Assembly (NCBI RefSeq): GCF_029395675.1
Contig: NZ_CP115184.1
Coordinates: 2,728,001 to 2,792,000 of the forward strand
Direction of reading: 5' to 3'
DNA: 64,000 nt
Origin: Janibacter cremeus
GTDB taxonomy: Bacteria; Actinomycetota; Actinomycetes; Actinomycetales; Dermatophilaceae
The stretch's first letter is position 1. Each line of letters opens with the position of its first letter. Under the pieces are notes generated by a model, which saw only the letters and a program-made list of their open reading frames with translations, did no database searches and was not told the origin of the DNA. The position numbers and the translations under genes are program-made. Positions 1-64,000 of the stretch are shown piece after piece.

Positions 1-200
1 AGTCGGCCACCGACCCGGCCGGGGCCGCAGCCGGCATCGAGGACGCGCGCACCACGCGGGGCCATCGTGTCGACGAGGCGGGCCTCGCCGTGCAGGTCGT
101 CCCCGCGGGCGGCCATCGCCCGGAAGCGCTCGATGTACCACGTCGAGTGGTTCGGATCCTCTGCGACCTTGCGCATCCACTGGCTCGTCTCAGGCACCAT
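1..200 (-). CDS. Class I SAM-dependent methyltransferase, N-terminal part (cut by window edge)
   Basis: Reading the minus strand from an ATG at 200 gives 66 codons that run off the window. The peptide contains VLDAGCGPGR, which is motif I of class I (Rossmann-fold) methyltransferases and binds S-adenosylmethionine. The preceding region (about residues 10-45, MRKVAEDPNHSTWYIERF) resembles the helical cap of small-molecule methyltransferases. The substrate cannot be inferred because the rest lies outside. The start is supported by a TATCGT hexamer exactly six bases before the ATG, a leaderless-type promoter seen repeatedly in this window. Class call is confident; specific function unknown. Confidence 0.8.
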   Translation of the reverse strand, partial: MVPETSQWMRKVAEDPNHSTWYIERFRAMAARGDDLHGEARLVDTMAPRGARVLDAGCGPGRVGGR

Positions 201-206
201 GCACCC

Positions 207-212
207 ACGATA
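207..212 (-). promoter_or_regulatory. -10 element TATCGT, leaderless type
   Basis: TATCGT on the minus strand lies six bases upstream of the methyltransferase ATG at 200, so transcription would begin at or next to the start codon. No Shine-Dalgarno sequence is obvious. Confidence 0.45.
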
Positions 213-292
213 GGCGTGAGGTCCTCGCCGCCCGACGGCGCGCCGGAGTGGGCACGCCACCGGCCGATGCAGGCGGCCGGTGGCGTGCGGTC

Positions 293-1000
293 TCACGCCC
301 CACGGAGTCGTTCGTGCATCTCCAGGACCCGGGGGAAGAGCAGGTTGTTCTCCTTGTGGACGTGCTCGTGCACGTCGTGCTCCAGCTCGGCCAGGCCGGT
401 GAGCATCGCGCGGTAGGAGTTGCAGGCGTCCTGCGGTGGGGTGTGGCCATCCGTCAGCTCGTGGATCCGGGAGAGCAGGTCGCCGACGACGTCGTGCTCC
501 GCGATGAGCTCGCGCAGCGCATCGGAGAAGTCGCCGGAGGAGAGTCGGACGGGGGCCTGCGTCTTCTCCAGGCGGCTGATGGCCGGGAAGATCACCCGCT
601 CCTCGCGCGTCATGTGCGGCTCGAGCTCGGCGACCACGCGGCCGTAGAGCTCCTTGACCACGGCGAGCTCCGGGTGGCGCTCCCTGTGCACCCCGGCGAC
701 CTTGTCGACGAGCGCCTGCAGCCGCGGCATCTCCTCCCAGGTGTAGGCGTGGTGCGTGTCGACGATGTCGTGGGCGAGCGCGGCCATCTCGAGGTCACCG
801 GCGACGACGGCCGGCGGCTCGCCGGGCAGGTCCAGGCGCGCGCTGATGTCGGCGAGGTCGAGGCCGGCCGTGCGGGCGGCCTCCTCGAGCGGGCGCTGCC
901 CGTTGCAGCAGTAGTCGAGGCCGAGCTGCTCGAGCACGCGGCTGCGGCGGGGGTCCTCGGCGACCAGGTCACCGAGGGTTGCGGTGGTGGCGACGGCCAT
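293..1000 (-). CDS. ric: Iron-sulfur cluster repair di-iron protein (RIC/ScdA/YtfE family)
   Basis: 235 aa, the usual length for this family. Residues 1-70 form the ScdA_N domain with the conserved adjacent cysteines C31-C32 (DYCCNG). Residues 80-235 form a hemerythrin-like helical bundle with His/Glu motifs HDIVDTHH, PHMTREERVIF, AEHDVV and EHDVHEHVHKEN that would bind a di-iron centre. The family repairs Fe-S clusters damaged by nitric oxide or oxidants and has been proposed to act on NO itself; the protein is cytoplasmic. It lies 27 bases downstream of an NsrR-like regulator on the same strand, so the two almost certainly form an NO-responsive operon. The gene symbol follows the family; the exact substrate clusters are unknown. 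Confidence 0.93.
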   Translation of the reverse strand: MAVATTATLGDLVAEDPRRSRVLEQLGLDYCCNGQRPLEEAARTAGLDLADISARLDLPGEPPAVVAGDLEMAALAHDIVDTHHAYTWEEMPRLQALVDKVAGVHRERHPELAVVKELYGRVVAELEPHMTREERVIFPAISRLEKTQAPVRLSSGDFSDALRELIAEHDVVGDLLSRIHELTDGHTPPQDACNSYRAMLTGLAELEHDVHEHVHKENNLLFPRVLEMHERLRGA

Positions 1001-1027
1001 GTCCGTTGTCCCTTCGTGGTCGGGGCC

Positions 1028-1438
1028 TCACGATGTGCCCCTGCGGTGGACGTCGACCGCCGGGGTGGCGGCCAGCGTGGTGGTGAGTGTGGTGCGGGCG
1101 CGGGTCCACGCCTCGTGCAGGGCGCAGGTGCGCCCGTGGCCGCAGGCTCGGTCCTCGGCGACGCAGCGTCCGTTGGCGGTCGGTCCGTCGACCGCCTCGA
1201 TGACGTCGAGCACGCTGGCGTGTGCCGCGGAGTCGGTGAGGGAGTACCCGCCGGTCGGGCCGGGGGTGGAGCGGACCCAGCCGGCCTTGACGAGTGGGCC
1301 CACCACCTGGGCGACGAAGCCGGGGGTGGCGTCCAGCGCCTCGCCCAGCTCGGGGGCCTTGAGTCGGGCATCCCTCGGCGACAGGGCCGCGATCGCCTGC
1401 ACGGCCAGCTCGGCCCGGCGCGTGACCTCTAGTCTCAT
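1028..1438 (-). CDS. nsrR: Rrf2-family NO-sensing repressor, NsrR-like
   Basis: 136 aa with an N-terminal winged helix (about residues 1-75, including the GPTGGYSL wing) and a C-terminal cysteine cluster C92-X6-C99-X5-C105. That spacing matches the [4Fe-4S]-binding cysteines of NsrR rather than IscR. The next gene is ric, which NsrR proteins commonly control, so an NO-sensing autorepressor of the nsrR-ric pair is likely. The ATG is six bases after TAGTCT, a -10-like hexamer, with no Shine-Dalgarno, so the mRNA may be leaderless. A dyad (TAGTCT-N9-AGACTA) covers both the -10 and the start codon. Rrf2 membership is firm; NO as the signal is inferred from cysteine spacing and context. Confidence 0.85.
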   Translation of the reverse strand: MRLEVTRRAELAVQAIAALSPRDARLKAPELGEALDATPGFVAQVVGPLVKAGWVRSTPGPTGGYSLTDSAAHASVLDVIEAVDGPTANGRCVAEDRACGHGRTCALHEAWTRARTTLTTTLAATPAVDVHRRGTS

Positions 1439-1450
1439 AGTGACAGACTA
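1430..1450 (-). promoter_or_regulatory. Putative NsrR operator overlapping -10 and start codon
   Basis: TAGTCT-N9-AGACTA is a perfect 6-base inverted repeat. Read on the minus strand, its first arm is the -10-like hexamer TAGTCT and its second arm lies just inside the gene, with the ATG in the spacer. A bound dimer would block both polymerase and ribosome. Autoregulation by the downstream Rrf2 protein is inferred. Confidence 0.5.
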
Positions 1451-1455
1451 ATAGA

Positions 1456-2061
1456 TTATTCGGGAGGCGGGAAGAGCGCCTCCTCGACGGTGCTCCCGGC
1501 AACGGGCGTGCGCGCCCCGGACCGTCCCAGCGGCCACTCGTGCAGCACGCGGCACCGGCCGGACTCCCACCACGCGAGCTGCAGCTGCGTGAGCGTGCAC
1601 GTCGCCGGCACCACGTCACCGAGCAGCGCACGGGTGCTCTCGAGGGAGACCGTCGCCGAGGCCGCGTCCAGCGTCAGGTGCGGATCGACGCGGGGGCCGA
1701 ACCTCCCTTCGTACGGCGGGAAGTCCGGGAAGGCCGCGACCAGGGCCTCGGTCAGGTCACGCAGGGGGCCGTCCGGCTCGGGCCGCAGGTGGATGATGCC
1801 GTTCGGGAACTGCCCGAGGTCGGCCAGCCGGATCGTCATCGGCGCGCTCGCTGCCGCGATCCGTCCCACCTCGGCCAGGTCGCTCGCCGACGGCGCAGGG
1901 GCGAAGGGGGCCAGGGCCGTCACGTGCGCGTGGCCGAATCGCGGGTCGGCGGAGACGAACCCGGCGTCGTAGGAGCGGGTGCGCTCGCGGACCCAGGCCT
2001 CCAGCGGAGGCACGGGGAGCTGCAGCACGGTGTGGCCGGTCACGCCCCGAGCCTGCCCCAT
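1456..2061 (-). CDS. 2H phosphoesterase superfamily protein (2'-5' RNA ligase-like)
   Basis: 201 aa with the two H-x-T motifs that define the 2H fold: HVT at residues 46-48 and HLT at 128-130 (DPHLTLD). Each motif supplies a catalytic histidine and threonine for hydrolysis or ligation of 2',3'-cyclic or 2'-5' phosphodiester bonds. Bacterial members act on RNA or nucleotide derivatives, but the substrate here is unknown. The stop codon is only 17 bases before the nsrR start, so the nsrR promoter overlaps the end of this gene. The start used is ATG at 2061; a GTG six codons later is also possible. The gene is followed upstream by REP-like repeats. Confidence 0.85.
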   Translation of the reverse strand: MGQARGVTGHTVLQLPVPPLEAWVRERTRSYDAGFVSADPRFGHAHVTALAPFAPAPSASDLAEVGRIAAASAPMTIRLADLGQFPNGIIHLRPEPDGPLRDLTEALVAAFPDFPPYEGRFGPRVDPHLTLDAASATVSLESTRALLGDVVPATCTLTQLQLAWWESGRCRVLHEWPLGRSGARTPVAGSTVEEALFPPPE

Positions 2062-2122
2062 CGGCCGTGGTCTCGAGGCTCGGGCCCGGGGGCCCTCACG
2101 CCTCGACCGACGGGGTTCTCAC

Positions 2123-2188
2123 CAACGGTGGTTGAGGTGCGAGTCCGCGCAGCGGGCGAAGCCTCGAAGCCACCGGCAGCGATCACCG
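2123..2188. repeat. REP-like repeat, copy A (66 bases)
   Basis: This unit is repeated almost exactly at 2196-2261, with a single difference seen by eye. The unit has imperfectly palindromic ends: GGTGGTTGAGG on one side and the complement of GGTGGCTTCGAGG on the other. It fills the gap between the 2H phosphoesterase and the ceramidase gene. Confidence 0.85.
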
Positions 2189-2195
2189 TCTCGCC

Positions 2196-2261
2196 CAACG
2201 GTGGTTGAGGTGCGAGTCCGCCCAGCGGGCGAAGCCTCGAAGCCACCGGCAGCGATCACCG
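2196..2261. repeat. REP-like repeat, copy B (66 bases)
   Basis: Second tandem copy of the 2123-2188 unit. Its last six bases include the TGA stop codon of the ceramidase gene (2256-2258, minus strand). A related but diverged palindrome, with GTGGTCTCGAGGC and CGCCTCGACC arms, lies just to the left at about 2067-2110. Confidence 0.85.
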
Positions 2262-4343
2262 CACCGTGAAGGCCTGCGAGGTGCCACGGTAGGGCCGCAC
2301 CCTGCCGGTCCAGCCGTCCCTCCGGTCACCGGTCTGCACGAGACGGTAGGTGCCGGGTGGCGTCTGCTCGCCGATCCGCCACTCGACCGTTGTCCGCGAG
2401 GCGGCGATGCCCTCCCGCTCCCACGTGTACGTCGTGTCCCAGTCGCGGTCGGTCAGGACGGTCCTCCACCCGTTGCCGCTCCGGCGCTGGACCTCCAGGA
2501 AGGTGCCGTTGGTGCGCAGGTCGTTCTTCGGGTGGGCCCCGCGGAAGACGGCGGTGGCGGTCTCCCCCTTCGCGTAGGCGTCCCGCGGCTGGATGAGCAC
2601 CTCACCGAAGTCCTGGCCGATCGGGGTGTCGTCGTGGACGACCCCGGGGCGCTCCGGGTACCAGCTGCCGCTCCGGTCCTCGGGGCGCACGCCGTTGCCC
2701 ACGGACTCACCCTCGGCCATCGCGGAGGCGAGGTCGGCGTACTCCTGCCGGTAGGCGGCCAGCGTGTGTGGGCCGAACTCCGTCGACGCGCCCTCGTAGT
2801 GCTGGGCCGCGAACTCCTCGCGCGTGGCGACGTAGCCGGTGTAGGAGTTGGCCAGGCCGGCGACGACGACGGTGTCCACGCCGCTGCCCGCGAGGCGCTT
2901 CTTCACCGTGGCCTCGAGGCGCCGCCCGCTCATCGTCGTCGGCTCGCCGGGTACGCCGACGATCGCGAGGGAGCCGAGGCGCAGCAGCTGGACGGGGACC
3001 TTCGTCGGGACCCAGCCGAGGTGGCCGGTCGGGAGCAGCACGGGCTTCTCCGCCTGGCAGCTGTCGAGCACGGGGGCGTCGACGAGGGCGTCGACGAGGG
3101 CGTCGCCGAGCAGGGCGCCCAGGGCCGAGCCCGCGATGGCGTCGAGTGCACCGCCGGTCATGCTGCTGCGGGTCATCCCCTCGGTGATGCCGGGGATGTT
3201 CGAGGGGCCGTTCTCGCCACCTGCGGCGAAGGAGAACCCGCGGGCCGGGGTGCACAGGTCGCGCTCCGGATCGCCCTTGGTGAACTCGTCGCGGACCGTG
3301 TAGTCGCCGAAGTCGGCCCAGCGGGAGCGGCTGTCGACGGGGCCGGTGAGGGGCTCCCCCTTCGCCTCCCACAGGCGGACCGCCGCGTCGAACTGCCGCC
3401 GGCCCGCCCGCTCGACGTTGAGCCGCTCGTCCGCGCTGCCCTCGTAGCCGGGGGCGGAGTGGGAGTTGCCGTCGACGGCGACGACATCGCCCTCCGCGGC
3501 GTTGGCGAAGCTCGCGACGAAGGTGTCGTCCGAGGCCGGGTCGGTGCCCATCCGCTCCTCGAAGAGGTAGCGCGCGTAGCCCTTGTTGTCGGCGCTGAGG
3601 TGGGTCCACTCCTTGCTGAAGCTCGTCGGGTGGACGGCGAACCAGTTGAGCATCCCGACCGGTTCTCCGGTGGCGTCGATGAGCTCCAGCTGGGTCATCC
3701 GGGTGTCGACGTCCGTGGGGTACTCGCCGGCGTCGTCGTTGGTCTCGTACGCCGGGACCGAGCGGTTGCGGGTGGCGTCGGCGAGCTCGCCCCGGGTCAG
3801 GGAGACACTGCCCGGCTCGAGATTGTCGTGCGCGCGGACGATCGAGGCGACGATGCCGTCGACGGCGGCGCGGAAGTTCTGCGAGCTGTAGCCCGCCCCC
3901 GAGGCGTCGGCACCGGCGATCTGGTAGAGCGTCGCGTGCGCCTGGCCGGAGTTGCCGACGTGGGTGTGCGTGGCGGTGAGCATGACGTTGTCGCCGGTGT
4001 AGGTGTCGCCGAAGCGCTCGCGCAGCTCCTTGACCACCTCGACGCGCACGGACTGGAACATCGCGCCCATGTCCGCGGAGACGTAGACGATCCGCTCGTC
4101 GGTGCCGGGGTCGGCGATGACGTAGGCGTGCGAGTACAGGCGGTCCTGGATGCCCCGCATCTCCTGCTGTGCGGCGTAGCCGAAGGCGCCCGTCTCCGCC
4201 GCGGCCCCCGTGATGTCGTACAGGCCGGCGCCGACGAGGTAGTCAGCGGACGCGGGCGCGGCCGTGGCGCTCGCGGCGAAGGGGGCGACCAGGCCGAGCG
4301 CGAGCGCGCCGGTGAGCAGTCGGGTCCGGGTCCTTCGCGACAT
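2256..4343 (-). CDS. Secreted neutral/alkaline ceramidase family protein, nucleophile position altered
   Basis: 695 aa with a signal peptide (residues 1-33, RR..., hydrophobic core, AxA cleavage region). The neutral ceramidase domain keeps zinc-site features HTHVG (126-130), NWFAVHPTS (233-241), SADNKGYA (250-257) and the late YEGAST motif. The C-terminal 120 residues form the usual Ig-like domain. The family hydrolyses the amide bond of ceramide, here presumably outside the cell. However, the active-site segment usually read as G-(D/N)-x-S-P-N is G-D-V-V-A-V (285-290), so the catalytic serine is replaced by valine 288. It may have lost or changed activity. A good Shine-Dalgarno (AGGAG) precedes ATG 4343. 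Confidence 0.85.
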   Translation of the reverse strand: MSRRTRTRLLTGALALGLVAPFAASATAAPASADYLVGAGLYDITGAAAETGAFGYAAQQEMRGIQDRLYSHAYVIADPGTDERIVYVSADMGAMFQSVRVEVVKELRERFGDTYTGDNVMLTATHTHVGNSGQAHATLYQIAGADASGAGYSSQNFRAAVDGIVASIVRAHDNLEPGSVSLTRGELADATRNRSVPAYETNDDAGEYPTDVDTRMTQLELIDATGEPVGMLNWFAVHPTSFSKEWTHLSADNKGYARYLFEERMGTDPASDDTFVASFANAAEGDVVAVDGNSHSAPGYEGSADERLNVERAGRRQFDAAVRLWEAKGEPLTGPVDSRSRWADFGDYTVRDEFTKGDPERDLCTPARGFSFAAGGENGPSNIPGITEGMTRSSMTGGALDAIAGSALGALLGDALVDALVDAPVLDSCQAEKPVLLPTGHLGWVPTKVPVQLLRLGSLAIVGVPGEPTTMSGRRLEATVKKRLAGSGVDTVVVAGLANSYTGYVATREEFAAQHYEGASTEFGPHTLAAYRQEYADLASAMAEGESVGNGVRPEDRSGSWYPERPGVVHDDTPIGQDFGEVLIQPRDAYAKGETATAVFRGAHPKNDLRTNGTFLEVQRRSGNGWRTVLTDRDWDTTYTWEREGIAASRTTVEWRIGEQTPPGTYRLVQTGDRRDGWTGRVRPYRGTSQAFTVR

Positions 4344-4386
4344 CGCGACTCCTGCATCGGGGTGAGCGGTGGCACCGCGCCAAAAG

Positions 4387-4400
4387 TTACTGCTAAGTAA
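4387..4400. promoter_or_regulatory. AT-rich dyad upstream of the ceramidase gene
   Basis: TTACT-gcta-AGTAA is a perfect 5-base inverted repeat in an AT-rich patch about 45 bases upstream of the ceramidase start. It could be an operator or part of the promoter; the binding protein is unknown. Confidence 0.4.
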
Positions 4401-4424
4401 TATTGGCTGCAGGAGGTGGGGTCG

Positions 4425-4910
4425 TCAACTGCGCCTCGGTGCCGCGGGGGCAGTGGGTGCCGAAGTGTGTCCGCCTCGGGTGAGCCGTCCCCGCAGCACG
4501 GCGGTCGCCGCCGCGGCGGCGACCGAGGTGGCGAAGGCCCCCCAGGCCATGTCGATGGGCACGATCCCGGCGGGGTAGCCCTCGATGACGGCAAGACTGG
4601 TCAGGTCGAAGGTCGCGTACGCGACCACACCCAGCGCCGCCCCCTGCAGGGCCGCGCTGCGGATGCTGCCGCTGCCCAGGGCCGGGGCGGTCGCGAAGTG
4701 CGTGATGCCGAGCGTGTAGATCACGTAGAACGCTGCTGCGGCAGGGGCGTTCATCGGGTCGGCGAGCAGGGGGCCGAAGGCGCGCTCGTAGGTGCCCTGG
4801 GCGACGACACCGAGCCAGACGCCGTCGAGGACGCCGAAGGCGATCGCGGTCACGGCCCAGCCCGCGAGCCAGGCCCTCGCGCCCAGTGGGGGATTCGTCG
4901 TGGCGGTCAT
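4425..4910 (-). CDS. DUF2177 family membrane protein
   Basis: 161 aa from the ATG at 4910, chosen because GGGAGGG lies just upstream. Four hydrophobic segments are visible (about residues 10-32, 48-70, 78-98 and 115-140). Sequence features FGVLDGVWLG, ADPMNAPAAAAFYVIYTLGI and YATFDLTSLA are typical of DUF2177 proteins, small integral membrane proteins of unknown function. The gene ends 82 bases before the ceramidase start on the same strand, and the dyad in that gap suggests separate control. A quasi-palindrome CCTTTGTCCAAGG near 4975-4987 lies upstream and may belong to its promoter. Function unknown. Confidence 0.8.
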   Translation of the reverse strand: MTATTNPPLGARAWLAGWAVTAIAFGVLDGVWLGVVAQGTYERAFGPLLADPMNAPAAAAFYVIYTLGITHFATAPALGSGSIRSAALQGAALGVVAYATFDLTSLAVIEGYPAGIVPIDMAWGAFATSVAAAAATAVLRGRLTRGGHTSAPTAPAAPRRS

Positions 4911-5071
4911 GGGGCCCTCCCGAGCGTGGCGCCGGGTCCGTGGCGGCACGGCGTGCCGATCCCGAGCGTGTCCTACCTTTGTCCAAGGTTAGTCGATGTC
5001 CGCGGAGCGGGGGGCGATGACGCACCCTCCGGACCGCGCATGATCCGTGGATCCGCGGGTACGGCGAGGAC

Positions 5072-5257
5072 ATGTCGCGTCAACTCGTACGCCCACGCAA
5101 TGGCAAGTGGATCGCAGGCGTCTGCGCCGGTCTCGCCGACCGGCTCGGACTGCCGCGCTTCCTGGTCCGCCTCGGTTTCGTCATCTTCGGCATCGTCGGG
5201 GTGGGGGAGCTCGTCTACATCGTGCTGTGGATCCTCATGCCGAAGTCCGACAACTAG
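5072..5257 (+). CDS. Small PspC-domain membrane protein
   Basis: 61 aa consisting almost entirely of a PspC domain: a basic N-terminus (LVRPRNGKWIAGVCAGLADRLG) followed by one transmembrane helix (about residues 32-56). PspC domains occur in envelope-stress proteins and small PspC-only proteins are common in actinobacteria. It sits alone between oppositely oriented genes with its own strong terminator, so it is a single-gene transcript. GAGG precedes the ATG at short distance. A TACGGC hexamer six bases before the ATG is a weaker version of the leaderless-type motif. Function beyond membrane association is unknown. Confidence 0.88.
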   Translation: MSRQLVRPRNGKWIAGVCAGLADRLGLPRFLVRLGFVIFGIVGVGELVYIVLWILMPKSDN

Positions 5258-5296
5258 TCCTCCTCGCGTCCTCGGGAGACCGAGGCGTCGAGGCGT

Positions 5297-5337
5297 GCCG
5301 AAGGGGGCCGGGTGACGTGAACCCGGCCCCCTTCGGC
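5297..5337. terminator. Strong bidirectional hairpin terminator
   Basis: Perfect 17-base-pair stem (GCCGAAGGGGGCCGGGT and its complement) with a 7-base loop. It lies between the convergent PspC and DUF1059 genes and can serve both. The stem contains the GAAGGGGG motif found throughout the window. Confidence 0.85.
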
Positions 5338-5360
5338 GTGCGCCTGGTCCTTGAGCAGGT

Positions 5361-5597
5361 CTAGTCCTCCGGCAGGGCGGCGAACGCCGTCTTCGTGTCG
5401 CGGTACCAGCCCAGGCTCCTGCGGGGGTGGCGCCAGCGCCCCTTCATGTCCTCGCGAGCCGGCTGGTGCGCGGCGTCGCCGGCCTTCTCCGCCTCCTTGA
5501 GGTGGCGGTCCTGGGCGTTGATCACGTCGTCGGCGCTCTCGCCGCGGTGCTCGAGGTCGCAGGGTCCGCCGAGCTGGCGGCAGGTCATGGTCTTCAT
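5361..5597 (-). CDS. DUF1059 family small protein, probable target of the adjacent ECF sigma factor
   Basis: 78 aa beginning MKTMTCRQLGGPCD, the signature start of DUF1059 proteins with a conserved Cys-x-GGPC pair (C6, C13). The remainder (GESADDVINAQDRHLKE) is helical and rich in charged residues. No catalytic function is established for the family; the cysteines suggest metal or redox chemistry. The gene starts about 70 bases after the stop of the ECF sigma factor on the same strand. The gap contains GGTCACA-N16-CGTC, the same promoter architecture found before the sigma gene, so it is probably transcribed by that sigma factor. AGAGG lies upstream of the ATG; an internal ATG three codons later is an alternative. 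Confidence 0.85.
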   Translation of the reverse strand: MKTMTCRQLGGPCDLEHRGESADDVINAQDRHLKEAEKAGDAAHQPAREDMKGRWRHPRRSLGWYRDTKTAFAALPED

Positions 5598-5632
5598 CGT
5601 CGTGGTCCTCTCCTTCGTGCGTTCACTGGTCT

Positions 5633-5659
5633 GACGATCCGGGGGCGTCGGGTGTGACC
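5633..5659 (-). promoter_or_regulatory. Predicted ECF-sigma promoter for the DUF1059 gene
   Basis: On the minus strand, GGTCACA (5659-5653) is followed by exactly 16 bases and CGTC (5636-5633). This matches the TGTCACA / CGTC motif described for ECF41-type sigma factors. The start codon is 36 bases further on. Confidence 0.6.
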
Positions 5660-5666
5660 GAGGAGG

Positions 5667-6557
5667 TCACCCCCTTCGCTCGGTGTCGCGGCGGCGCACG
5701 ACCTGCGCGAGCACGGACTCCTCGGCGCGGAAGGTGATGCCCGTGACCCGGCCGTCCGCGACGGTGAAGTCGAAGAGGACCTTGGCCGCGCCCCGGTGGA
5801 ACCATGCGGCGCCCGGCCGGTCGCCGACGAGGACCGGCAGGGCGGCGTGGGCGCTGCCGTTGAAGAACTCCGCGACCTCACGTCGGCCGTCGATCCGCTC
5901 GGGGGATCCCAGGGTGATCGCGGCGGCATCGGCGCCGACCGCGACGTCGGGGGCGAGGAGCTGCAGGAGGGTGTCGAAGTCGCCCTCCCGCGCCGCGGCC
6001 ATGAAGGCGTCGACGATCTCCCAGTCGGACAGCCCGTCGTGCGAGGGCTCATCCGATGATGGGTGAGGTGCGACGGAGGAGCCTCGGTACCGGACCTTGG
6101 CCCGGGCGCGGGAGGCGAGCTTCCGGGCGGCCATGGGGGTGGTGTCGAGGACGGCGGCGATCGTCGGGAAGTCGAAGCCGAAGCTGTCGTGGAGGACGAA
6201 GGCGACCCGCTCGCCGGGTGTGAGGCGGTCGATGACCACCTGCAGGGCGATACCGACGGTGTCGGCGAGGGCGACCTCGTCCGCCGCGTCGGGGGAGGTC
6301 TCGGGGGCCTCGACCTCGTCGTGCGGCTCGGGTGTGCGGGACTTCAGGCGGTCCAGGCACAGCCGGCTCGTGACCGTGGTCAGCCAGGCGGGCAGGGAGT
6401 CGATGCGCGCATCCGTGCCGTGGAGGCGCAGCCAGGCCTGCTGGACGATGTCCTCCGCCTCGGCGTGGTCGCGGAGGATGCGGGTGGCCAGCCCGACCAG
6501 TCGTGGCCGCTCCGCCTCGAAGGCCCGCGTGCGGTCGTCCTCGTGCACCTGGTCCAT
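5667..6557 (-). CDS. ECF sigma factor with C-terminal SnoaL-like domain (SigJ/ECF41-related)
   Basis: 296 aa. Region sigma2 spans about residues 10-75 (RLVGLATRILRDHAEAEDIVQQAWLR), region sigma4 about 105-155 (LTPGERVAFVLHDSFGFDFPTIAAVL), and a SnoaL/NTF2-like domain about 175-290 replaces the need for a membrane anti-sigma factor. This is the layout of SigJ, ECF41 and ECF56 proteins, where the tail modulates activity. The segment equivalent to the ECF41 DGGGK motif reads GADAAAI, so the tail is a variant. A GGAGG site precedes ATG 6557. CGTCACA-N16-CGTC upstream suggests autoregulation, and the same motif precedes the DUF1059 gene just downstream. The signal is unknown. Confidence 0.9.
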   Translation of the reverse strand: MDQVHEDDRTRAFEAERPRLVGLATRILRDHAEAEDIVQQAWLRLHGTDARIDSLPAWLTTVTSRLCLDRLKSRTPEPHDEVEAPETSPDAADEVALADTVGIALQVVIDRLTPGERVAFVLHDSFGFDFPTIAAVLDTTPMAARKLASRARAKVRYRGSSVAPHPSSDEPSHDGLSDWEIVDAFMAAAREGDFDTLLQLLAPDVAVGADAAAITLGSPERIDGRREVAEFFNGSAHAALPVLVGDRPGAAWFHRGAAKVLFDFTVADGRVTGITFRAEESVLAQVVRRRDTERRG

Positions 6558-6591
6558 GGGTCCCGCCTCCGTCCGTCGTCGTCACCGAAAT

Positions 6592-6618
6592 GACGAATGG
6601 GCCGTCACGAGTGTGACG
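6592..6618 (-). promoter_or_regulatory. Predicted autoregulatory ECF promoter
   Basis: On the minus strand CGTCACA (6618-6612), a 16-base spacer and CGTC (6595-6592) precede the sigma gene start by 34 bases. It has the same architecture and spacing as the promoter before the DUF1059 gene. It overlaps the hairpin at 6599-6622. Confidence 0.6.
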
Positions 6619-6622
6619 GCCC
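6599..6622 (-). terminator. Hairpin downstream of the small membrane protein gene
   Basis: GGGCCGTCAC-gagt-GTGACGGCCC forms a perfect 10-base-pair stem about 80 bases after the minus-strand gene at 6706-6903. It can terminate that transcript, and it also contains the -35 and spacer of the next promoter. Confidence 0.65.
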
Positions 6623-6705
6623 GGAGGGTCTGGTGGGCGGTGAGCCCGGTCCCGGGCGGTGCCCGGGGGATGGAGGTCGGCCTGACGACGCTGTCAGGCC
6701 GGGCC

Positions 6706-6903
6706 TCAGCTGCGGGTGGTGATCGTGGCGGGGACGAACATGTTGGCGCCGCGACGGAGGGTCGCGATGATGCCGGAGAAGCCCAGCTCGGACAGCGCGA
6801 CGCGCTCGGAGCCGGGGACGAGGTGACGGCCGGCGACCCACCACGGGGAGAGGCCCGCGACGAGGAGGACGGCCAGGACTGCGATGGTTGCGAAGATGCT
6901 CAT
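6706..6903 (-). CDS. Small single-pass membrane protein of unknown function
   Basis: 65 aa. A hydrophobic helix (about residues 3-25) is followed by a hydrophilic tail ending ANMFVPATITTRS. I do not recognise a family. Coding is supported by a canonical promoter: TTGTGG, 17 bases, then GATACT (6915-6910), placed six bases before the ATG so that the mRNA would be leaderless. It is divergent from the LysR gene at 6985 and shares its 81-base control region, so it may be the LysR target. Low-complexity composition is not a concern, but the function is unknown. Confidence 0.65.
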   Translation of the reverse strand: MSIFATIAVLAVLLVAGLSPWWVAGRHLVPGSERVALSELGFSGIIATLRRGANMFVPATITTRS

Positions 6904-6978
6904 GACTCAAGTATCACGAACATCTTCAACAACCACAAGCAGCGGTTCCCACAAGAACATCAGGTAACGCCTTATGGT
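6904..6978. promoter_or_regulatory. Divergent control region, small membrane gene and LysR gene
   Basis: For the leftward gene: -35 TTGTGG (6938-6933), 17-base spacer, -10 GATACT (6915-6910). For the LysR gene: -10 TATGGT (6973-6978), six bases before its ATG. AACC-N9-GGTT (6931-6947) is a dyad overlapping the leftward -35 and is a candidate LysR site. Confidence 0.5.
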
Positions 6979-6984
6979 TGACGC

Positions 6985-7890
6985 ATGATCGATCTGCACC
7001 GTCTGTCCATCTGGCGCGCCGTCGTCGCGAGCGGTTCCGTCAGCGGCGCCGCGGCCAACCTCGGCTTCACGCCGGCGACCGTCAGCCAGCACATCATCGC
7101 CCTGCAGACGGCCGTCGGGCTGCCGCTGTACGAGCGGCGCGGGAGGGGCATCGAGCCCACCGCAGTGGGCGAGCGCCTGGCCGAGGAGTCGACCGAGGTC
7201 TTCGAGAGCGCGCGCCGCCTGGAGGCTTTCATCGAGGACCTGCACGCAGGGCCGACGCCGACCCTGTCGATCGGGTCCTTCGCCTCGCTCGCCCGGGCCT
7301 GGCTGCCCGGTGTCGTCGCCGACCTGACGAAGGAGTTCCCCGACGTGCAGTGGGCGATCGACATCCACACGCCCGAGGCGCCCCCCGGGTATCGCACCCG
7401 CGACATCGAGATCGACGACGAGGTCCCGGCCGAGATGCCGCTCGACCTCAGCGGCTACCGGCGGCGGGAGCTGGCGATCGACGACTTCGGGGTCGCGGTG
7501 GCGGCCGACCACCCGCTCGCCGGCGCGACGGAGGTGCGGGCCGTCGAGTTGCGCGACGAGCTGTGGATCGACCACGACATGTACGACCGCACGTCCGGCC
7601 GGGTGGTGCGGGACGCGTGCCACGCCGCCGGGTTCGAGCCGCGCTACGTGGCCCGGTCGGACGACCACAACGTCGCCTTCGCCATGGTGGGTGCGGGCGT
7701 CGGCATCGCGATGCTGCCGAGGCTGGCGAAGGGGGAGACCCCCGCCCACGTGCACACGGCGCCGGTCGTCGATCCCGTCCCGCAGCGGCGGATCGCGATG
7801 CACGTGCGGGACACGAGCAGTCACCTGGACTACGTCCAGCGGGCGGTCGAGCTGATCGAGGAGCGCGCGGAGGCGGGGCCCGGGGAGTAG
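6985..7890 (+). CDS. LysR-family transcriptional regulator
   Basis: 301 aa. The N-terminal winged helix (residues 1-60, LSIWRAVVASGSVSGAAANLGFTPATVSQHI) is followed by the linker helix and a periplasmic-binding-like effector domain (about 90-295). The effector-domain loop GAGVGIAMLPRLA is typical. The gene is divergent from a 65-aa membrane protein, the classic LysR arrangement for controlling a neighbour. The TATGGT hexamer six bases before the ATG indicates a leaderless message. The effector is unknown. Confidence 0.92.
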   Translation: MIDLHRLSIWRAVVASGSVSGAAANLGFTPATVSQHIIALQTAVGLPLYERRGRGIEPTAVGERLAEESTEVFESARRLEAFIEDLHAGPTPTLSIGSFASLARAWLPGVVADLTKEFPDVQWAIDIHTPEAPPGYRTRDIEIDDEVPAEMPLDLSGYRRRELAIDDFGVAVAADHPLAGATEVRAVELRDELWIDHDMYDRTSGRVVRDACHAAGFEPRYVARSDDHNVAFAMVGAGVGIAMLPRLAKGETPAHVHTAPVVDPVPQRRIAMHVRDTSSHLDYVQRAVELIEERAEAGPGE

Positions 7891-8001
7891 CTGCCGGTGC
7901 TGCGGGTCGTGATCGCGACGCCCCCTTCTTCCCGCCTCTCGTCCGGTCTCGGTCAATCTACGATGTGGCCGATACATGGAGATAGTGACCTACCGGCCAT
8001 T

Positions 8002-8026
8002 CCCGAGTGTCGTGAGATGTCTCGGG
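8002..8026 (+). terminator. Weak hairpin after the LysR gene
   Basis: CCCGAG-N13-CTCGGG gives a 6-base-pair stem in the 202-base gap between the LysR and SDR genes. No T-tract is present. A second weak fold with GGCCG-type arms precedes it at about 7971-7998. Confidence 0.3.
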
Positions 8027-8092
8027 GGCGAGCGAGCCGACCTCCTTCGTCCGGGGCAGTGGAGTGGCTCCCATGGTGACAGGGTGGGGCAC

Positions 8093-9007
8093 ATGGACAG
8101 CGGATCGTGGTCGAGCGAGGACATGCCGGACCTGACGGGGCGCACTGCGGTCGTCACCGGCGCCAACACCGGCCTCGGCGCGGTGACCGCACGAGAGCTC
8201 TCCCGGCGGGGTGCCCGGGTGGTCCTCGCCTGCCGGGACGTGGCGAAGGGGACGGACGTCGCCTCGGACCTCGCCGGGGCGCAGGTGGTCCGGCTGGACC
8301 TCTCGTCCCTGGAGTCGGTGCGGGAGGCGGCGGTGCAGATCGGGGAGGCGAACGGCCGGCTCGACCTGCTGGTCAACAACGCCGGCGTGATGATGACGCC
8401 CCGCGGGGTCACCCGGGACGGCTTCGAGCTGCAGCTCGGCACCAACCATCTCGGTCACTTCGCCCTGACCGGCCTCCTGCTCGACCGACTCGTCGCCACC
8501 CCGGGGTCCCGGGTGGTCACCGTCTCGAGCCTGGCGCATCGCCTCGGGTCCGGGCGGATGAACTTCGAGGACCTGCACAGCGAGCGCTCCTACGACCGGA
8601 TGGGCGCCTACGCGCAGTCGAAGCTGGCCAACCTCCTCTTCACCCACGAGTTGCAGCGGCGACTCGTGGCGACCGGCGCGGAGACCATCGCGGTGGCGGC
8701 ACACCCGGGCATCTCGAGCACCGACCTCGGCCGCTACGTGCCCTGGTACGCGCGTCCGGTGGTCTCGGGGTTCACCCTCGCCGCCGGGCACAACGCGGCG
8801 AAGGGGGCGCTGCCCACCCTCCGCGCCGCGACCGATCCCGCCGTGGTCGGCGGGGACTACCTCGGGCCGACCGGCTACCGGCAGATGCGGGGGCGCCCCG
8901 GTCTGGTCACCCCGTCCCGTGCCTCGCGCGATCCGGAAGCCATGCGACGGCTGTGGGAGATCTCCGAGGAGCTCACCGGCGTCCGGCCGCGGCTCGCCGT
9001 GGGTTGA
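8093..9007 (+). CDS. Short-chain dehydrogenase/reductase (retinol dehydrogenase-like)
   Basis: 304 aa from the ATG at 8093, preceded by GGGTGGGG. It has the classical SDR NAD(P)-binding motif TGANTGLG near residue 18, the structural NNAG motif, catalytic serine in VSSLAH and the YxxxK pair in YAQSKLANLL. The overall pattern (SSLESVREAA, NHLGHFALTGLLLDRL, VAAHPGISSTDLGR) is that of SDRs annotated as retinol dehydrogenase-like or oxidoreductases of unknown substrate. An in-frame extension upstream to 7976 is less likely because it lacks a ribosome site. It is an isolated gene ending at a hairpin. Confidence 0.88.
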   Translation: MDSGSWSSEDMPDLTGRTAVVTGANTGLGAVTARELSRRGARVVLACRDVAKGTDVASDLAGAQVVRLDLSSLESVREAAVQIGEANGRLDLLVNNAGVMMTPRGVTRDGFELQLGTNHLGHFALTGLLLDRLVATPGSRVVTVSSLAHRLGSGRMNFEDLHSERSYDRMGAYAQSKLANLLFTHELQRRLVATGAETIAVAAHPGISSTDLGRYVPWYARPVVSGFTLAAGHNAAKGALPTLRAATDPAVVGGDYLGPTGYRQMRGRPGLVTPSRASRDPEAMRRLWEISEELTGVRPRLAVG

Positions 9008-9078
9008 GTGCCACCGGCCACTAGATCTGAGCACTTCCGGACCCGCCGTGTGGCTGAGCGCCCGCGGGCATGCCGGTG

Positions 9079-9100
9079 AGCCCTTCCCTGGGGAAGGGCT
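9079..9100. terminator. Bidirectional hairpin between convergent genes
   Basis: AGCCCTTCCCTGGGGAAGGGCT folds on itself with 9 base pairs and a minimal loop. It lies between the convergent SDR and HNH genes. Confidence 0.7.
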
Positions 9101-9114
9101 GTGGGGCGGGGTCG

Positions 9115-10434
9115 CTACAGGTGCCAGGTCACGCCGGTGGGGGTGATGCTCGCGTGGAGGTCGTGGGTGTGGACGGTGGTGTGGTGGCGCTGGCAGAGCA
9201 GGGCGGCGTTGTCGATGTCGGTGGTCCCGCCGCGGGACCACCAGGCCACGTGGTGGGCATCGCACCACTGCGGGGGCATGGTGCACCCGGGGTAGGTGCA
9301 GCCGCCGTCCCGTAGCCAGAGGGCGCGTTTTTGTCCGGGGGTGAACCAGCGCGCCGACCGTCCCAGGTCCAGGATCTCGCTGTCACCGCCGAGCACGGCG
9401 GGGATGATCCCCGCGTCGCAGGCCAGCTTGCGCACCACCGAGGGGGCCAGCACCTGCCCGGTCGCGCTCACTCCCGCGCCGTGGGTGCCCTCGCGCAGGT
9501 CGTCCAGGCCGATGGTGACCACCACCTGCGCCTTCTCGCACGTCGGCTCCGCGCCCGGGGAGGCGACCCCGCGGCGGATGATCTCCACCAGCGCGTCCGC
9601 GCGCCGTTGGGTCGCGGGCCGCTCGTCCGGTTCACCCTCGGGGCCCTTGACCGGCCCGGACAGCGCGGCCAGGGCGGCGTCGACGACCGCGGCGCCCTCG
9701 GGATCGAGCACCACCCGGTACAGGGACATCCCGGCCGGGCCCTGGCTCTTGGTCAACGAGCGGCCACGCTTGGCGCGCCGGTCCTCGTCCTCGATGTCCT
9801 TCTCCGGTTTCAGCAACCGCCCGGTGCGGGTGGTCGCCGCGGCCAGCTCCTTCTCGCTCAGGCCCCGCACCCGCTCCCGCCGCCGCCCCTCCGGGCCGGT
9901 GGCGACGACGTCGTCCTTCGCGGCCGCGACCAGGGTGCCCAGGTCCTCCTCGAGCAGGCCCTCGTCGGCGACCGGCGCGACCTGGGCGTGGAAGCGCACC
10001 AGCTGGTCGGCCTTGCCCAGCGGCAGGTCGCCGTCCTCGAAGGCCTCGCGCACCGCGTCCACGGCCTCGCTGGCGCGGGTGGCGTGCCGCCCCGCCAACG
10101 CGGTGCCGGCCTTGGCCACCCGCACCACCGACGCGGTGTGCCGCACGCTCGGGTCCGGTGCGCGCTGGCCTTCGGCGCGGGTGACCCAGTCCGTGGGGGA
10201 CCACGACGACTCCCCCGGCAGCCCACGCGCCAGGCCCTCGCGGACCAGGTCGACCTCGGCGATCTCCAGCAGGGCGCGTGCCTGCCCGATCACCGCCAAC
10301 GCCTCGGTGATCTCCGCCTCCCCCAGGCGCCACAGCTCCCCGCCACCACCAGCACTGCGGATCAACGAGCGCAGCGCGTCACGCAGGCCGGGAGCAGTCC
10401 CGTAGGCCTCGTGCCACTGCGCCGTCATCTCCAT
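9115..10434 (-). CDS. DUF222 / HNH endonuclease domain protein (13E12 repeat-like family)
   Basis: 439 aa from the ATG at 10434. The long helical DUF222 region (about residues 30-300) is followed by a C-terminal HNH nuclease motif (about 375-430): CTYPGCTMPPQWCDAHHV, then WWSRGGTTDIDNAALLC and QRHHTTVH. These proteins are abundant and multi-copy in actinobacteria, resemble mycobacterial 13E12 repeat proteins, and have no settled role; mobile-element or defence association has been suggested. An upstream extension of the frame would run through a REP-like repeat at 10476-10520, so I start at 10434. The gene is a single transcription unit with a hairpin after its stop. Confidence 0.88.
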   Translation of the reverse strand: MEMTAQWHEAYGTAPGLRDALRSLIRSAGGGGELWRLGEAEITEALAVIGQARALLEIAEVDLVREGLARGLPGESSWSPTDWVTRAEGQRAPDPSVRHTASVVRVAKAGTALAGRHATRASEAVDAVREAFEDGDLPLGKADQLVRFHAQVAPVADEGLLEEDLGTLVAAAKDDVVATGPEGRRRERVRGLSEKELAAATTRTGRLLKPEKDIEDEDRRAKRGRSLTKSQGPAGMSLYRVVLDPEGAAVVDAALAALSGPVKGPEGEPDERPATQRRADALVEIIRRGVASPGAEPTCEKAQVVVTIGLDDLREGTHGAGVSATGQVLAPSVVRKLACDAGIIPAVLGGDSEILDLGRSARWFTPGQKRALWLRDGGCTYPGCTMPPQWCDAHHVAWWSRGGTTDIDNAALLCQRHHTTVHTHDLHASITPTGVTWHL

Positions 10435-10475
10435 GAAGACACCCTGCCAGCGACCACCGACAACGCAGCCCGGGC

Positions 10476-10554
10476 GTGGTTTCGAGGCTCGCTCGCTACG
10501 CGAACTCACACCTCAACCACCACTGTCGGGACTCGCTATGCACACCTCAACCAC
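10476..10554. repeat. REP-like palindromic repeat (same family as 2123-2261)
   Basis: GTGGTTTCGAGGCTCG (10476-10491) pairs imperfectly with CACACCTCAACCAC (10507-10520). A second half-unit with CACACCTCAACCACC follows at 10541-10555. The arms match the family seen at 2123-2261. It lies between the divergent HNH and baeRF genes. Confidence 0.7.
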
Positions 10555-10704
10555 CGGGTGTCGAAGGGCCAGCCGCCGGTGCGCGCACACCCACCTGTGG
10601 ACGGCATGCCAGTACCCGTACCGGCCGGCCGCTCCTCGAACGCATGAGCCGCGCTGCCGCGGGTAGGGCGACCACAACGAACCCCCCAACACGGAAGAAG
10701 CGAG

Positions 10705-11728
10705 ATGAAACTGCAGGCACTCCGCAAGGTCTACGACGCGGAAGGACCCTTCGCCACCGTCTACCTGGAGGCGCGCTCGCCCGGCGAGGACGCACGCAAG
10801 CAGGTGCGGCTGCGCTGGGACGCCCTGCGTGGGCAGCTGGAGGACGCGCAGGCCCCCGAGGCGGCGCTGACCGCGCTCGACGACGCGGTCCTCGACGAGC
10901 CGAGTGGGGAGGTCCAGGCCGACGGTCGAGTCCTCGTCGCCGGGAGCGACGGGGTGCTCCTCAACGAGCCGTGGGACGCCGCACTCGGCGCCGGCGACGC
11001 CGCCCACGTCGCCGGACAGCCCGAGCTGGGCGCCTACGTCCGGGAGTGGGCGCACTCGGTGCGGCTGCTGGTGGCGATCGTGGATCAGAACCGCGCCGTG
11101 GTCCGGCGTGAGGTCGCTGTCGCCGATCGCGAGCACCCTGCCGGCCCCGAGGAGGTCGTGGAGCCGGACACCGTCGAGTCCGTCCACAAGCCGCGCGGGC
11201 AGGCACTGTCCCACAAGCAGATCCAGCGCCGGGCGCACGAGACGGTCGAGCAGAATGCCCGGGAGATCGCCGAGCACCTCCAGTCGGTGGCCAAGCACTG
11301 GACACCGGACGTGCTGGTCCTGGCCGGCGAGGTGCAGGGCAGGACCGCGGTGCAGGAGGCGCTGCCCGAGGCACTCGCTCGGATCTGCCACCAGACCGAC
11401 AGCGGAGGGACCGTCGACGAGGCGGCCGAGGAGGCACTCACCGCCGCGCTGCGCGAGCTGGCCAGCGACGTCGCGGCTGAGCGCGACCACCACCACCGTG
11501 AACGATTCGAGGAGGCCAAGGCGCACGACCGGGCGGTCGAGGGCTCACGGGCCGTCGCTCAGGCCGCCGAGGCCGGCGCCGTCGACACCATCTTCTTCGG
11601 TGACGGCGAGGCCCCCTCGGGTGACGGAGAGCTGCTCGCCGCCTGTGCCCGGACTGATGCCGACGCCGAGGTGCTGGACGGCTCCGTCACCGATGGAGTC
11701 GCCGCGGTGCTGCGATTCGAGGCGCCCG

Positions 11729-11736
<8 letters not shown>
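10705..11736 (+). CDS. baeRF2-type protein, Rv2629/Balon-like ribosome-associated factor
   Basis: 343 aa. The N-terminal segment [22 protein letters not shown], the middle [17 protein letters not shown] and [20 protein letters not shown], and the C-terminal VDTIFFGD match the layout of the mycobacterial dormancy protein Rv2629. This family is related to archaeal/eukaryotic release factor 1 and Pelota and includes the hibernation factor Balon, which occupies the ribosomal A site in stressed cells. The N-domain, central domain (about 130-260) and C-domain (about 290-343) order is as expected. A role in ribosome hibernation is inferred from family membership. GAAGAAGCGAG precedes the ATG. Its 3' end overlaps the convergent ABC ATPase gene by 8 bases. 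Confidence 0.8.
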
Positions 11737-12823
<1,087 letters not shown>

Positions 12824-12916
12824 GATCTCTCCTTCACCGGCGCTGCGCGCCGAACCGTTGCTCGGGGTGGGGTCGTGGGTGGGGGACGAGGGTGCGAAGG
12901 GGGTGGGGCCGGCCGG

Positions 12917-13885
12917 TCATCGGAGCAGCTCCTCGGCCAGGGCGAAGTCGCAGACGAGCCCGGTGACCAGGCCCCCTTCGACCGCTGCCCGCACGGCGGT
13001 GGCCCGCTCGGCGCCGGCGCACACGGCGATGACCTCGGGCATGGCCACGAGCTCGGCGACGGACACCGAGATCAGCCGGTCGGCCAGCGGCGAGGTGACG
13101 CTGCGCCCGTGCTCGTCGAAGAGGGCGCCGGCGATCTCGCCGACGACACCCGCCTCCCGGACCTCCCGGCGCTCCTGCGCCGAGACGGCGTCGTGGATCG
13201 TCGAGGTGCCCGCACCCCACCCGCCCAGCCCGACGACGGCGTGCGTCACCCGGGCCCGGTCGGCGATGGCGGTGCGGACCTCGCTCTGCCGCAGCACCGC
13301 ACGGGCCGCGGCGGCATCCTCGAGGACGAAGGGGGCGAAGAAGAGCGTGGCCCGCCCGCCGGTGGCCCGGGCGCTCTCCCGGGCGATGGAGACCGCGCTG
13401 GAGTCGACCCCGGGCACCTGGAGGGCGCCGGTCAGCTGGACGACGTCGACCGGGGGCAGGTCGTGCAGCAGGGCGGGGAGGACGCTGACCGTGCGTGACC
13501 ACGGGAGCCCGAGGACGTCCCCCTCGCGCAGCAGCTCGCTCAGCAGGTCGGCGGCGAGCTGTGCCAGGGCCTCCCGCGTCGCCGCGGCTCCGGCCGGCGT
13601 GGGCCCCGGGGTGACGAGCACGTGCTCGAGTCCCAGCCGGTCGCGCAGGCGGGCCGAGGTCTCGGTGTCGAGGCTGTCCGGCGGGGTGATGCTGATCCGC
13701 ACGATGCCCGCGGCCAGGGCGAGGTCGATGAGCCGGGCGACCTTGAATCGGCTGATGCCCAGGGTCTCGGCGATGTCGGTCTTGGCCTCGCCCAGCACGT
13801 AGTGGCGCCGGGCGACCTCGGTCGCCAGGACGAGCTCCCTCGGCCCCGGACCGCCCTCGGTCGGGACCCTGCCGGTGGTTGACAC
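12917..13885 (-). CDS. SorC/DeoR-family polyol-responsive transcriptional regulator
   Basis: 322 aa. The N-terminal helix-turn-helix (about residues 18-60: VLATEVARRHYVLGEAKTDI, then AETLGISRFKVARLI) is followed by the sugar-binding domain of SorC proteins (about 65-320), including AVVGLGGWGAG and EVIAVCAG. It starts at GTG 13885. Two palindromes, CTCATATGAG and CTCATGTGAG, lie 22-52 bases upstream in the gap shared with the divergent importer operon, with 21-base spacing. The regulator probably binds these and responds to a polyol or its phosphate. The ABC ATPase gene follows downstream in the same direction. Confidence 0.9.
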   Translation of the reverse strand: MSTTGRVPTEGGPGPRELVLATEVARRHYVLGEAKTDIAETLGISRFKVARLIDLALAAGIVRISITPPDSLDTETSARLRDRLGLEHVLVTPGPTPAGAAATREALAQLAADLLSELLREGDVLGLPWSRTVSVLPALLHDLPPVDVVQLTGALQVPGVDSSAVSIARESARATGGRATLFFAPFVLEDAAAARAVLRQSEVRTAIADRARVTHAVVGLGGWGAGTSTIHDAVSAQERREVREAGVVGEIAGALFDEHGRSVTSPLADRLISVSVAELVAMPEVIAVCAGAERATAVRAAVEGGLVTGLVCDFALAEELLR

Positions 13886-13906
13886 ACGAGCAGCATAGGC
13901 CCTTTA

Positions 13907-13916
13907 CTCATATGAG
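13907..13916. promoter_or_regulatory. SorC operator 1 (CTCATATGAG)
   Basis: Perfect 10-base palindrome in the divergent gap between the regulator and the substrate-binding protein gene. It is centred 21 bases (two helical turns) from operator 2, so two dimers would bind the same face. Confidence 0.7.
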
Positions 13917-13927
13917 CAACACCCCCG

Positions 13928-13937
13928 CTCATGTGAG
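13928..13937. promoter_or_regulatory. SorC operator 2 (CTCATGTGAG)
   Basis: Near-perfect copy of operator 1 with one central change. Together they suggest an extended consensus GCTCATATGAGCA. Confidence 0.7.
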
Positions 13938-13997
13938 CATCGGTGGATCGATGGTGACCACGCCGGCGGCGGTACCTCGTGCAACGGAGGACGAATC

Positions 13998-15368
13998 GTG
14001 CGACAGAGAGCCGGACGAGCACTGTGTGCCACGGCGGCGGCCACGCTGGCCCTCACGGCCTGCACCGCGGGCTGGGGCGGAGGCGCGCCCGAGGGCGGCA
14101 GCGGCAGCATCAACGTGCTCATGGTCAACAACCCCCAGATGGTCGACCTGCAACGGCTGACCAAGGAGCACTTCACCGAGGACACCGGCATCACCGTCAA
14201 CTACACGGTCCTGCCGGAGAACGACGTCCGCGGCAAGATCAGCCAGGAGTTCTCCAGCCAGGCCGGCCAGTACGACGTCGCCTCGCTGAGCAACTTCGAG
14301 GTCCCGATCTACGCCAGGGCCGGGTGGATCGCGCCCCTCGACGAGTACGCCGAGCAGGACGGCGAGTTCGACCAGGACGACATCCTCGACTCGATGGAGA
14401 GCTCGCTCTCGCAGGACGGCTCGATCTACGCCGAGCCGTTCTACGGCGAGTCCTCCTTCCTCATGTACCGCAAGGACGTCCTCGCCGAGCACGACCTGAC
14501 GATGCCCGACGAGCCGACGTGGGACGAGGTCGCGGAGGTGGCCGCCACCGTCGACGAGAACGAGCCGGGGATGGCCGGCATCTGCCTGCGCGGCCTGCCC
14601 GGGTGGGGGCAGGTCCTCGCGCCGTTGACGACGGTGGTCAACACCTACGGCGGTACCTGGTTCGACGACGACTGGGACGCGCGGGTCGCCTCCCCGGAGT
14701 TCACCGAGGCCGTGCAGTTCTACGTCGACCTCGTCCGCGACCACGGTGAGCGCGGCGCGCCCCAGGCCGGCTTCGCCGAGTGCCTCAACAGCCTCGTGCA
14801 GGGGGAGTCGGCCATGTGGTACGACGCCACCTCGGCCGCGGGGCTCATCGAGGCCGAGGGCTCGCCGCACCGGGGCAAGTTCGGCTACGCGGCGGCACCG
14901 ACCGTCGAGACGGACAGCTCGGGCTGGCTCTACGCGTGGGTGTGGAGCATGCAGTCGGCGAGCACGAAGAAGGACAAGGCCTGGGAGTTCATCTCGTGGG
15001 CGTCGAGCAAGGAGTACGAGGAGCTCGTCGGCTCCGAGCTCGGCTGGTCGCGGGTCCCCTCGGGCAAGCGCGCGTCCACCTACGAGAACGAGGACTACCT
15101 GGCCGAGGCCGGTGACTTCGCGGGGCCGACCCTCGAGGCGCTCCAGGCGACCGATCCCCTGGACCCGGGCGTGCAGCCGCGTCCGGCGCCGGGCGTGCAG
15201 TTCGTCGGCATCCCGGAGTTCCCGTCCCTGGGGACGCAGGTCTCCCGGGAGATCAGCGCGGCGATCGCCGGCCAGCAGAGCGTGGAGGACGCACTCGAGC
15301 GCGGGCAGGAGCTCACCGACGACGTCGGCGCCCTGTATCGCGAGGGCAAGGGAGGGAGGCAGCCATGA
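13998..15368 (+). CDS. ABC transporter polyol/sugar-binding lipoprotein (SmoE/MtlE-like)
   Basis: 456 aa from GTG 13998, preceded by GGAGG. A lipoprotein signal peptide ends in the lipobox LTAC (cysteine about residue 22), so the mature protein is anchored to the outer face of the membrane. The remainder is an extracellular solute-binding protein family 1 fold, with INVLMVNNPQMVDLQRLTKE near the mature N-terminus and WEFISWASSKEY near the C-terminus. Similar proteins in the CUT1 family bind sorbitol, mannitol or related polyols. It is the first gene of an operon with two permeases, a polyol dehydrogenase and probably a xylulokinase. Downstream of the twin SorC operators. Confidence 0.9.
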   Translation: MRQRAGRALCATAAATLALTACTAGWGGGAPEGGSGSINVLMVNNPQMVDLQRLTKEHFTEDTGITVNYTVLPENDVRGKISQEFSSQAGQYDVASLSNFEVPIYARAGWIAPLDEYAEQDGEFDQDDILDSMESSLSQDGSIYAEPFYGESSFLMYRKDVLAEHDLTMPDEPTWDEVAEVAATVDENEPGMAGICLRGLPGWGQVLAPLTTVVNTYGGTWFDDDWDARVASPEFTEAVQFYVDLVRDHGERGAPQAGFAECLNSLVQGESAMWYDATSAAGLIEAEGSPHRGKFGYAAAPTVETDSSGWLYAWVWSMQSASTKKDKAWEFISWASSKEYEELVGSELGWSRVPSGKRASTYENEDYLAEAGDFAGPTLEALQATDPLDPGVQPRPAPGVQFVGIPEFPSLGTQVSREISAAIAGQQSVEDALERGQELTDDVGALYREGKGGRQP

Positions 15369-16321
15369 GCGTCATGACCCGGACCGAAGGGGGCCGCGCC
15401 CCTGACGAGACCAAGGGGCCCGACCCCCGGTCCAGCTCCATGGCCAGGGCGGGACGGTGGGCCCGACGGGCGCCACTGCTCCCGGCGTTGATCTTCACGA
15501 TCGTGGTCACCCAGCTGCCCTTCGCAGCGGCCGTGGTCATCTCGTTGATGAACTGGAATGCCTACTACCCCGACAACCGGGGCTTCGCCGGCTTCGGCAA
15601 CTTCGCCAGCATCTTCACCGACTCCAACGCCCGGTCGGCGGTCCTCGTCACCATCGTGCTGACCGCCTCGGTGGTGCTGGTCAGCCTCGCCCTGGGGCTG
15701 GGCATCGCGATCCTGCTCGACCGGCCCTTCCGTGGCCGGGGGGTCGTGCGCACGATGATGATCACCCCCTTCCTCGTCGTCCCGGTGGCCGCTGCCCTGC
15801 TGTGGAAGCACGCCCTCTACAACCCGGAGTACGGGTTGCTCAACGGGATGCTCACGTGGGTCTTCGGCGACGATGCGCCACAACCGGACTGGATCAGCGA
15901 GAACCCACTCGTCTCGATCATCGTCGCGCTCGTGTGGCAGTGGACCCCCTTCATGATGCTCATCCTGCTGGCGGGCCTGCAGAGCCGACCGCTCGACGTC
16001 GTCGAGGCGGCCCGCCTGGACGGCGCCAGCTCGTGGCAGATCTTCCGGCACATGACGCTGCCGCACCTGCGTCGCTACATCGAGCTGGCCGGTCTGCTCG
16101 GCGCGATCTACGTCGTCCAGAACTTCGACCACGTCTTCACCATCACCGCCGGCGGGCTCGGCACCGCCAACCTGCCGTACTTCATCTACGAGACCTTCTA
16201 CCTGGCGCAGGACTACGGACGGGCGTCCGCAGCAGGTGTCGTCACGGTCATCGGCACGCTGATCGTCGCGATCCTCGCGCTGCGCACGGTCTTCAGCATC
16301 TTCAAGGAGGAGACGTCGTGA
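15365..16321 (+). CDS. ABC transporter permease (SmoF-like)
   Basis: 318 aa. The ATG overlaps the preceding stop (ATGA), giving translational coupling with the binding protein. Six transmembrane helices are visible (about residues 30-55, 95-117, 125-148, 180-200, 230-252, 285-308). The EAA loop that docks the ATPase reads EAARLDGASSWQIFRHMTLP. It forms the transmembrane channel together with the next permease. A basic cytoplasmic N-terminus of about 35 residues precedes the first helix. Confidence 0.92.
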   Translation: MSVMTRTEGGRAPDETKGPDPRSSSMARAGRWARRAPLLPALIFTIVVTQLPFAAAVVISLMNWNAYYPDNRGFAGFGNFASIFTDSNARSAVLVTIVLTASVVLVSLALGLGIAILLDRPFRGRGVVRTMMITPFLVVPVAAALLWKHALYNPEYGLLNGMLTWVFGDDAPQPDWISENPLVSIIVALVWQWTPFMMLILLAGLQSRPLDVVEAARLDGASSWQIFRHMTLPHLRRYIELAGLLGAIYVVQNFDHVFTITAGGLGTANLPYFIYETFYLAQDYGRASAAGVVTVIGTLIVAILALRTVFSIFKEETS

Positions 16322-17160
16322 CCGCTGCACCCCAGATCCAGAAGTCGAGACGGCCAGGGCTCGCGGGCCTGCTCACGGCGGCCGCGTGGGCGTGCGGCAT
16401 CCTCTTCGCCCTCCCGGTCCTGTGGATGGTGCTGACCTCCTTCCACAGCGAGCCGGACGCGGCCACCAACCCCCCGAGCCTCTTCGCGCCGCTCAGCCTC
16501 GAGGGGTACCGCTCCTTCCTCGACGCCGGGCCGTGGCCGCCGCTGCTGAACTCGATGACGGCCAGCATCGTCTCGACGATCCTCGTCATCCTGCTCGCCT
16601 TCCCCGCGGCATACGCCCTCTCGATCAAGCCGGTGGAGAAGTGGACGGACGTCATGTTCTTCTTCCTCTCCACGAAGATGCTGCCGATCGTCGCGGCGAT
16701 CATGCCGCTGTACCTCTTCGCGCAGCAGCTCCAGGTGCTCGACAACATCTGGTTCCTCGTCGTCCTCTACACGGCGATGAACCTGCCGATCGCGGTGTGG
16801 ATGCTGCGCTCCTTCCTCGCTGAGGTGCCCACGGAGATGCTCGAGGCGGCGCAGGTCGACGGTGCCGGCCTCATCCGCACCCTCGTGTCGGTCGTCGCGC
16901 CCGTCGTGGCGCCGGGGATCGCGGCGGCCTCGCTCATCTGCTTCATCTTCAGCTGGAACGAGCTGCTCCTCGCCCGGGTGCTCACGAGCACGGTGGCCCA
17001 GACCGCCCCGGTCTTCCTCACCGGCTTCGTCACCAGCCAGGGCCTCTTCCTCGCCAAGGTCTGCGCGGCGTCCTTCGTCGTCTCCGTGCCCGTGCTCGTG
17101 GCCGGCTTTGCCGCGCAGGACAAGCTGGTGCAGGGCCTGTCGATGGGGGCCGTCAAGTGA
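16318..17160 (+). CDS. ABC transporter permease (SmoG-like)
   Basis: 280 aa from GTG 16318, which overlaps the previous stop (GTGA) and has AAGGAGG upstream; the reading frame stays open further upstream but that is not coding. Six transmembrane helices are present and the EAA motif reads EAAQVDGAGLIRTLVSVVAP. Segments LPVLWMVLTSFHSEPDA and FSWNELLLARVLT are typical of the second CUT1 permease. It completes the heterodimeric channel for polyol import. The stop overlaps the start of the dehydrogenase gene by four bases, so the order and stoichiometry are coupled. Confidence 0.92.
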   Translation: MTAAPQIQKSRRPGLAGLLTAAAWACGILFALPVLWMVLTSFHSEPDAATNPPSLFAPLSLEGYRSFLDAGPWPPLLNSMTASIVSTILVILLAFPAAYALSIKPVEKWTDVMFFFLSTKMLPIVAAIMPLYLFAQQLQVLDNIWFLVVLYTAMNLPIAVWMLRSFLAEVPTEMLEAAQVDGAGLIRTLVSVVAPVVAPGIAAASLICFIFSWNELLLARVLTSTVAQTAPVFLTGFVTSQGLFLAKVCAASFVVSVPVLVAGFAAQDKLVQGLSMGAVK

Positions 17161-18659
17161 GCCGAGCGCTGGTCGACCTCACCACCGACGAAGGGGGTCC
17201 CACCGGCCTGGACGAGCGGGTCGCCGCGCCCGGCTACGACCGCACGTCGCTGCGGACGGGGATCGTCCACTTCGGGATCGGCGGGTTCCACCGGGCGCAC
17301 CTCGCGGCCTACCTCGATCGGCTCATGGAGTCGGGAGGGGCCTCGGACTGGGCCCTCACCGGGGTCGGGGTGCTGCCGCACGACCGCGCGATCGTGGAGA
17401 CCCTCGCCGAGCAGGGCGGGCGGTACACCCTCGTCGTCAAGCACCCCGACGGCCGCCTGGAGCCGCGCATCATCGGGTCCATCCGCGAGGCGCTGCTCGC
17501 GCCCGACGACCCCGAGGCGGTGCTCGACCGGCTGACCGATCCCGCGGTGCGCATCGTGTCGATGACGATCACGGAGGGCGGATACCTCGTCAACCAGGTC
17601 ACCGGCGAGCTCGACGCCGACGCGGAGTCGATCCGGGCGGACCTCGTCCCGGGGGCCACGCCGAGCTCCGTCTTCGGGTACGTCGTCGAGGGGCTGCGCC
17701 GGCGCCGCGCCGCCGGCACCGCCCCCTTCGCCGTCATGTCCTGCGACAACCTCCCGGGCAACGGTGACGTGGCCCGGCGGATGATCACCGCCTTCACCCG
17801 GCTGACCGAGCCCGAGCTCGCCGACTGGATCGAGCGGGAGGTGGCCTTCCCCAACGCCATGGTCGACCGGATCACCCCGGTCACCTCGCCCGAGGACGTC
17901 GCCACGCTCGAGAGCGAGTTCGGTATCAGGGACGGGTGGCCCGTCGTCTGCGAGCCCTTCACGCAGTGGGTCCTCGAGGATGACTTCCCGCTGGGGCGCC
18001 CGGCGCTGCAGCAGGTCGGTGTCCAGCTCGTCGAGGACGTCGTGCCCTACGAGCTGATGAAGCTGCGGCTGCTCAACGCCAGCCACCAGGCGCTCTGCTA
18101 CCTCGGCCACCTCGCCGGCCACCGCTACGCGCACGAGGTGCTGGGGGAGGAGCCCTTCCGCCGGTTCCTCCTCCGCTACATGGTCCGCGAGGGGATGCCG
18201 ACGCTTCCCGAGGTCCCCGGGGTGGACCTGCAGGAGTACGCCCGGACGCTCATCGAGCGCTTCGCCAACCCCGAGATCCGCGACACCCTCGCCCGGCTCT
18301 GTGCCGAGAGCAGCGACCGGATCCCCAAGTGGCTCGTGCCGGTGATCCGCGCCAACCTCGCCGCCGGCGGGGAGATCGAGCTGTCCGCGCTCGTCGTCGC
18401 GTCCTGGGCCCGCTACGCGGAGGGGGTGGACGAGCAGGGACACCCGATCGAGGTCGTCGACCGGCTCCGGGAGCGGGTCATGGCCGCGGCCGCACGGCAC
18501 GAGGAGGACGAGCTCGCGTTCCTGCGCGACCCGGACCTCTTCGGCGACCTCGTCGAGGACGACCGCTTCACGAGCGCCTACCGGCAGGCCCTCGCGAGCC
18601 TGCACGAGGTCGGGGCCCGCAGCACCGTCGAGCGGTGGATCGAGCGGGTCGGTGCCTGA
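17157..18659 (+). CDS. Polyol 2-dehydrogenase, long-chain mannitol dehydrogenase family (mannitol/sorbitol/arabitol)
   Basis: 500 aa, GTG start overlapping the permease stop. The NAD-binding motif GIVHFGIGGFHRAHLA (residues 35-50) and the catalytic set K302, N307 and H310 in MKLRLLNASH are those of the mannitol 2-dehydrogenase/fructuronate reductase family. PNAMVDRITP (232-241) is also conserved. It oxidises a polyol to a ketose in the cytoplasm: mannitol to fructose, or D-arabitol to D-xylulose. The neighbouring xylulokinase favours arabitol as at least one substrate, as in the dal operons of enterobacteria. No fructokinase is visible nearby. Confidence 0.9.
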   Translation: MSRALVDLTTDEGGPTGLDERVAAPGYDRTSLRTGIVHFGIGGFHRAHLAAYLDRLMESGGASDWALTGVGVLPHDRAIVETLAEQGGRYTLVVKHPDGRLEPRIIGSIREALLAPDDPEAVLDRLTDPAVRIVSMTITEGGYLVNQVTGELDADAESIRADLVPGATPSSVFGYVVEGLRRRRAAGTAPFAVMSCDNLPGNGDVARRMITAFTRLTEPELADWIEREVAFPNAMVDRITPVTSPEDVATLESEFGIRDGWPVVCEPFTQWVLEDDFPLGRPALQQVGVQLVEDVVPYELMKLRLLNASHQALCYLGHLAGHRYAHEVLGEEPFRRFLLRYMVREGMPTLPEVPGVDLQEYARTLIERFANPEIRDTLARLCAESSDRIPKWLVPVIRANLAAGGEIELSALVVASWARYAEGVDEQGHPIEVVDRLRERVMAAAARHEEDELAFLRDPDLFGDLVEDDRFTSAYRQALASLHEVGARSTVERWIERVGA

Positions 18660-18737
18660 CCGCCCGTCGCGGCCTGCGGTGGCCGAGGTCGATCTCCCGC
18701 GCCAGACTGGCCGTCGAGTCCCGACCAGGAGGTCCTC

Positions 18738-20150
18738 GTGAGTGCACGCCCGCTCGTCGCCGGTGTCGACTCCTCGACGCAGTCGACCAAGGTCGTCGTC
18801 CACGACGCCGAGACCGGAGCCGTCGTGCGCTCCGGCCGTGCCGGTCACCCCGACGGTACGGAGGTCCATCCCGACCGGTGGTGGGAGGCCTACGTGACGG
18901 CGAGCGAAGGGGGTCTGCTCGAGGGCGTCTCGGCGATCGCCGTCGGTGGCCAGCAGCACGGTCTGGTCACCAGTGACGCCTCCGGGGCGGTCGTGCGCGA
19001 TGCCCTGCTGTGGAACGACAACCGCTCGGCCGACGCGGCGGTGGACCTCGTGCGGGAGCTCGGTGGCCAGGACGCCTGGGTGGACGCGGTCGGCAGCGTG
19101 CCCGTGGCCAGCTTCACCGTGACGAAGCTGCGCTGGATGGCGTGGCACGAGCCGGAGCTGGCCGCCCGGGTCGCTCGGGTGGAGCTGCCGCACGACTGGA
19201 TCACCTCGCGCCTGCTCGACGGCGGCGAGCGGGTGGCCGACGCGGTGACCGACCGTGGTGATGCGAGCGGGACCGGCTACTGGTCACCCGCGACGGGCGA
19301 GTACCGCACGGACCTCCTCGAGCTCGCGCTCGGGCGGGTGCCCGAGCTGCCCACGGTGCTCGGGCCGCACGCTGCCGCGGGCCGGACAGCCGACGGTCTG
19401 GTGGTCGGCCCGGGGACCGGGGACAACATGGGCGCGGCCCTCGGGCTGGGGCTGCGCGAGGGTGACGCCGTGGTCTCTCTCGGCACGAGCGGCACGGCCT
19501 TCGCCGTCCACGCCGAGGCGGTCCGTGACCCATCCGGTGACGTCGCGGGCTTCGCCGACGCGACCGGGCTCCACCTGCCCCTGGTGTGCACGCTCAACGC
19601 GGCCCGGGTCATCACCTCCGCCGCCCGGATGCTCGGGGTGGACGTCACCGAGCTCGACCGGCTGGCGCTCGCCGCGCGTCCCGGCGCCGGGGGGCTGACG
19701 CTCCTGCCCCACCTCGACGGGGAGCGCACCCCGACGCTGCCGCACGCGAGCGGCACCCTGGCCGGGCTGCGGCGGGACAACATGACCCCGGAGAACCTCG
19801 CCCGGGCCGCCTACGAGGGGATGCTGTGCAATGTCGGCGCGGGCCTGGACGCGCTGCGCGCGCACGGCGTCGAGGTGCGTCGGGTCTTCCTCATCGGCGG
19901 CGCGGCGATCTCCAGCGCCGTGCAGGCCATCGCCCCGGACGTCTTCGGTGCCCAGGTCGTCGTGCCGGTGGCCGGGGAGTACGTCGGGCGCGGTGCCGCC
20001 CGGCAGGCCGCCTGGGTGCTCTCCGGTGAGGAGCAGCCCCCGCAGTGGGAGATCGAGGTGGACTCGGTCGCCGACCCGGACGGTACCGCCGACGGCGAGA
20101 GCGTGCGCGGTCAGTACGCCGAGCTGCTGCGGGCCACCCACGGGATCTGA
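18738..20150 (+). CDS. xylB: Xylulokinase (FGGY family)
   Basis: 470 aa from GTG 18738, preceded by AGGAGG. FGGY-kinase features include the N-terminal phosphate loop VDSSTQSTKVVV, GGQQHGLV, the catalytic-base region around PGTGDNMGAALGLGL, SLGTSGTAF and the C-terminal GGAAISSAVQ. It would phosphorylate D-xylulose to xylulose 5-phosphate for the pentose phosphate pathway. It lies 78 bases after the polyol dehydrogenase and is probably in the same operon. With that enzyme it gives a complete D-arabitol or xylitol route. Kinases of this family can also take D-ribulose, so the substrate is probable rather than certain. Confidence 0.88.
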   Translation: MSARPLVAGVDSSTQSTKVVVHDAETGAVVRSGRAGHPDGTEVHPDRWWEAYVTASEGGLLEGVSAIAVGGQQHGLVTSDASGAVVRDALLWNDNRSADAAVDLVRELGGQDAWVDAVGSVPVASFTVTKLRWMAWHEPELAARVARVELPHDWITSRLLDGGERVADAVTDRGDASGTGYWSPATGEYRTDLLELALGRVPELPTVLGPHAAAGRTADGLVVGPGTGDNMGAALGLGLREGDAVVSLGTSGTAFAVHAEAVRDPSGDVAGFADATGLHLPLVCTLNAARVITSAARMLGVDVTELDRLALAARPGAGGLTLLPHLDGERTPTLPHASGTLAGLRRDNMTPENLARAAYEGMLCNVGAGLDALRAHGVEVRRVFLIGGAAISSAVQAIAPDVFGAQVVVPVAGEYVGRGAARQAAWVLSGEEQPPQWEIEVDSVADPDGTADGESVRGQYAELLRATHGI

Positions 20151-20171
20151 CGCCGCCGCTGCCCGGGGGAG

Positions 20172-21209
20172 TCAGCGTGCCGGGTCCACGATCGTCATCC
20201 CCGCGACGGTCGCCCGGTCGAAGCCGGGCAGCAGTGCCGCCGCCTCCTCCAGGCCGATGGTCCGCTCGACGAGCCGCTGCGGCCGGAGCGCCCCGGACTC
20301 GATGAGCGCGAGCATGCCCGGGTAGTCGATCGCCGCCATGCCGTGGCTGCCGAGCAGGTCGAGCTCCCAGCCGATGACCCGCGCCATCGGCACCCGCGGG
20401 TGGCCGTCGACCGGCGGGAGCAGGCCGATCTGCACGTGGCGACCACGACGACGCAGGCTGTGGATGGCATCGGCGCAGGTCTGCTCGCTGCCCACGGCGT
20501 CGACGGCGACGTGGCTGCCGCCGGCGGTCAGCCCGGCCACGGCCTCCCCGATGTCGCGCCCGTCTGCGAGGAGGGTGTGGTCGGCGCCCAGCCCGGTGGC
20601 CACGGCGAGGGCCTGCGGGTTCCGGTCGACCGCGACCACCCGGGCGCCGAGCGCGCGGGCGATCATCACCGCGCTCAGCCCGACGCCGCCGGCACCGACG
20701 ACGGTGACCCATTCCCCCTTCGTCAGTGCGGCCCGGGTGACCAGCGCCCGGTATGCCGTGGCGAAGCGGCACCCCAGGCTCGCCGCCGTCGTGAAGTCCA
20801 CGCTCTCGGGGAGGCGGACGAGGTTGGTGTCGGCCGCGTGCAGTGCCACGTACTCGGCGAAGGATCCCCAGTGCGTGAATCCGGGCTGCTCCTGGTCCGG
20901 GCAGACCTGCGCCTCGCCGGCGGCGCACCACGAGCAGCGCCCGCAGCCGCAGACGAAGGGGACGGTGACCCGGTCCCCGACCTGCCACCGCTCGACACCG
21001 GCGCCGACCTGCGTGACGACCCCCGCCAGCTCGTGGCCCGGGACGTGGGGCCAGGCGATGTCGTCGTGCCCGGCCCAGGCGTGCCAGTCGCTGCGGCAGA
21101 CCCCGGTCGCCCTGACCTGCACCACCACCCCACCCTCGGGAGCGAAGGGGGGCGCCACCTCCCGCACCTCGGGCTCGGCTCGGACGGCATCGATGACCAC
21201 GGCTCGCAC
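20172..21209 (-). CDS. Zinc-dependent alcohol dehydrogenase (MDR family)
   Basis: 345 aa from GTG 21209. Catalytic zinc ligands are suggested by GVCRSDWHAW and GHELAGVV, and structural zinc by the cysteine group VCGCGRCSWCAAGEAQVC. The nucleotide-binding motif VVGAGGVGLSAV lies near residue 167. Pattern and length match medium-chain alcohol or polyol dehydrogenases. It converges on the xylulokinase gene, 21 bases apart, and may contribute another dehydrogenation step, but that link is only positional. Substrate unknown. Confidence 0.9.
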   Translation of the reverse strand: MRAVVIDAVRAEPEVREVAPPFAPEGGVVVQVRATGVCRSDWHAWAGHDDIAWPHVPGHELAGVVTQVGAGVERWQVGDRVTVPFVCGCGRCSWCAAGEAQVCPDQEQPGFTHWGSFAEYVALHAADTNLVRLPESVDFTTAASLGCRFATAYRALVTRAALTKGEWVTVVGAGGVGLSAVMIARALGARVVAVDRNPQALAVATGLGADHTLLADGRDIGEAVAGLTAGGSHVAVDAVGSEQTCADAIHSLRRRGRHVQIGLLPPVDGHPRVPMARVIGWELDLLGSHGMAAIDYPGMLALIESGALRPQRLVERTIGLEEAAALLPGFDRATVAGMTIVDPAR

Positions 21210-21254
21210 GGGGTCATCCTCTCAACCGCGCGCCGGTCGCCGGGAGCGAGGTAT

Positions 21255-21260
21255 TAGCGT
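21255..21260 (+). promoter_or_regulatory. -10 element TAGCGT, leaderless type
   Basis: TAGCGT is exactly six bases before the ATG at 21267. It argues for that ATG over the GTG at 21261. Confidence 0.5.
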
Positions 21261-21266
21261 GTGCGC

Positions 21267-22601
21267 ATGACCAACCGCGCGGGCCCGGTGCCCACCCCGG
21301 CCGGTCGCGGCCGCGCCCAGCAGAACGCGATCTACCGCCCCGGTGCGCTCGGCATCGCACCGACCGTGCCCACCGACGTCACCGAGCTCGAGCGGCGCGC
21401 GAAGCGGGCGATGACCCGCAAGGCGTGGGCCTACGTCGCGGGCGGAGCGGGCACGGGTGCCACGGTGCGGGCCAACCGTGACGCCTTCGACCGGTGGCAG
21501 GTGGTCCCCCGGATGCTGCACGGGACCAGCCGGCGCGACCTGACGACCCGGGTCCTCGACACCCCGATGGACGCACCCCTGATGCTCGCGCCGGTCGGGG
21601 CCGCCGGGCTCGTCGCCGAGGACGCCGACGTGCGGATCGCCGAGGGCGCGCACGCCAGCGGCATCCCCTACGTCTTCTCCTGCCAGGGCAGCTGCCCGAT
21701 GGAGATGACGGCGCAGGCGATGGCCGGGACCCCCTTCTGGTACCAGCTCTACTGGTCGACCGACGAGGGCCTCGTCGACTCGATGATCGAGCGCGCCGAG
21801 GCGGCCGGTGCGCAGGCGCTCGTCGTCACCCTCGACACCACCATGCTCGGGTGGCGCACCCAGGACCTCGACCTGGGCAGCCTCCCCTTCGCCCGCGGGC
21901 AGGGGATCGCGCAGTACACCTCGGACCCGCACTTCATGACCCTGGTCAGGGAGCGGGTCGCGGCCGCCGGTGCGGCGGCGCAGGGCCTCGGCCTCGATCC
22001 TCGGCAGCCGGCGCAGCTGGCCAGGGCGGCGAAGGGGGGAGTCGGCACCCTGCTGTCGATGTCCCGGGAGCACCCCGGTGGGTTGCGGAGCAACCTGCGC
22101 TCCGCGGAGCCGCGGGCGGCGGTCGAGACCTTCCTCGACATCTACTCCAACCCGGCCCTGTCGTGGGAGCACATCGCCACGCTCAGGGAGCGCACCTCCC
22201 TGCCCGTCGTGCTCAAGGGTGTGCTGCACGAGGACGACGCGAGGCGTGCCTTCGACTCGGGCGTCGACGCGGTCGTCGTGTCCAACCACGGCGGGCGGCA
22301 GGTGGACCGCTCGATCAGCGCCCTCGACGCCCTGGTCCGCATCCGTGACACCGTCGGGCCGGAGCCGACGGTCCTCATGGACAGCGGGATCCGTTCCGGC
22401 GCGGACCTCTTCGTCGCGCTCGCGCTCGGTGCCGACGCCTGCCTGCTCGGTCGACCGCACATCTACGGGCTCGCCCTCGACGGTGCCGCCGGTGTCAGCG
22501 CCGTCATCGACAACGTGCTCGGCGAGCTCGACCTGACCATGGGTCTGGTCGGCGCCGCCTCGCTCAAGGAGATCACCCGGGACCTGCTCGTCGGGGCCTG
22601 A
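21267..22601 (+). CDS. FMN-dependent alpha-hydroxy-acid dehydrogenase/oxidase (lactate oxidase or monooxygenase type)
   Basis: 444 aa. The FMN-binding TIM-barrel family is shown by YVAGGAGTGAT (about residue 54), MLAPVGAAGL, KGVLHEDDARRA with the FMN-contacting lysine, the catalytic-histidine motif SNHGGRQVDRSISALDAL and LGRPHIYGLALDG. Members oxidise 2-hydroxy acids such as L-lactate to 2-keto acids, passing electrons to oxygen or quinone. The length and N-terminal 40-residue extension resemble lactate 2-monooxygenase and related enzymes. It converges on a pyruvate-oxidase-like gene 27 bases away, a possible second step on the product. A leaderless-type promoter precedes it. Exact substrate unproven. 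Confidence 0.88.
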   Translation: MTNRAGPVPTPAGRGRAQQNAIYRPGALGIAPTVPTDVTELERRAKRAMTRKAWAYVAGGAGTGATVRANRDAFDRWQVVPRMLHGTSRRDLTTRVLDTPMDAPLMLAPVGAAGLVAEDADVRIAEGAHASGIPYVFSCQGSCPMEMTAQAMAGTPFWYQLYWSTDEGLVDSMIERAEAAGAQALVVTLDTTMLGWRTQDLDLGSLPFARGQGIAQYTSDPHFMTLVRERVAAAGAAAQGLGLDPRQPAQLARAAKGGVGTLLSMSREHPGGLRSNLRSAEPRAAVETFLDIYSNPALSWEHIATLRERTSLPVVLKGVLHEDDARRAFDSGVDAVVVSNHGGRQVDRSISALDALVRIRDTVGPEPTVLMDSGIRSGADLFVALALGADACLLGRPHIYGLALDGAAGVSAVIDNVLGELDLTMGLVGAASLKEITRDLLVGA

Positions 22602-22628
22602 CAGCCGACGGGCGGTCGGTGGTCGTCC

Positions 22629-24452
22629 TCAGCCCCGCTCCGGCTGGTCGACGCCGAGGGCGCCCTTGGCCTTGGCGAAGAGCTGCGCGCCCATCGCCCG
22701 GGCGGAGTTGCGCACCACGGCCACCTGGGCCGGGTCGCCCCGGACGAGGGACTCCACGACCCCCTTCGCCTGGCCGACGGTGATGTGGGCGGGGAGCGGC
22801 GGGACGTTCGGGTCCGTGCGCACGTCGAGGACCACCGGGCGGTCGGCGGCGAAGGCCTCGTCCCACGCCCTCTCGACGTCGTCGGGGCGCTCGACCCGGA
22901 TGCCGCGCAACCCGAGCAGCTCGGCGTAGCCGGCGTAGTCCATGTCCTCGAGCAGCTGGCTGGTGTCGTAGCGCGGGTCGCCGGCCTCACGCATCTCCCA
23001 CGAGACCTGGGTCAGGTCGTCGTTGTGCAGCACGAGCACGATGAATCGGGGGTCGTCCCACTCCTGCCAGTGGCGCTTGACCGTGAGCAGCTCGTTCATC
23101 CCGAGCATCTGGAAGGCGCCGTCGCCGATCGTGCACACGACGGGGCGGTGCGGGTGGGCGAACTTGGCCGCCAGGGCATAGGGCATCGCCGCGATCATCG
23201 AGGCGAGCATGCCCGAGAGGTTGCCCGACATCTGCGGGCCCAGCCGGATGTGGTGGCCGTACCAGTCCGCCGTGGACCCGGCGTCGGCGGTGACGATCGC
23301 GTCGTGGGGGAGGCGCTCGTTGAGGGCGCGGTAGACCCGGCGCGGGTTGATCGGGTCCGCCTCCACGGCGGCCTGCTCGGCCGTGACCTCGTCCCACGTC
23401 CGCATGCCCTCGATGACGCGCTGCTGCCAGCCGAGGTCCTCGGTCTGCTGCAGGTGGGGCAGGAGCGCGGTCAGGGTCGCCCGGGCGTCCCCGGCCAGGC
23501 TGACCTCCATCGGGTAGCGCAGGCTCAGGTGCGCCGGCGACAGGTCGATCTGCACCCCGCGTGCCTGCCCCGTCTGGGGGAGGAACTCGGCGTAGGGGAA
23601 GTTCGTGCCGATCATGAGCAGGGTGTCGCAGTCCTGCATCATCTCGTAGCTCGGCAGCGAGCCGAGCAGGCCGAGCTGCTGGGTGTGGAAGGGCACGTCG
23701 CCGGGGACGACGTCCTTGCCGAGCAGCGCGGTGGCGATCCCGGCCCCGAGCCGCTCGGCCACGGCGATGACCTCGTCGGTGGCCCCGCGCGCGCCCTGGC
23801 CGACGAGCATCGCCACCTTGCGGCCGGAGTTGAGCACCTCCGCCGCGCGGCGCAGCTCCTCCTCCGGGGGTGTGAGGGCGGTCGAGGGATGGCCGACACC
23901 GGTGCGGGAGACCCAGTGCTCGGCGGGCGGCTCGACCATGTCCAGCGTCTGCACGTCCGCGGGCAGGATGACGACGGTGGGGCACCGCTGCGCGGCCGCG
24001 ATCCGCACCGCCTGGTCGACGACCGTCTGTGCGTGCGCCGGGGTCAGGACGGTCTGGCAGTACCCCGCGACGTCGGCGAAGACGGCCTCGAGGTCGATCT
24101 GCTGCATGGCGTCGGTGCCGAAGGAGACCCGTCCCTGCTGGCCGACGATCGCGACGACGGGCTGGTTGTCCATCTTCGCGTCGTAGAGACCGTTGAGCAG
24201 GTGCACCGCTCCGGGGCCGGAGGTCGCGACGCACACACCGACCTCACCGGTGAACTTCGCGTGGGCACAGGCGAGGAAGGCGGCGACCTCCTCGTGGGTG
24301 GGGCGGATGTACCGGAAGTCCTTGCCCTCCGACTCGCCGCTCTCCAGGGCGCCGTCGAAGCCGCCGATGCCGTCGCCCGGGTAGCCGTAGAAGCGGTGCA
24401 GGTCCCACTCGATGAGTCGGTCGATGACGAATTCGCTGACGCTCCTGCTCAC
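22629..24452 (-). CDS. Thiamine-diphosphate enzyme, pyruvate oxidase/pyruvate dehydrogenase (quinone)-like
   Basis: 607 aa from GTG 24452, chosen because AGGAG lies seven bases upstream; the frame is open further up but without a ribosome site. Three domains are visible. The ThDP pyrimidine-binding domain (1-185) has the catalytic glutamate in RPTHEEVAAF. A central FAD/DHS-like domain spans about 200-340. The pyrophosphate-binding domain (about 370-560) carries GDGAFQMLGMNELLTV and an Asn-containing stretch VLHNDDLTQVSWEM. Family members decarboxylate pyruvate to acetate or acetyl phosphate. The enzyme could use pyruvate made by the facing hydroxy-acid oxidase. Acetolactate synthase is less likely given the active-site pattern. 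Confidence 0.85.
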   Translation of the reverse strand: MSRSVSEFVIDRLIEWDLHRFYGYPGDGIGGFDGALESGESEGKDFRYIRPTHEEVAAFLACAHAKFTGEVGVCVATSGPGAVHLLNGLYDAKMDNQPVVAIVGQQGRVSFGTDAMQQIDLEAVFADVAGYCQTVLTPAHAQTVVDQAVRIAAAQRCPTVVILPADVQTLDMVEPPAEHWVSRTGVGHPSTALTPPEEELRRAAEVLNSGRKVAMLVGQGARGATDEVIAVAERLGAGIATALLGKDVVPGDVPFHTQQLGLLGSLPSYEMMQDCDTLLMIGTNFPYAEFLPQTGQARGVQIDLSPAHLSLRYPMEVSLAGDARATLTALLPHLQQTEDLGWQQRVIEGMRTWDEVTAEQAAVEADPINPRRVYRALNERLPHDAIVTADAGSTADWYGHHIRLGPQMSGNLSGMLASMIAAMPYALAAKFAHPHRPVVCTIGDGAFQMLGMNELLTVKRHWQEWDDPRFIVLVLHNDDLTQVSWEMREAGDPRYDTSQLLEDMDYAGYAELLGLRGIRVERPDDVERAWDEAFAADRPVVLDVRTDPNVPPLPAHITVGQAKGVVESLVRGDPAQVAVVRNSARAMGAQLFAKAKGALGVDQPERG

Positions 24453-24499
24453 GGTGGTGCTCCTGCGTACGGCGTCGGGTGGTCCTCGGTCCACTACCC

Positions 24500-24528
24500 C
24501 GGCCGCCGGTCAGCATGCGCGGCGGCCG
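24500..24528 (-). terminator. Hairpin between two minus-strand genes
   Basis: CGGCCGCC-N13-GGCGGCCG forms an 8-base-pair stem just after the stop of the spermidine-synthase-like gene. No clear T-tract. Confidence 0.5.
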
Positions 24529-24550
24529 CCCGGCGGTGCTCCCGTGCTCG

Positions 24551-26083
24551 TCAGGACGTGAGGTCGTACGGCTGCAGCAGCTGGTCCACGGGCGCGTGGT
24601 CGTCGGTGAGGACCTGGGCGTCGCCGACCCAGGTGGCGACCTCGTCGCCGGCGATGGCCGTCCACCCGGTCTCACGCGAGGCGAGACCGTCCTCGATGGC
24701 CGTCGGGTCGAGCGGGCGGTCCGAGCCCACGACGACCATGTTGCCCCCGTCGCGCTGCGCCGAGTCGACGTCGACGGTGGACGGCTCACCGACCACGGCC
24801 ACGTGCTCGAAGACCTCGAGCACCGTGGCCACCTTGGCCCGGGCGAACGCCAGGTCGCCGTGGTCGATGAGGTTGGCCGCGTAGACCCCGTCGGAGTCGA
24901 GGACCCGGCTGACGTCGGTCATGGCCCTGCGGGTCGTCAGGTGCCACGGCACGCTGACCCCGCCGAAGGCGTCGCCCACGACGAGGTCACGGCTGTTGCT
25001 GTCGAGCTCGTGGAGGCCGAGCCTGCCGTCCTCCACGCGCACCTCGATCCCGCCGCCGAAGTCCGGACCGAGCAGCTCTCGATCGATGTCCACCACCCCG
25101 CCGTCGATCTCCGAGACGACGCTGCGGGTGCCGGGACGGGTGGCCTCGAGGTACCGCGGGAAGGTGAGCCCGCCGCCCCCGAGGTGGTAGGCGTCGAGCG
25201 GCTCGCCCGAGGCGAAGGAGGCCTCGGTGACGGCGGCGATGGCGCGGACGTACTCGAACTCCAGGTGGGTGGGGTCGTCGGTGTCGACGTAGGAGTGCCG
25301 CAGACCATCGAGGACGAGCGTCCGGCCACCCTGCCGGTCCGGATCGGCGAGCACCTCCAGGCAGTGGTAGCGGGTCTCGGCGTCGCACCCGCCGGGAGCG
25401 ACGCCGCTCGCGAGCCCCGCGGCGACGACGAGCGCGAGCGCGGCGGCGCTGCGCCGGCGGCGTCCGTGCCACTCCATCACCACGCCGCCGAGCACGAGCA
25501 GCCCGCCGAGACCCAGGAGGATCCCGCTGACCGGCAGGTGCGAGATGAGGACGAACCCGGTGACCACGGTGCCCACGATCGCGCCGACGGTGCCGATGCT
25601 GGACAGGCGCCCGACCACCGTCCCGGTCTCGGCGATGGTCGTCAGCCTCACCTTGGTCACGAGGGGCGTCACCGCCGACAGCAGGGCGCCCGGGACGATG
25701 ATGGTCCCTGCGGCGACGAGGAAGAGCAGCGGCGGCGACCACTCCGCCGTGGCCCGCATCAGCAGGGGCGTGAAGGCCACGACCACGCCCGAGATCGCCA
25801 GGGCCGGCCCGATGAGCCGGCGCGGATCCACGCGGTCGGCGTACCAGCCGCCTGACCACGACCCGAGCGCGATCGCGCCGAGGGCGACCCCGATCACCAT
25901 CGTGCTCGTCTCCAGGGTGAGCCCGAGGTAGGGGGCCAGCAGCCGCAGCGCGACGATCTCGACCACGAGGACCGCCGCGGAGGCCCCGAAGACGAGGACG
26001 GCCGCGGTCCGGGGGCCCATGCCGGCGCCGTCGGACACCGGTGTGGCGGGAGGTTGCGAGGTCGAGCGCGTCATGGACCGCAT
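24551..26083 (-). CDS. Membrane-fused spermidine synthase-like protein
   Basis: 510 aa from ATG 26083 (an ATG three codons later is an alternative). The N-terminal half holds about seven to eight transmembrane helices, including AAVLVFGASAAVLVVEIVAL. The C-terminal half (about 260-500) is a Rossmann methyltransferase fold of the spermidine synthase kind: YHLGGGGLTFPRYLEA, VSEIDGGVVDIDREL and VGDAFGGVSVPWHL. Such fusions occur widely in actinobacteria and are annotated as polyamine aminopropyltransferase-like, but the membrane location and missing context leave the substrate open. It is divergent from the membrane protein gene at 26119 with only 35 bases between the starts. Confidence 0.8.
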   Translation of the reverse strand: MRSMTRSTSQPPATPVSDGAGMGPRTAAVLVFGASAAVLVVEIVALRLLAPYLGLTLETSTMVIGVALGAIALGSWSGGWYADRVDPRRLIGPALAISGVVVAFTPLLMRATAEWSPPLLFLVAAGTIIVPGALLSAVTPLVTKVRLTTIAETGTVVGRLSSIGTVGAIVGTVVTGFVLISHLPVSGILLGLGGLLVLGGVVMEWHGRRRRSAAALALVVAAGLASGVAPGGCDAETRYHCLEVLADPDRQGGRTLVLDGLRHSYVDTDDPTHLEFEYVRAIAAVTEASFASGEPLDAYHLGGGGLTFPRYLEATRPGTRSVVSEIDGGVVDIDRELLGPDFGGGIEVRVEDGRLGLHELDSNSRDLVVGDAFGGVSVPWHLTTRRAMTDVSRVLDSDGVYAANLIDHGDLAFARAKVATVLEVFEHVAVVGEPSTVDVDSAQRDGGNMVVVGSDRPLDPTAIEDGLASRETGWTAIAGDEVATWVGDAQVLTDDHAPVDQLLQPYDLTS

Positions 26084-26118
26084 CCTGCCAACTGTCCGGG
26101 CATGGCAGGCTGACCGGC

Positions 26119-26895
26119 ATGGCAGCCGACCGCGCGCGATCCCGAGCCGTCGACGAGGAGACGGCTGCACCACACCCACCTGCGCACGACGTCACCCCCA
26201 GCCTGGACAGGCTCGATGCCGATCTGGTGCAGGTGAGCATCGCGCACCTCGGGCAGCGGATCGCCGCTCGCTTCCCCGCACGCAACCTGGTCCAGGTGGC
26301 GGCCCAGCTCACCGATCTCGCCGACGAGGTCGAGGACACCTCCGGCGCCAGCCGCACCCGCCTGCGCATCGCACGGTGGGTCTCGACCGCCCTGGGTCTG
26401 GCCATCACGGCCGCGACCGTGCTGATCGTGATCGCGGTGCTGCGCCAGGTGCGGGTCGAGCTCGCGGGCGGCTCGGCCGACTGGGTCCCCCTCGTGGAGT
26501 CGGGGATCAACGACGTCGTCTTTGCCGGCATCGCGATCTGGTTCCTCATCGCCCTGCCCGCACGCTTCGAGCGTGCGCGCATCCTCGCGCTGCTGCACCG
26601 GCTGCGATCGTTGGCCCACGTCATCGACATGCACCAGCTGACCAAGGACCCCGAGCACCTCAACCCGAGCTACAGCCCCACGGGTGCGTCGGTGCGCGAC
26701 CCCATGTCACGTGAGGAGATGGCCCTCTACCTCGACTACTGCTCGGAGCTGCTGTCGCTCACCGGCAAGGTGGCCGCCCTCTGCGCCGAGGCGAGCGAGG
26801 ACGATGTCATCCTCGACACCGTCGCCGGGGTGGAGTCCCTGACCTCGGACCTGGCCGCCCGTATCTGGCAGAAGATCTCGCTGTTGCCCGACTGA
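26119..26895 (+). CDS. Conserved two-pass membrane protein of unknown function
   Basis: 258 aa from ATG 26119. The hydrophilic N-terminal 85 residues contain a helical stretch LDADLVQVSIAHLGQRIAAR. Two transmembrane helices follow (about residues 91-112 and 130-150). A helical C-terminal part (155-258), with MHQLTKDPEHLNPSY and EEMALYLDYCSELLSLTGK, completes it. I do not recognise a named family. Transmembrane positions suggest both long ends face the cytoplasm. It shares a 35-base divergent promoter region with the spermidine-synthase-like gene, so the pair may be co-regulated. Confidence 0.65.
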   Translation: MAADRARSRAVDEETAAPHPPAHDVTPSLDRLDADLVQVSIAHLGQRIAARFPARNLVQVAAQLTDLADEVEDTSGASRTRLRIARWVSTALGLAITAATVLIVIAVLRQVRVELAGGSADWVPLVESGINDVVFAGIAIWFLIALPARFERARILALLHRLRSLAHVIDMHQLTKDPEHLNPSYSPTGASVRDPMSREEMALYLDYCSELLSLTGKVAALCAEASEDDVILDTVAGVESLTSDLAARIWQKISLLPD

Positions 26896-26954
26896 GCGAG
26901 ATCGCTGCGTCAGCTGTCCGCGGGGCGGGTTCGGTATTTTCTACGGCGGGGGCG

Positions 26955-26960
26955 TAGTTT
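26955..26960 (+). promoter_or_regulatory. -10 element TAGTTT, leaderless type
   Basis: TAGTTT is exactly six bases before the GTG start of the radical SAM gene; no Shine-Dalgarno is visible. Confidence 0.5.
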
Positions 26961-26966
26961 ATTCGT

Positions 26967-28151
26967 GTGACCCTGTCTCCCTCCCGCTCCGTGCGTCGGC
27001 AGAAGCACGATGTCCACGACCGCCCGTTCATCGTCATCTGGGAGGTCACCCGCGCCTGCCAGCTCGCGTGCCTGCACTGCCGCGCAGACGCCATCACCCG
27101 CCGCAACCCCGGCGAGCTGACCCTGGAGGAGGGACGGCGGCTGCTCGACGGCATCGCCGATTTTCCCAAGCCCCACCCGCTGGTCGTGCTGACCGGTGGC
27201 GACCCCTTCGAGCGCCCCGACCTGGCCGAGCTCGTGCGGTACGGCGCGTCGATCGGGCTGTCGGTCTCGCTCTCGCCGTCGGTCACCCCGAACCTGACGC
27301 CGGAGCGCCTCACGGAGATGCACGCAGCCGGAGCCAAGGCCATCTCGCTGTCGCTCGACGGTGCGCGCGCCGGCACCCACGACGCCTTCCGCGGGTTCGA
27401 GGGCACGTACGCGGCCACGCGGGTCGCGGCGCAGCAGGTCACGGACGCGGGCTTCCGGTTGCAGATCAACTCCACGGTGACCCGGAAGACCGTCGAGGAG
27501 CTCCCCGCCCTGCTGCGTGACGTCATCGAGCTCGGCGCGAAGCTCTGGAGCGTGTTCTTCCTCGTGCCGACCGGGCGCGGCCAGCAGCTGCAGACCCTCT
27601 CGGCCGACGAGGTCGAGGATGTGCTGCACTGGCTCGCTGACATGTCCCGGTTCATCGCGATCAAGACCACGGAGGCACCCCACTTTCGTCGGGTCGTCCT
27701 CCAGCGGGAGATCGCTGCCGCGGCCGGGGAGAACCCCACGGCCGGACGGGGTGAGCTGTACCGGCGCCTGGTGGCGATGACGGCGGTCGAGCTCGAGGGC
27801 GTCGCCGTGCGCGACCGCCCCGCGCGGCCCCCGATCGACGTCAACTCGGGGCGCGGCTTCATGTTCATCGACCACACAGGGAAGGTGTACCCCTCGGGCT
27901 TCCTCCCGCACGTGGCCGGAGACGTCCGGACGACATCCGTGGCGGAGATCTACCGGTCGGCGCCAATCATGCGTCAGTTGCGCTCGCCGGAGGCCTTCGG
28001 CGGCAAGTGCGGGGTGTGCGAGTTCCGTGAGGTGTGCGGCGGCTCCCGCTCGCACGCCTACGCCGTCACCGGCGACCCGCTGGCGGAGGACCCGAGCTGT
28101 GCCTACGTGCCCAGGGCCGTCCTGAATGAGGCGGTCACACCTCTGTCGTAG
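26967..28151 (+). CDS. Radical SAM/SPASM protein (TIGR04053-like)
   Basis: 394 aa. The radical SAM core begins at about residue 26 with CQLACLHC (CxxxCxxC) for the [4Fe-4S] cluster that cleaves SAM, followed by LTGGDPFERPDLAEL (GGEP-type motif) and ISLSLDGA. The C-terminal SPASM/twitch region has cysteines in GGKCGVCEFREVCGGSRSHAYAVTG and PSCAYVP for auxiliary clusters. The architecture matches the group that includes heme-synthesis enzymes AhbC/AhbD and NirJ, and the uncharacterised TIGR04053 proteins. No precursor peptide or heme gene is adjacent, so the reaction is unknown. Starts at GTG with a leaderless-type promoter. Confidence 0.85.
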   Translation: MTLSPSRSVRRQKHDVHDRPFIVIWEVTRACQLACLHCRADAITRRNPGELTLEEGRRLLDGIADFPKPHPLVVLTGGDPFERPDLAELVRYGASIGLSVSLSPSVTPNLTPERLTEMHAAGAKAISLSLDGARAGTHDAFRGFEGTYAATRVAAQQVTDAGFRLQINSTVTRKTVEELPALLRDVIELGAKLWSVFFLVPTGRGQQLQTLSADEVEDVLHWLADMSRFIAIKTTEAPHFRRVVLQREIAAAAGENPTAGRGELYRRLVAMTAVELEGVAVRDRPARPPIDVNSGRGFMFIDHTGKVYPSGFLPHVAGDVRTTSVAEIYRSAPIMRQLRSPEAFGGKCGVCEFREVCGGSRSHAYAVTGDPLAEDPSCAYVPRAVLNEAVTPLS

Positions 28152-28164
28152 CGGGTCGACGCCC

Positions 28165-29379
28165 TCACGTCTGCTCGCGCAGGTACCTCCCGAAGTGCGG
28201 GACGGTGAACGCGATGCGGCCCCGCTCGGCGGAGTAGATCAGCCCCTTCTTCAGCAACGCGTCGCGGGCGGGGGAGAGGGACTGGGGCTTCTTGTCGAGG
28301 ACCCGGGCGACCTCCGCGGTGGGGACGGACTCGATGTCGTCGAGCTCCTCCTCCCCCTTCGCCGCGATCCCGGCTGCGACGTCCGCCATGGCGCGCAGGT
28401 ACTCCCGCTCGCCCGGGGTCGCCCGCTCGTAACGGGACCCGAAGAAGCCGACCGCCAGCTCCGACTCCGCCTCGGGGGAGGCGACGCGGACGTCCTCGAC
28501 CCGGATCGGGGACTGCGGTGCCTGGTCCCAGACCGCCTTGCCGTAGGCCTGGATGAAGTACGGGTAGCCGCCGGTCGCGAAGTACAGGGCGTCGAGCGCC
28601 TCCTGCTCGTACTCGGCCATCTCGTCGGCGGCGGGTGCGGTGAGCGCGTGGTCGGCCTCCGCCCGCGCCAACCGGTCGATGCGCTGGTAGCGGAAGAGCC
28701 GCTCGCTGTAGGACTTGCTCGCCGAGAGCACCGCCGGCAGGTGCGGCAGGCCGGCGCCGACGACGATGAGGGGCGCGCCGTTCTGGCTCATCTCGTGGCA
28801 GGCCGCGCAGATCGCCGAGACGTCCTCCGGGCCGAGGTCCTGCATCTCGTCGATGAAGACCGCGATGCCCCGCCCGAGGTCCGCCGCCAGGCCGCCCACG
28901 TCGGTGAAGAGCTCCACGAGGTCGATCTCGATGTCGCCCGAGTCCGCGCGGCCCTTGACGGCCGGGGCGTCGATGCCCGGGTTCCACACCTCGCGCAGCT
29001 TCGTGCCCGGCTTGGCATCGCGCTGGGCGAAGGACTTGATCACCCCGAGGACGTGTGCGACCTCGTCCTCCTGGGTGTGCCCGAGCTCGCGGACCGCCTG
29101 GTGCAGCGCACTCGAGAGCGGCCGGCGCAGCCCTTGGTCGGGGCGGGCCTCGAGCTTGCCGGTGCCCCACTTCGCGCGCACGGCGGCCGAGCGCAGCTGG
29201 TTGAGCAGGACCGTCTTGCCGACGCCGCGCAGGCCGGTGAGGACGAGGGAGCGCTCCGGTCGGCCGGTGACGATGCGCTTGAGCACGACATCGAATCGTT
29301 TCAGCTGCTCGTCGCGGCCGGCGAGCTCGGGAGGGCGCTGGCCGGCGCCGGGGGCGTAGGGGTTCGTGATCGGGTCCAC
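28165..29379 (-). CDS. AAA ATPase with C-terminal winged helix (Orc1/Cdc6-like fold, ATP-binding protein)
   Basis: 404 aa from GTG 29379. Walker A GLRGVGKTVLL (about residue 40), Walker B IAVFIDEMQDL (about 165) and sensor region VVGAGLPHLPAVL identify a STAND/AAA (PF13191-like) ATPase. The last 80 residues resemble a winged helix (LDKKPQSLSPARDALLKKGL, YSAERGRIAFTVPHF). These proteins are widespread in actinobacteria and often annotated only as ATP-binding protein; a regulatory or DNA-linked role is inferred. The TACGGT hexamer six bases before the GTG supports this start. The frame is open much further upstream (to 31272) but that part is antisense to malic enzyme and not coding. Confidence 0.85.
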   Translation of the reverse strand: MDPITNPYAPGAGQRPPELAGRDEQLKRFDVVLKRIVTGRPERSLVLTGLRGVGKTVLLNQLRSAAVRAKWGTGKLEARPDQGLRRPLSSALHQAVRELGHTQEDEVAHVLGVIKSFAQRDAKPGTKLREVWNPGIDAPAVKGRADSGDIEIDLVELFTDVGGLAADLGRGIAVFIDEMQDLGPEDVSAICAACHEMSQNGAPLIVVGAGLPHLPAVLSASKSYSERLFRYQRIDRLARAEADHALTAPAADEMAEYEQEALDALYFATGGYPYFIQAYGKAVWDQAPQSPIRVEDVRVASPEAESELAVGFFGSRYERATPGEREYLRAMADVAAGIAAKGEEELDDIESVPTAEVARVLDKKPQSLSPARDALLKKGLIYSAERGRIAFTVPHFGRYLREQT

Positions 29380-29385
29380 GATGGG

Positions 29386-29391
29386 ACCGTA
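29386..29391 (-). promoter_or_regulatory. -10 element TACGGT, leaderless type
   Basis: TACGGT (minus strand) lies six bases upstream of the ATPase GTG at 29379. Confidence 0.5.
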
Positions 29392-29447
29392 TCCGCATGT
29401 ATAGGCAACGTCGGATATCTCGGGAGATTGCGCAAGGCGTGTTGCGT

Positions 29448-29504
29448 GGGGCGTCGCTCCCGGGTGCGGGCGAAGGTGGTGGGCCGGGTTCGGCGCGACG
29501 CCCC
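29448..29504. repeat. Inverted repeat in divergent gap (GGGGCGTCGC / GCGACGCCCC)
   Basis: Perfect 10-base arms separated by 37 bases, between the ATPase and malic enzyme starts. It could be a regulatory dyad or a looped structure; the rest of the 261-base gap holds only possible promoter sequence for the malic enzyme gene. Confidence 0.45.
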
Positions 29505-29640
29505 GATTCTGTTGTCTAGGCCAATCTAAACCGCAGCGAAGATCAGCGCAGAGTCGTGGATCGCGCCCGATGGCCCTGCTCGTGCCCCCCTCGTCGCGTG
29601 CGGTGCCGCTGGCCCGTCGCCGTGGTGAGAGACTGGTCAC

Positions 29641-31119
29641 ATGCCCGCCGCAACCCCCTCGTCCTACTCCGTCACCATCCGCCTGCACACCTCCACGGAC
29701 TACGCCGTCGTCGGACGGGTGGCCACCGTGATCGCCGAGCAGGGCGGCATCGTCACCGCCATCGACATCGCCGACTCGCGGCACGACCGGCTCACCGTCG
29801 ACGTCACCTGCTCCGGCATCAACGTCGACCACACCGACGACCTCGTCGAGGCGGTGGAGTCGGTGGACGGGGTGACCGTCCACAAGGTCTCCGACCGCAC
29901 CTTCCTGCTCCACCTCGGCGGCAAGATCGAGGTGCGCTCCAAGGTCGCGCTGAAGACCCGCGACGACCTGTCGATGGCCTACACCCCCGGCGTCGGTCGC
30001 GTTTCCACCGCGATCGCGAAGAACCCCGACGACGCGCGCCGCCTGACGATCAAGGGCAACAGCGTCGCCGTCGTCACCGACGGCTCCGCGGTCCTGGGCC
30101 TGGGCAACATCGGCCCCGAGGCCGCGATGCCGGTCATGGAGGGCAAGGCCGCCCTGTTCAAGCAGTTCGCCGACATCGATGCCTGGCCGATCTGCCTGGC
30201 CAGCCAGGACACCGACGAGATCGTGCGCGCGGTCGAGATGATCGCCCCCGGCTTCGGTGGCATCAACCTCGAGGACATCGCCGCGCCGCGCTGCTTCGAG
30301 ATCGAGCGCCGCCTGCGCGAGAGCCTGGACATCCCGGTCTTCCACGACGACCAGCACGGCACCGCCATCGTCGTCCTCGCCGCCCTGCGCAACGCCCTGC
30401 GCGTCGTGGGCAAGCAGCTCGAAGAGGCGAACGTCGTCGTCGCCGGCGGTGGCGCCGCCGGCTCGGCCATCGTCACCCTGCTGCTGGCCGCCGGCGCGAA
30501 GGACGTCATCGTCTTCGACCGCGAGGGGCTGCTCTCCCGTGACGACGACTCGCTCTCGCCCGCCAAGAAGGAGCTCGCCGAGCGCACCAACCCGCGCAGG
30601 CTCCGCGGCGACCTGCCGGACGGGCTCCAGGACGCCGACGTCTTCATCGGTGTCTCCGCGCCGAACATCCTCAAGGCCGAGTGGATCCGTGACCGCATGG
30701 CGCAGGACCCGATCGTCTTCGCGCTCGCCAACCCGGACCCGGAGATCGACCCGGCCGAGGCCGCGCAGTACGCCACGGTCGTCGCCTCCGGCCGCAGCGA
30801 CTACCCGAACCAGATCAACAACGTCCTCGCCTTCCCCGGTGTCTTCCGCGGCCTGCTCGACGCGCACGCCGAGGACATCACCACCGAGATGCTCATCCGA
30901 GCGGCCGACGCGATCGCCGGGGTCGTCACCGACGAGGAGATCAACCCCTCGTTCATCATCCCCAGCGTCTTCCACTCCGAGGTCGCCGACGCAGTCGCCG
31001 TCGCGATCTCCGGGGAGGGCAAGTCCACCACCGGCACGCAGACGGGGCCGATCAAGGTCGGATCCCGGTCCACCGCCGCACCGCTGGACGACACCGGCAT
31101 CATGCCGCGCGTGCAGTAA
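29641..31119 (+). CDS. NAD(P)-dependent malic enzyme with N-terminal ACT domain
   Basis: 492 aa. An ACT domain (about residues 8-85, [20 protein letters not shown]) precedes the malic enzyme core: [31 protein letters not shown], the metal-binding stretch [12 protein letters not shown] and the nucleotide loop [12 protein letters not shown]. It converts malate to pyruvate and CO2, linking the TCA cycle to pyruvate and NAD(P)H. The ACT domain suggests allosteric control by an amino acid or other small ligand. It is a single gene; a hexamer GAGACT six bases before the ATG resembles the leaderless motif weakly. An imperfect G-U containing hairpin (about 31122-31142) follows the stop. Confidence 0.93.
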
Positions 31120-31255
31120 CCGAGTCCGCCCGGGTGGATTCGGCAGGGGAGCGCGGGCCGATGGGGGCGTGGCCCGGCTCAGGGAGCGAGGAACGAGCGA
31201 CCAAGGGCCGCGTCCGCATCGGGCTGCGCTGGGGACGAATGGCACCCTTGGTCCC

Positions 31256-32035
31256 GTGAACGAACCCCGCACCTACCGCAAGGACACCTCCGCCGCGCCT
31301 CGCGGCTACTCCTCCTGGGAGGCCGCGGGGCTGCTGTGGCTCGCCGAGGCCGAGGCGGACGGCGGCGCCCACGTCGCCGAGCTGCGGGACGTCGACGTCA
31401 CCCACATCGACCTCGTGAAGTACGCCCCGGCCCCCTCGACCAATGTCGCGGCCGACGAGTTCGGGGCGGCCCTGGCGACCACCCACGCCGCCGGGGCGCC
31501 GGCCTTCGGCGCGCCGCCCGCGCGGTGGACCAGCCACGGGTTCATCGGCCCGGGGGACTCCCCGATGCCGATGCCCGTGGAGCCGACGCAGACGTGGGGT
31601 GCCTTCTTCGCCGAGCAGCGCATCCGCCACATGCTGCGCGCCGGCCGCTCCCAGGGGCTGTGGGAGGAGGAGAGCGAGGTCATCGAACGCGTCGCCGCCC
31701 GCCTCGAGACCGGTGAGTTCGACGACGGCCGTCCGCCCGCCCGTATCCACGGCGACCTGTGGGCCGGCAACGTGCTGTGGACCCGCAAGGGCGCCGTCCT
31801 CATCGACCCCGCCGCCCACGGCGGCCACCCAGAGACCGACCTCGCGATGCTGCTCCTCTTCACCGCCCCGCACATCGCGCGCATCATCGCGGCCTACGAC
31901 GAGGCCGCGCCCCTGGCGGACGGCTGGCAGGAGCGGGTCGGGCTGCACCAGCTCTTCCCCGTGATGGTCCACGCCGTGATCTTCGGTGGTGGCTACGTCC
32001 AGCAGGCCGTGGAGATGGCGCGCAGGTACGCCTGA
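31256..32035 (+). CDS. Fructosamine kinase family protein
   Basis: 259 aa from GTG 31256. The kinase catalytic loop [11 protein letters not shown] (about residues 163-173) and the metal-binding [16 protein letters not shown] match fructosamine-3-kinases rather than general aminoglycoside phosphotransferases. The N-terminal lobe ([20 protein letters not shown]) is slightly shorter than usual. These enzymes phosphorylate fructosamine adducts, helping to repair glycated proteins, or related substrates in bacteria. Two hairpins follow the gene. Between the malic enzyme and this start lies a stretch (about 31175-31215) with a CAGGGAGCGAGGAACGAGCG-type repeat-like sequence. Bacterial substrate uncertain. 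Confidence 0.82.
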
Positions 32036-32043
32036 GCCCATCA

Positions 32044-32067
32044 CATCGCCTGCACCAGGTGGCGATG
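32044..32067 (+). terminator. Hairpin 1 after the fructosamine kinase gene
   Basis: CATCGCC-N10-GGCGATG, a perfect 7-base-pair stem immediately after the stop codon. Confidence 0.6.
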
Positions 32068-32091
32068 GGCCGCGAGCGAGCAGGGGAGGAG

Positions 32092-32120
32092 GGCGAAGGG
32101 GGGGACATCCCCCCTTCGCC
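32092..32120 (+). terminator. Hairpin 2, built from the GAAGGGGG motif
   Basis: GGCGAAGGGGGG-gacat-CCCCCCTTCGCC, a perfect 12-base-pair stem. It insulates the following two-component operon. The same stem sequence is used at 63491-63519. Confidence 0.75.
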
Positions 32121-32171
32121 TCGGGGGAGAACTCGGCAGACCCGGGCGACTCCGGCTGCGAGAGTTGTCCC

Positions 32172-33470
32172 GTGAGCACACAGACGATGAATCCACCACT
32201 GGAGCGGCTGGAGCGGCCCGGTCTCGGGCGACGCTGGCTCGCCGGCTGGGGCAGCGTCCTGCTCCTGGTGACGAGCATCCTCACGTCGGTCGGGGCGATG
32301 GTCTTCACGGTGCTCGTCATCGGGGCGACGGTGGCCATCACCGCGGGCGGCATCGGCCTGCTCCTGCTCGTCCCGCTCGTGTGGCTCGCCGGCGTCATCG
32401 GCCACGCGGAGCGGCACCGCATCGTCGCCCTCTCCGGCCGTCGCGTGCACCCACCGGCGCGGCGGGAGCAGCCGTGGTGGCGGCGGCTCTTCCTCGACGA
32501 GCACTCGTGGCGCAGCGTCGCCTACCTGGCGCTGCACTCGCTGTGGGGCTTCGTCACCGGCTGGCTGACCGTGCTCGTCCTCGCGCAGACGCTCCTGCTG
32601 CTGATCGTCCCGGTGCTCAGCGGGCGCTCGCCCGAGCAGGGCTTCGAGATCTACGGGCTCGTGGAGGTGCAGGGCTTCACGGCGCTCGCGATCACCTGGG
32701 TGTCCGCCCTGGTCGTCCTGATCCTGCTGCCCCTCGTCGCCCACCTGCTCACCTCGGTCGACGTGGTGCTCGCCCGCTGGCTGCTCGGACGCGACGAGCG
32801 CAAGGTCCTCGAGCACCTCACGGCCCGCGTCGACACCCTCACCGACTCCCGCCGCGAGGCCGTCGACTCCGTCGAGGCCGAGCGCCGCCGGATCGAGCGG
32901 GACCTGCACGACGGGCCGCAGCAGCGCATGGTCTCCATCGCGATGACCCTCGGCATGGCCAAGGAGGCGCTCCACGACGACCCCGAGTCCGCGGCCGGGC
33001 TCATCGACGAGGCGCACCGCTCCGCCAAGGAGGCCATCGTCGAGATGCGCCACGTCGCCCGTGGCATCGTCCCGCCGATCCTCGCCGACCGGGGCCTGGA
33101 GGCCGCGCTCCCCGCGCTCGCCGCCCGGTCGGCCGTCCCGGTGTCGGTGGACGTGCGCGACGTCGGCCGGCTCGACCCGACCACCGAGGCGATCGCCTAC
33201 TTCGTCGTCAGCGAGGCCCTGACCAATGTCGCCAAGCACTCCGGTGCCGAGCACGCCCGGGTGGACGTCACCCGCGACGAGGAGCACCTGACGACGGTCG
33301 TCACCGACGACGGCCGCGGCGGTGCCGATCCCGCGCGGGGCACCGGCCTGACCGGGCTGCGCCAGCGGGTCACCGCCGTCGACGGCACCCTCGAGGTGCA
33401 CTCCCCGTACGGCGGGCCGACCCGCCTGACCGCGACCCTCCCCCTTCGCACCGGACGGAGCCTGACATGA
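32172..33470 (+). CDS. Sensor histidine kinase, HisKA_3 (NarL/LiaS type)
   Basis: 432 aa from GTG 32172. The N-terminal part has a sensor domain with four to five transmembrane helices (about residues 25-80, 125-150, 175-200). The dimerisation and phosphoacceptor motif ERRRIERDLHDGPQQRMV carries the phosphorylated histidine (H in DLHDG). The ATPase domain shows EALTNVAKHSGA and DDGRGGADPARGTGLTGLRQR. It phosphorylates the response regulator encoded next. The signal is probably envelope stress given the DUF4097 gene in the same operon, but this is inference. Confidence 0.93.
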   Translation: MSTQTMNPPLERLERPGLGRRWLAGWGSVLLLVTSILTSVGAMVFTVLVIGATVAITAGGIGLLLLVPLVWLAGVIGHAERHRIVALSGRRVHPPARREQPWWRRLFLDEHSWRSVAYLALHSLWGFVTGWLTVLVLAQTLLLLIVPVLSGRSPEQGFEIYGLVEVQGFTALAITWVSALVVLILLPLVAHLLTSVDVVLARWLLGRDERKVLEHLTARVDTLTDSRREAVDSVEAERRRIERDLHDGPQQRMVSIAMTLGMAKEALHDDPESAAGLIDEAHRSAKEAIVEMRHVARGIVPPILADRGLEAALPALAARSAVPVSVDVRDVGRLDPTTEAIAYFVVSEALTNVAKHSGAEHARVDVTRDEEHLTTVVTDDGRGGADPARGTGLTGLRQRVTAVDGTLEVHSPYGGPTRLTATLPLRTGRSLT

Positions 33471-34132
33471 GCGAGACCGCCACCAAGGTCGTGCTGGCCG
33501 AGGACTCCGTCCTCCTGCGCGACGGGATCGTGCGCCTGCTGACATCGGCCGGCTTCGAGGTCGCGGCGGCGTGCCCGGACGGGGAGACCTTCCTGGCGGC
33601 CGTGGAGGAGCACCGGCCCGACCTCGTGGTCGTGGACGTGCGGATGCCCCCGACCTTCACCTCCGAGGGGATCGTCGCCGCGCTCCAGGTCCGCGACAGC
33701 CACCCCGACACGGCCGTGATGGTGCTCAGCCAGTACGTCGAGGAGCAGTACGCGACCGAGCTCGTCGCCTCGAAGTCGAAGGGGGTCGGCTACCTCCTCA
33801 AGGACCGCGTCGCCGACACGAGCGACTTCATCGCCGCCCTGCGGGACGTCGCGGGCGGGGGCACGGTCCTCGATCCCGACGTCGTCACCCAGCTGCTGAC
33901 CCGGGCTCGCCACGCGGACCCGCTCGCGGCGCTCACTCCGCGCGAGCGGGACGTGCTCGACCTCATGGCCCAGGGCCGGACGAACTCCGCGATCGCCAAG
34001 GAGCTCTTCGTCTCCCACGGGGCCGTGGAGAAGCACGTGACCTCCATCTTCACCAAGCTCGACCTGCCACCAGCCGACGGTGACCACCGCCGGGTGCTCG
34101 CCGTGCTCCGCTGGCTCGACCAGGAGGACTGA
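33467..34132 (+). CDS. NarL/LuxR-type response regulator
   Basis: 221 aa. ATG overlaps the kinase stop (ATGA). The receiver domain (1-120) has the acidic pair ED (about 12-13), phosphoacceptor aspartate in VVVDVRMPP, and the lysine in LLKDR. The C-terminal LuxR helix-turn-helix (about 155-215) reads LTPRERDVLDLMAQG, NSAIAKELFVSHGAVEKHV. It pairs with the upstream kinase and would regulate promoters including possibly its own operon. PPADGDHRRVLAVL near the end is typical of LiaR-like actinobacterial regulators. Confidence 0.94.
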   Translation: MSETATKVVLAEDSVLLRDGIVRLLTSAGFEVAAACPDGETFLAAVEEHRPDLVVVDVRMPPTFTSEGIVAALQVRDSHPDTAVMVLSQYVEEQYATELVASKSKGVGYLLKDRVADTSDFIAALRDVAGGGTVLDPDVVTQLLTRARHADPLAALTPRERDVLDLMAQGRTNSAIAKELFVSHGAVEKHVTSIFTKLDLPPADGDHRRVLAVLRWLDQED

Positions 34133-34135
34133 CCG

Positions 34136-34984
34136 ATGTCCCAGACGCCCGTGCCCACCCGACCCGGTGAGCCCCAGGACCCGGAGATGCGCGAGCGCTA
34201 CCTGCGCGACGCCCAGCGGACGCGTGAGACCAGGCGCGCCGAGTCCGCACGGCTCGCGGCGGAGGTGCCCCCGTCTCGCACCCCCTCCGGCCCCATCTGG
34301 GTCGTCGCGGGCCTGCTCACCATCGTCCTCGTGCTCGGGGTCGGGGTCCTCCTCGCCGGGCCGATGCTGAAGCAGACGTCCACGAGCGAGCAGGCCCTGC
34401 CCGCGGACATCTCCCGTCTGCAGATCGACAACGCCGTCGGTGACGTACGCGTCCGCGCGGCCGACGCCGGTGAGGAGCCGAGGGTGACCCGGACGACCGA
34501 GTGGGGCCTGAGCCGGCCGGACGCCTCCGTCGACGTCACCGGCGGTACCGCGTCGCTGGAGGCGACCTGCCCCTCCGGGATCGTCCTGCCCTGCTCGACC
34601 GACTGGACGGTCGTCGTGCCCGAGGGTGCGGACGTGGAGATCGAGGAGGGCGTCGGCCGGGTCACGGTCGAGGGCATCGACGGTGACGTCGACGTCGAGA
34701 CCGGGGTCGGTGACGTGCGGATCGCCGAGTCCACGGCCGGGCGCATCACCGCCAACCTCGGTGCCGGCGCGCTGTGGGTCGAGGCGGTCGAGCCCCCGCA
34801 GCACGTGCGCGCCAAGGTCGGCGTCGGCGGCGTCTCGGTGCAGCTGCCGGACACCGCCGCCTACGACGTCGACGCCAGCGGGGGTGTCGGGGACGTGCAC
34901 AACGACCTCGGCAGCGACCCCACGTCGGACCGCACGGTCGTCGTCGAGGGCGGCGTCGGGTCGGTGAGCCTCTCCGCCTCCTGA
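34136..34984 (+). CDS. DUF4097-type membrane-anchored beta-helix protein
   Basis: 282 aa. A cytoplasmic N-terminus of about 50 charged residues, one transmembrane helix (about 54-76), then an extracytoplasmic parallel beta-helix of the DUF4097/LiaF-like kind with repeated valine-glycine-aspartate strands (IDNAVGDVRV, VEEGVGRVTVEGIDGDV, TGVGDVRIAES). AGGAGG precedes ATG 34136, three bases after the response-regulator stop. As in Lia-type systems, it probably feeds envelope information to the kinase or is its output. Ligand unknown. Confidence 0.8.
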   Translation: MSQTPVPTRPGEPQDPEMRERYLRDAQRTRETRRAESARLAAEVPPSRTPSGPIWVVAGLLTIVLVLGVGVLLAGPMLKQTSTSEQALPADISRLQIDNAVGDVRVRAADAGEEPRVTRTTEWGLSRPDASVDVTGGTASLEATCPSGIVLPCSTDWTVVVPEGADVEIEEGVGRVTVEGIDGDVDVETGVGDVRIAESTAGRITANLGAGALWVEAVEPPQHVRAKVGVGGVSVQLPDTAAYDVDASGGVGDVHNDLGSDPTSDRTVVVEGGVGSVSLSAS

Positions 34985-35043
34985 GCCGCCGGTGGCCCGT
35001 GCCCAGCACGGTCGCTCGCCTCGTGACCATGGGCCTGGTGGCG

Positions 35044-35099
35044 CGCTTGTGCCGTACCTCATGCGGTGGGATGCGTCCCACCACACGAGGTACGGCACA
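35044..35099. repeat. Nested palindrome between convergent genes
   Basis: Outer arms CTTGTGCCGTACCTC (35044-35058) and its complement (35085-35099) pair perfectly over 15 bases. Inside, GGTGGGA and TCCCACC form a second 7-base-pair hairpin with a 4-base loop. It may act as a bidirectional terminator, but the two-tier design without T-tract looks like an extragenic repeat element. Confidence 0.75.
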
Positions 35100-35133
35100 A
35101 GGACGCCGGAGGGGACCGTGTGCGGTGCGTCGC

Positions 35134-35832
35134 TCAGGCGGAGACGAGGAGCACGACCAGGGTCCGCGGGCCGTGGACACCCTCGACCCGCTCCAGCTCG
35201 ATGTCGCTCGTGGCGCTCGGCCCGCTGATCCACGTCAGCGGCCGCGCGTCCCGTGGGTCCGGCCGCAGCCGGGAGACCGCGTCGGGCACGTCCGCGACCA
35301 CCTGGTCGGTGCGCACGACGCACACGTGGGTGTCCGGGACGAGCGTCAGGGCGCGTCGGCCCTGGTCCGCCCGGTGGTCCAGCACGATGGTCCCGGTCGC
35401 CGCGATCCCGACCGCGGAGGCGGTGAGGACGGCGTCGACCCGGTCCAGGTCGGCCGCGGCGAGCGAAGGGGTGTCCCGCACCACCTCGGGCGCCGTCCCC
35501 AGGGAGCCGGTCCACTCCGCGTCGATCCCGTCGGGGACGATCACCGAGCGGCAGTCCACGTCGCGCAGCACCTGCGCGATCGTGTCGGGGAGGTTGGACT
35601 CGTGCACCCGCAGCACCCGCGCCTCGTAGTCGGCGACCGCCTCCGCGAAGCGGTCCAGAATCGCGGCCTCCGGTGCGGTGCCCGGCGGGGTCGTCTCGGG
35701 CCCGATCCCCTCAGGCGGGGTCGCCCCGGGCGACGCGGTCCCGGTGGGGGCGGGGACCCCCTTCGCCTCCGTGGTGATGTCCGCGGTCGCCCCGCGGATC
35801 CGGTCGAGGATCTCCTGCTTGGCGCTGCTCAC
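35134..35832 (-). CDS. lutC: LutC/YkgG family lactate utilization protein C
   Basis: 232 aa from GTG 35832, which overlaps the lutB stop (GTGA); the ORF is open further upstream but within lutB. The DUF162/LUD domain covers about residues 75-230 with GSLGTAPEVVRDTPSLAAAD, ASAVGIAATGTIVLDHRADQ and SGPSATSDIELERVEGVHGP. The N-terminal AKQEILDRIRGATADI helix is typical, followed by a Pro/Thr-rich linker. LutC is part of the LutABC complex oxidising L-lactate to pyruvate. It is the last gene of the lctP-lutABC operon. Confidence 0.9.
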   Translation of the reverse strand: MSSAKQEILDRIRGATADITTEAKGVPAPTGTASPGATPPEGIGPETTPPGTAPEAAILDRFAEAVADYEARVLRVHESNLPDTIAQVLRDVDCRSVIVPDGIDAEWTGSLGTAPEVVRDTPSLAAADLDRVDAVLTASAVGIAATGTIVLDHRADQGRRALTLVPDTHVCVVRTDQVVADVPDAVSRLRPDPRDARPLTWISGPSATSDIELERVEGVHGPRTLVVLLVSA

Positions 35833-37292
35833 TGCGTCCCCCTCTCGCGAGCCCACCACTGCCGGAAGGACTCCGTGGGGGGTGTGGGCACGTCCCGGGC
35901 ACTCGTCCACGCGCCCATGCCCGGAACGGTGCGGATCGTGCGGTCACCGAGGAGGCGACCGACGGAGTTCGCGGCCTTCTGTGCGGCGCCGAGGCGGCGC
36001 GGGTCCGACAGCACCCAGCCGGCGGCGGCCATCGCGGCCGACTCGGCGCTGGGTCGCTCCTGGTCGGCGACCGCGCCGCGCAGCTTCACGAGCAGCTCGG
36101 GGATGTTGATCTTGACCGGGCAGACCTCGTAGCAGGCGCCGCACAGGGTCGAGGCGTACGGCAGCGACTTGTCGACCTCGCTCGCGGTGCCGCGCAGCTG
36201 CGGGTTGAGCACCGCACCGATCGGCCCCGGGTAGACCGAGCCGTAGGCGTGGCCGCCGGTGCGCTCGTAGACCGGGCAGACGTTGAGGCAGGCCGAGCAG
36301 CGGATGCACCGCAACGCCTGGCGCCCGATGCTGTCGCCGAGGACGTGCGTGCGGCCGTTGTCGAGCAGGACGACGTGCACCTCCTGCGGGCCGTCCCCGT
36401 CGTGGGTGCCCGTCCACGTCGAGGTGTAGGGGTTCATCCGCTCGCCGGTGCTCGAGCGAGGCAGCAGCTGCAGCATCGGAGCGAGGTCGTCCCAGCTCGG
36501 CAGGACCTTCTCGATGCCGACGACGGAGATGAGTGTCTCGGGCAGGGTCAGGCACATCCGGCCGTTGCCCTCCGACTCGACGACCACGAGGCTGCCCGTG
36601 TCGGCGATGGCGAAGTTCGCCCCCGAGATCCCGACCTTCGCCCGCAGGAACTTCTCCCGCAGGTGCAGTCGGGCGGCCTCGGCGAGGCGGGCCGGGTCGT
36701 CGGTGAGGTCCTCGGGCGCGGCCCGGCCGACCTGGCCCATCTCCCGCAGGAAGATCTCGCGGATCTCGCTGCGGTTGCGATGGATCGCCGGGACGAGGAT
36801 GTGGCTGGGCAGGTCGCCGCCGAGCTGGACGATCAGCTCGGCCAGGTCGGTCTCCCAGGCGTCGATGCCGGCCTCGCGCAGGGCCTCGTTGAGCTCGATC
36901 TCCTGGGTGGTCATCGACTTGACCTTGACGACCTCGTCGGTCTCCTTGGCCTTGACCAGCGCGGTGACGATCCGGTTGGCCTCCTCGGCGTCGCGCGCCC
37001 AGTGGACGGTGGCGCCGTTGGCGGTGAGGTTCTCCTCGAGCTGCTCGAGGTAGTCCGCGAGGTGGGCCAGGGCCTCGTCCTTGGCGTCGGCACCCGCGGT
37101 GCGCAGGGCCTGCCAGTCGTCGAGCTCGCCGACGACGCCGGCGCGCTTGGCGCGGATCGTGTGCGTGGCGTGGTGGAGGTTGTGCCGCTGCTGGGTCTTG
37201 CCCAGCGCCTCCTCGGCCGCCTCGGGGAAGGCCGGCATGCCCATGAAGGTCGGTGAGGTCTCCTGCAGGGGGCCCGGTCGGGTGGTGGTCAC
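35829..37292 (-). CDS. lutB: LutB iron-sulfur lactate oxidation subunit
   Basis: 487 aa from GTG 37292, overlapping the lutA stop and preceded by GGAGGAG. The LUD domain occupies about residues 60-300. Two [4Fe-4S] motifs follow: CIRCSACLNVCPVYERTGG and the matching CGACYEVCPVKINIPEL. The final part has a DUF3390-like tail. It transfers electrons from L-lactate oxidation within the LutABC complex. Both the neighbours and the 4-base overlaps support one operon with tight stoichiometry. Confidence 0.94.
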   Translation of the reverse strand: MTTTRPGPLQETSPTFMGMPAFPEAAEEALGKTQQRHNLHHATHTIRAKRAGVVGELDDWQALRTAGADAKDEALAHLADYLEQLEENLTANGATVHWARDAEEANRIVTALVKAKETDEVVKVKSMTTQEIELNEALREAGIDAWETDLAELIVQLGGDLPSHILVPAIHRNRSEIREIFLREMGQVGRAAPEDLTDDPARLAEAARLHLREKFLRAKVGISGANFAIADTGSLVVVESEGNGRMCLTLPETLISVVGIEKVLPSWDDLAPMLQLLPRSSTGERMNPYTSTWTGTHDGDGPQEVHVVLLDNGRTHVLGDSIGRQALRCIRCSACLNVCPVYERTGGHAYGSVYPGPIGAVLNPQLRGTASEVDKSLPYASTLCGACYEVCPVKINIPELLVKLRGAVADQERPSAESAAMAAAGWVLSDPRRLGAAQKAANSVGRLLGDRTIRTVPGMGAWTSARDVPTPPTESFRQWWARERGTQ

Positions 37293-38080
37293 AGCTGCTC
37301 CTCCTCCGTGCTCGCGAGGATCTCGGCCAGGTGCAGGCGTCGCACCCCGGATCGGTGACGGGACAGGAGCCCGCCGACGTGCGCCAGGCAGGAGTTGTCG
37401 CTCATGACGACGACCTCCGCATCGGTCGAGGTGATCTGGCGGGCCTTGTCGGCCCCCATGGCGATGGAGACGTCGGCGTTCTTCATCGCGAAGGTCCCGC
37501 CGAAGCCGCAGCACTCCTCCGCCCCGGGCAGCTCGACGAGGTCGATGCCCTTGACGGCGCGCAGCAGCGACAGCGGCTTGTCGCCCACGTGCAGCATGCG
37601 CAGCGAGTGGCAGGTCGGGTGGTAGGTCACCCGGTGCGGGAAGTAGGCCCCCACGTCGGTCACGCCGAGCATGTCGACGAGGAACTCCGAGAGCTCGTAC
37701 GTGCGGGGCGCCGTCTCCTCCACGCGATCGAGGAGGGCGTCGTCGCCGACCTCCCGGGCGATCGTCGCGTGCTGCTCGCGCACCGACCCGACGCACGACC
37801 CCGACGGGGCGACGACCGCGTCGTACCCGTCGAAGACGTCGACGAAGCGGCGCACCAGCGGTGCCGCGTCCTTGCCGTAGCCGGTGTTGGTCTGCATCTG
37901 GCCGCAGCAGGTCTGCTCCATCGGGAACTCGACCTCGCACCCGAGGCGCTCGAGCAGCCGCACGGTCGCCTTGAGCGTCTCCGGCCACATCGTGTCGTTG
38001 AAGCAGGTGGCGAAGAGGGCGACCTTCGGGCCGGCGGCCCTCGGCGCGGGTGTCGCGGTGGTCTCGGCGGCGGTGCTCAC
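37289..38080 (-). CDS. lutA: LutA lactate oxidation subunit (CCG domain protein)
   Basis: 263 aa from GTG 38080, overlapping the stop of the lactate permease (GTGA). Two cysteine-rich CCG domains are visible: EQTCCGQM near residue 60 and EECCGFGGTFAMK near 190, as in glycolate oxidase GlcF-like and LutA proteins; TYHPTCHSLRML is also conserved. It binds non-cubane or [4Fe-4S]-type clusters in the LutABC complex on the cytoplasmic side. Only the part from 38080 is coding; the frame stays open above it. Confidence 0.93.
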   Translation of the reverse strand: MSTAAETTATPAPRAAGPKVALFATCFNDTMWPETLKATVRLLERLGCEVEFPMEQTCCGQMQTNTGYGKDAAPLVRRFVDVFDGYDAVVAPSGSCVGSVREQHATIAREVGDDALLDRVEETAPRTYELSEFLVDMLGVTDVGAYFPHRVTYHPTCHSLRMLHVGDKPLSLLRAVKGIDLVELPGAEECCGFGGTFAMKNADVSIAMGADKARQITSTDAEVVVMSDNSCLAHVGGLLSRHRSGVRRLHLAEILASTEEEQL

Positions 38081-39804
38081 GGGAGCATCCCCGACAGGAT
38101 CGTCGACTGGAGGCCCACCAGTAGGCACATCACGATGATCAGACCGACGCTCCATGGCAGCACCTTTCGCAGGATCGCGGACTCCTGTCCGACCATACCG
38201 ACGGCGGTGGCTGCGATGGTCAGGTTCTGCGGGCTGATCATCTTGCCGACCACACCACCGGATGTGTTCGCGGCGACGAGCAGGGTCGGGTCGATCCCGG
38301 CGCGCTCGGCGGCGCTCTGCTGCAGCGTGGCGAAGAGGGCGTTGGCGCTGGTGTCCGAGCCGGTGACCGCCGTGCCGATCCAGCCCAGGAGCGGGCTGAA
38401 GAAGGCGAAGGCGGTGCCGGTGCCGGCGATCCAGGCGCCGATGGTGATCGTCTGGCCGGAGAGGTTCATGACGTAGGCCAGTGCCAGCACGGAGGCGACG
38501 GTGAGGAAGGCGAAGCGCATCTGGATGGCGACTGCCTTCATCTCGGCGAAGAGGCCGGAGAAGCCGATGCCGTAGACGAGCGCGACGACGATGCCGCAGA
38601 TCAGGAGCAGGGTGCCGGGGGAGGAGAGCCACGGGAAGCCGTAGGTGGTGGAGCCGCTGACGCTGCCGTCGTGGTTGAGGACCTGGCCGTCGAGACCGGG
38701 CCACGGGACCGCCACGTTGGTACCGGTGAGGAAGGCGTCGACCGGCGGGACCAGCTTGGCGATCGAGAAGACCGCGACGACGAGGACGTAGGGGAACATC
38801 GCCCAGGCGATCGACCGGGGCGTGAGCGCGTCGGCCTGTGCGTCGAGCTCCTCGGGGGAGACGTGGTGCTCACCAGCGGCTGTCGTCGGGTGGTCCCCGC
38901 CGGCGCCCACCATGGCGAACTGCTTCTCGCGCTCGACCTGCAGGGAGTCGATGGCCGCGTCGCCACCGGTGGGCTGCCAGACGCGCAGGAAGGCGACGGC
39001 GACGGCCAGGGAGACCAGCGAGGCGATGATGTCGGTCATCTCGACCGAGATCCACGTGGCGGAGATCCACTGGGTGACCGCGAAGGTGAGGCCGATGACG
39101 ACGGCTGCCGGCCAGGTCTGCTTCACGCCGCGCTTGCCGTCGACCATGAGCACGAGGAGCAGCGGGACGAAGACCGCGATGACCGGGGCCTGGTGACCGA
39201 CGTAGGCGCCGATCTCCTGGTAGGGGATGCCGGTGAGGTTGCCGGCGGTGATGATCGGGATGGCGATGGCACCGAAGGCGACGGGGGCGGTGTTGGCCAG
39301 CAGTACGACTGTGGCGGCGCGAAGGGGGGCGAAGCCGACGGCCATGAGCATGACGCCGGTGATGGCCACCGGGGCGCCGAAGCCGGCCAGCGCCTCGAGG
39401 AGGGCACCGAAGCAGAAGGCGATGATGATCGCCTGGATGCGCGGGTCGTCGGAGATCAGCCGGAAGGTCGCGCGCAGGTCCTCGAAGTGACCCGAGCGCA
39501 CCGTGACCTGGTACAGGACGATCGCCGTGAAGACGATCCACATGATCGGGAAGAGGCCGAAGACGGCTCCCTCGGTCGCGGAGAGGAACGCCAGGTCGAT
39601 CGGCATCCCGAAGAAGAGGACGGCCACGAGGATGGCGACGGCGACCGAGCTCAGGCCGGCCCAGTGGGCCTTCCACTTAAGGACGCCGAGGGTGACGAAG
39701 ATCGTCACGAGCGGGAGGAGGGCCACGAGGGCAGAGGCGACGAGGCTGTCCGCGACCGGGGCGATGTCGGGCTGGAAGGCGGCTGGTGCTGCAGCGGTGC
39801 TCAT
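38077..39804 (-). CDS. lctP: L-lactate permease (LctP/LldP family)
   Basis: 575 aa from ATG 39804 (GGAG upstream). About thirteen transmembrane helices, the family signature GALLEALAGFGAPVAI and the conserved NTSGGVVGKMISPQNLTIA near the C-terminus identify an LctP transporter. It imports L-lactate (and often glycolate) with protons and heads the lctP-lutA-lutB-lutC operon, whose members all overlap by four bases. Three copies of AATGGTCGGACCATT lie 33-125 bases upstream, just beyond the start, and should repress it through the divergent GntR protein. Confidence 0.94.
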   Translation of the reverse strand: MSTAAAPAAFQPDIAPVADSLVASALVALLPLVTIFVTLGVLKWKAHWAGLSSVAVAILVAVLFFGMPIDLAFLSATEGAVFGLFPIMWIVFTAIVLYQVTVRSGHFEDLRATFRLISDDPRIQAIIIAFCFGALLEALAGFGAPVAITGVMLMAVGFAPLRAATVVLLANTAPVAFGAIAIPIITAGNLTGIPYQEIGAYVGHQAPVIAVFVPLLLVLMVDGKRGVKQTWPAAVVIGLTFAVTQWISATWISVEMTDIIASLVSLAVAVAFLRVWQPTGGDAAIDSLQVEREKQFAMVGAGGDHPTTAAGEHHVSPEELDAQADALTPRSIAWAMFPYVLVVAVFSIAKLVPPVDAFLTGTNVAVPWPGLDGQVLNHDGSVSGSTTYGFPWLSSPGTLLLICGIVVALVYGIGFSGLFAEMKAVAIQMRFAFLTVASVLALAYVMNLSGQTITIGAWIAGTGTAFAFFSPLLGWIGTAVTGSDTSANALFATLQQSAAERAGIDPTLLVAANTSGGVVGKMISPQNLTIAATAVGMVGQESAILRKVLPWSVGLIIVMCLLVGLQSTILSGMLP

Positions 39805-39836
39805 GGGTCTCCGGGTGCACTTCGTTGGGCAGGAGT

Positions 39837-39851
39837 AATGGTCGGACCATT
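39837..39851. promoter_or_regulatory. GntR operator 1 (AATGGTCGGACCATT)
   Basis: Perfect 15-base palindrome 33 bases upstream of lctP, with the TGGTCNGACCA core of FadR-subfamily operators. Confidence 0.75.
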
Positions 39852-39889
39852 CAGGTGGCCGACTGTAGAGGACCGCGCCGTGGCGTGTC

Positions 39890-39904
39890 AATGGTCGGAC
39901 CATT
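39890..39904. promoter_or_regulatory. GntR operator 2 (AATGGTCGGACCATT)
   Basis: Exact second copy, 53 bases from operator 1, about five helical turns. Confidence 0.75.
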
Positions 39905-39914
39905 GTCCTCCCGC

Positions 39915-39929
39915 AATGGTCCGACCATC
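39915..39929. promoter_or_regulatory. GntR operator 3 (AATGGTCCGACCATC)
   Basis: Third copy with a changed centre and last base, 25 bases from operator 2. Together the three cover the whole gap between lctP and the divergent regulator. Confidence 0.7.
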
Positions 39930-39966
39930 TGTTCTCCACAGCCTCGGCGCGTGCCATCCTGTGCTG

Positions 39967-40695
39967 GTGACCGTTGACGCCACCCCAGCACCGGCTCGGG
40001 CCCCCAAGGCCTACGAGATCGTGCTCGCGTGGGTCGACGAGCAGATCCTCGGCGGCCGCCTGGCGGTCGGGGACACCCTCCCCGCCGAGCGCGAGCTGGC
40101 GAGGATGCTCGAGGTCGGCCGCGGGGCCGTGCGTGAGGCGGTCCGCACGCTGGAGGCCCAGGGCGTGGTCCGCTCCGCTGTGGGCGCCGGGGGAGCGGGC
40201 GGGACGATCATCACCGCCGTGCCGAGCGGCGCCCTCGGTCGCCTGCTGCGACTGCACGTGGCCCTGGCCAACTTCCCCGTACCCGACGTCCTCGAGGTGC
40301 GGGTCTCCCTGGAGTCGTTGAGCGTGCGGTTGGCGGCGACCAACGCGACGCCCGAGCACCTCGCGTCGATCGAGGAGCTGCTCGAGCGGATGTCGGACCC
40401 GGACATCGACCGGGTGACCTTCAACGACTGCGACACCGCCTTCCACGTCGCGCTCGCCTCGGCCGCCGGCAACCACCTCGCCCGGGACTTCACGGCTGCG
40501 ATCCGCGAGTCGATGCGGCTGCCGATCCTCGACGCCTTCCGTACCGTCGGTGCGTGGGACGAGGTCGCCAACAAGCTGCGAGCTGATCACCGGGCGATCT
40601 ACGACGCGGTCGTTGCCGGGGACGGGGACGCTGCCGCGGAGATCACCGAGGAGCACATCCGCTCCGCCTGGCGCCTGATCACCCCGCAGGCGTGA
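39967..40695 (+). CDS. GntR/FadR-family lactate-responsive regulator (LldR-like)
   Basis: 242 aa from GTG 39967 (a GTG two codons earlier is possible). The winged helix (about residues 10-75: LAVGDTLPAERELARMLEVG, VREAVRTLEAQG) is followed by an FCD effector-binding helical domain (95-235) with the HVALASAAGN and DHRAIYDAVVAGD motifs. It is divergent from lctP-lutABC, with three TGGTCNGACCA-type palindromes between. Repression of lactate genes, relieved by L-lactate, is inferred from family and context. Confidence 0.9.
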   Translation: MTVDATPAPARAPKAYEIVLAWVDEQILGGRLAVGDTLPAERELARMLEVGRGAVREAVRTLEAQGVVRSAVGAGGAGGTIITAVPSGALGRLLRLHVALANFPVPDVLEVRVSLESLSVRLAATNATPEHLASIEELLERMSDPDIDRVTFNDCDTAFHVALASAAGNHLARDFTAAIRESMRLPILDAFRTVGAWDEVANKLRADHRAIYDAVVAGDGDAAAEITEEHIRSAWRLITPQA

Positions 40696-40710
40696 CCGAC
40701 CCCCTTCGCC

Positions 40711-41571
40711 CTACTTGAGGAACTTGCTCGTGCGCCGGTCGGCGAGTGCCTTGCCGCCGGTCTGGCAGGTCGCGCAGTACTGCAGGGACCGGTCGGCGAA
40801 GCTGACCTCGCGCACGACGTCCCCGCACACCGGGCACTCCTCGCCGGTGCGGCCGTGGACGCGCATCCCCGCGCGCTTGGCGTCCTTGAGCTGCTGGGCC
40901 GGCTTGCCGGAGGCGGCGGCGACCGCGTCGGTCAGGGTCGTGATCAGCGCCTCGTAGAGGACGTCGACCTCGTCGTCGGTGAGCTTCGCGGCATGGGCGA
41001 AGGGGGACAGTCGCGCCACGTGCAGCACCTCGTCGGAGTAGGCGTTGCCGACCCCGGCGATGAGCGACTGGTCGCGCAGGACGCCCTTGACCTGTGCCGG
41101 GCGCCCGGCGAGCAGCTCACCGAAGGCCTCCCGGGTGAAGTCCGGGGACAGCGGGTCGGGGCCCAGGCGGACGATGCCCGGCACGTCCTGCACGTCGCGG
41201 ACGAGGTAGGCGGCGACGCTCTTCTTCGTCCCCGCCTCGGTGAGGTCGAAGCCCGAGCCGTCGGACATCCGCAGCCGCAGCGCGACGGGGGACTTGCCCG
41301 GCCGCAGCATCGTGCGGGGGAGCTCCTCGCTGAAGCGGATCCACCCCGCGCGCGCCAGGTGGATGACCAGGTGGGTCCCGTCGCAGTCGATGTCGAGGAA
41401 CTTGCCGTGCCGGTGGACCCCGTCGACCGGCGCACCGGCCAGGGCCTGCGGCGGCGGGTCGACCGTCTTCAGGACGGTGAAGGAGGCGAGCTCCAGCGAC
41501 TCGACGGCCAGCCCGCCGAGGTGCTCGTCGAGGAAGTCGACGAGTCCCTGCACCTCGGGCAGCTCAGGCAT
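40711..41571 (-). CDS. Fpg/Nei family DNA glycosylase
   Basis: 286 aa starting MPELPEV, with the catalytic proline 2 and glutamate 3 of formamidopyrimidine-DNA glycosylase and endonuclease VIII. A beta-sandwich domain, the helix-two-turn-helix (DQSLIAGVGNAYSDEVLHVA) and a C-terminal zinc finger (CPVCGDVVREVSFADRSLQY, then CATCQ) complete the family layout. It removes oxidised bases such as 8-oxoguanine or pyrimidine lesions. Which branch (mutM or nei) is not decided. It overlaps the App1-type gene by 8 bases and follows the GntR gene in the opposite orientation. Confidence 0.9.
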   Translation of the reverse strand: MPELPEVQGLVDFLDEHLGGLAVESLELASFTVLKTVDPPPQALAGAPVDGVHRHGKFLDIDCDGTHLVIHLARAGWIRFSEELPRTMLRPGKSPVALRLRMSDGSGFDLTEAGTKKSVAAYLVRDVQDVPGIVRLGPDPLSPDFTREAFGELLAGRPAQVKGVLRDQSLIAGVGNAYSDEVLHVARLSPFAHAAKLTDDEVDVLYEALITTLTDAVAAASGKPAQQLKDAKRAGMRVHGRTGEECPVCGDVVREVSFADRSLQYCATCQTGGKALADRRTSKFLK

Positions 41572-42640
41572 CGCTCCGCTCCGGGGAGGTCGTCCCGAGG
41601 GCCCGGCGCATCTGCTCCAGCATCGTGTAGCCGTCGGCCGCGTGGCAGATCGGCAGCTGGACGCCGACGTGCTGCTCGTAGGCGTCGGTGGCGATCGGGG
41701 TGAAGTGGCTCAGCAGCTGCTCGGTCGCGGACAGCACGCGGATGCCGATGGCGCGCACCCGGTCCGGGCGCTGCTCGGCGAACTCGCCGTAGATGCTCGG
41801 GTCGTGCTGCCCGTCGTCGCCGATGAGCACCCACCTGACCTCGGGCAGCTCCCGCACGAGGCGGTGCAGGCAGGCGCGCTTGTGGTCCTGGCCGGAGCGG
41901 AACCAGCCGGTGTTGGTCGGGCCCCAGTCGGTCATGAGCATCGGCCCGAGCGGGTAGCCGGCCCGCCGCAGGAAGCGGGTCAGGGGCGGCACGGCGTTCC
42001 ACGCGCCCGTCGAGACGTAGATGATCGGTGCGCGCGGGTGCTCGCGCAGCAGCTCGCGGTACATCGTCGCCATCCCCGGGACGGCCCGGCGGGTGCCCTC
42101 GTGGCGGAAGAAGGTGTTGTACGCGGCGATCATCGGTCGCGGCATCGTCGTCGTGATGATCGTGTCGTCGATGTCGGAGACGATCCCGAAGGTCTCCTCC
42201 GGGTCGACGATGAAGACCGCCGCCGTCGTGTCCGCGGCGCGCGGTGAGGACAGGTGCAGGTCGTGCCAGCCCGGCCCGAGGCCGTGGCCGGTGATCGTCA
42301 GGTCGAGGATGCCGGAGCGGTCCACCCGGGTGCGGAACTCCTTCTCCCCGATGGTCACGGTGACCGGCTCGCCGCTGGCCGGGGTGGCGAAGAAGAAGCG
42401 CCACCCCCTTCGCTCGTTGTCGGCGGTGCGCAGCTCCAGCCAGGTCGCCCGGGCGTCGGCCGCGGCCGGGGCGTACGGGCGGCGGGTCATCAGCACCCGG
42501 CCGAGGACGCGCACCCGGTCCACGCTGCCGTACCCGGTGTGGGCGAGCACCCGCGTGCCCCATCCGCGGCGACGCATGGCACCGGCCACCTGGCGGTGCC
42601 AGGCGTCCTCGATGATCGCGGCGGAGTGCGGTCTCGGCAT
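41564..42640 (-). CDS. App1-type phosphatase domain protein (DUF2183)
   Basis: 358 aa. The core (about residues 150-300) has the HAD-like DxDxT motif in SDIDDTIITTT and the later VSTGAWNAVPPLTRFL and LIGDDGQHDPSIYGEFA, which identify the App1/DUF2183 phosphatidate-phosphatase-like family. The N-terminal part (30-150) is beta-rich. It may dephosphorylate lipid phosphates or other phosphomonoesters; unproven. TAGGCT stands six bases before the ATG, so a leaderless transcript is likely; it runs on into the fpg-like gene with an 8-base overlap. Confidence 0.85.
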   Translation of the reverse strand: MPRPHSAAIIEDAWHRQVAGAMRRRGWGTRVLAHTGYGSVDRVRVLGRVLMTRRPYAPAAADARATWLELRTADNERRGWRFFFATPASGEPVTVTIGEKEFRTRVDRSGILDLTITGHGLGPGWHDLHLSSPRAADTTAAVFIVDPEETFGIVSDIDDTIITTTMPRPMIAAYNTFFRHEGTRRAVPGMATMYRELLREHPRAPIIYVSTGAWNAVPPLTRFLRRAGYPLGPMLMTDWGPTNTGWFRSGQDHKRACLHRLVRELPEVRWVLIGDDGQHDPSIYGEFAEQRPDRVRAIGIRVLSATEQLLSHFTPIATDAYEQHVGVQLPICHAADGYTMLEQMRRALGTTSPERSDA

Positions 42641-42646
42641 GCTCCG

Positions 42647-42652
42647 AGCCTA
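42647..42652 (-). promoter_or_regulatory. -10 element TAGGCT, leaderless type
   Basis: TAGGCT (minus strand) six bases before ATG 42640; part of a divergent 72-base promoter region with 42701-42706. Confidence 0.5.
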
Positions 42653-42700
42653 GGGGAGGACGACCCGCATCGGCTCACCACGGGGCGCTGCGGACCGCGT

Positions 42701-42706
42701 TAGCGT
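42701..42706 (+). promoter_or_regulatory. -10 element TAGCGT, leaderless type
   Basis: TAGCGT six bases before ATG 42713. A GAGG sequence in the six-base gap could also act as a ribosome site. Confidence 0.45.
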
Positions 42707-42712
42707 GAGGAC

Positions 42713-43033
42713 ATGATCCTCATCGTCGTGAAGTACCGCACCAGGCCCGAGTGGACGCAGCAGTGGCCCGAGCTCGTCCGGGAGTTCACCGAAGCCACCC
42801 GCGCCGAGCCGGGCAACATCTTCTTCGAGTGGAGCAAGAGCCTGGAGGACGAGCACGAGTGGGTGCTCGTCGAGGCCTTCCAGGACGACGCCGGTGAGGC
42901 GCACGTGAGCAGCGAGCACTTCGCCAAGGGTCTGGAGACCATGCGGCCCGCGCTCGCCGAGACCCCGCGCATCATCAGCCGCGTCGTCGACGGCACCGGC
43001 TGGGAGGAGATGGGCGAGCTCAAGGTCGACTGA
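42713..43033 (+). CDS. Antibiotic biosynthesis monooxygenase (ABM) family protein
   Basis: 106 aa with the ferredoxin-like ABM fold: MILIVVKYRTRPEWTQQWP as strand-helix opening, TRAEPGNIFFEWSKSLEDEHE and the central histidine segment VSSEHFAKGLETM. Members are dimeric cofactor-free monooxygenases, often acting on quinols (YgiN-like), or heme-degrading enzymes. The size is standard. It is followed by a strong terminator and lies divergent to the App1 gene. Substrate unknown. Confidence 0.85.
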   Translation: MILIVVKYRTRPEWTQQWPELVREFTEATRAEPGNIFFEWSKSLEDEHEWVLVEAFQDDAGEAHVSSEHFAKGLETMRPALAETPRIISRVVDGTGWEEMGELKVD

Positions 43034-43072
43034 GCTCGCACCACCAGCCCCCCGATTTCCGGGTGACCCGAT

Positions 43073-43119
43073 AAACCCCCGCTTCGCAGGAGTTCCAGAC
43101 TCTTGCGAAGCGGGGGTTT
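43073..43119. terminator. Bidirectional terminator
   Basis: AAACCCCCGCTTCGCA and its perfect complement form a 16-base-pair stem with a 15-base loop between convergent genes. The plus-strand side ends in TTTCTCTT. Confidence 0.9.
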
Positions 43120-43147
43120 CTCTTGCTGAGTGGGCTCCGGGTTGCGC

Positions 43148-43504
43148 TCAGTCCTCGACGAAGGGGGCGACGCGGTCCTTGGGGCGGCCGATGATCGCGC
43201 GGTCGTGCTTGACGATGACCGGCCGCTGCATCAGGCGCGGGTGCTCCACGAGGACGGCGACGACCTGGTCGGTCGTGGCGACGTCGTCGTCGCTCAGCCC
43301 CTGGTCCTTGAAGAACGAGTCCCGGCGCACGAGGTCGGTCGGCTCGTCCTCGAGCTTGGCGATCAGCTCGCGCAGGGCCCCCTCGTCGAGGGGCTCCTTG
43401 AGGTACTGGACGACCTCGGCCTGCTTGCCGGCCGCGTCGAGGGTCTCGAGGGCGGAGCGGGAGGTCGAGCACTTCGGGTTGTGCAGCACGGTGAGGTCAC
43501 TCAT
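43148..43504 (-). CDS. arsC: Arsenate reductase, glutaredoxin-like ArsC family
   Basis: 118 aa from ATG 43504. The active-site segment NPKCSTSRSALE carries the catalytic cysteine, and FFKDQGL, QRPVIVKHDRAIIGRPKDRV contain the arsenate-contacting arginine region of ArsC. It reduces arsenate to arsenite using a glutathione/glutaredoxin-like or mycothiol system. No ars regulator or efflux pump is nearby, so the physiological role may be different (the fold is shared with Spx-like proteins). A TACGGT hexamer lies seven bases upstream of the start. Confidence 0.85.
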   Translation of the reverse strand: MSDLTVLHNPKCSTSRSALETLDAAGKQAEVVQYLKEPLDEGALRELIAKLEDEPTDLVRRDSFFKDQGLSDDDVATTDQVVAVLVEHPRLMQRPVIVKHDRAIIGRPKDRVAPFVED

Positions 43505-43524
43505 GGCTGTCACCGTAGCGCTGT

Positions 43525-44925
43525 CTACCGGGCCTGGTAGACGGTGACCGTCTCCTCGCCGGCGGCGTCGGAGCCGATCACCGCGAAGCGCTCCGACGCC
43601 CCGGTCGGGTCGAGGGCCGTGATGGCGCGCGCCTGGTCCCACGGGCCGTCGACCGACCACGCCCGCTCACCCGTCTCGGGGGCCAGCGCGGTCAGCCCGT
43701 CGTCGTCGGCCACGAGGAGGTGGTCGCCGTCGCACGAGATCGCGGCCTCGTCCGGCAGGGGGCGACGCCACAGCTCGCGGCCGTCCTCGAGGGCGCGCAC
43801 CGAGACGGCGTGCCCCGTCACGTCGTCGTACGGGTCGTCGGTCAGGGCCACGACCCCACCGCACACGGCTCCCAGCCCCACGTCGGAGGGGATGCTCCAC
43901 AGCGGGTCCTCGTCCACGTCACCGGCGGGCACCACCTGGGTGTTGCGGGACCCGTCGTACAGGAAGCGGTGGTCGGTGGCGCTGCCGTCGTCGACGAACC
44001 GGCGGGCGGACTCGGTGATGCCGGTCAGCGCGTCGGCGTTGTCCGAGGACATCACGACGAGGTCGCCGGTCTCGGCGGAGAGGGCGAAGGGCTCGCCGGC
44101 CTCGGTGGTCACGTGGGTGAGGACGAGCTCGTCGCCGAGCAGGTGGGTCTCGCTGAGGATCCCGTCGCCGATGCTGGCCGGTGACTGGTTGTGCCACACG
44201 ATCGAGCCGTCGGCACCGATCCTCGCCGCGTGCACCGACGCCGTCCGGGTGGCGGCCTCGTCCTCCTGGACGAGCACGCTGACGTAGACCTCGTCCCCGC
44301 GGCGCTCGGCGCTCATCCCGACGATCGTCGAGTCCTGCGGGGTCGGCGCGCCGGCGTAGGGCGCGACCTCGGCGAAGGGGGCGCGCGCCACCTGCCCGCC
44401 GTTGTCCGCCGAGATGGTGCGGAAGGCGTACTGGTCGGGGCCGCTGGTCCCGGTCTCCACGCAGACGAGCGCGTCGGCGCTCCCGCCGACGCAGATCTCG
44501 CCGGCGTCGACCTGCCCCGCGGGGACGGACTCGGAGGTCGACCACGCCACCTCACCGGTCGTCAGGTCGACGGCGGAGCGGAAGTCGTGCCGGCCCTCGC
44601 GGGAGCCGCTGACGGTGCCCTCGGCCACGACGGTGTCGGCGTCGATCGGTCGCCAGGTGACGACGCACGTCGCTTCGCTGCACTCCTCCCGCGGGTCCGT
44701 CGCGGCGACGGGCAGGGTGAAGAGCTGCGTGGGTGCCCTACCCATCGTCGCCAGGAGGTCGTGCGTCACGGGCCGTCCGGTCTCGCGGAACGCCGTCACA
44801 CGGTCGGACGCCTGTTCCGGCGGCTCGCCCTCGGGGGCGGGGTCGTCACCGACGAGGCTGCACCCGGCGAGCACACCGACGGCCAGCGCGGCACCGACCG
44901 CGCGGATCCGCCGGGTGTGGGTCAT
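43525..44925 (-). CDS. Secreted lipoprotein with PQQ-like beta-propeller
   Basis: 466 aa. The signal peptide ends with the lipobox LAGC (cysteine about residue 22), so it is a membrane-anchored lipoprotein. The mature part is made of repeated WD-like/PQQ-like blades, with repeated DLTTGEVAWS, SAETGDLVVMS and ALAPETGERAWSVDG strands. Function unknown; such proteins are common in this group and may be sensor or scaffold components. It is located upstream of the arsC gene on the same strand, 20 bases apart, but transcription linkage is uncertain. Confidence 0.75.
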   Translation of the reverse strand: MTHTRRIRAVGAALAVGVLAGCSLVGDDPAPEGEPPEQASDRVTAFRETGRPVTHDLLATMGRAPTQLFTLPVAATDPREECSEATCVVTWRPIDADTVVAEGTVSGSREGRHDFRSAVDLTTGEVAWSTSESVPAGQVDAGEICVGGSADALVCVETGTSGPDQYAFRTISADNGGQVARAPFAEVAPYAGAPTPQDSTIVGMSAERRGDEVYVSVLVQEDEAATRTASVHAARIGADGSIVWHNQSPASIGDGILSETHLLGDELVLTHVTTEAGEPFALSAETGDLVVMSSDNADALTGITESARRFVDDGSATDHRFLYDGSRNTQVVPAGDVDEDPLWSIPSDVGLGAVCGGVVALTDDPYDDVTGHAVSVRALEDGRELWRRPLPDEAAISCDGDHLLVADDDGLTALAPETGERAWSVDGPWDQARAITALDPTGASERFAVIGSDAAGEETVTVYQAR

Positions 44926-44955
44926 GCGGGTGAGCCCCCTTCTCGTGGTCTCCGG

Positions 44956-45870
44956 TCAGGCGTCGACGTAGTCGACGACGACGGCCGCGTGGTCGCTGAC
45001 GCGCTCGGCCGCGCTGGCCGGTCGGTCGGTCCCGGCGGCCACGGCCCGCTTGGCCAGCGCGGGGGTCGCGAGGTGGTAGTCGATCCGCCAGCCGGTGTCC
45101 CGGTCGAAGGCGCCGCCCATCCACGACCACCACGACATCGGTCCGTCCGCGTCCGGGTGCACGTGGCGCACGACGTCGATGAGGGTGCGCGGTGAGACGA
45201 TCGAGGAGAACCACTCGCGCTCCTCCGGCAGGAATCCCTCCGACCTGGCGCTCCCGCGCCAGTTGGTCAGGTCCTGGCGGGTGTGAGCGACGTTGAGGTC
45301 ACCGAGGAGCAGGAAGTCCCGGCCCGCGGCCCGCGCCGCCTTGCGGGAGCGGTCGAGCTGCCGGGCGAAGGAGGCGAGGAAGCCCATCTTGCGCTCGTAC
45401 TTCGCCCCGCCGTCCGGCGCCTCGCGCCCACCCGACTTCTGCAGATGGGCCGGTAGACCCCCCTTCGGCAGGTAGAGGGAGGCGACGGTGACCGAGCGGT
45501 CGGACAGGTCCACCTCGACGTACCTCCCCTCGGAGGCGAAGGGGGCCAGTCCCCGCGCCATCGTCCCGGGCGGGGAGGGCTCCCGGTGGGTGTGCTCCTC
45601 ACCGGGGGCGCGCATGAGCACCTCACCGTCCCAGGTGCGCACGGCCGCCGGGCGCTCGCGGGTGAGCACGGCGACGCCGTTGCGGCCGGCGATGTGGCCG
45701 GGCTCGTAGGTCAGGTGGTACTCGCCGAAGACACCCTGCGGCAGCTTGTCCGGGGAGCAGCGGACCTCCTGGAGCGCGACGACGTCCGGGTCGCGCTCGG
45801 CGAGCCACTGCTCGAAGCCACGGCGCTGCGCCGCCCGGATACCGTTGACGTTGAAGGTGGCGACGCGCAT
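44956..45870 (-). CDS. xthA: Exodeoxyribonuclease III
   Basis: 304 aa from ATG 45870. Exonuclease/endonuclease/phosphatase fold with FNVNGIRAA (metal-binding Asn), the catalytic LQEVRC (Glu), LYLPKGG, LLLGDLNVAHTRQDL (Asp/Asn) and the C-terminal WWSWMGGAFDRDTGWRIDYHL, SDHAAVVVD (catalytic Asp-His). It is an AP endonuclease/3'-5' exonuclease of base-excision repair. It is probably co-transcribed with the small GNAT gene, whose stop lies ten bases before its start. Confidence 0.93.
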   Translation of the reverse strand: MRVATFNVNGIRAAQRRGFEQWLAERDPDVVALQEVRCSPDKLPQGVFGEYHLTYEPGHIAGRNGVAVLTRERPAAVRTWDGEVLMRAPGEEHTHREPSPPGTMARGLAPFASEGRYVEVDLSDRSVTVASLYLPKGGLPAHLQKSGGREAPDGGAKYERKMGFLASFARQLDRSRKAARAAGRDFLLLGDLNVAHTRQDLTNWRGSARSEGFLPEEREWFSSIVSPRTLIDVVRHVHPDADGPMSWWSWMGGAFDRDTGWRIDYHLATPALAKRAVAAGTDRPASAAERVSDHAAVVVDYVDA

Positions 45871-45880
45871 GCGGGCCGGG

Positions 45881-47715
<1,835 letters not shown>

Positions 47716-47735
47716 TCCACCACGCGCCCCACCGA

Positions 47736-47802
47736 TACGAACTACTGCAGGCAGCCCTTCGTATCGTCTGCAGTAGTTCGTACTGCGGCGGACGATACGA
47801 AG
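47736..47802. repeat. Interleaved inverted repeats (pseudoknot-like)
   Basis: TACGAACTACTGCAG (47736-47750) pairs with its complement at 47768-47782. CTTCGTATCGTC (47757-47768) lies in the loop of that stem and pairs perfectly with GACGATACGAAG at 47791-47802. The arms interleave, and GATACGAA at 47734-47741 can also pair with TTCGTATC. The region sits between the convergent gdhA and small Cys-rich genes. Confidence 0.8.
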
Positions 47803-47822
47803 TGCGGCTGACGCTCGGCTCG

Positions 47823-48101
47823 TCAGGTGATCGGCTCGTGGCAGTCGCACCCGCACCGCTCGTCGAGGTCGTCCTGGTCGTGCGTCACCTCGAAGCGCGA
47901 GCCGAGGCACAGCGAGACGAGCGAGACGCAGTAGGGGTTCTCGCAGATCTCGAACCGCCCCTGCTCGTGTCGACGAAGCAGCTCCACCACCGCGAGCATC
48001 GCCCCCGCCTCCAGGGCGCTGAGGTGCGGCGCGTGCAGTCGCGCTCGCAAGAGGGTCAACTCGGCGGTGTGGTCGGGTCGATCCGTGACGTCTCGGTACA
48101 T
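47823..48101 (-). CDS. Small Cys/His-rich hypothetical protein
   Basis: 92 aa from ATG 48101 (GTG 48110 is possible). The C-terminal third carries cysteines in ICENPYCVSLVSLCLGS and DERCGCDCHEPI, spaced for metal or iron-sulfur binding. The N-terminal part is helical (LLRARLHAPHLSALEAGAML). I do not recognise the family. The codon use and a GGTGGGCGG sequence just upstream support coding. It converges on gdhA across the interleaved repeat. Function unknown. Confidence 0.55.
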   Translation of the reverse strand: MYRDVTDRPDHTAELTLLRARLHAPHLSALEAGAMLAVVELLRRHEQGRFEICENPYCVSLVSLCLGSRFEVTHDQDDLDERCGCDCHEPIT

Positions 48102-48191
48102 ACCGCCCACCCTGAGCTCCGGCGAAGGGGGAGTCAGCTCCCCTCGACGGGTCGTAGCTCAACCGCAGCTTTGACGTCGAGTCCCGGAATA

Positions 48192-48276
48192 GTTGTGTGT
48201 TGAACCGGTAGCTCCAGGTGCCGGTTCACCGCACACGGCGTCCCCGGCAGCGGGGACCACCGGTTCAACACACAAC
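48192..48276. repeat. Large palindrome with two internal hairpins (cloverleaf-like)
   Basis: Outer arms GTTGTGTGTTGAACCGGT (48192-48209) and its complement (48259-48276) pair over 18 bases. Inside are GGTG-N6-CACC (48217-48230) and GTCCCC-N6-GGGGAC (48240-48257). The three stems could form a junction. No tRNA is present. It lies 168 bases before the DEAD-box gene. Confidence 0.75.
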
Positions 48277-48443
48277 CGTGGTGAGTCACGGCCTCCGTCA
48301 CCTGTAGACTGGACACAGCAGCCGCCCAGTTCTGCAGCGTGCTGCTCTTCTTCTTGCAACGATGCCAACGCGCCGCGACCGCCCTGTGCGGGTCCGCGCC
48401 GGGCAGAACCGAAGCATCATGACTCCCTCAGGAGCACCCCTTC
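48277..48443 (+). promoter_or_regulatory. Promoter and leader of the DEAD-box gene; rest of the 342-base gap
   Basis: An extended -10 TG-TAGACT (48303-48310) suggests a start near 48317 and a leader of about 127 bases before GTG 48444. AGGAG lies near the start codon. The leader contains a pyrimidine-rich CTGCTCTTCTTCTTGC segment. No coding sequence is seen between 48102 and 48443. Confidence 0.4.
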
Positions 48444-49907
48444 GTGACCACCACGTTCGCCGACCTCGGCGTGCCCACCGCCCTCACCTCGATCCTCGAG
48501 AAGGACGGCATCACCACCCCCACCCCCATCCAGGCCGCGACGCTGCCGGACTCCCTCGCCGGCCGTGACGTCCTCGGCCGCGGGCGCACCGGCTCGGGCA
48601 AGACCCTCGCCTTCGTGCTGCCGATGCTCACCCGCCTCGCGGCCAGCGACAAGCGCCGCCAGAGCCGGCGTCCCCGCGCCCTCATCCTCGCGCCGACCCG
48701 TGAGCTGGCGACGCAGATCGACGAGGCCCTCGCCCCCTTCGCCGCCGTCCTCGGCATGCGCAGCCGCACCGTCTTCGGTGGCGTCGGCCAGAACCCCCAG
48801 GTCAACGCCATCGCCAAGGGCGTCGACGTCGTCGTGGCCTGCCCCGGCCGCCTCGAGGACCTGATGAACCAGGGCCACGTGAACCTCGACTCCATCGAGA
48901 TCACGATCCTCGACGAGGCCGACCACATGGCCGACCTCGGCTTCCTCCCCGGCGTGAAGCGCATCCTCGACAAGACCCCGCGCGGCAGCCAGCGGATGCT
49001 CTTCTCCGCCACGCTCGACGGCGCGATCAACCAGATCGTCAAGCGCTACCTGGACCAGCCGGTCACCCACGAGGCCGACTCTGCGCAGTCCCCGGTCGCG
49101 AAGATGACCCACCACGTGCTGCACATCCAGTCCAACCAGCACCTGCCGGTCCTCACCGACCTCGTCGCGGCCCCCGGTCGCAAGGTCGTCTTCACCCGCA
49201 CCAAGCACCGCGCCAAGCGGATGGCCCGCCAGCTCAACGCCGCCGGGGTCCCCGCGGTCGAGCTGCACGGCAACCTCAGCCAGGGTGCGCGCACCCGCTC
49301 GATGGACGCCTTCCACTCCGGTGCGGCCCAGACGCTCGTCGCCACGGACATCGCCGCCCGCGGCATCCACGTCGACGACGTCGCCCTCGTCATCCACGCC
49401 GACCCGCCGGTCGAGCACAAGGCCTACCTCCACCGCTCGGGCCGGACCGCCCGCGCCGGTGCCGAGGGCACGGTCGTCACGCTCATGACCGACGAGCAGG
49501 TCCGCGACGTGCGTGACCTCACCCGCAAGGCCGGCATCAAGCCGACGACGACCAAGGTCACCTCCGGCGACGCGCTCCTCGCTGAGCTCGCCCCCGGTGA
49601 GCGGGCCTACCCCGGCGGCTTCGTCGCCGCGACCCCGCAGCAGCAGACCGGGGCGAAGGGGGGTTCCCGCGGCGGTGGTCGTGGCGGCTCCGGCCGTGGT
49701 GGCCAGGGCGGTCGCAACGGCGGCGGCGCCGGTGGTCGCGGTGAGCGCGGCGGCGCCGGTCGCAACCGCAACGGCCAGGGCTCCGGTCGCGGCGGCCAGT
49801 CGCGCGGTGCCGGTCAGGGCCGCAGCGGCGGCTCGCGCCAGGGCGGCAACTCCCGCGGTGGCAGCGTCGTCGCCTTCTCCTCCAGCAGCTCGGGTCGCAG
49901 CCGCTGA
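48444..49907 (+). CDS. DEAD-box RNA helicase with RGG-rich tail
   Basis: 487 aa from GTG 48444. All core motifs are present: Q motif FADLGVPTALTSILEKDGIT, motif I GRTGSGKT, Ia PTRELA, Ib TPGRL-like CPGRL, II DEAD (DEADHM), III SAT, IV-VI including TDIAARGIHVDDVALVIH and HRSGRTARAG. Motif I is preceded by LGRGRTGSGKT rather than the common AQTGSGKT. The last 90 residues are rich in Gly, Arg and Ser (RGG-like), an RNA-binding tail. It probably unwinds structured mRNAs or ribosomal RNA, often in cold shock. A long leader and a large palindrome lie upstream. Confidence 0.93.
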   Translation: MTTTFADLGVPTALTSILEKDGITTPTPIQAATLPDSLAGRDVLGRGRTGSGKTLAFVLPMLTRLAASDKRRQSRRPRALILAPTRELATQIDEALAPFAAVLGMRSRTVFGGVGQNPQVNAIAKGVDVVVACPGRLEDLMNQGHVNLDSIEITILDEADHMADLGFLPGVKRILDKTPRGSQRMLFSATLDGAINQIVKRYLDQPVTHEADSAQSPVAKMTHHVLHIQSNQHLPVLTDLVAAPGRKVVFTRTKHRAKRMARQLNAAGVPAVELHGNLSQGARTRSMDAFHSGAAQTLVATDIAARGIHVDDVALVIHADPPVEHKAYLHRSGRTARAGAEGTVVTLMTDEQVRDVRDLTRKAGIKPTTTKVTSGDALLAELAPGERAYPGGFVAATPQQQTGAKGGSRGGGRGGSGRGGQGGRNGGGAGGRGERGGAGRNRNGQGSGRGGQSRGAGQGRSGGSRQGGNSRGGSVVAFSSSSSGRSR

Positions 49908-49944
49908 GCGGACGCCTGAGCGCGGGGACGGTGTTCCCGAAGCG

Positions 49945-50013
49945 ACGAAAGATGGGTCGGTCCGACTCAGGGGCTGAGCTTGCGAAGCCCCAAGGACCGG
50001 CCCATCCTTTCGT
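49945..50013. terminator. Large bidirectional hairpin
   Basis: ACGAAAGATGGGTCGGTCC (49945-49963) pairs with 49994-50013 with one bulge and one G-U. An inner GGGGCT / AGCCCC stem (49970-49975, 49986-49991) continues it. It separates the convergent helicase and thioesterase genes and ends in CTTTCGTT-type sequence. Confidence 0.75.
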
Positions 50014-50035
50014 TCGGTGAGGTTGGCTCTGCCCC

Positions 50036-50818
50036 TCAGCCGAACACGGACACCGTCTGCCGGCTGATCGCCACGAGCCGACCGTCCGGGTGCCAGATGC
50101 GGGCGTCGGTGTGGGCGTACCCGTCCGCGGCATGGTCGGTGTGCACGGCATAGGCCCAGTGGGTGTCCGGCTCGGCGGTCACGTCGTCGAGGAGCTCGAG
50201 GGTCCAGGTGAGGCTGCTGCCGGGCGCGGGCTTCGCCAGCATCTGGATCACCGCGGGCGGCCAGGAGTCGGCGAGGCTGACGAAGTGCCGCTCGTCGAAG
50301 GTCGGCGGCGCCTCGCGGAAGCGCATCCACCCCGTCATGTGCGACGTCTCCGCGCCCGAGTAGGGGACGTTCCCGTCGGCCAGGCGCATCTCGACGTGCT
50401 GGAAGAAGTCCGGCGTCATCCCGGGGATGTAGGGCAGCGGGTCGATCGTCATGGGCTCGGGCAGCTGCGGCATCGCCATCGCCGAGCGCACCGTCAGCGC
50501 CGACTCTCGGGGCGCGCCGAAGGCGGCCAGCGCCGCAGCCACGACCGTGTCCGCCTGGCGCAGCGTCACCAGGCCCTGCGTCGCGCTCTTGCCCGAGCGC
50601 AGGATCTGCACGTCGACCTCGGCCGGGCCGGGCGTGACCGGCGCGACGAAGTTGACCGTGAGGCTGCGCAGCGGCACGTCCGCGGGCAGCTGGGCCCGCA
50701 GCGCGGAGTGCATCAGCCCCCCGACGAGCCCGCCGTAGGTGGCGCGGCCCTGGCCCCAGCCCTCCTCGACGTGGGCGGTGCCGGTGGCGGCCTGGTCGAG
50801 CATCTCCTGCAGATTCAT
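50036..50818 (-). CDS. Acyl-CoA thioesterase-like double hotdog protein
   Basis: 260 aa with two tandem hotdog domains (about residues 1-115 and 130-260). The first shows GGLVGGLMHSALRAQLP and VNFVAPVTPGPAEVDV; the second has THWAYAVHTDHAADGYAHTDARIWHPDG. This is the layout of TesB-like and actinobacterial thioesterase family proteins that hydrolyse acyl-CoA. The TAGGGT hexamer six bases before ATG 50818 indicates a leaderless transcript. It is downstream of an NAD(P)-oxidoreductase on the opposite end of the gap. Substrate chain length unknown. Confidence 0.85.
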   Translation of the reverse strand: MNLQEMLDQAATGTAHVEEGWGQGRATYGGLVGGLMHSALRAQLPADVPLRSLTVNFVAPVTPGPAEVDVQILRSGKSATQGLVTLRQADTVVAAALAAFGAPRESALTVRSAMAMPQLPEPMTIDPLPYIPGMTPDFFQHVEMRLADGNVPYSGAETSHMTGWMRFREAPPTFDERHFVSLADSWPPAVIQMLAKPAPGSSLTWTLELLDDVTAEPDTHWAYAVHTDHAADGYAHTDARIWHPDGRLVAISRQTVSVFG

Positions 50819-50824
50819 GGGCTC

Positions 50825-50830
50825 ACCCTA
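50825..50830 (-). promoter_or_regulatory. -10 element TAGGGT, leaderless type
   Basis: TAGGGT (minus strand) lies six bases before ATG 50818. Confidence 0.5.
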
Positions 50831-50838
50831 AGCAGGCC

Positions 50839-51678
50839 TCAGGAGTCGAGCTGCACCTGTGCCCGGTAGCCCTCACGGAAGGTCGGGTACCGCAGCCGGA
50901 AACCGCTCTCCCGCAACCGTGCGTTGCTCATCCGACGACCGCTCGGCTCAGTGCTCCCGGTCGGTGCCGGGCGCGGCAGACCGAGCTCGTCGGCGACGAA
51001 GTCCCGCACGGCTCCGGCGGGTGCCGGCTCGTCGTCGGTGCCGATGTAGAGCGGCTGCAGCGGGTCGACCCGGGTGAGCAGGTGCACGGCGGCAGCGGCC
51101 GCGTCGTCGCGGTGCATCCGGTTCGTCCACTTCCCCGGGTCGGGGTTCTCGCCGCGCCGGACCCGGGTGACCAGGCGGTTGCCCGGCGCCCCGTACAGAC
51201 CGCTGAGGCGCAGCACCGCCCCCTTCGTCCGCTCGTGGAAGAGCCGCTCGGCCTCGAGCAGCACCTCCGCCCGCCCGGTGGACGGCGCGGGTGCGGTGTC
51301 CTCGTCGATGTCCCCCTCGAGGTCGCCGTAGACGCTCGTCGAGGAGATGAGCACCGCCCGCTGCGGGGTGCCGGCGCGCAGCACGGCATCGACCCCCCGG
51401 CGCATCGCCTCGACGTAGGTGTGGCGGTACCCGGTCTCGTCCCGCTGGTCGGGCGCGAGCGCGACGAGCAGCAGGTCCGCGGGCAGGTCCGGCAGATCGT
51501 CGGTGGCGAGGTCCGCGGAGACACCGGTGATCTGAGGTGGGAGTGCCTCGATGGTGCGGCGGACACCGGTGACGTGGTGGCCGGCGTCGGCGAGGGTGGT
51601 CCCGACGCGGATCCCGAGGTCACCGGCGCCGATGAGCACGACGCGAAGGGGGGATCCGTCAGCTCGGTAGGAGGTCAC
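50839..51678 (-). CDS. NAD(P)-dependent epimerase/oxidoreductase-like protein
   Basis: 279 aa using GTG 51678 as start. The Rossmann motif VVLIGAGDLGIRVG lies near residue 15, and SSTSVYGDLEG, SGLYGAPGN and YIGTDDEPA follow the extended SDR pattern (NAD-dependent epimerase type). An ATG at 51735 would add residues QEPKQLRVRAWDHRAV that come from a copy of the 21-base repeat, so I prefer the later start. The active Y-x3-K is not obvious, so it may be an atypical or binding-only SDR. The gene stops 20 bases before the thioesterase start, so the two lie in the same direction. Confidence 0.72.
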   Translation of the reverse strand: MTSYRADGSPLRVVLIGAGDLGIRVGTTLADAGHHVTGVRRTIEALPPQITGVSADLATDDLPDLPADLLLVALAPDQRDETGYRHTYVEAMRRGVDAVLRAGTPQRAVLISSTSVYGDLEGDIDEDTAPAPSTGRAEVLLEAERLFHERTKGAVLRLSGLYGAPGNRLVTRVRRGENPDPGKWTNRMHRDDAAAAAVHLLTRVDPLQPLYIGTDDEPAPAGAVRDFVADELGLPRPAPTGSTEPSGRRMSNARLRESGFRLRYPTFREGYRAQVQLDS

Positions 51679-51703
51679 CGCCCGATGGTCCCACGCCCTC
51701 ACC

Positions 51704-51756
51704 CGCAACTGCTTGGGCTCCTGCAAGCCAGGCACCGCAACTGCTTGGGCTCCTGC
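51704..51756. repeat. Two copies of the 21-base quasi-palindrome (32-base period)
   Basis: GCAACTGCTTGGGCTCCTGC occurs with one preceding C at 51704-51724 and 51736-51756, separated by 11 bases. The pair is in the divergent gap between the oxidoreductase (minus) and the mycothiol-enzyme gene (plus). Confidence 0.85.
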
Positions 51757-51772
51757 GAAAACCTCGGCGCTC

Positions 51773-51778
51773 TAGGGT
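51773..51778 (+). promoter_or_regulatory. -10 element TAGGGT, leaderless type
   Basis: TAGGGT lies six bases before ATG 51785, just after the 21-base repeats. Confidence 0.5.
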
Positions 51779-51784
51779 GTCGCC

Positions 51785-52594
51785 ATGACCAATGCTGACC
51801 CGCTGACCGTGTGGGACGAGGCTGCGCAGGATCTCCTGAGCCTCCTCCACGACCTGTCCGAGGAGGAGTGGGGCCGCCCGGCGCTCCCCGGCTGGACCGT
51901 GCGCGACGTCCTTGCCCACCTTACCCACCTGGAGTCCGAGGCGGCTGGCTTCGAGCAGCCGGCGGGCGGTCGGGTCGTGGTCGAGCCGGCCCGCAACCAG
52001 CCGATGCCGATCGAGGTCACCCGGGCCGGGGTCGCCGCCCGGCGTGATCGGTCGGCCGAGGAGCTGCTCACCGAGCTCGAGCGGGCGTGCGCCGTGCGTC
52101 GCGAGGCGCTGGCGAGCGCGGACCTGAGCGACCCGAAGGCCCCCGCGCTCGGCCTCGCCGGCGAGCTGGGCTGGGACATGCGGACCTGGCTGCGCAACCG
52201 GCCCATCGACCTGTGGGTCCACGAGCAGGACATCCGCCGCGCGACCGGCCGGCCGATGACCACGGCGACCACGGGGGCGGCGCACGTCGCGGGCGTGATG
52301 ACCGCTGCCTTCCCGGCTGCGCTGCGCAAGCTGCCCGCCGGCACCTCCGTCGTCGCCCACGTCAGCGGTCCGCAGGGCCGGGTCCTCACCGCTCGGGTCG
52401 GCGAGGACGGGCGAGCCGCCCCCTTCGACCCCGAGGACGGCGCCGAGGTGGAGGCGGTCGTACTGGAGATGAGCGACGAGACCTGGCTGCTGCTCACCGG
52501 CGGGCGGCTCGCGCCTGCGGACGCCGACGTCGCGGTGACCGGCGACGCGGACGTGGCCGCGCAGGTGCTGGGGCGGCTCAACGTCACCCCGTGA
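51785..52594 (+). CDS. Maleylpyruvate isomerase family mycothiol-dependent enzyme (DinB-like)
   Basis: 269 aa. The MDMPI-type N-terminal DinB four-helix fold shows WTVRDVLAHLTHLES and the metal-binding IDLWVHEQDIRRATG (His/Glu). The C-terminal domain (about 160-265) is the SCP2-like or MDMPI_C part with TAAFPAALRKLPAG and VVLEMSDETWLLLTGG. These proteins use mycothiol, the thiol cofactor of actinobacteria, for isomerisation or detoxification. Substrate unknown. A strong terminator follows. It starts from a leaderless-type promoter next to the quasi-palindrome pair. Confidence 0.87.
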   Translation: MTNADPLTVWDEAAQDLLSLLHDLSEEEWGRPALPGWTVRDVLAHLTHLESEAAGFEQPAGGRVVVEPARNQPMPIEVTRAGVAARRDRSAEELLTELERACAVRREALASADLSDPKAPALGLAGELGWDMRTWLRNRPIDLWVHEQDIRRATGRPMTTATTGAAHVAGVMTAAFPAALRKLPAGTSVVAHVSGPQGRVLTARVGEDGRAAPFDPEDGAEVEAVVLEMSDETWLLLTGGRLAPADADVAVTGDADVAAQVLGRLNVTP

Positions 52595-52600
52595 GCCGCA

Positions 52601-52644
52601 GTCGAAGACGAAGCGCGACCTCGAGGCCGCGCTTCGTCTTCGAC
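52601..52644. terminator. Strong hairpin terminator
   Basis: GTCGAAGACGAAGCGCG and its perfect complement make a 17-base-pair stem with a 10-base loop, right after the mycothiol-enzyme stop. Confidence 0.9.
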
Positions 52645-52662
52645 CCAGGCCTCCGGCCCGCG

Positions 52663-52668
52663 TAGCGT
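52663..52668 (+). promoter_or_regulatory. -10 element TAGCGT, leaderless type
   Basis: TAGCGT six bases before ATG 52675, with TCGACC 17 bases upstream as a possible -35 (it overlaps the terminator). Confidence 0.5.
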
Positions 52669-52674
52669 GGCGGC

Positions 52675-53685
52675 ATGAAGCATCGATACCTCGGCAACAG
52701 CGGTCTGAAGATCTCCGAGATCGCCTACGGCAACTGGCTCACCCACGGGTCGCAGGTGGAGGCGGACGCGGCGAAGGCGTGCGTGCGCGCCGCGCTCGAC
52801 CACGGCATCTCGACCTTCGACACCGCCGACGTCTACGCCAACACCGCCGCGGAGAGCGTCCTCGGCGAGGCGCTCGTGGGGGAGCGGCGCGAGTCGCTGG
52901 AGATCCTCACGAAGGTCTACTGGCCGACCGGGCCCAAGGGGCACAACGACTCCGGCCTGTCCGCCAAGCACATCCGCGAGTCGATCGACGCCTCGCTGGT
53001 GCGGCTGCGCACGGAGTACGTCGACCTCTACCAGGCGCACCGCTTCGACACGGAGACGCCGCTGGAGGAGACGATGCAGGCCTTCGCCGACGTCGTGCGC
53101 TCCGGCAAGGCCCTGTACATCGGCGTCAGCGAGTGGACCGCCGAGCAGATCCGTGAGGGGCACGCGCTGGCCAAGGAGCTCGGCATCCGGCTGATCTCCA
53201 ACCAGCCGCAATACTCGATGATCCACCGGGTCATCGAGGGCGAGGTCGTCCCGACCTGCCAGGAGCTCGGCCTCTCCCAGGTCGTGTGGTCCCCGATCGC
53301 CCAGGGCATCCTCACCGGCAAGTACCAGCCCGGTCAGCCGCTGCCCGAAGGGAGCCGCGCCGCCCACGAGGAGGCCGGCCAGTCGATCGCCGGCCGGGTC
53401 AATGACGACGCCCTCCTGACCGCCGTGCAGGGTCTGCGGCCGATCGCCGAGGAGCTGGACCTGACGATGGCCCAGCTCGCCGTGGCATGGGTCCTGCAGA
53501 ACGACAACGTCTCGGCCGCCATCATCGGGGCCTCGCGCCCCGAGCAGGTCGAGGAGAACGTCGCTGCTTCTGGCGTGGTGCTCGAGCCGGAGGTCATGAC
53601 GAGGATCGACGACGTCCTCGGCGACCACGTCGCGAGCGACCCGGCGATCACGGCCAAGCAGGCGCCGCAGGAGCGCCCGAGCTGA
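52675..53685 (+). CDS. Aldo/keto reductase (Kv-beta/YghZ-like)
   Basis: 336 aa. The AKR TIM barrel shows the catalytic tetrad in FDTADVYA (Asp, Tyr), ILTKVYW (Lys) and QAHRFD (His), followed by SNQPQYSMIHR and the NADPH-binding IIGASRPEQVEENVAA. The pattern MKHRYLGNSGLKISEIAYGNW and length correspond to the potassium-channel-beta/YghZ-type branch, which reduce aldehydes and ketones with NADPH. It is preceded by a terminator and a leaderless-type promoter. Substrate not assigned. Confidence 0.92.
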   Translation: MKHRYLGNSGLKISEIAYGNWLTHGSQVEADAAKACVRAALDHGISTFDTADVYANTAAESVLGEALVGERRESLEILTKVYWPTGPKGHNDSGLSAKHIRESIDASLVRLRTEYVDLYQAHRFDTETPLEETMQAFADVVRSGKALYIGVSEWTAEQIREGHALAKELGIRLISNQPQYSMIHRVIEGEVVPTCQELGLSQVVWSPIAQGILTGKYQPGQPLPEGSRAAHEEAGQSIAGRVNDDALLTAVQGLRPIAEELDLTMAQLAVAWVLQNDNVSAAIIGASRPEQVEENVAASGVVLEPEVMTRIDDVLGDHVASDPAITAKQAPQERPS

Positions 53686-53754
53686 CCGCCCGAGCCGACA
53701 CGGCCGCGCCCGCGTCGCGGGTGAGGCCGTGCTCCGTCTCGGAGACGCACGAGC

Positions 53755-54780
53755 TCAGAGGCGCACGAGCATCTTGCCGGTGTTCGCGCCCTCGAGCAGG
53801 TCCATGAAGGCCCGCGGCGCGCCCTCGAGACCCTCGCGCACGGTCTCGTCCCCGACCAGCCGTCCCTCGGCCAGCCAGGTGGCGGCGTGGGCGCGGTACT
53901 CGTCGGCCAGGTGCGGGTACTGACCGACGATGAAGCCGCGCAGGGTCAGACCCTTGCCGATGGCCTGGAACAGGTTGCGCGGGCCCGGGGCGGGCTCGGT
54001 CGCGTTGTACTGGGAGATCGCCCCGCACATCGCCACGCGTCCGAAGCGGTTGAGGTGACTGATCGCCGCCTCGAGGTGGTCGCCGCCGACGTTGTCGAAG
54101 TAGACGTCGATGCCGTCCGGGGCGACCTCGCGCAGGCCGTCGCGCACGGAGGTCTCCTTGTAGTTGAAGGCCGCGTCGTAGCCGAGCTCGAGCAGGCGCT
54201 CGATCTTCGCCGGGGAGCCGGCCGAGCCGACCACCCGCGCGGCACCGAGGGCCTTGGCGATCTGGCCGGCGACCTGCCCGACGGCTCCCGCGGCGCCGGA
54301 GACGAAGACGGTCTCCCCCTCACGCATCCCGGCGATGACGGTCAGACCCACGTAGGCGGTCACCCCGGGCATGCCCAGGACGCCGAGGTAGGCGGATGCC
54401 GGCGCGGCATCGGTGTCGATGACCCTCGCCTCCGCGGCGGGGAGCGTGACGTGCTCGCGCCAGCCGAGACCGTGCAGGACGTGGGCCCCGACCGGTGCAT
54501 CCGCCGAGCGCGAGGCGATGACCTCGCCGACCGCCCCGCCGTCCAACGGGGCATCGATCCGGAAGGGGGCGACATAGGACTTCGCGTCGTTCATCCGCCC
54601 GCGCATGTAGGGGTCCACCGACATGAGCGTGTTGCGCACGAGGATCTCGCCGTCTGCCGGCTCCGGCAGGTCGACGGTCTCGAGGCGGAAGTTCTCCGGC
54701 GTCGGCGCGCCGTGCGGTCGGGAGGCCAGGGAGATCTGACGGGTGGTGGTCGGGGTTTCTGCGGAGTGTTCGGGCTGCAT
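53755..54780 (-). CDS. NADP-dependent oxidoreductase, zinc-independent MDR (curcumin/alkenal reductase-like)
   Basis: 341 aa from ATG 54780. It has LMSVDPYMRGRMND near residue 53, the GxGxxG-type loop VFVSGAAGAVGQVAGQIAK and the FNYKE and DVYFDNVGGDHLEAAI motifs of the leukotriene B4/curcumin reductase-like family, without zinc ligands. These enzymes reduce activated double bonds using NADPH. -10 AACTGT six bases before the ATG and -35 TTGTGC (17-base spacer) suggest a leaderless transcript. The palindromes GTTGTGCACAAC and CAACCGGGTTG overlap the -35 and spacer, so a local regulator is likely. It shares a 76-base gap with the divergent unknown gene. Confidence 0.88.
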   Translation of the reverse strand: MQPEHSAETPTTTRQISLASRPHGAPTPENFRLETVDLPEPADGEILVRNTLMSVDPYMRGRMNDAKSYVAPFRIDAPLDGGAVGEVIASRSADAPVGAHVLHGLGWREHVTLPAAEARVIDTDAAPASAYLGVLGMPGVTAYVGLTVIAGMREGETVFVSGAAGAVGQVAGQIAKALGAARVVGSAGSPAKIERLLELGYDAAFNYKETSVRDGLREVAPDGIDVYFDNVGGDHLEAAISHLNRFGRVAMCGAISQYNATEPAPGPRNLFQAIGKGLTLRGFIVGQYPHLADEYRAHAATWLAEGRLVGDETVREGLEGAPRAFMDLLEGANTGKMLVRL

Positions 54781-54797
54781 GCGGCGACAGTTGCACC

Positions 54798-54816
54798 CAA
54801 CCGGGTTGTGCACAAC
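54798..54816. promoter_or_regulatory. Overlapping palindromes in a divergent promoter
   Basis: CAACCGGGTTG (54798-54808) and GTTGTGCACAAC (54805-54816) overlap; the second covers the -35 (TTGTGC) of the minus-strand oxidoreductase gene. The binding protein is unknown. Confidence 0.5.
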
Positions 54817-54856
54817 TTGGTTGTACGCAATTCATCCACACTGCTTGGATGGGCGC

Positions 54857-55483
54857 GTGGCACGCAGGCGGACGGTGGACCGGTTCGACGGGCGGATCCT
54901 CGGGGCCGGGACGAGCAGCGGGGTACGGCTCGTGGTCGGCGACTGGGCCGGCTCGCCGCTCGGCTCCTTCACCGATGTCATGGTCGCCACCGCCGACGAC
55001 CGCCGGGTGCTCCTGGCGCCCACCGAGGCGGTGGCCGACTACGTCACCTCGACCTACACCTTCGACGAGGTGGTGCGATGCGACGTCGCGCTGACCGAGA
55101 CCGCGGCGGAGGCCGGCACCCGCTGGCTCGTCGAGGCCGGCCCCCTGGTCGCCCGCCTCGACCTCGGCTCGCGGACGGCGACCGGGTGGCTGCTGGCGGC
55201 GATACCCGGGCCCCTCTCCCGCAGTCGGGTCTTCGCGACCCTCGCCGACCCGGTGGCACGCCTGGTCCACCCGGGCGTGCGGACCCGGGGCAGCGCCGGC
55301 AACGGGCGCCGGGAGTACTACGGCGCCCGCGACCAGCACGCCGTCACCCACGTGGCCGGGACCTGGCAGGGCCGGGACCTGGGGCGCCTGGGCGATGTCG
55401 CCCCCGACCCGCGGTTCGGCTTCAGCTCCACCCCCGCGCGCCCGTCCCTGACCCGGGTCACCACCACCGTCGTGCGGGTGTGA
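54857..55483 (+). CDS. Conserved hypothetical protein
   Basis: 208 aa from GTG 54857, preceded by TTGGAT six bases upstream and TTGTAC 18 bases further up. The sequence is beta-rich (RFDGRILGAGTSSGVRLVV, GDWAGSPLGSFTDVMVATAD) with a charged C-terminal half. I do not recognise a family. It is divergent from the NADP oxidoreductase and could be co-regulated through the shared palindromes. No membrane segment or signal peptide is seen. Coding is supported by long frame and third-position GC bias only. Confidence 0.6.
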   Translation: MARRRTVDRFDGRILGAGTSSGVRLVVGDWAGSPLGSFTDVMVATADDRRVLLAPTEAVADYVTSTYTFDEVVRCDVALTETAAEAGTRWLVEAGPLVARLDLGSRTATGWLLAAIPGPLSRSRVFATLADPVARLVHPGVRTRGSAGNGRREYYGARDQHAVTHVAGTWQGRDLGRLGDVAPDPRFGFSSTPARPSLTRVTTTVVRV

Positions 55484-55560
55484 ACACCCCGTGACCGGGT
55501 AGTGCGCCGACCTGCGGCGCCCTCCGGTGCCGCACCTCCATGCCTGAGAAGGAGAGCCAC

Positions 55561-56034
55561 ATGCCGCACGAGAAGGACGTCGTCACCTCGATCATGAAAA
55601 ACACGCGGATCGCGGTCCTGACCTATGTCGACGAGCAGGGGCGTCTGGTGTCCATGCCGATGGCCACGCAGGACTTCGACGACCCGGGGGTCGTGCACTT
55701 CATCACCGAGGCCGTCGCCGACAAGATGTCCGCCATCGCGGCCACCCCACAGGTCAACGTCGCCTACTCCTCCGATGACGGGTGGGTCAGCCTCAGCGGC
55801 ACCGCCCGACGCAACGACGACCGCAGCCTGCTCGAGCAGCTCTGGGGGCCGGGGAACGCCGCCTTCATGCCCGGTGGCCCCGAGGACCCCAACAGCACGG
55901 TGCTCACGGTCACCGCGGAGACGGCCTCCTACTGGGAGTCGCCCGGGAAGGCCGCGCTGGTGGTGGAGATGGCCAAGGGCGTCGTCGGCGACCACCAGGC
56001 CAAGCCCGGCGACTCCGGCACCGTCTCCCTGTGA
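55561..56034 (+). CDS. Pyridoxamine 5'-phosphate oxidase family FMN-binding protein
   Basis: 157 aa from ATG 55561 (GAAGGAGAG upstream; an ATG seven codons earlier is less likely). It has the split-barrel pattern MKNTRIAVLTYVDEQGRLVSM, VVHFITEAVADKMSAIAATP and VSLSGTARRNDDRSLLEQLWG of general-stress-protein-26-like flavin reductases. It probably binds FMN or F420 and acts as a stress protein or reductase; the reaction is unknown. It lies 191 bases before egtB, in the same direction, with no obvious link. Confidence 0.85.
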   Translation: MPHEKDVVTSIMKNTRIAVLTYVDEQGRLVSMPMATQDFDDPGVVHFITEAVADKMSAIAATPQVNVAYSSDDGWVSLSGTARRNDDRSLLEQLWGPGNAAFMPGGPEDPNSTVLTVTAETASYWESPGKAALVVEMAKGVVGDHQAKPGDSGTVSL

Positions 56035-56224
56035 TCCGGGAGGGCGGGCGCGTCAGGGGCTGATCGGCACCTCGACGCTCGTCGGCGATCTGTTGGTCGG
56101 GTCGGGTGCACCTCGGCCGGACACCCGGCGCCGGTCGCTCGGGTCGGGTAACGTCGATCGCGTCCGAAGCTCCACAACTCGGTGCCCGACGGGGTTCGTC
56201 AGACCTCGTCGCATGGAGGACACG

Positions 56225-57472
56225 ATGACCACGACATCCACCCGCCCGGACGTCACGAGACTGCTCGCACGCTTCCGTGACGTCCGCAGCCGTACCGATC
56301 GCCTGACCCGGGACCTGAGCCCCGAGGACCAGACGCCGCAGTCGATGATGCAGGCCAGCCCGGCCAAGTGGCACCGGGCCCACACCACCTGGTTCTTCGA
56401 GGAGTTCGTCCTCGGCAGCGACCCCGGGTACCGGCCGCGCAACCCGGCCTTCCGGTACCTCTTCAACAGCTACTACGAGGCCGTCGGGGAGCGACACCCG
56501 CGAGCCGCCCGCGGCCAGGTGACCCGCCCCGGGGTCGACGAGGTCGCCGCCTACCGCGAGGACGTCGAGCGGCAGGTCGCCGACCGGCTCGCCGCGGGCA
56601 GCCTCGACGACGCGGCGCTCGACCTCGTGGAGCTGGGCTGCCACCACGAGGAGCAGCACCAGGAGCTGCTGCTGATGGACCTCAAGCACCTCCTGTCCGG
56701 CAACGTCCTGCAGCCGTCCTACGTCGACCGGTCGCCCGATCCGGACCCCGGCGCCGGACCCGACCCCCTTCGCTGGACGCACCTCCCCGGCGGGCTCACC
56801 CAGGTCGGCGACGACGGCCGCGGGTTCGCCTTCGACAACGAGCGTCCCCGCCACCGGGTGTGGCTCGAGGACGTGGAGGTCGCCGGCAGGCAGGTGACCA
56901 ACGCCGAGTGGATGGAGTTCATCGCCGACGGTGGCTACCGCGATCCCCAGCTGTGGCTGTCGGACGGGTGGGCGACGCTGCAGGCGACCGGCTGGGACGC
57001 CCCCGGCTACTGGCGCCGGGACGAGGACGGGTGGACGACGTTCACCCTCTCGGGTCGCCGCCCCGTCGTCGCGGCCGAGCCGGTCTGCCACATCTCGTAC
57101 TTCGAGGCCGACGCCTTCGCGCGGTGGGCCGGGTACCGCCTGCCCACCGAGCAGGAGTGGGAGGCCTTCGCCGCCAGCGGCGACCAGGTGCGCGGCGAGC
57201 TGCTCGACCCCGAGCGGTGCCACCCGGCAGCCGCCCGCGAGATCACGCTCGGCAACGTGTGGGAGTGGACGGCCAGCGCCTACCTGCCCTACCCCGGCTT
57301 CGAGACGGCACCCGGCGCGGTGGGCGAGTACAACGGCAAGTTCATGAACGACCAGCACGTGCTGCGCGGTGCGTGCGCCATCACGCCGCCGGAGCACCCG
57401 CGGATCACGTACCGCAACTTCTTCCCGGCGGACTCGCGCTGGGTCTTCTCCGGTCTGCGGCTCGCCCGGTGA
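56225..57472 (+). CDS. egtB: Ergothioneine biosynthesis sulfoxide synthase EgtB
   Basis: 415 aa from ATG 56225, with GGAGG upstream (an ATG four codons earlier is possible). The N-terminal DinB-like domain includes the iron-ligand histidines in KWHRAHTTW (near 50) and HHEEQHQE (H141, H145). The C-terminal FGE-sulfatase-type domain (about 190-415) includes WMEFIADGGYRDPQLW, YRLPTEQEWEAFA and HVLRGACAITPP. It joins a thiol to trimethylhistidine using Fe(II) and O2. A TAACGT hexamer at 56149-56154 is a plausible -10, leaving a leader of about 60-70 bases. It overlaps egtD by 4 bases. No egtA, egtC or egtE was seen. Confidence 0.92.
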   Translation: MTTTSTRPDVTRLLARFRDVRSRTDRLTRDLSPEDQTPQSMMQASPAKWHRAHTTWFFEEFVLGSDPGYRPRNPAFRYLFNSYYEAVGERHPRAARGQVTRPGVDEVAAYREDVERQVADRLAAGSLDDAALDLVELGCHHEEQHQELLLMDLKHLLSGNVLQPSYVDRSPDPDPGAGPDPLRWTHLPGGLTQVGDDGRGFAFDNERPRHRVWLEDVEVAGRQVTNAEWMEFIADGGYRDPQLWLSDGWATLQATGWDAPGYWRRDEDGWTTFTLSGRRPVVAAEPVCHISYFEADAFARWAGYRLPTEQEWEAFAASGDQVRGELLDPERCHPAAAREITLGNVWEWTASAYLPYPGFETAPGAVGEYNGKFMNDQHVLRGACAITPPEHPRITYRNFFPADSRWVFSGLRLAR

Positions 57473-58410
57473 GCCGGGAGCAGCTCGAGGCCGACCTGCG
57501 CGCCGGCCTGTGGTCGCCGCCGCCGTCGCTGCCGCCGCGGTGGTTCTACGACGAGCGCGGCAGCCGCCTCTTCGACGAGATCACCGGCCTGCCGGAGTAC
57601 TACCCCACCCGGGCCGAGCACGAGATCCTGGCGCGTCGCAGCGCGGAGATCATCGAGATCACCGGTGCCCGCGCCGTCGACGAGCTCGGTGCCGGCTCCT
57701 CGACGAAGACCCGGGTCCTCCTCGATGCGCTGACCACCGGTGACCGGCAGGCGGTGTACGCACCGCTGGACATCAGCGGCGAGGTGCTCCTGGAGACCGC
57801 CGACCGGTTGCGAGCGGAGTACCCGACGCTGACCGTCGCGCCGGCCGTGGCCGACTTCCACCACCTGCCCTCGCTCGCCGGGGAGCCGGGCAGGCGTCTG
57901 CTGCTCTTCCTCGGCGGGACCATCGGCAACTTCACCGGTCCCGAGCGCTCGGACTTCCTGGCGATGGTGCGCGGTGCACTCGTCCCGGGGGACCACTTCC
58001 TCCTCGGCGCGGACCTGGTGAAGGACCCGGCTCGGTTGGTCGCCGCCTACGACGACGCCGCCGGCGTCACCGCACAGTTCAACCTCAACCTCATCGACGT
58101 CATCAACCGGGAGGCCCCGGTCACCGGGCTGCACCGGGAGGACTTCGAGCACGTGGCGCTGTGGGACGAGGACGCGCTGCACATCGAGATGCGCCTGCAA
58201 GCCGTCCGTGACGTCGAGGCGGACTTCACCGGTATCGGCCGTCGGTGGCGGCTGGCGAAGGGGGAGCACCTGCGGACCGAGATCTCCCGCAAGTTCCACC
58301 TCGATGCGCTGCACGCCGAGCTGGCGGACCACGGGTTGGCGACGGCGACGGTCGCCGGGTGGACCGACGAGGCGGGCGACTTCTCGCTCACTCTCGCCCG
58401 CGCCACCTGA
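57469..58410 (+). CDS. egtD: L-histidine N-alpha-methyltransferase EgtD
   Basis: 313 aa from GTG 57469, overlapping the egtB stop. The family signature WFYDERGSRLFDEITGLPEY, the SAM loop DELGAGSSTKTRVLLDAL and GGTIGNFTGPER (histidine-binding Asn) are present. It trimethylates histidine to hercynine, the substrate of EgtB. The two overlapping genes form a minimal ergothioneine operon. Without EgtA/C/E in view, the sulfur donor step is not defined in this window. Confidence 0.93.
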   Translation: MSREQLEADLRAGLWSPPPSLPPRWFYDERGSRLFDEITGLPEYYPTRAEHEILARRSAEIIEITGARAVDELGAGSSTKTRVLLDALTTGDRQAVYAPLDISGEVLLETADRLRAEYPTLTVAPAVADFHHLPSLAGEPGRRLLLFLGGTIGNFTGPERSDFLAMVRGALVPGDHFLLGADLVKDPARLVAAYDDAAGVTAQFNLNLIDVINREAPVTGLHREDFEHVALWDEDALHIEMRLQAVRDVEADFTGIGRRWRLAKGEHLRTEISRKFHLDALHAELADHGLATATVAGWTDEAGDFSLTLARAT

Positions 58411-58434
58411 GGGCGCAGTGCGCTGGTCGAGGGG

Positions 58435-61400
58435 TCAGGCCGTGGGCGGGACCGGACCCTCGGCGCTCGTCTCCACGACGTCCGCACCGGCAGCGGGTGG
58501 CATCCCGGCCGCGACCGCACCGGCCGGCGGCGCGGCGAAGTCGTCCACGGTGCCCGGGGCCCGGTCCGTCCCGGGGAAGCGGCGCAGGTCGAGCGTGACC
58601 GGGAAGTCGGTCACGGCCGGGCCGAGGCTCGCGAGCGGGTCCGGCAGCGCGGCGACGTCGACCGGTCCCGGGGTGTGGCCGCCGACGACGAAGCGCGCCG
58701 CACGGCGGGACTCGGCCGCCGCCGCGTTGACCGGGAAGCTGCTGTAGGAGATCCCGCCCGGGTGCGTCACGTGGTGCGTGAAGCCGCCGAGCGAGCGCCC
58801 GGACCACCGGTCGACGAGGTCGAAGACGAGGGGGCCGTGCACGCCGATCGTCGGGTGCAGCGCGGACGGCGGCGCCCACGCGCGGAAACGGACCCCACCG
58901 ACGAAGGCGCCGGTGCTCCCCTTCGCCCCGACCGGACCGCCCCAGCCCTGCTCGGCCACCGGGACCATCGGCACCGGGACGCCGTTGCACGTGACGACGT
59001 GCCGCCCCTCGACGAGGCCGACGGCGCGGACCTGGACCTTCTCCACGGAGGAGTCGACGTAGCGGGCGGTACCGGACTGGCTGACCTCGTCGCCGAGGAC
59101 GTGCCACGGCTCGATCGCGCTGCGCAGTCCCAGCTCGACCCCGCCGACGACCGTGTCCCCGAGCCGCGGGAAGCGGAACTCGAGGAAGGAGTCGAACCAC
59201 GCCGGGTCGAGCTGCCCCACGCCCTGCGACCCCAGGTAGCGGTTGACGTCGTCGATGACGTCCCGCAGGTCGGCGGCGACGAAGGCCGGCAGCAGGTATC
59301 GGTCGTGCAGGCGGGTGCCCCAGTGCACGAGCGGGGCGGAGTAGGGCTCGTCCCAGAACTTCGCGACGAGCGAGCGCACGAGCAGCGCCTGCAGCAACGC
59401 CATCCGCGGGTGCGGGGGCATCTCGAAGCCGCGCATCTCGAGCAGCCCGAGACGCCCGCGCTCGCTGCCGGGGGCGAAGAGCTTGTCGATGCAGAACTCC
59501 GCGCGGTGGGTGTTGCCGGTGATGTCGGTGAGCAGGTGTCGCAGCAGGCGGTCCACCAGCCACGGCCGGGTGTGCCGCTTGACGTAGTGGTCCCCGGTCA
59601 GCGGCTCGGTGATGTCCTGCGCGTCGTGCTCCATCGCCAGCACGTGGTCCATCTGGGCGAAGGCGATCTCGAGCTCGTAGAGCGTGTCGGAGCGGCCCTC
59701 GTCCACGCGCGGCGCCTGCGACGTCGGCCCGACGAAGCGCCCGGAGAAGAGGTAGCTCAGCGCCGGGTGGTGCTGCCAGTAGGTCACGAGCGAGCGCAGC
59801 AGGTCGGGGCGGCGCAGCAGCGGGCTGTCGGCGGGGGTGCGACCGCCGAGGGTCAGGTGGTTGCCACCGCCGGTGCCGGTGTGCGAGCCGTCGACGTCGA
59901 ACTTCTCGCTCGCCAGGTGGATCTGCCGGGCGTGCTCGTGCACGGACTCGGTCTGCTCGACGAGCTCGGTCCACGAGGAGGTGGGGGAGACGTTGACCTC
60001 GATGACGCCGGGGTCGGGCGTGATGGACATGGTGCGCACCCGCTCGTCACCGGGCGGTGGGTAGCCCTCGAGGACGACCGGCTGTCCGAGCTCGGTCGCG
60101 GCGCCCTCGACGGCCGCGATGAGCCCGACGGCGTCCTCGAGATCCTCGAGCGGCGGCAGGAAGACGAAGAGGTGTCCGTCGCGGTGCTCCACGGCCAGCG
60201 CGGTGCGCGGCGCCTCCTCGATCGGGATCACCTGCGCGGGAGCTCGCAACTGCCTGGGCTCCTGCGTGCTGGCTGCCCCCTCACCCTGCAACTGCTTAGG
60301 CTCTTGCGAATTGAATGCCCCCTCACCCTGCAACTGCTTGGGCTCCTGCGAAGGGGGGACGGCGGCCGGCAGCGCTCCGCGCGGGGCGAAGGGGGATCGC
60401 TGCGGCGTGATCGGCCCCTCGCCCCACGCGATGGAGCCGAGCGGCAGACGCAGTCCCGCCGGTGAGTCACCCGGGACGAGGGCGAGGAAGCCGCGGCGGG
60501 TGCGCCAGGTCGTCGTCGCCCAGCCCTCGCCGTCGGGTGCGGGGAAGACCGGCAGCACCCAGGCAGCCGGCGTGTCCGCGTCGACGGCCTCGTCCACCCC
60601 GGCCACGTGGGCGGCCCGGGCCCGCTCGTCGGCCAGCTCGGGGGAGTCGGGGGGCAGGTCGCCGGCGGTGGGCCCCTCGCCGGCCGGCAGGCGCGCCTCC
60701 GTGACGAGTCGCTGGAGCGGGTCCTCGACGGCCGGGGCGAGGTGCGCGACGTCGATCCCGAGCCGGCGGGAGATCGCGACGGCGAGGTCGCGGGCGGCGC
60801 CGACGGCCTCGGGGGAGCCGGACTCGAGGCGGGCCTCCCCCCACGGGTCGTCGAGCAGGTCGGGGTCGCTCCACAGCGGCTGGCCGTCGGTGCGGTCGGC
60901 GAGCATGATCTGCCAGCGGGGCAGGGGCTCACCCGGGTACCACTTGCCCTGGCCGTGGTGGCGCAGCGTGCCGGGAGAGGACAGCCGGCGCGCGAGCGCC
61001 ATGGCCAGCCCGCGCTTCTGCTCGCCGTCGGCCGCGGTGTGCCACTGCGGGTCGGTCGTCCCGCCGGCCGCGACGAAGGTCGGCTCGCCGCCCATGGTCA
61101 GGCGGACGTCCCCCTTCGCCAGCAGGCCGTCGACCGCCTCGCCCACCGCGGTGATCCGGGACCACTGCTCCTCGTCGACCGGCTTGGTGACGCGCGGGTC
61201 CTCCGCGAGGCGGGTGACGGTGTTGGCGAAGTCGAAGTCGACGCCGACGGGGCCGGTGGCGCCGCTGATCGGAGCGGCGGAGGAGGGGTGCGGAGTGCAC
61301 GAGAGGGGGATGTGCCCCTCGCCGCAGAGCAGCCCGGACGTCGCGTCGAGGCCGACCCAGCCCGCGCCGGGGACGTAGACCTCGGCCCACGCGTGCAGGT

Positions 61401-62142
61401 CGGTGAAGTCCTCCGCCGGCCCGCTGGGGCCGTCGACCGCGGCCTGGTCGGTGCTCAGCTGCACGAGGTACCCGGAGACGAAGCGCGCGGCCAGCCCGAG
61501 GTGGCGCAGCGCCGCGACGAGGAGCCACGCGCTGTCGCGGCACGAGCCGATGCCTCGGTCGAGGGTGTGCGCGGGAGTCTGCACGCCGGCCTCGAGGCGG
61601 ACGGTGTAGTCGACGCTCTCGCGGATGGCGCGGTTGAGGCCGACGAGGAACCCGACGATCGGGGTGCCGGCGCCCACGGCCGCGTCCCGGGGTGCGGTCA
61701 GGAGCGAGGGCATCCGCTCCTCGAGCCAGGCGACGACGTCGGGGGACGTGGCGGCGCCCCCGCGACCCCCTTCGTCGCCCACGGGGTGGAGGTACGGGGC
61801 GAGGTCGCCGCGCAGCTGCTCCGGGTAGGCGAAGGGGAAGGTGGCCGCCCAGTCCTCGACGAAGAAGTCGAAGGGGTTGATGACCGTCATGTCCGCGAGC
61901 AGGTCGACGGTGACCTCGAGGTGGTCGACCTTGTCCGGGAAGACGACGCGCGCCAGCCAGTTGCCGAAGGGGTCCTGCTGCCAGTTGACGAAGTGGTTCT
62001 CCGGCTCGATGCGCAGCGAGTAGCTCGGGACCGGCGTGCGCGCGTGCGGCGCCGGGCGCAGCCGGATCGTGTGCGGATAGACCTGCACGGGCTCGCTGAA
62101 GCGATAGCTCGTGCGGTGCTCGAGGGCCACGCGGATGGTCAC
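58435..62142 (-). CDS. Giant transglutaminase-like/DUF2126 protein
   Basis: 1235 aa from GTG 62142. The N-terminal domain (1-90) is Bact_transglu_N-like, and the transglutaminase core (about 160-280) has C201 in GSCRDSAWLL, H250 in DLHAWAEVYV and D266 in GLDATSG, the catalytic triad. The rest (about 300-1235) is the DUF2126 region, including HTGTGGGNHLTLGGRTPADS and WGTRLHDRYLLPAFVAAD. Similar proteins occur in mycobacteria with unknown function, possibly linked to peptide cross-linking or ATP-grasp-type ligation. Residues about 598-633 contain three in-frame copies of a 42-base repeat (EPKQLQGEGA-like). TACAGT lies six bases before the GTG. Confidence 0.85.
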   Translation of the reverse strand: MTIRVALEHRTSYRFSEPVQVYPHTIRLRPAPHARTPVPSYSLRIEPENHFVNWQQDPFGNWLARVVFPDKVDHLEVTVDLLADMTVINPFDFFVEDWAATFPFAYPEQLRGDLAPYLHPVGDEGGRGGAATSPDVVAWLEERMPSLLTAPRDAAVGAGTPIVGFLVGLNRAIRESVDYTVRLEAGVQTPAHTLDRGIGSCRDSAWLLVAALRHLGLAARFVSGYLVQLSTDQAAVDGPSGPAEDFTDLHAWAEVYVPGAGWVGLDATSGLLCGEGHIPLSCTPHPSSAAPISGATGPVGVDFDFANTVTRLAEDPRVTKPVDEEQWSRITAVGEAVDGLLAKGDVRLTMGGEPTFVAAGGTTDPQWHTAADGEQKRGLAMALARRLSSPGTLRHHGQGKWYPGEPLPRWQIMLADRTDGQPLWSDPDLLDDPWGEARLESGSPEAVGAARDLAVAISRRLGIDVAHLAPAVEDPLQRLVTEARLPAGEGPTAGDLPPDSPELADERARAAHVAGVDEAVDADTPAAWVLPVFPAPDGEGWATTTWRTRRGFLALVPGDSPAGLRLPLGSIAWGEGPITPQRSPFAPRGALPAAVPPSQEPKQLQGEGAFNSQEPKQLQGEGAASTQEPRQLRAPAQVIPIEEAPRTALAVEHRDGHLFVFLPPLEDLEDAVGLIAAVEGAATELGQPVVLEGYPPPGDERVRTMSITPDPGVIEVNVSPTSSWTELVEQTESVHEHARQIHLASEKFDVDGSHTGTGGGNHLTLGGRTPADSPLLRRPDLLRSLVTYWQHHPALSYLFSGRFVGPTSQAPRVDEGRSDTLYELEIAFAQMDHVLAMEHDAQDITEPLTGDHYVKRHTRPWLVDRLLRHLLTDITGNTHRAEFCIDKLFAPGSERGRLGLLEMRGFEMPPHPRMALLQALLVRSLVAKFWDEPYSAPLVHWGTRLHDRYLLPAFVAADLRDVIDDVNRYLGSQGVGQLDPAWFDSFLEFRFPRLGDTVVGGVELGLRSAIEPWHVLGDEVSQSGTARYVDSSVEKVQVRAVGLVEGRHVVTCNGVPVPMVPVAEQGWGGPVGAKGSTGAFVGGVRFRAWAPPSALHPTIGVHGPLVFDLVDRWSGRSLGGFTHHVTHPGGISYSSFPVNAAAAESRRAARFVVGGHTPGPVDVAALPDPLASLGPAVTDFPVTLDLRRFPGTDRAPGTVDDFAAPPAGAVAAGMPPAAGADVVETSAEGPVPPTA
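60245..60349. repeat. Three copies of the 21-base quasi-palindrome inside a gene (42-base period)
   Basis: Copies at 60245-60265, 60287-60307 and 60329-60349, each separated by 21 bases. On the minus strand they encode QEPRQL/QEPKQL repeats in the DUF2126 protein. The 42-base period is a multiple of three, so the frame is kept, unlike the 32-base arrays elsewhere. Confidence 0.9.
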
Positions 62143-62148
62143 CCGCCC

Positions 62149-62154
62149 ACTGTA
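62149..62154 (-). promoter_or_regulatory. -10 element TACAGT, leaderless type
   Basis: TACAGT (minus strand) six bases before GTG 62142. Confidence 0.5.
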
Positions 62155-62199
62155 GGCGCGGGTGGGGTGCCGGATGGCGGGGCGAGGGGCCCCGTCGGA

Positions 62200-62205
62200 G
62201 ACAAT
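62200..62205 (+). promoter_or_regulatory. -10 element GACAAT, leaderless type
   Basis: GACAAT six bases before ATG 62212, close to the TATAAT consensus in four of six positions. Confidence 0.5.
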
Positions 62206-62211
62206 GCGGGG

Positions 62212-63384
62212 ATGACCACCGTCCCGACCACGCCCGTCTGGCGCCTGCCCGGGATGCTAATCCTGCTCGTGGCGACGGTCGCCGGCTTCAGCGGCTTCTC
62301 GGCGCTCATGCCGGTCGCGCCGCTCTGGGCCGCCCAGGGGGGCGCGGACTCGGCCGGGGTCGGGGCCGTCAACGGCGTCCTCATGCTCTTCACGGTGCTC
62401 ACCCAGCCCTTCGTCCCCGTCGCGGTGCGACGGTGGGGGTGGGGGCCGGTCATGGCGGCCGGTCAGCTGCTGCTCGGCCTGCCCGCGCTGCTCCACCTCG
62501 TCGCCGACGAGCTGTCGTGGGTCCTCCTCCTCGCGGCCGTGCGCGGTCTCGGCTTCGGGATCCTCACCGTCACCGGCAGCGCCGCCGTGGCGAACCTCGT
62601 CGACCCGAGCCGGCGCGGTCAGGCGGTCGGCGTGTACGGGCTGGCCATCGCGGCGCCGCAGGTGGTCTTCATGCCGATCGGCCCGTGGCTGGCGCAGGAG
62701 ATCGGCTTCTGGCTGGTCTTCGCGGCCGGGGCGCTGCCGGTCATCGGCGCCGTCCCCGCGTGGCTCGCCGGCCGGTCCCTCGTCGTCGAGCCCGATGACT
62801 CGCCCGTGACGCACTCGCGGGCGCAGGTCCACCGCTCGCTCGTGCGCGCGATGCTCCTGCTGCTGGGCGTCACCCTCGCCGGCGGTGCGCTCATCACCTT
62901 CTCCAGCGACCTCGCCGGCGCGGCCTGGCTCGCGACCGTGGCGCTGCTCGTGCTCACCGGCGCCGCCGCCGTGACCCGGTGGAAGATGGGCGCGCTCGCC
63001 GACATCTACGGGACCCGGCCCTTCCTGTGGCCACTCGTGCTCGTCACGAGCACCGGGCTCGTCCTCGTCGCGGTGTCGCTCACGCGGGACGGGGCACCGG
63101 CTGCGGCCCTGCTCCTGCTCGGCGTCCTGTGCGTCGGGATCTCCTACGGTGCGTTGCAGAACCTCACCCTGCTGCTCGCCTTCGCCTCCGTCTCGCGGCG
63201 TGACTACGGCACGGCGAGCGCGGTGTGGAATGTCGGCTTCGACGCCGGCACCGGGCTCGGCTCGGTCCTCGTCGGTGCGATCGCCGCCGGGGCGTCGCTC
63301 ACGGAGGCGCTGCTCGTGGCCGCGGTGCTGTCCCTGGCCACCCTGCCCCTGGCGCTGGTGCGGGGACGCCCCGCAACTGCCTAG
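62212..63384 (+). CDS. MFS transporter
   Basis: 390 aa with about twelve transmembrane helices, a central loop (about residues 190-210) between two six-helix bundles, and the conserved segment GFGILTVTGSAAVANLVDPSRRGQAVGVYG of major facilitator proteins after helix 4. VSRRDYGTASAVWNVGFDAGTGLGSVL near the C-terminus is typical of drug/sugar exporters. No substrate is assigned. The TAG stop codon (63382-63384) lies inside the first copy of the quasi-palindrome array. It is divergent from the DUF2126 gene with 69 bases between. Confidence 0.9.
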   Translation: MTTVPTTPVWRLPGMLILLVATVAGFSGFSALMPVAPLWAAQGGADSAGVGAVNGVLMLFTVLTQPFVPVAVRRWGWGPVMAAGQLLLGLPALLHLVADELSWVLLLAAVRGLGFGILTVTGSAAVANLVDPSRRGQAVGVYGLAIAAPQVVFMPIGPWLAQEIGFWLVFAAGALPVIGAVPAWLAGRSLVVEPDDSPVTHSRAQVHRSLVRAMLLLLGVTLAGGALITFSSDLAGAAWLATVALLVLTGAAAVTRWKMGALADIYGTRPFLWPLVLVTSTGLVLVAVSLTRDGAPAAALLLLGVLCVGISYGALQNLTLLLAFASVSRRDYGTASAVWNVGFDAGTGLGSVLVGAIAAGASLTEALLVAAVLSLATLPLALVRGRPATA

Positions 63385-63488
63385 GCTCCTGCGCGGTCTG
63401 GTGCGCAACTGCCTAGGCTCCTGCGCGGTCTGGTGCGCAACTGCCTAGGCTCCTGCGCGGTCTGGTCCGCAACTGCTCAGGCTCCTGC
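63372..63488. repeat. Four copies of the 21-base quasi-palindrome (32-base period)
   Basis: Copies at 63372-63392, 63404-63424, 63436-63456 and 63468-63488 with nearly identical 11-base spacers (GCGGTCTGGTG). The core GCAACTGCCTAGGCTCCTGC has a GCCTAGGC palindromic centre and GCA/TGC ends. It lies between the convergent MFS and pterin-dehydratase/VOC genes. Confidence 0.92.
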
Positions 63489-63490
63489 GG

Positions 63491-63519
63491 GGCGAAGGGG
63501 GGAAGCGCCCCCCTTCGCC
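63491..63519. terminator. Bidirectional terminator with GAAGGGGG stem
   Basis: GGCGAAGGGGGG-aagcg-CCCCCCTTCGCC, a perfect 12-base-pair stem between convergent genes, same arms as at 32092-32120. Confidence 0.85.
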
Positions 63520-63525
63520 ATGGGC

Positions 63526-64000
63526 TCAGTTGTGCGGCTGCCAGGTGCAGACGCACGCCCGGTTGCCGTCGGCATCGGCGAGGACCCACCAGGCGGGGGC
63601 GTACTCGTCGGTGACGAGCTGACCACCGGCCGCGACCACCGCGTCGACCCGCTCCTGCGCCACGTCGTGCGGCACGTACACGTCGAGGTGGAAGGGACCC
63701 CCGACGCCCGGCTCATCGGTCACCTGGAACCAGATCTCGGGCAGCTGGCCGTCCGGGCTCGGCAGGGAGGTGCTGTCGTGGGGGGCCGGTGCGTGACCGG
63801 TCAGGGCCGACCAGAAGTCGCGGATCCTGTCCGGGTCGGCCGTGTTGATGCCGACGGTCATCGCGGTGGGGACCTGCGGGGCGTGCTCGACCTCGCGGTC
63901 GTCCGCGAGCCGGGAGATCACGCCAGCGAGCTGGATGTCGCGCGAGGTGATCCCGCCCACGTCGTGGCTGACCATCCGCAGGCCGACCCAGCCGTAACGC
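63526..64000 (-). CDS. Pterin-4a-carbinolamine dehydratase-VOC fusion protein, C-terminal part (cut by window edge)
   Basis: The frame is open to the window end, so the start lies beyond 64000; an ATG at 63975 is internal. Residues read there, YGWVGLRMVSHDVGGITSRD and IQLAGVISRLA, match the end of pterin-4a-carbinolamine dehydratases (HDVGGxTxRD motif). From about MTVGINTADP onward (over 100 residues) the sequence is a VOC/glyoxalase-type domain with FHLDVYVPHD and ACVCTWQPHN. Fusion of these two domains is known in actinobacteria; the VOC part's substrate is unknown. Confidence 0.8.
   Translation of the reverse strand, partial: RYGWVGLRMVSHDVGGITSRDIQLAGVISRLADDREVEHAPQVPTAMTVGINTADPDRIRDFWSALTGHAPAPHDSTSLPSPDGQLPEIWFQVTDEPGVGGPFHLDVYVPHDVAQERVDAVVAAGGQLVTDEYAPAWWVLADADGNRACVCTWQPHN

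Follow-up and report, generated by a model that had tools for sequence, protein, structure and literature searches.

Helix-phased arrays of a 20-bp repeat at gene ends in Janibacter cremeus, candidate docking sites for a putative DNA-binding protein

Introduction

Subirana and Messeguer (2021) described constant-size, species-specific tandem repeats in bacteria and suggested that a protein polymerises on the DNA and requires repeats of constant size to do so (PMC8161180). In the sections of that survey used here, the Bacillus-type repeats have periods of 20-21 nt (two helical turns according to the authors) and 52 nt, and arrays were detected from at least 4 repeats upwards (PMC8161180). We remark that 52 nt is about five helical turns. 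No function is known for bacterial repeats of this constant-size, species-specific type.

The arrays described here resemble both these repeats and REP elements. Like REP elements and BIMEs, as the cited sections describe them, they are imperfect palindromes in the 20-40 bp range, present in high copy, clustered, and located at 3' ends and between convergent genes, with some copies in genes and some spacers similar in length but not in sequence (PMC3733652, PMC2817692). Literature searches with fragments of the motif gave nothing relevant by title among the matches listed. The same was true by title for palindromic repeats in the genus, no work on REP in actinobacteria at convergent genes was found, and the search for tandem REP sequences in Actinobacteria matched only Bradyrhizobium work.

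Results

Arrays in the window

The window, by which we mean the whole 64-kb stretch of DNA that was analysed, contains three head-to-tail arrays of the 20-mer GCAACTGCYTRGGCTCCTGC (at most 1 mismatch) with periods of 32 or 42 bp. The nine units in three clusters reported in the initial annotation are all present, each exact 20-mer beginning one base later than reported; seven of the nine are exactly GCAACTGCYTRGGCTCCTGC and two have one mismatch. The palindromic core GCCTAGGC proposed for these units is literal in three of nine, the others being centred on TTGG, CTGG, TTAG or TCAG. No further site with at most 2 mismatches was found elsewhere in the window. The first 51 kb indeed lack sites, but this is a local feature, since sites occur in the genome to either side of the window.

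Array 1 (51705-51756, plus strand) has two 20-mers (51705-51724 and 51737-51756) with a 32-bp period. It lies between the 5' ends of two divergent genes, an NAD-dependent epimerase-like gene on the left (50839-51636, minus strand; PF01370 above and PF13460 below the cut-off) and a mycothiol maleylpyruvate isomerase-like gene on the right (51785-52594, plus strand; PF11716). Its ortholog in the sister species G007 has 3 copies (spacings 32 and 31).

Array 2 (60246-60349, plus strand) has three 20-mers (60246-60265, 60288-60307 and 60330-60349) with a 42-bp period, and lies in frame within a minus-strand gene (58435-62142) for a transglutaminase + DUF2126 protein. The 42 bp correspond to 14 codons and give a peptide repeat around QEPKQL, at a position where the six array-free relatives that were aligned have a shorter linker. 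The G007 ortholog has 4 copies, every spacing being 42. Rickettsia palindromic elements are likewise palindromic repeats translated in frame within proteins; unlike them, the repeats here are tandem, have a 14-codon period and lie mostly outside genes.

Array 3 (63373-63488, plus strand) has four 20-mers (63373-63392, 63405-63424, 63437-63456 and 63469-63488) with a 32-bp period. It is located between an MFS transporter gene (62206-63384, plus strand, start position approximate), whose stop TAG (63382-63384) falls within the first 20-mer, and its convergent partner, a glyoxalase-like gene (63526-63975, minus strand). The G007 ortholog has 3 copies (spacings 30 and 31). Folding located a distinct G/C-rich hairpin, not assigned to a strand, beside the array at 63491-63519, which resembles a terminator but lacks a T run; the stretch 63485-63525 folds at -28.6 kcal/mol (z -4.05), and 1 of 200 shuffles folds equally well. 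The array had earlier been judged not to be CRISPR, and this agrees with the spacers of the family, which are mostly 8-25 nt, often near-identical and spread over dozens of loci, compared with the unique spacers of ~30 nt in CRISPR.

Distribution in the genome and in relatives

Genome-wide, 42 sites are exact and 75 have at most 1 mismatch, against 0 in both cases for a reversed-pattern control; at up to 3 mismatches there are 110 sites and 29 control matches. Because these counts exceed those of the control, the abundance of the 20-mer is not due to chance. This genome (G000, 3.5 Mb) has 99 sites in 51 clusters and G007 has 202 sites in 62 clusters, sites being collected by similarity to the consensus, so that strongly decayed ones are missed. 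When three clusters at 3464813-3470420, exact repeats of 60132-65739, were removed and three IS-split pairs were merged, 45 loci remained. The initial annotation had raised clustering near the terminus or a plasmid partition site; this was not what we found, as the sites are spread over ~45 loci and biased towards dnaA (KS p 6.6e-4 and 5e-8, computed on all 51 clusters with gene content uncorrected). A phage or plasmid origin was also rejected: 0 viral contigs carried GCAACTGCYTRGGCTCYTGCG, and no plasmid matched window positions 63340-63530.

By their flanks, 40 of the 51 clusters (including two of the duplicate clusters and IS-split halves) were matched to 35 of the 62 G007 clusters, mostly in the same spacing class. 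Most arrays kept their place over a divergence of ~5% between the flanks of the two species, and copy number between orthologs differs by whole units. An array comprises 1-4 copies here, and the longest reach 8 in G007 and 13 in G001; at least 4 units are present in 2/51 clusters of G000, 22/62 of G007 and 12/13 of the G001 arrays fetched. Arrays of this kind occur in only 6 of 16 genus members, so their function cannot be essential, and in G005 one junction with conserved neighbours is simply empty of the array.

Spacing and helical phase

Spacing steps by helical turns. Among 48 adjacent pairs in this genome, 17 are spaced at 30-32 bp, 30 at 39-45 and one at 47; the 140 pairs of G007 comprise 57 at 28-33, one at 35, 80 at 39-43 and two at 62. 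All pairs are head-to-tail (48/48 and 140/140) under a collection rule that accepted weak units (3-4 mismatches) solely on the strand of their cluster; one unit at 3355675, on the opposite strand, was thereby excluded. Clustering the spacers at 70% identity gave 35 families; of the 34 spaced at less than 60, 30 are no more than 2 bp away from a multiple of 10.5 bp (R 0.75, Rayleigh p 5e-9). At 65% identity this holds for 13 of 17 families (p 0.0055); uniform lengths would put an estimated 40-50%, roughly, within this distance. The periodicity depends on two main spacing modes, so the fit to 10.5 bp by itself could be coincidental, with a chance that we estimate to be of the order of 1%.

The 3-turn period is common to G000, G007, G001 and G012 despite different motifs. 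In the two further sister species G001 and G012, for which arrays were chosen from listed places, 67/68 spacings of the GCAACTGCCCGGG-type arrays (G001) are 30-33 and those of the GCATTTGCCCGGG-type arrays (G012) are 31-32. The 4-turn period occurs in G000 and G007, while G014 has one spacing of 42, one of 40 and one of 52. In G001 the unit is degenerate in its right half, a poor fit to a symmetric dimer.

Conservation and placement

Conservation between G000 and G007 was compared over 7 loci of equal copy number, where alignment is unambiguous. At 16 of the 20 unit positions, chosen after the data were seen, 3/256 bases differ, against 39/452 in spacers and non-coding flanks (p 1e-5). Positions 9, 11 and 17 change fast, and because of these three the unit taken over all its positions shows no clear excess of conservation over the DNA around it (18/320 against the same 39/452, p 0.07; coding flanks 283/5323). 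Non-coding flanks alone differ at 21/270 and spacers at 18/182.

The arrays are located at the 3' ends of genes, and a convergent gene pair is the commonest setting. Convergent placement was seen at 25/45 loci here (corrected by hand for miscalls) and at 29/62 G007 clusters, compared with 14/60 window gene pairs, the last two as called (Fisher p 7e-4 and 6e-3). Gene calls came from a simple codon-usage script, which put some genes in the wrong place, the MFS gene beside array 3 and loci split by the IS among them. In codirectional gaps the motif strand is unrelated to the gene strand (9 same and 10 opposite; 14 and 13 in G007). Arrays inside genes are found at 3/45 loci of G000 and 2/62 clusters of G007, some in frame, in AtuA, RsgA and DUF2126 genes. 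Their motif is always on the strand opposite to the gene (4/4 clusters in G000, one a duplicate, and 2/2 in G007). Divergent-gene arrays are few, namely window array 1, the array at 65636 and that at 80292 of G007, the latter two lying by a PucR-type and a TetR-type HTH regulator, respectively. A regulator gene had been suggested as something to look for; no functional theme was common to the 20 neighbouring proteins scanned, though two are these HTH regulators beside divergent arrays.

Folding

Array 2 on the plus strand (z -4.4), array 3 on both strands (z -4.3 and -5.8) and stretches from the arrays at 2632899 and 2252784 (z -6.2 and -4.2) fold better than shuffles. The bare 20-mer (z about 0), array 1 on either strand (z +0.8 and +0.6) and the minus strand of array 2 (z +0.5) fold no better than shuffles. 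The CCCCCTTC...GAAGGGGG flanks and an idealised fold at -24.3 kcal/mol had pointed to a unit made of a hairpin alone; this was rejected, as the flanks are not complementary locus by locus: a locus-specific stem of at least 6 pairs occurs in only 4/51 and 5/62 clusters. Own flanks paired no better than swapped ones in G007 (1149/2000 swaps as good) and barely better here (107/2000). The flank consensus has no conserved outer stem and no T run of the intrinsic terminator pattern. One array-free sister junction, inspected by eye, has no obvious hairpin in the array's place, and an Rfam scan of the window at gathering level gave 0 matches to known RNA families.

An IS element inserted into the 20-mer

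All four full copies of an IS4/5-type element lie inside a 20-mer, at its centre, with a 3-bp duplication TTA/TAA. The transposase is of the DDE type (PF01609, DDE_Tnp_1, and PF13340) and the terminal inverted repeats are GAGG...CCTC, in agreement with the IS4/5-type assignment. At the corresponding places G007 has IS-free arrays at three by flank matching; the fourth matched less clearly. The initial annotation allowed that the repeat might be a decayed transposon end. For the one IS found this is unsupported, since the IS was inserted into the 20-mer and most copies of the 20-mer exist without it. The Y1 (RAYT-type) transposase domain PF01797 was found in 0/16 genus genomes and in 5/14 control genomes, and a RAYT-driven REPIN was rejected given its absence from the 16 genomes.

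Discussion

We tentatively suggest, with not quite even confidence, that the 20-mers are candidate docking sites on one DNA face for a putative sequence-specific protein, forming short ordered nucleoprotein arrays at gene ends. Alignment of protein sites on one face had been proposed from the outset; of the readings considered, the spacing and the near-invariance of 16 of 20 positions favour this one most, although no protein was found. Each 20-mer would be bound by the putative protein, probably as a dimer, and copies 3 (~31.5 bp) or 4 (~42 bp) turns apart would place neighbouring bound units on the same helix face, where they could touch and build the array. Tandem duplication of whole units may let arrays grow and shrink, off-phase spacings being rarely kept. 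Most arrays would be put, or allowed to stay, behind genes at their 3' ends and especially between convergent genes; there the complex could serve as a roadblock, as an insulator or as a local organiser of the chromosome. What we observe is spacing in helical-turn steps, 16 of 20 positions more constant than nearby non-coding DNA, gene-end placement, copy-number changes by whole units and a different motif with the same 3-turn period in two other sister species; the protein, cooperative binding and any influence on transcription or on the nucleoid are inferred. Several points weigh against this reading: the uniformity seen within a species might stem from amplification of a founder, the in-gene motifs all lie on the strand opposite to their gene, few genus members carry arrays, one G005 junction is empty, and the unit as a whole is not clearly conserved.

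The same arrays might act as REP-like RNA or DNA hairpins, transcribed imperfect palindromes at 3' ends that serve as bidirectional terminators or mRNA stabilisers, the phased spacing being a by-product of two unit lengths. We regard this as rather unlikely. The plus strand of array 2, both strands of array 3 and the 2632899 and 2252784 stretches do outfold their shuffles, and the 99 and 202 sites are in the range of ~100 or more copies of a short, mostly extragenic imperfect palindrome by which REP is recognised. The IS also targets the arrays as ISPpu9 of Pseudomonas putida targets REPs, all copies at one position of a dispersed palindrome, but with a DDE transposase and a TTA/TAA duplication in place of the AG repeat given for ISPpu9 in the part of that report used here (PMC8450116). 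Against hairpins, the bare 20-mer, array 1 and the minus strand of array 2 fold like shuffles, the outer flanks form no locus-specific stem, the junction without an array shows no obvious hairpin by eye, and helix-quantised spacing is left unaccounted for. Unlike REP, the arrays have that quantised spacing and no GTAG/CGTC tag (their flank consensus is ...TTC or ..TC on the left and GA... on the right), and RAYT is absent from the 16 genus genomes. Adjacent pairs, as collected, are only head-to-tail, unlike the alternating orientation of BIMEs, although head-to-tail REP dimers are also described in the cited sections (PMC3733652, PMC2817692).

A selfish or recombinational repeat is unlikely in our judgement. 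Here a recombinase, nuclease or transposase would recognise the 20-mer and amplify it, copying units at helix-phased distances with no gain for the host. Species-specific amplification, whole-unit copy changes, insertion into AtuA, RsgA and DUF2126 genes, the empty junction in a relative and a whole unit not clearly more conserved than its surroundings all agree with it; no candidate enzyme was found, however, the Y1/RAYT transposase being absent from all 16 genus genomes, and most arrays stayed put while the flanks diverged. Operators of an ordinary regulon or of a partition or terminus system are very improbable. The few divergent-gene arrays, two of them paired with an HTH regulator, would suit operators, but most arrays are at 3' ends rather than promoters, the 20 scanned neighbours share no theme, and the scattered sites are biased to dnaA and not to the terminus.

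The docking-site reading may be extended to the genus, a step we consider doubtful: in each species a putative protein would form filaments, phased with the helix, on that species' own 20-bp motif at gene 3' ends, and the two would co-evolve under a fixed spacing of 3 or 4 turns. If true, this filament system would join the unexplained 20-21 and 52 nt repeats of other bacteria in a class with whole-turn periods (2, 3, 4 and 5). Here the 20-bp unit and the spacer are separable, as spacer sequence varies while its length stays near 3 or 4 turns in two close species and near 3 turns in two more with another motif, and this makes the protein-on-one-face idea directly testable. Array lengths, in-gene arrays and empty junctions offer a natural series for probing the role of arrays at convergent gene ends.

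Like the constant-size tandem repeats, as the sections of the survey used here describe them, the repeats of this genome form many dispersed arrays of constant period, with a species-specific sequence and a short motif in each repeat, and array length is seldom conserved, there between strains (PMC8161180). Unlike those repeats, with their 20-21 and 52 nt periods, the present ones have periods of 31-32 and 41-42 (3 and 4 turns), are short arrays with a 20-bp unit separable from the spacer, and show an excess at convergent gene ends and targeting by an IS (PMC8161180).

Genome-wide distribution of the repeat units

The three arrays of the window described in the initial annotation are real, and their exact 20-mers begin one base later than was given there. 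They are located at 51705-51756 (array 1, two units), 60246-60349 (array 2, three units) and 63373-63488 (array 3, four units), and pattern counts over the whole genome showed that they are part of many. The unit GCAACTGCYTRGGCTCCTGC had 42 exact matches in the 3,495,359-base genome, 75 at up to 1 mismatch and 110 at up to 3 mismatches, compared with 0, 0 and 29 for the reversed-pattern control. We defined sites as matches with up to 2 mismatches, plus same-strand matches with up to 4 mismatches within 110 bases of such a site. By these criteria the source genome (G000) has 99 sites in 51 clusters and the sister species (G007) at least 202 sites in at least 62 clusters among the matches listed. 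Units whose two halves are alike (GCAACTGCCTAGGCAGTTGC or GCAGGAGCTTGGGCTCCTGC) occur at G000:2640883, 2924543, 2951975, 2997831 and 3355675 and at G007:16093, and may have arisen by exchange at the palindromic core.

Three of the 51 G000 clusters, at 3464813-3470420, are exact repeats of 60132-65739. The whole of 60000-66500 is identical to 3464681-3471181, and the last 1360 bases of the contig (3494000-3495359) are identical to 89319-90678. These identical stretches near the contig ends make an untrimmed circular overlap likely, despite the lack of a match between 12000-14200 and 3416300-3419100, which an end overlap would demand. Two other repeats were seen in the window: a long inverted/direct repeat around GATACGAACTACTGCAG at a convergent junction (47716-47822), unrelated to the 20-mer, and a 73-bp unit in tandem (2122-2261; 1.9 copies, 98% matches).

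Spacing of the units

Every adjacent unit pair, as collected in G000 and G007, shares its strand. The 48 adjacent distances in G000 were 30-32 (17), 39-45 (30) and 47 (1), and the 140 in the listed G007 clusters were 28-33 (57), 35 (1), 39-43 (80) and 62 (2); a truncated unit sits inside both 62-bp distances. The best-fitting period was 10.2-11.0 bp, with a phase of about zero. Because spacer lengths are copied by tandem duplication, the 188 spacers were grouped by sequence and locus, giving 35 families at 70% identity. Among the 34 with spacing below 60, 30 deviated by at most 2 bp from a multiple of 10.5 (R 0.75, p 5e-9) and four did not, standing at 28, 29, 35 and 47; the proportion was 13 of 17 at 65% identity (p 0.0055) and 42 of 46 at 75%. 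Since there are only two main spacing modes, this fit is suggestive rather than proof. A stronger point is that many different spacers agree on 10-12 nt. The 3-turn class (about 31.5 bp) comprises numerous small families, and the 4-turn class (about 42 bp) a single large family, present at 42 loci, alongside several small ones.

Comparison with the sister species

By flank matching, 40 of the 51 G000 clusters paired with 35 of the 62 listed G007 clusters, with flank identity of 91-98% in 36 of the 40. Spacing class was mostly retained while copy number differed (e.g. 3 versus 8, 2 versus 6), and spacers changed in sequence while keeping their length class. At 2843899 spacers of 20 and 22 nt face each other and look unrelated. 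Spacers of equal length that share about 7 of 11-12 bases between the species occur at 51705, 2863366 and 2997831, and at two loci a 21-nt spacer in one species stands opposite a 12-nt spacer in the other.

Conservation of the 20-mer itself is mixed. At the seven loci where both species have the same number of copies (16 unit pairs), differences were found at 18/320 positions of the 20-mer, 18/182 of spacers, 21/270 of non-coding flanks and 283/5323 of coding flanks, and the whole 20-mer compared with spacers plus non-coding flanks gave p 0.07. Positions 9, 11 and 17 took 15 of the 18 changes (15/48 positions). With positions 9, 10, 11 and 17 set aside, the 16 that remain differed at 3/256, against 39/452 for spacers plus non-coding flanks, with a p of 1e-5 that must be read knowing that these positions were picked after the fact. 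The same split in a 30-locus set gave 59/1080 for the unit overall and 12/864 outside those four positions. Across all loci, positions 9, 11 and 17 changed fast and the remainder was nearly constant.

Placement relative to genes

Convergent gene pairs flank 25 of 45 G000 loci (duplicates removed, IS-split pairs merged) and 29 of 62 listed G007 clusters, compared with 14 of 60 called neighbours in the window (Fisher p 7e-4 and 6e-3, the two species not being independent). In codirectional gaps the upstream stop codon is the nearer end for 15 of 19 arrays in G000 and 21 of 27 in G007, counted before merging IS-split pairs, and motif strand bears no relation to gene strand. A gap of -12 recurs; in these cases the outermost 20-mer at one end of the array contains the stop codon of the adjoining gene, array 3 being an example. 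In G005, a relative, one junction whose neighbouring genes are conserved has no array, and 18 bp separate the stop codons. The distribution of clusters is biased towards dnaA (KS test, p 6.6e-4 and 5e-8, uncorrected for gene content).

All in-gene arrays preserve the frame, each with a 42-bp period. They lie in the DUF2126 gene (3 copies in G000, 4 in G007), the AtuA gene (2 in G000, 6 in G007; at G007:1264310, where QEPKQL occurs six times at a period of 14 residues) and the RsgA GTPase gene (2 copies, G000:3464813). In AtuA and RsgA the DNA motif imposes peptide repeats.

HTH regulators adjoin two divergent arrays (PucR-type, G000:64434-65765; TetR-type, G007:79569-80231) and are possible candidates for self-regulated binders.

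Insertion of an IS element

An IS4/5-type element roughly 1 kb long, bounded by GAGG...CCTC and encoding a 313-aa DDE transposase (PF01609 + PF13340), has four full copies, at G000:651.8k, 2537.2k, 3211.0k and 3334.7k. All four split a 20-mer at its centre, with a 3-bp duplication of TTA or TAA. A partial relative (68%) is at G007:3219813. Since elements of the IS427/IS1031 type favour such TNA targets, the insertions may reflect nothing more than the abundance of TTAG that the arrays offer in a G+C-rich genome.

Arrays in other species

A generic paired pattern (gap of 6-36 free, palindromic pairs counted on both strands) matched 6 of 186 family genomes, all within the genus (16 genomes), with 0 for the control: G007 123, G000 40, G001 27, G014 6, G012 5 and G002 1. 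The other 10 genus members had no such pair; arrays of quite different sequence would escape this pattern. In the order sample, 1 of 396 genomes matched, namely the source genome. Thirteen arrays examined in G001 are built on the core GCAACTGCCCGGG, with up to 13 copies, and 67 of their 68 spacings are 30-33; three arrays of G012 carry GCATTTGCCCGGG, spaced 31-32, and the six pairs of G014 stand at 31, 31, 31, 40, 42 and 52. By flank matches (71-80% identity), one G001 array shares its location with a G000/G007 array, upstream of the gene for a peptide chain release factor, but has another motif and another spacing class. In 84,980 named genomes, a set that may omit own and near records, GCARCTGCYTRGGCTCYTGC matched 22 stretches, once each, from scattered organisms including one Rhodococcus.

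Possible function and comparison with known systems

The symmetric outline of the 20-mer (CGCA...TGCG), its mostly constant positions, spacing in helical steps and the absence of orientation to codirectional genes fit a putative protein that would sit on every unit and contact the adjacent bound units along one DNA face. RNA hairpins are less well supported: array 2 on the plus strand folded better than shuffles, as did array 3 and two others, but the bare unit, array 1 and array 2 on the minus strand did not. A selfish origin of the arrays is possible, the more so because the 20-mer, taken in full, shows no clear excess of conservation over the sequence around it. If a protein does bind along one face, placement at gene 3' ends suggests that the complex may act as a roadblock, an insulator or a nucleoid site.

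The arrays resemble REPs in their size, copy number and placement and in being targeted by an IS, but differ by the tests of tag, RAYT and alternating orientation. Subirana and Messeguer describe constant-size tandem repeats of 20-21 and 52 nt, species-specific and of unknown function (PMC8161180); these periods correspond to about 2 and 5 turns. The arrays here work like those repeats, with another period and a separable unit.
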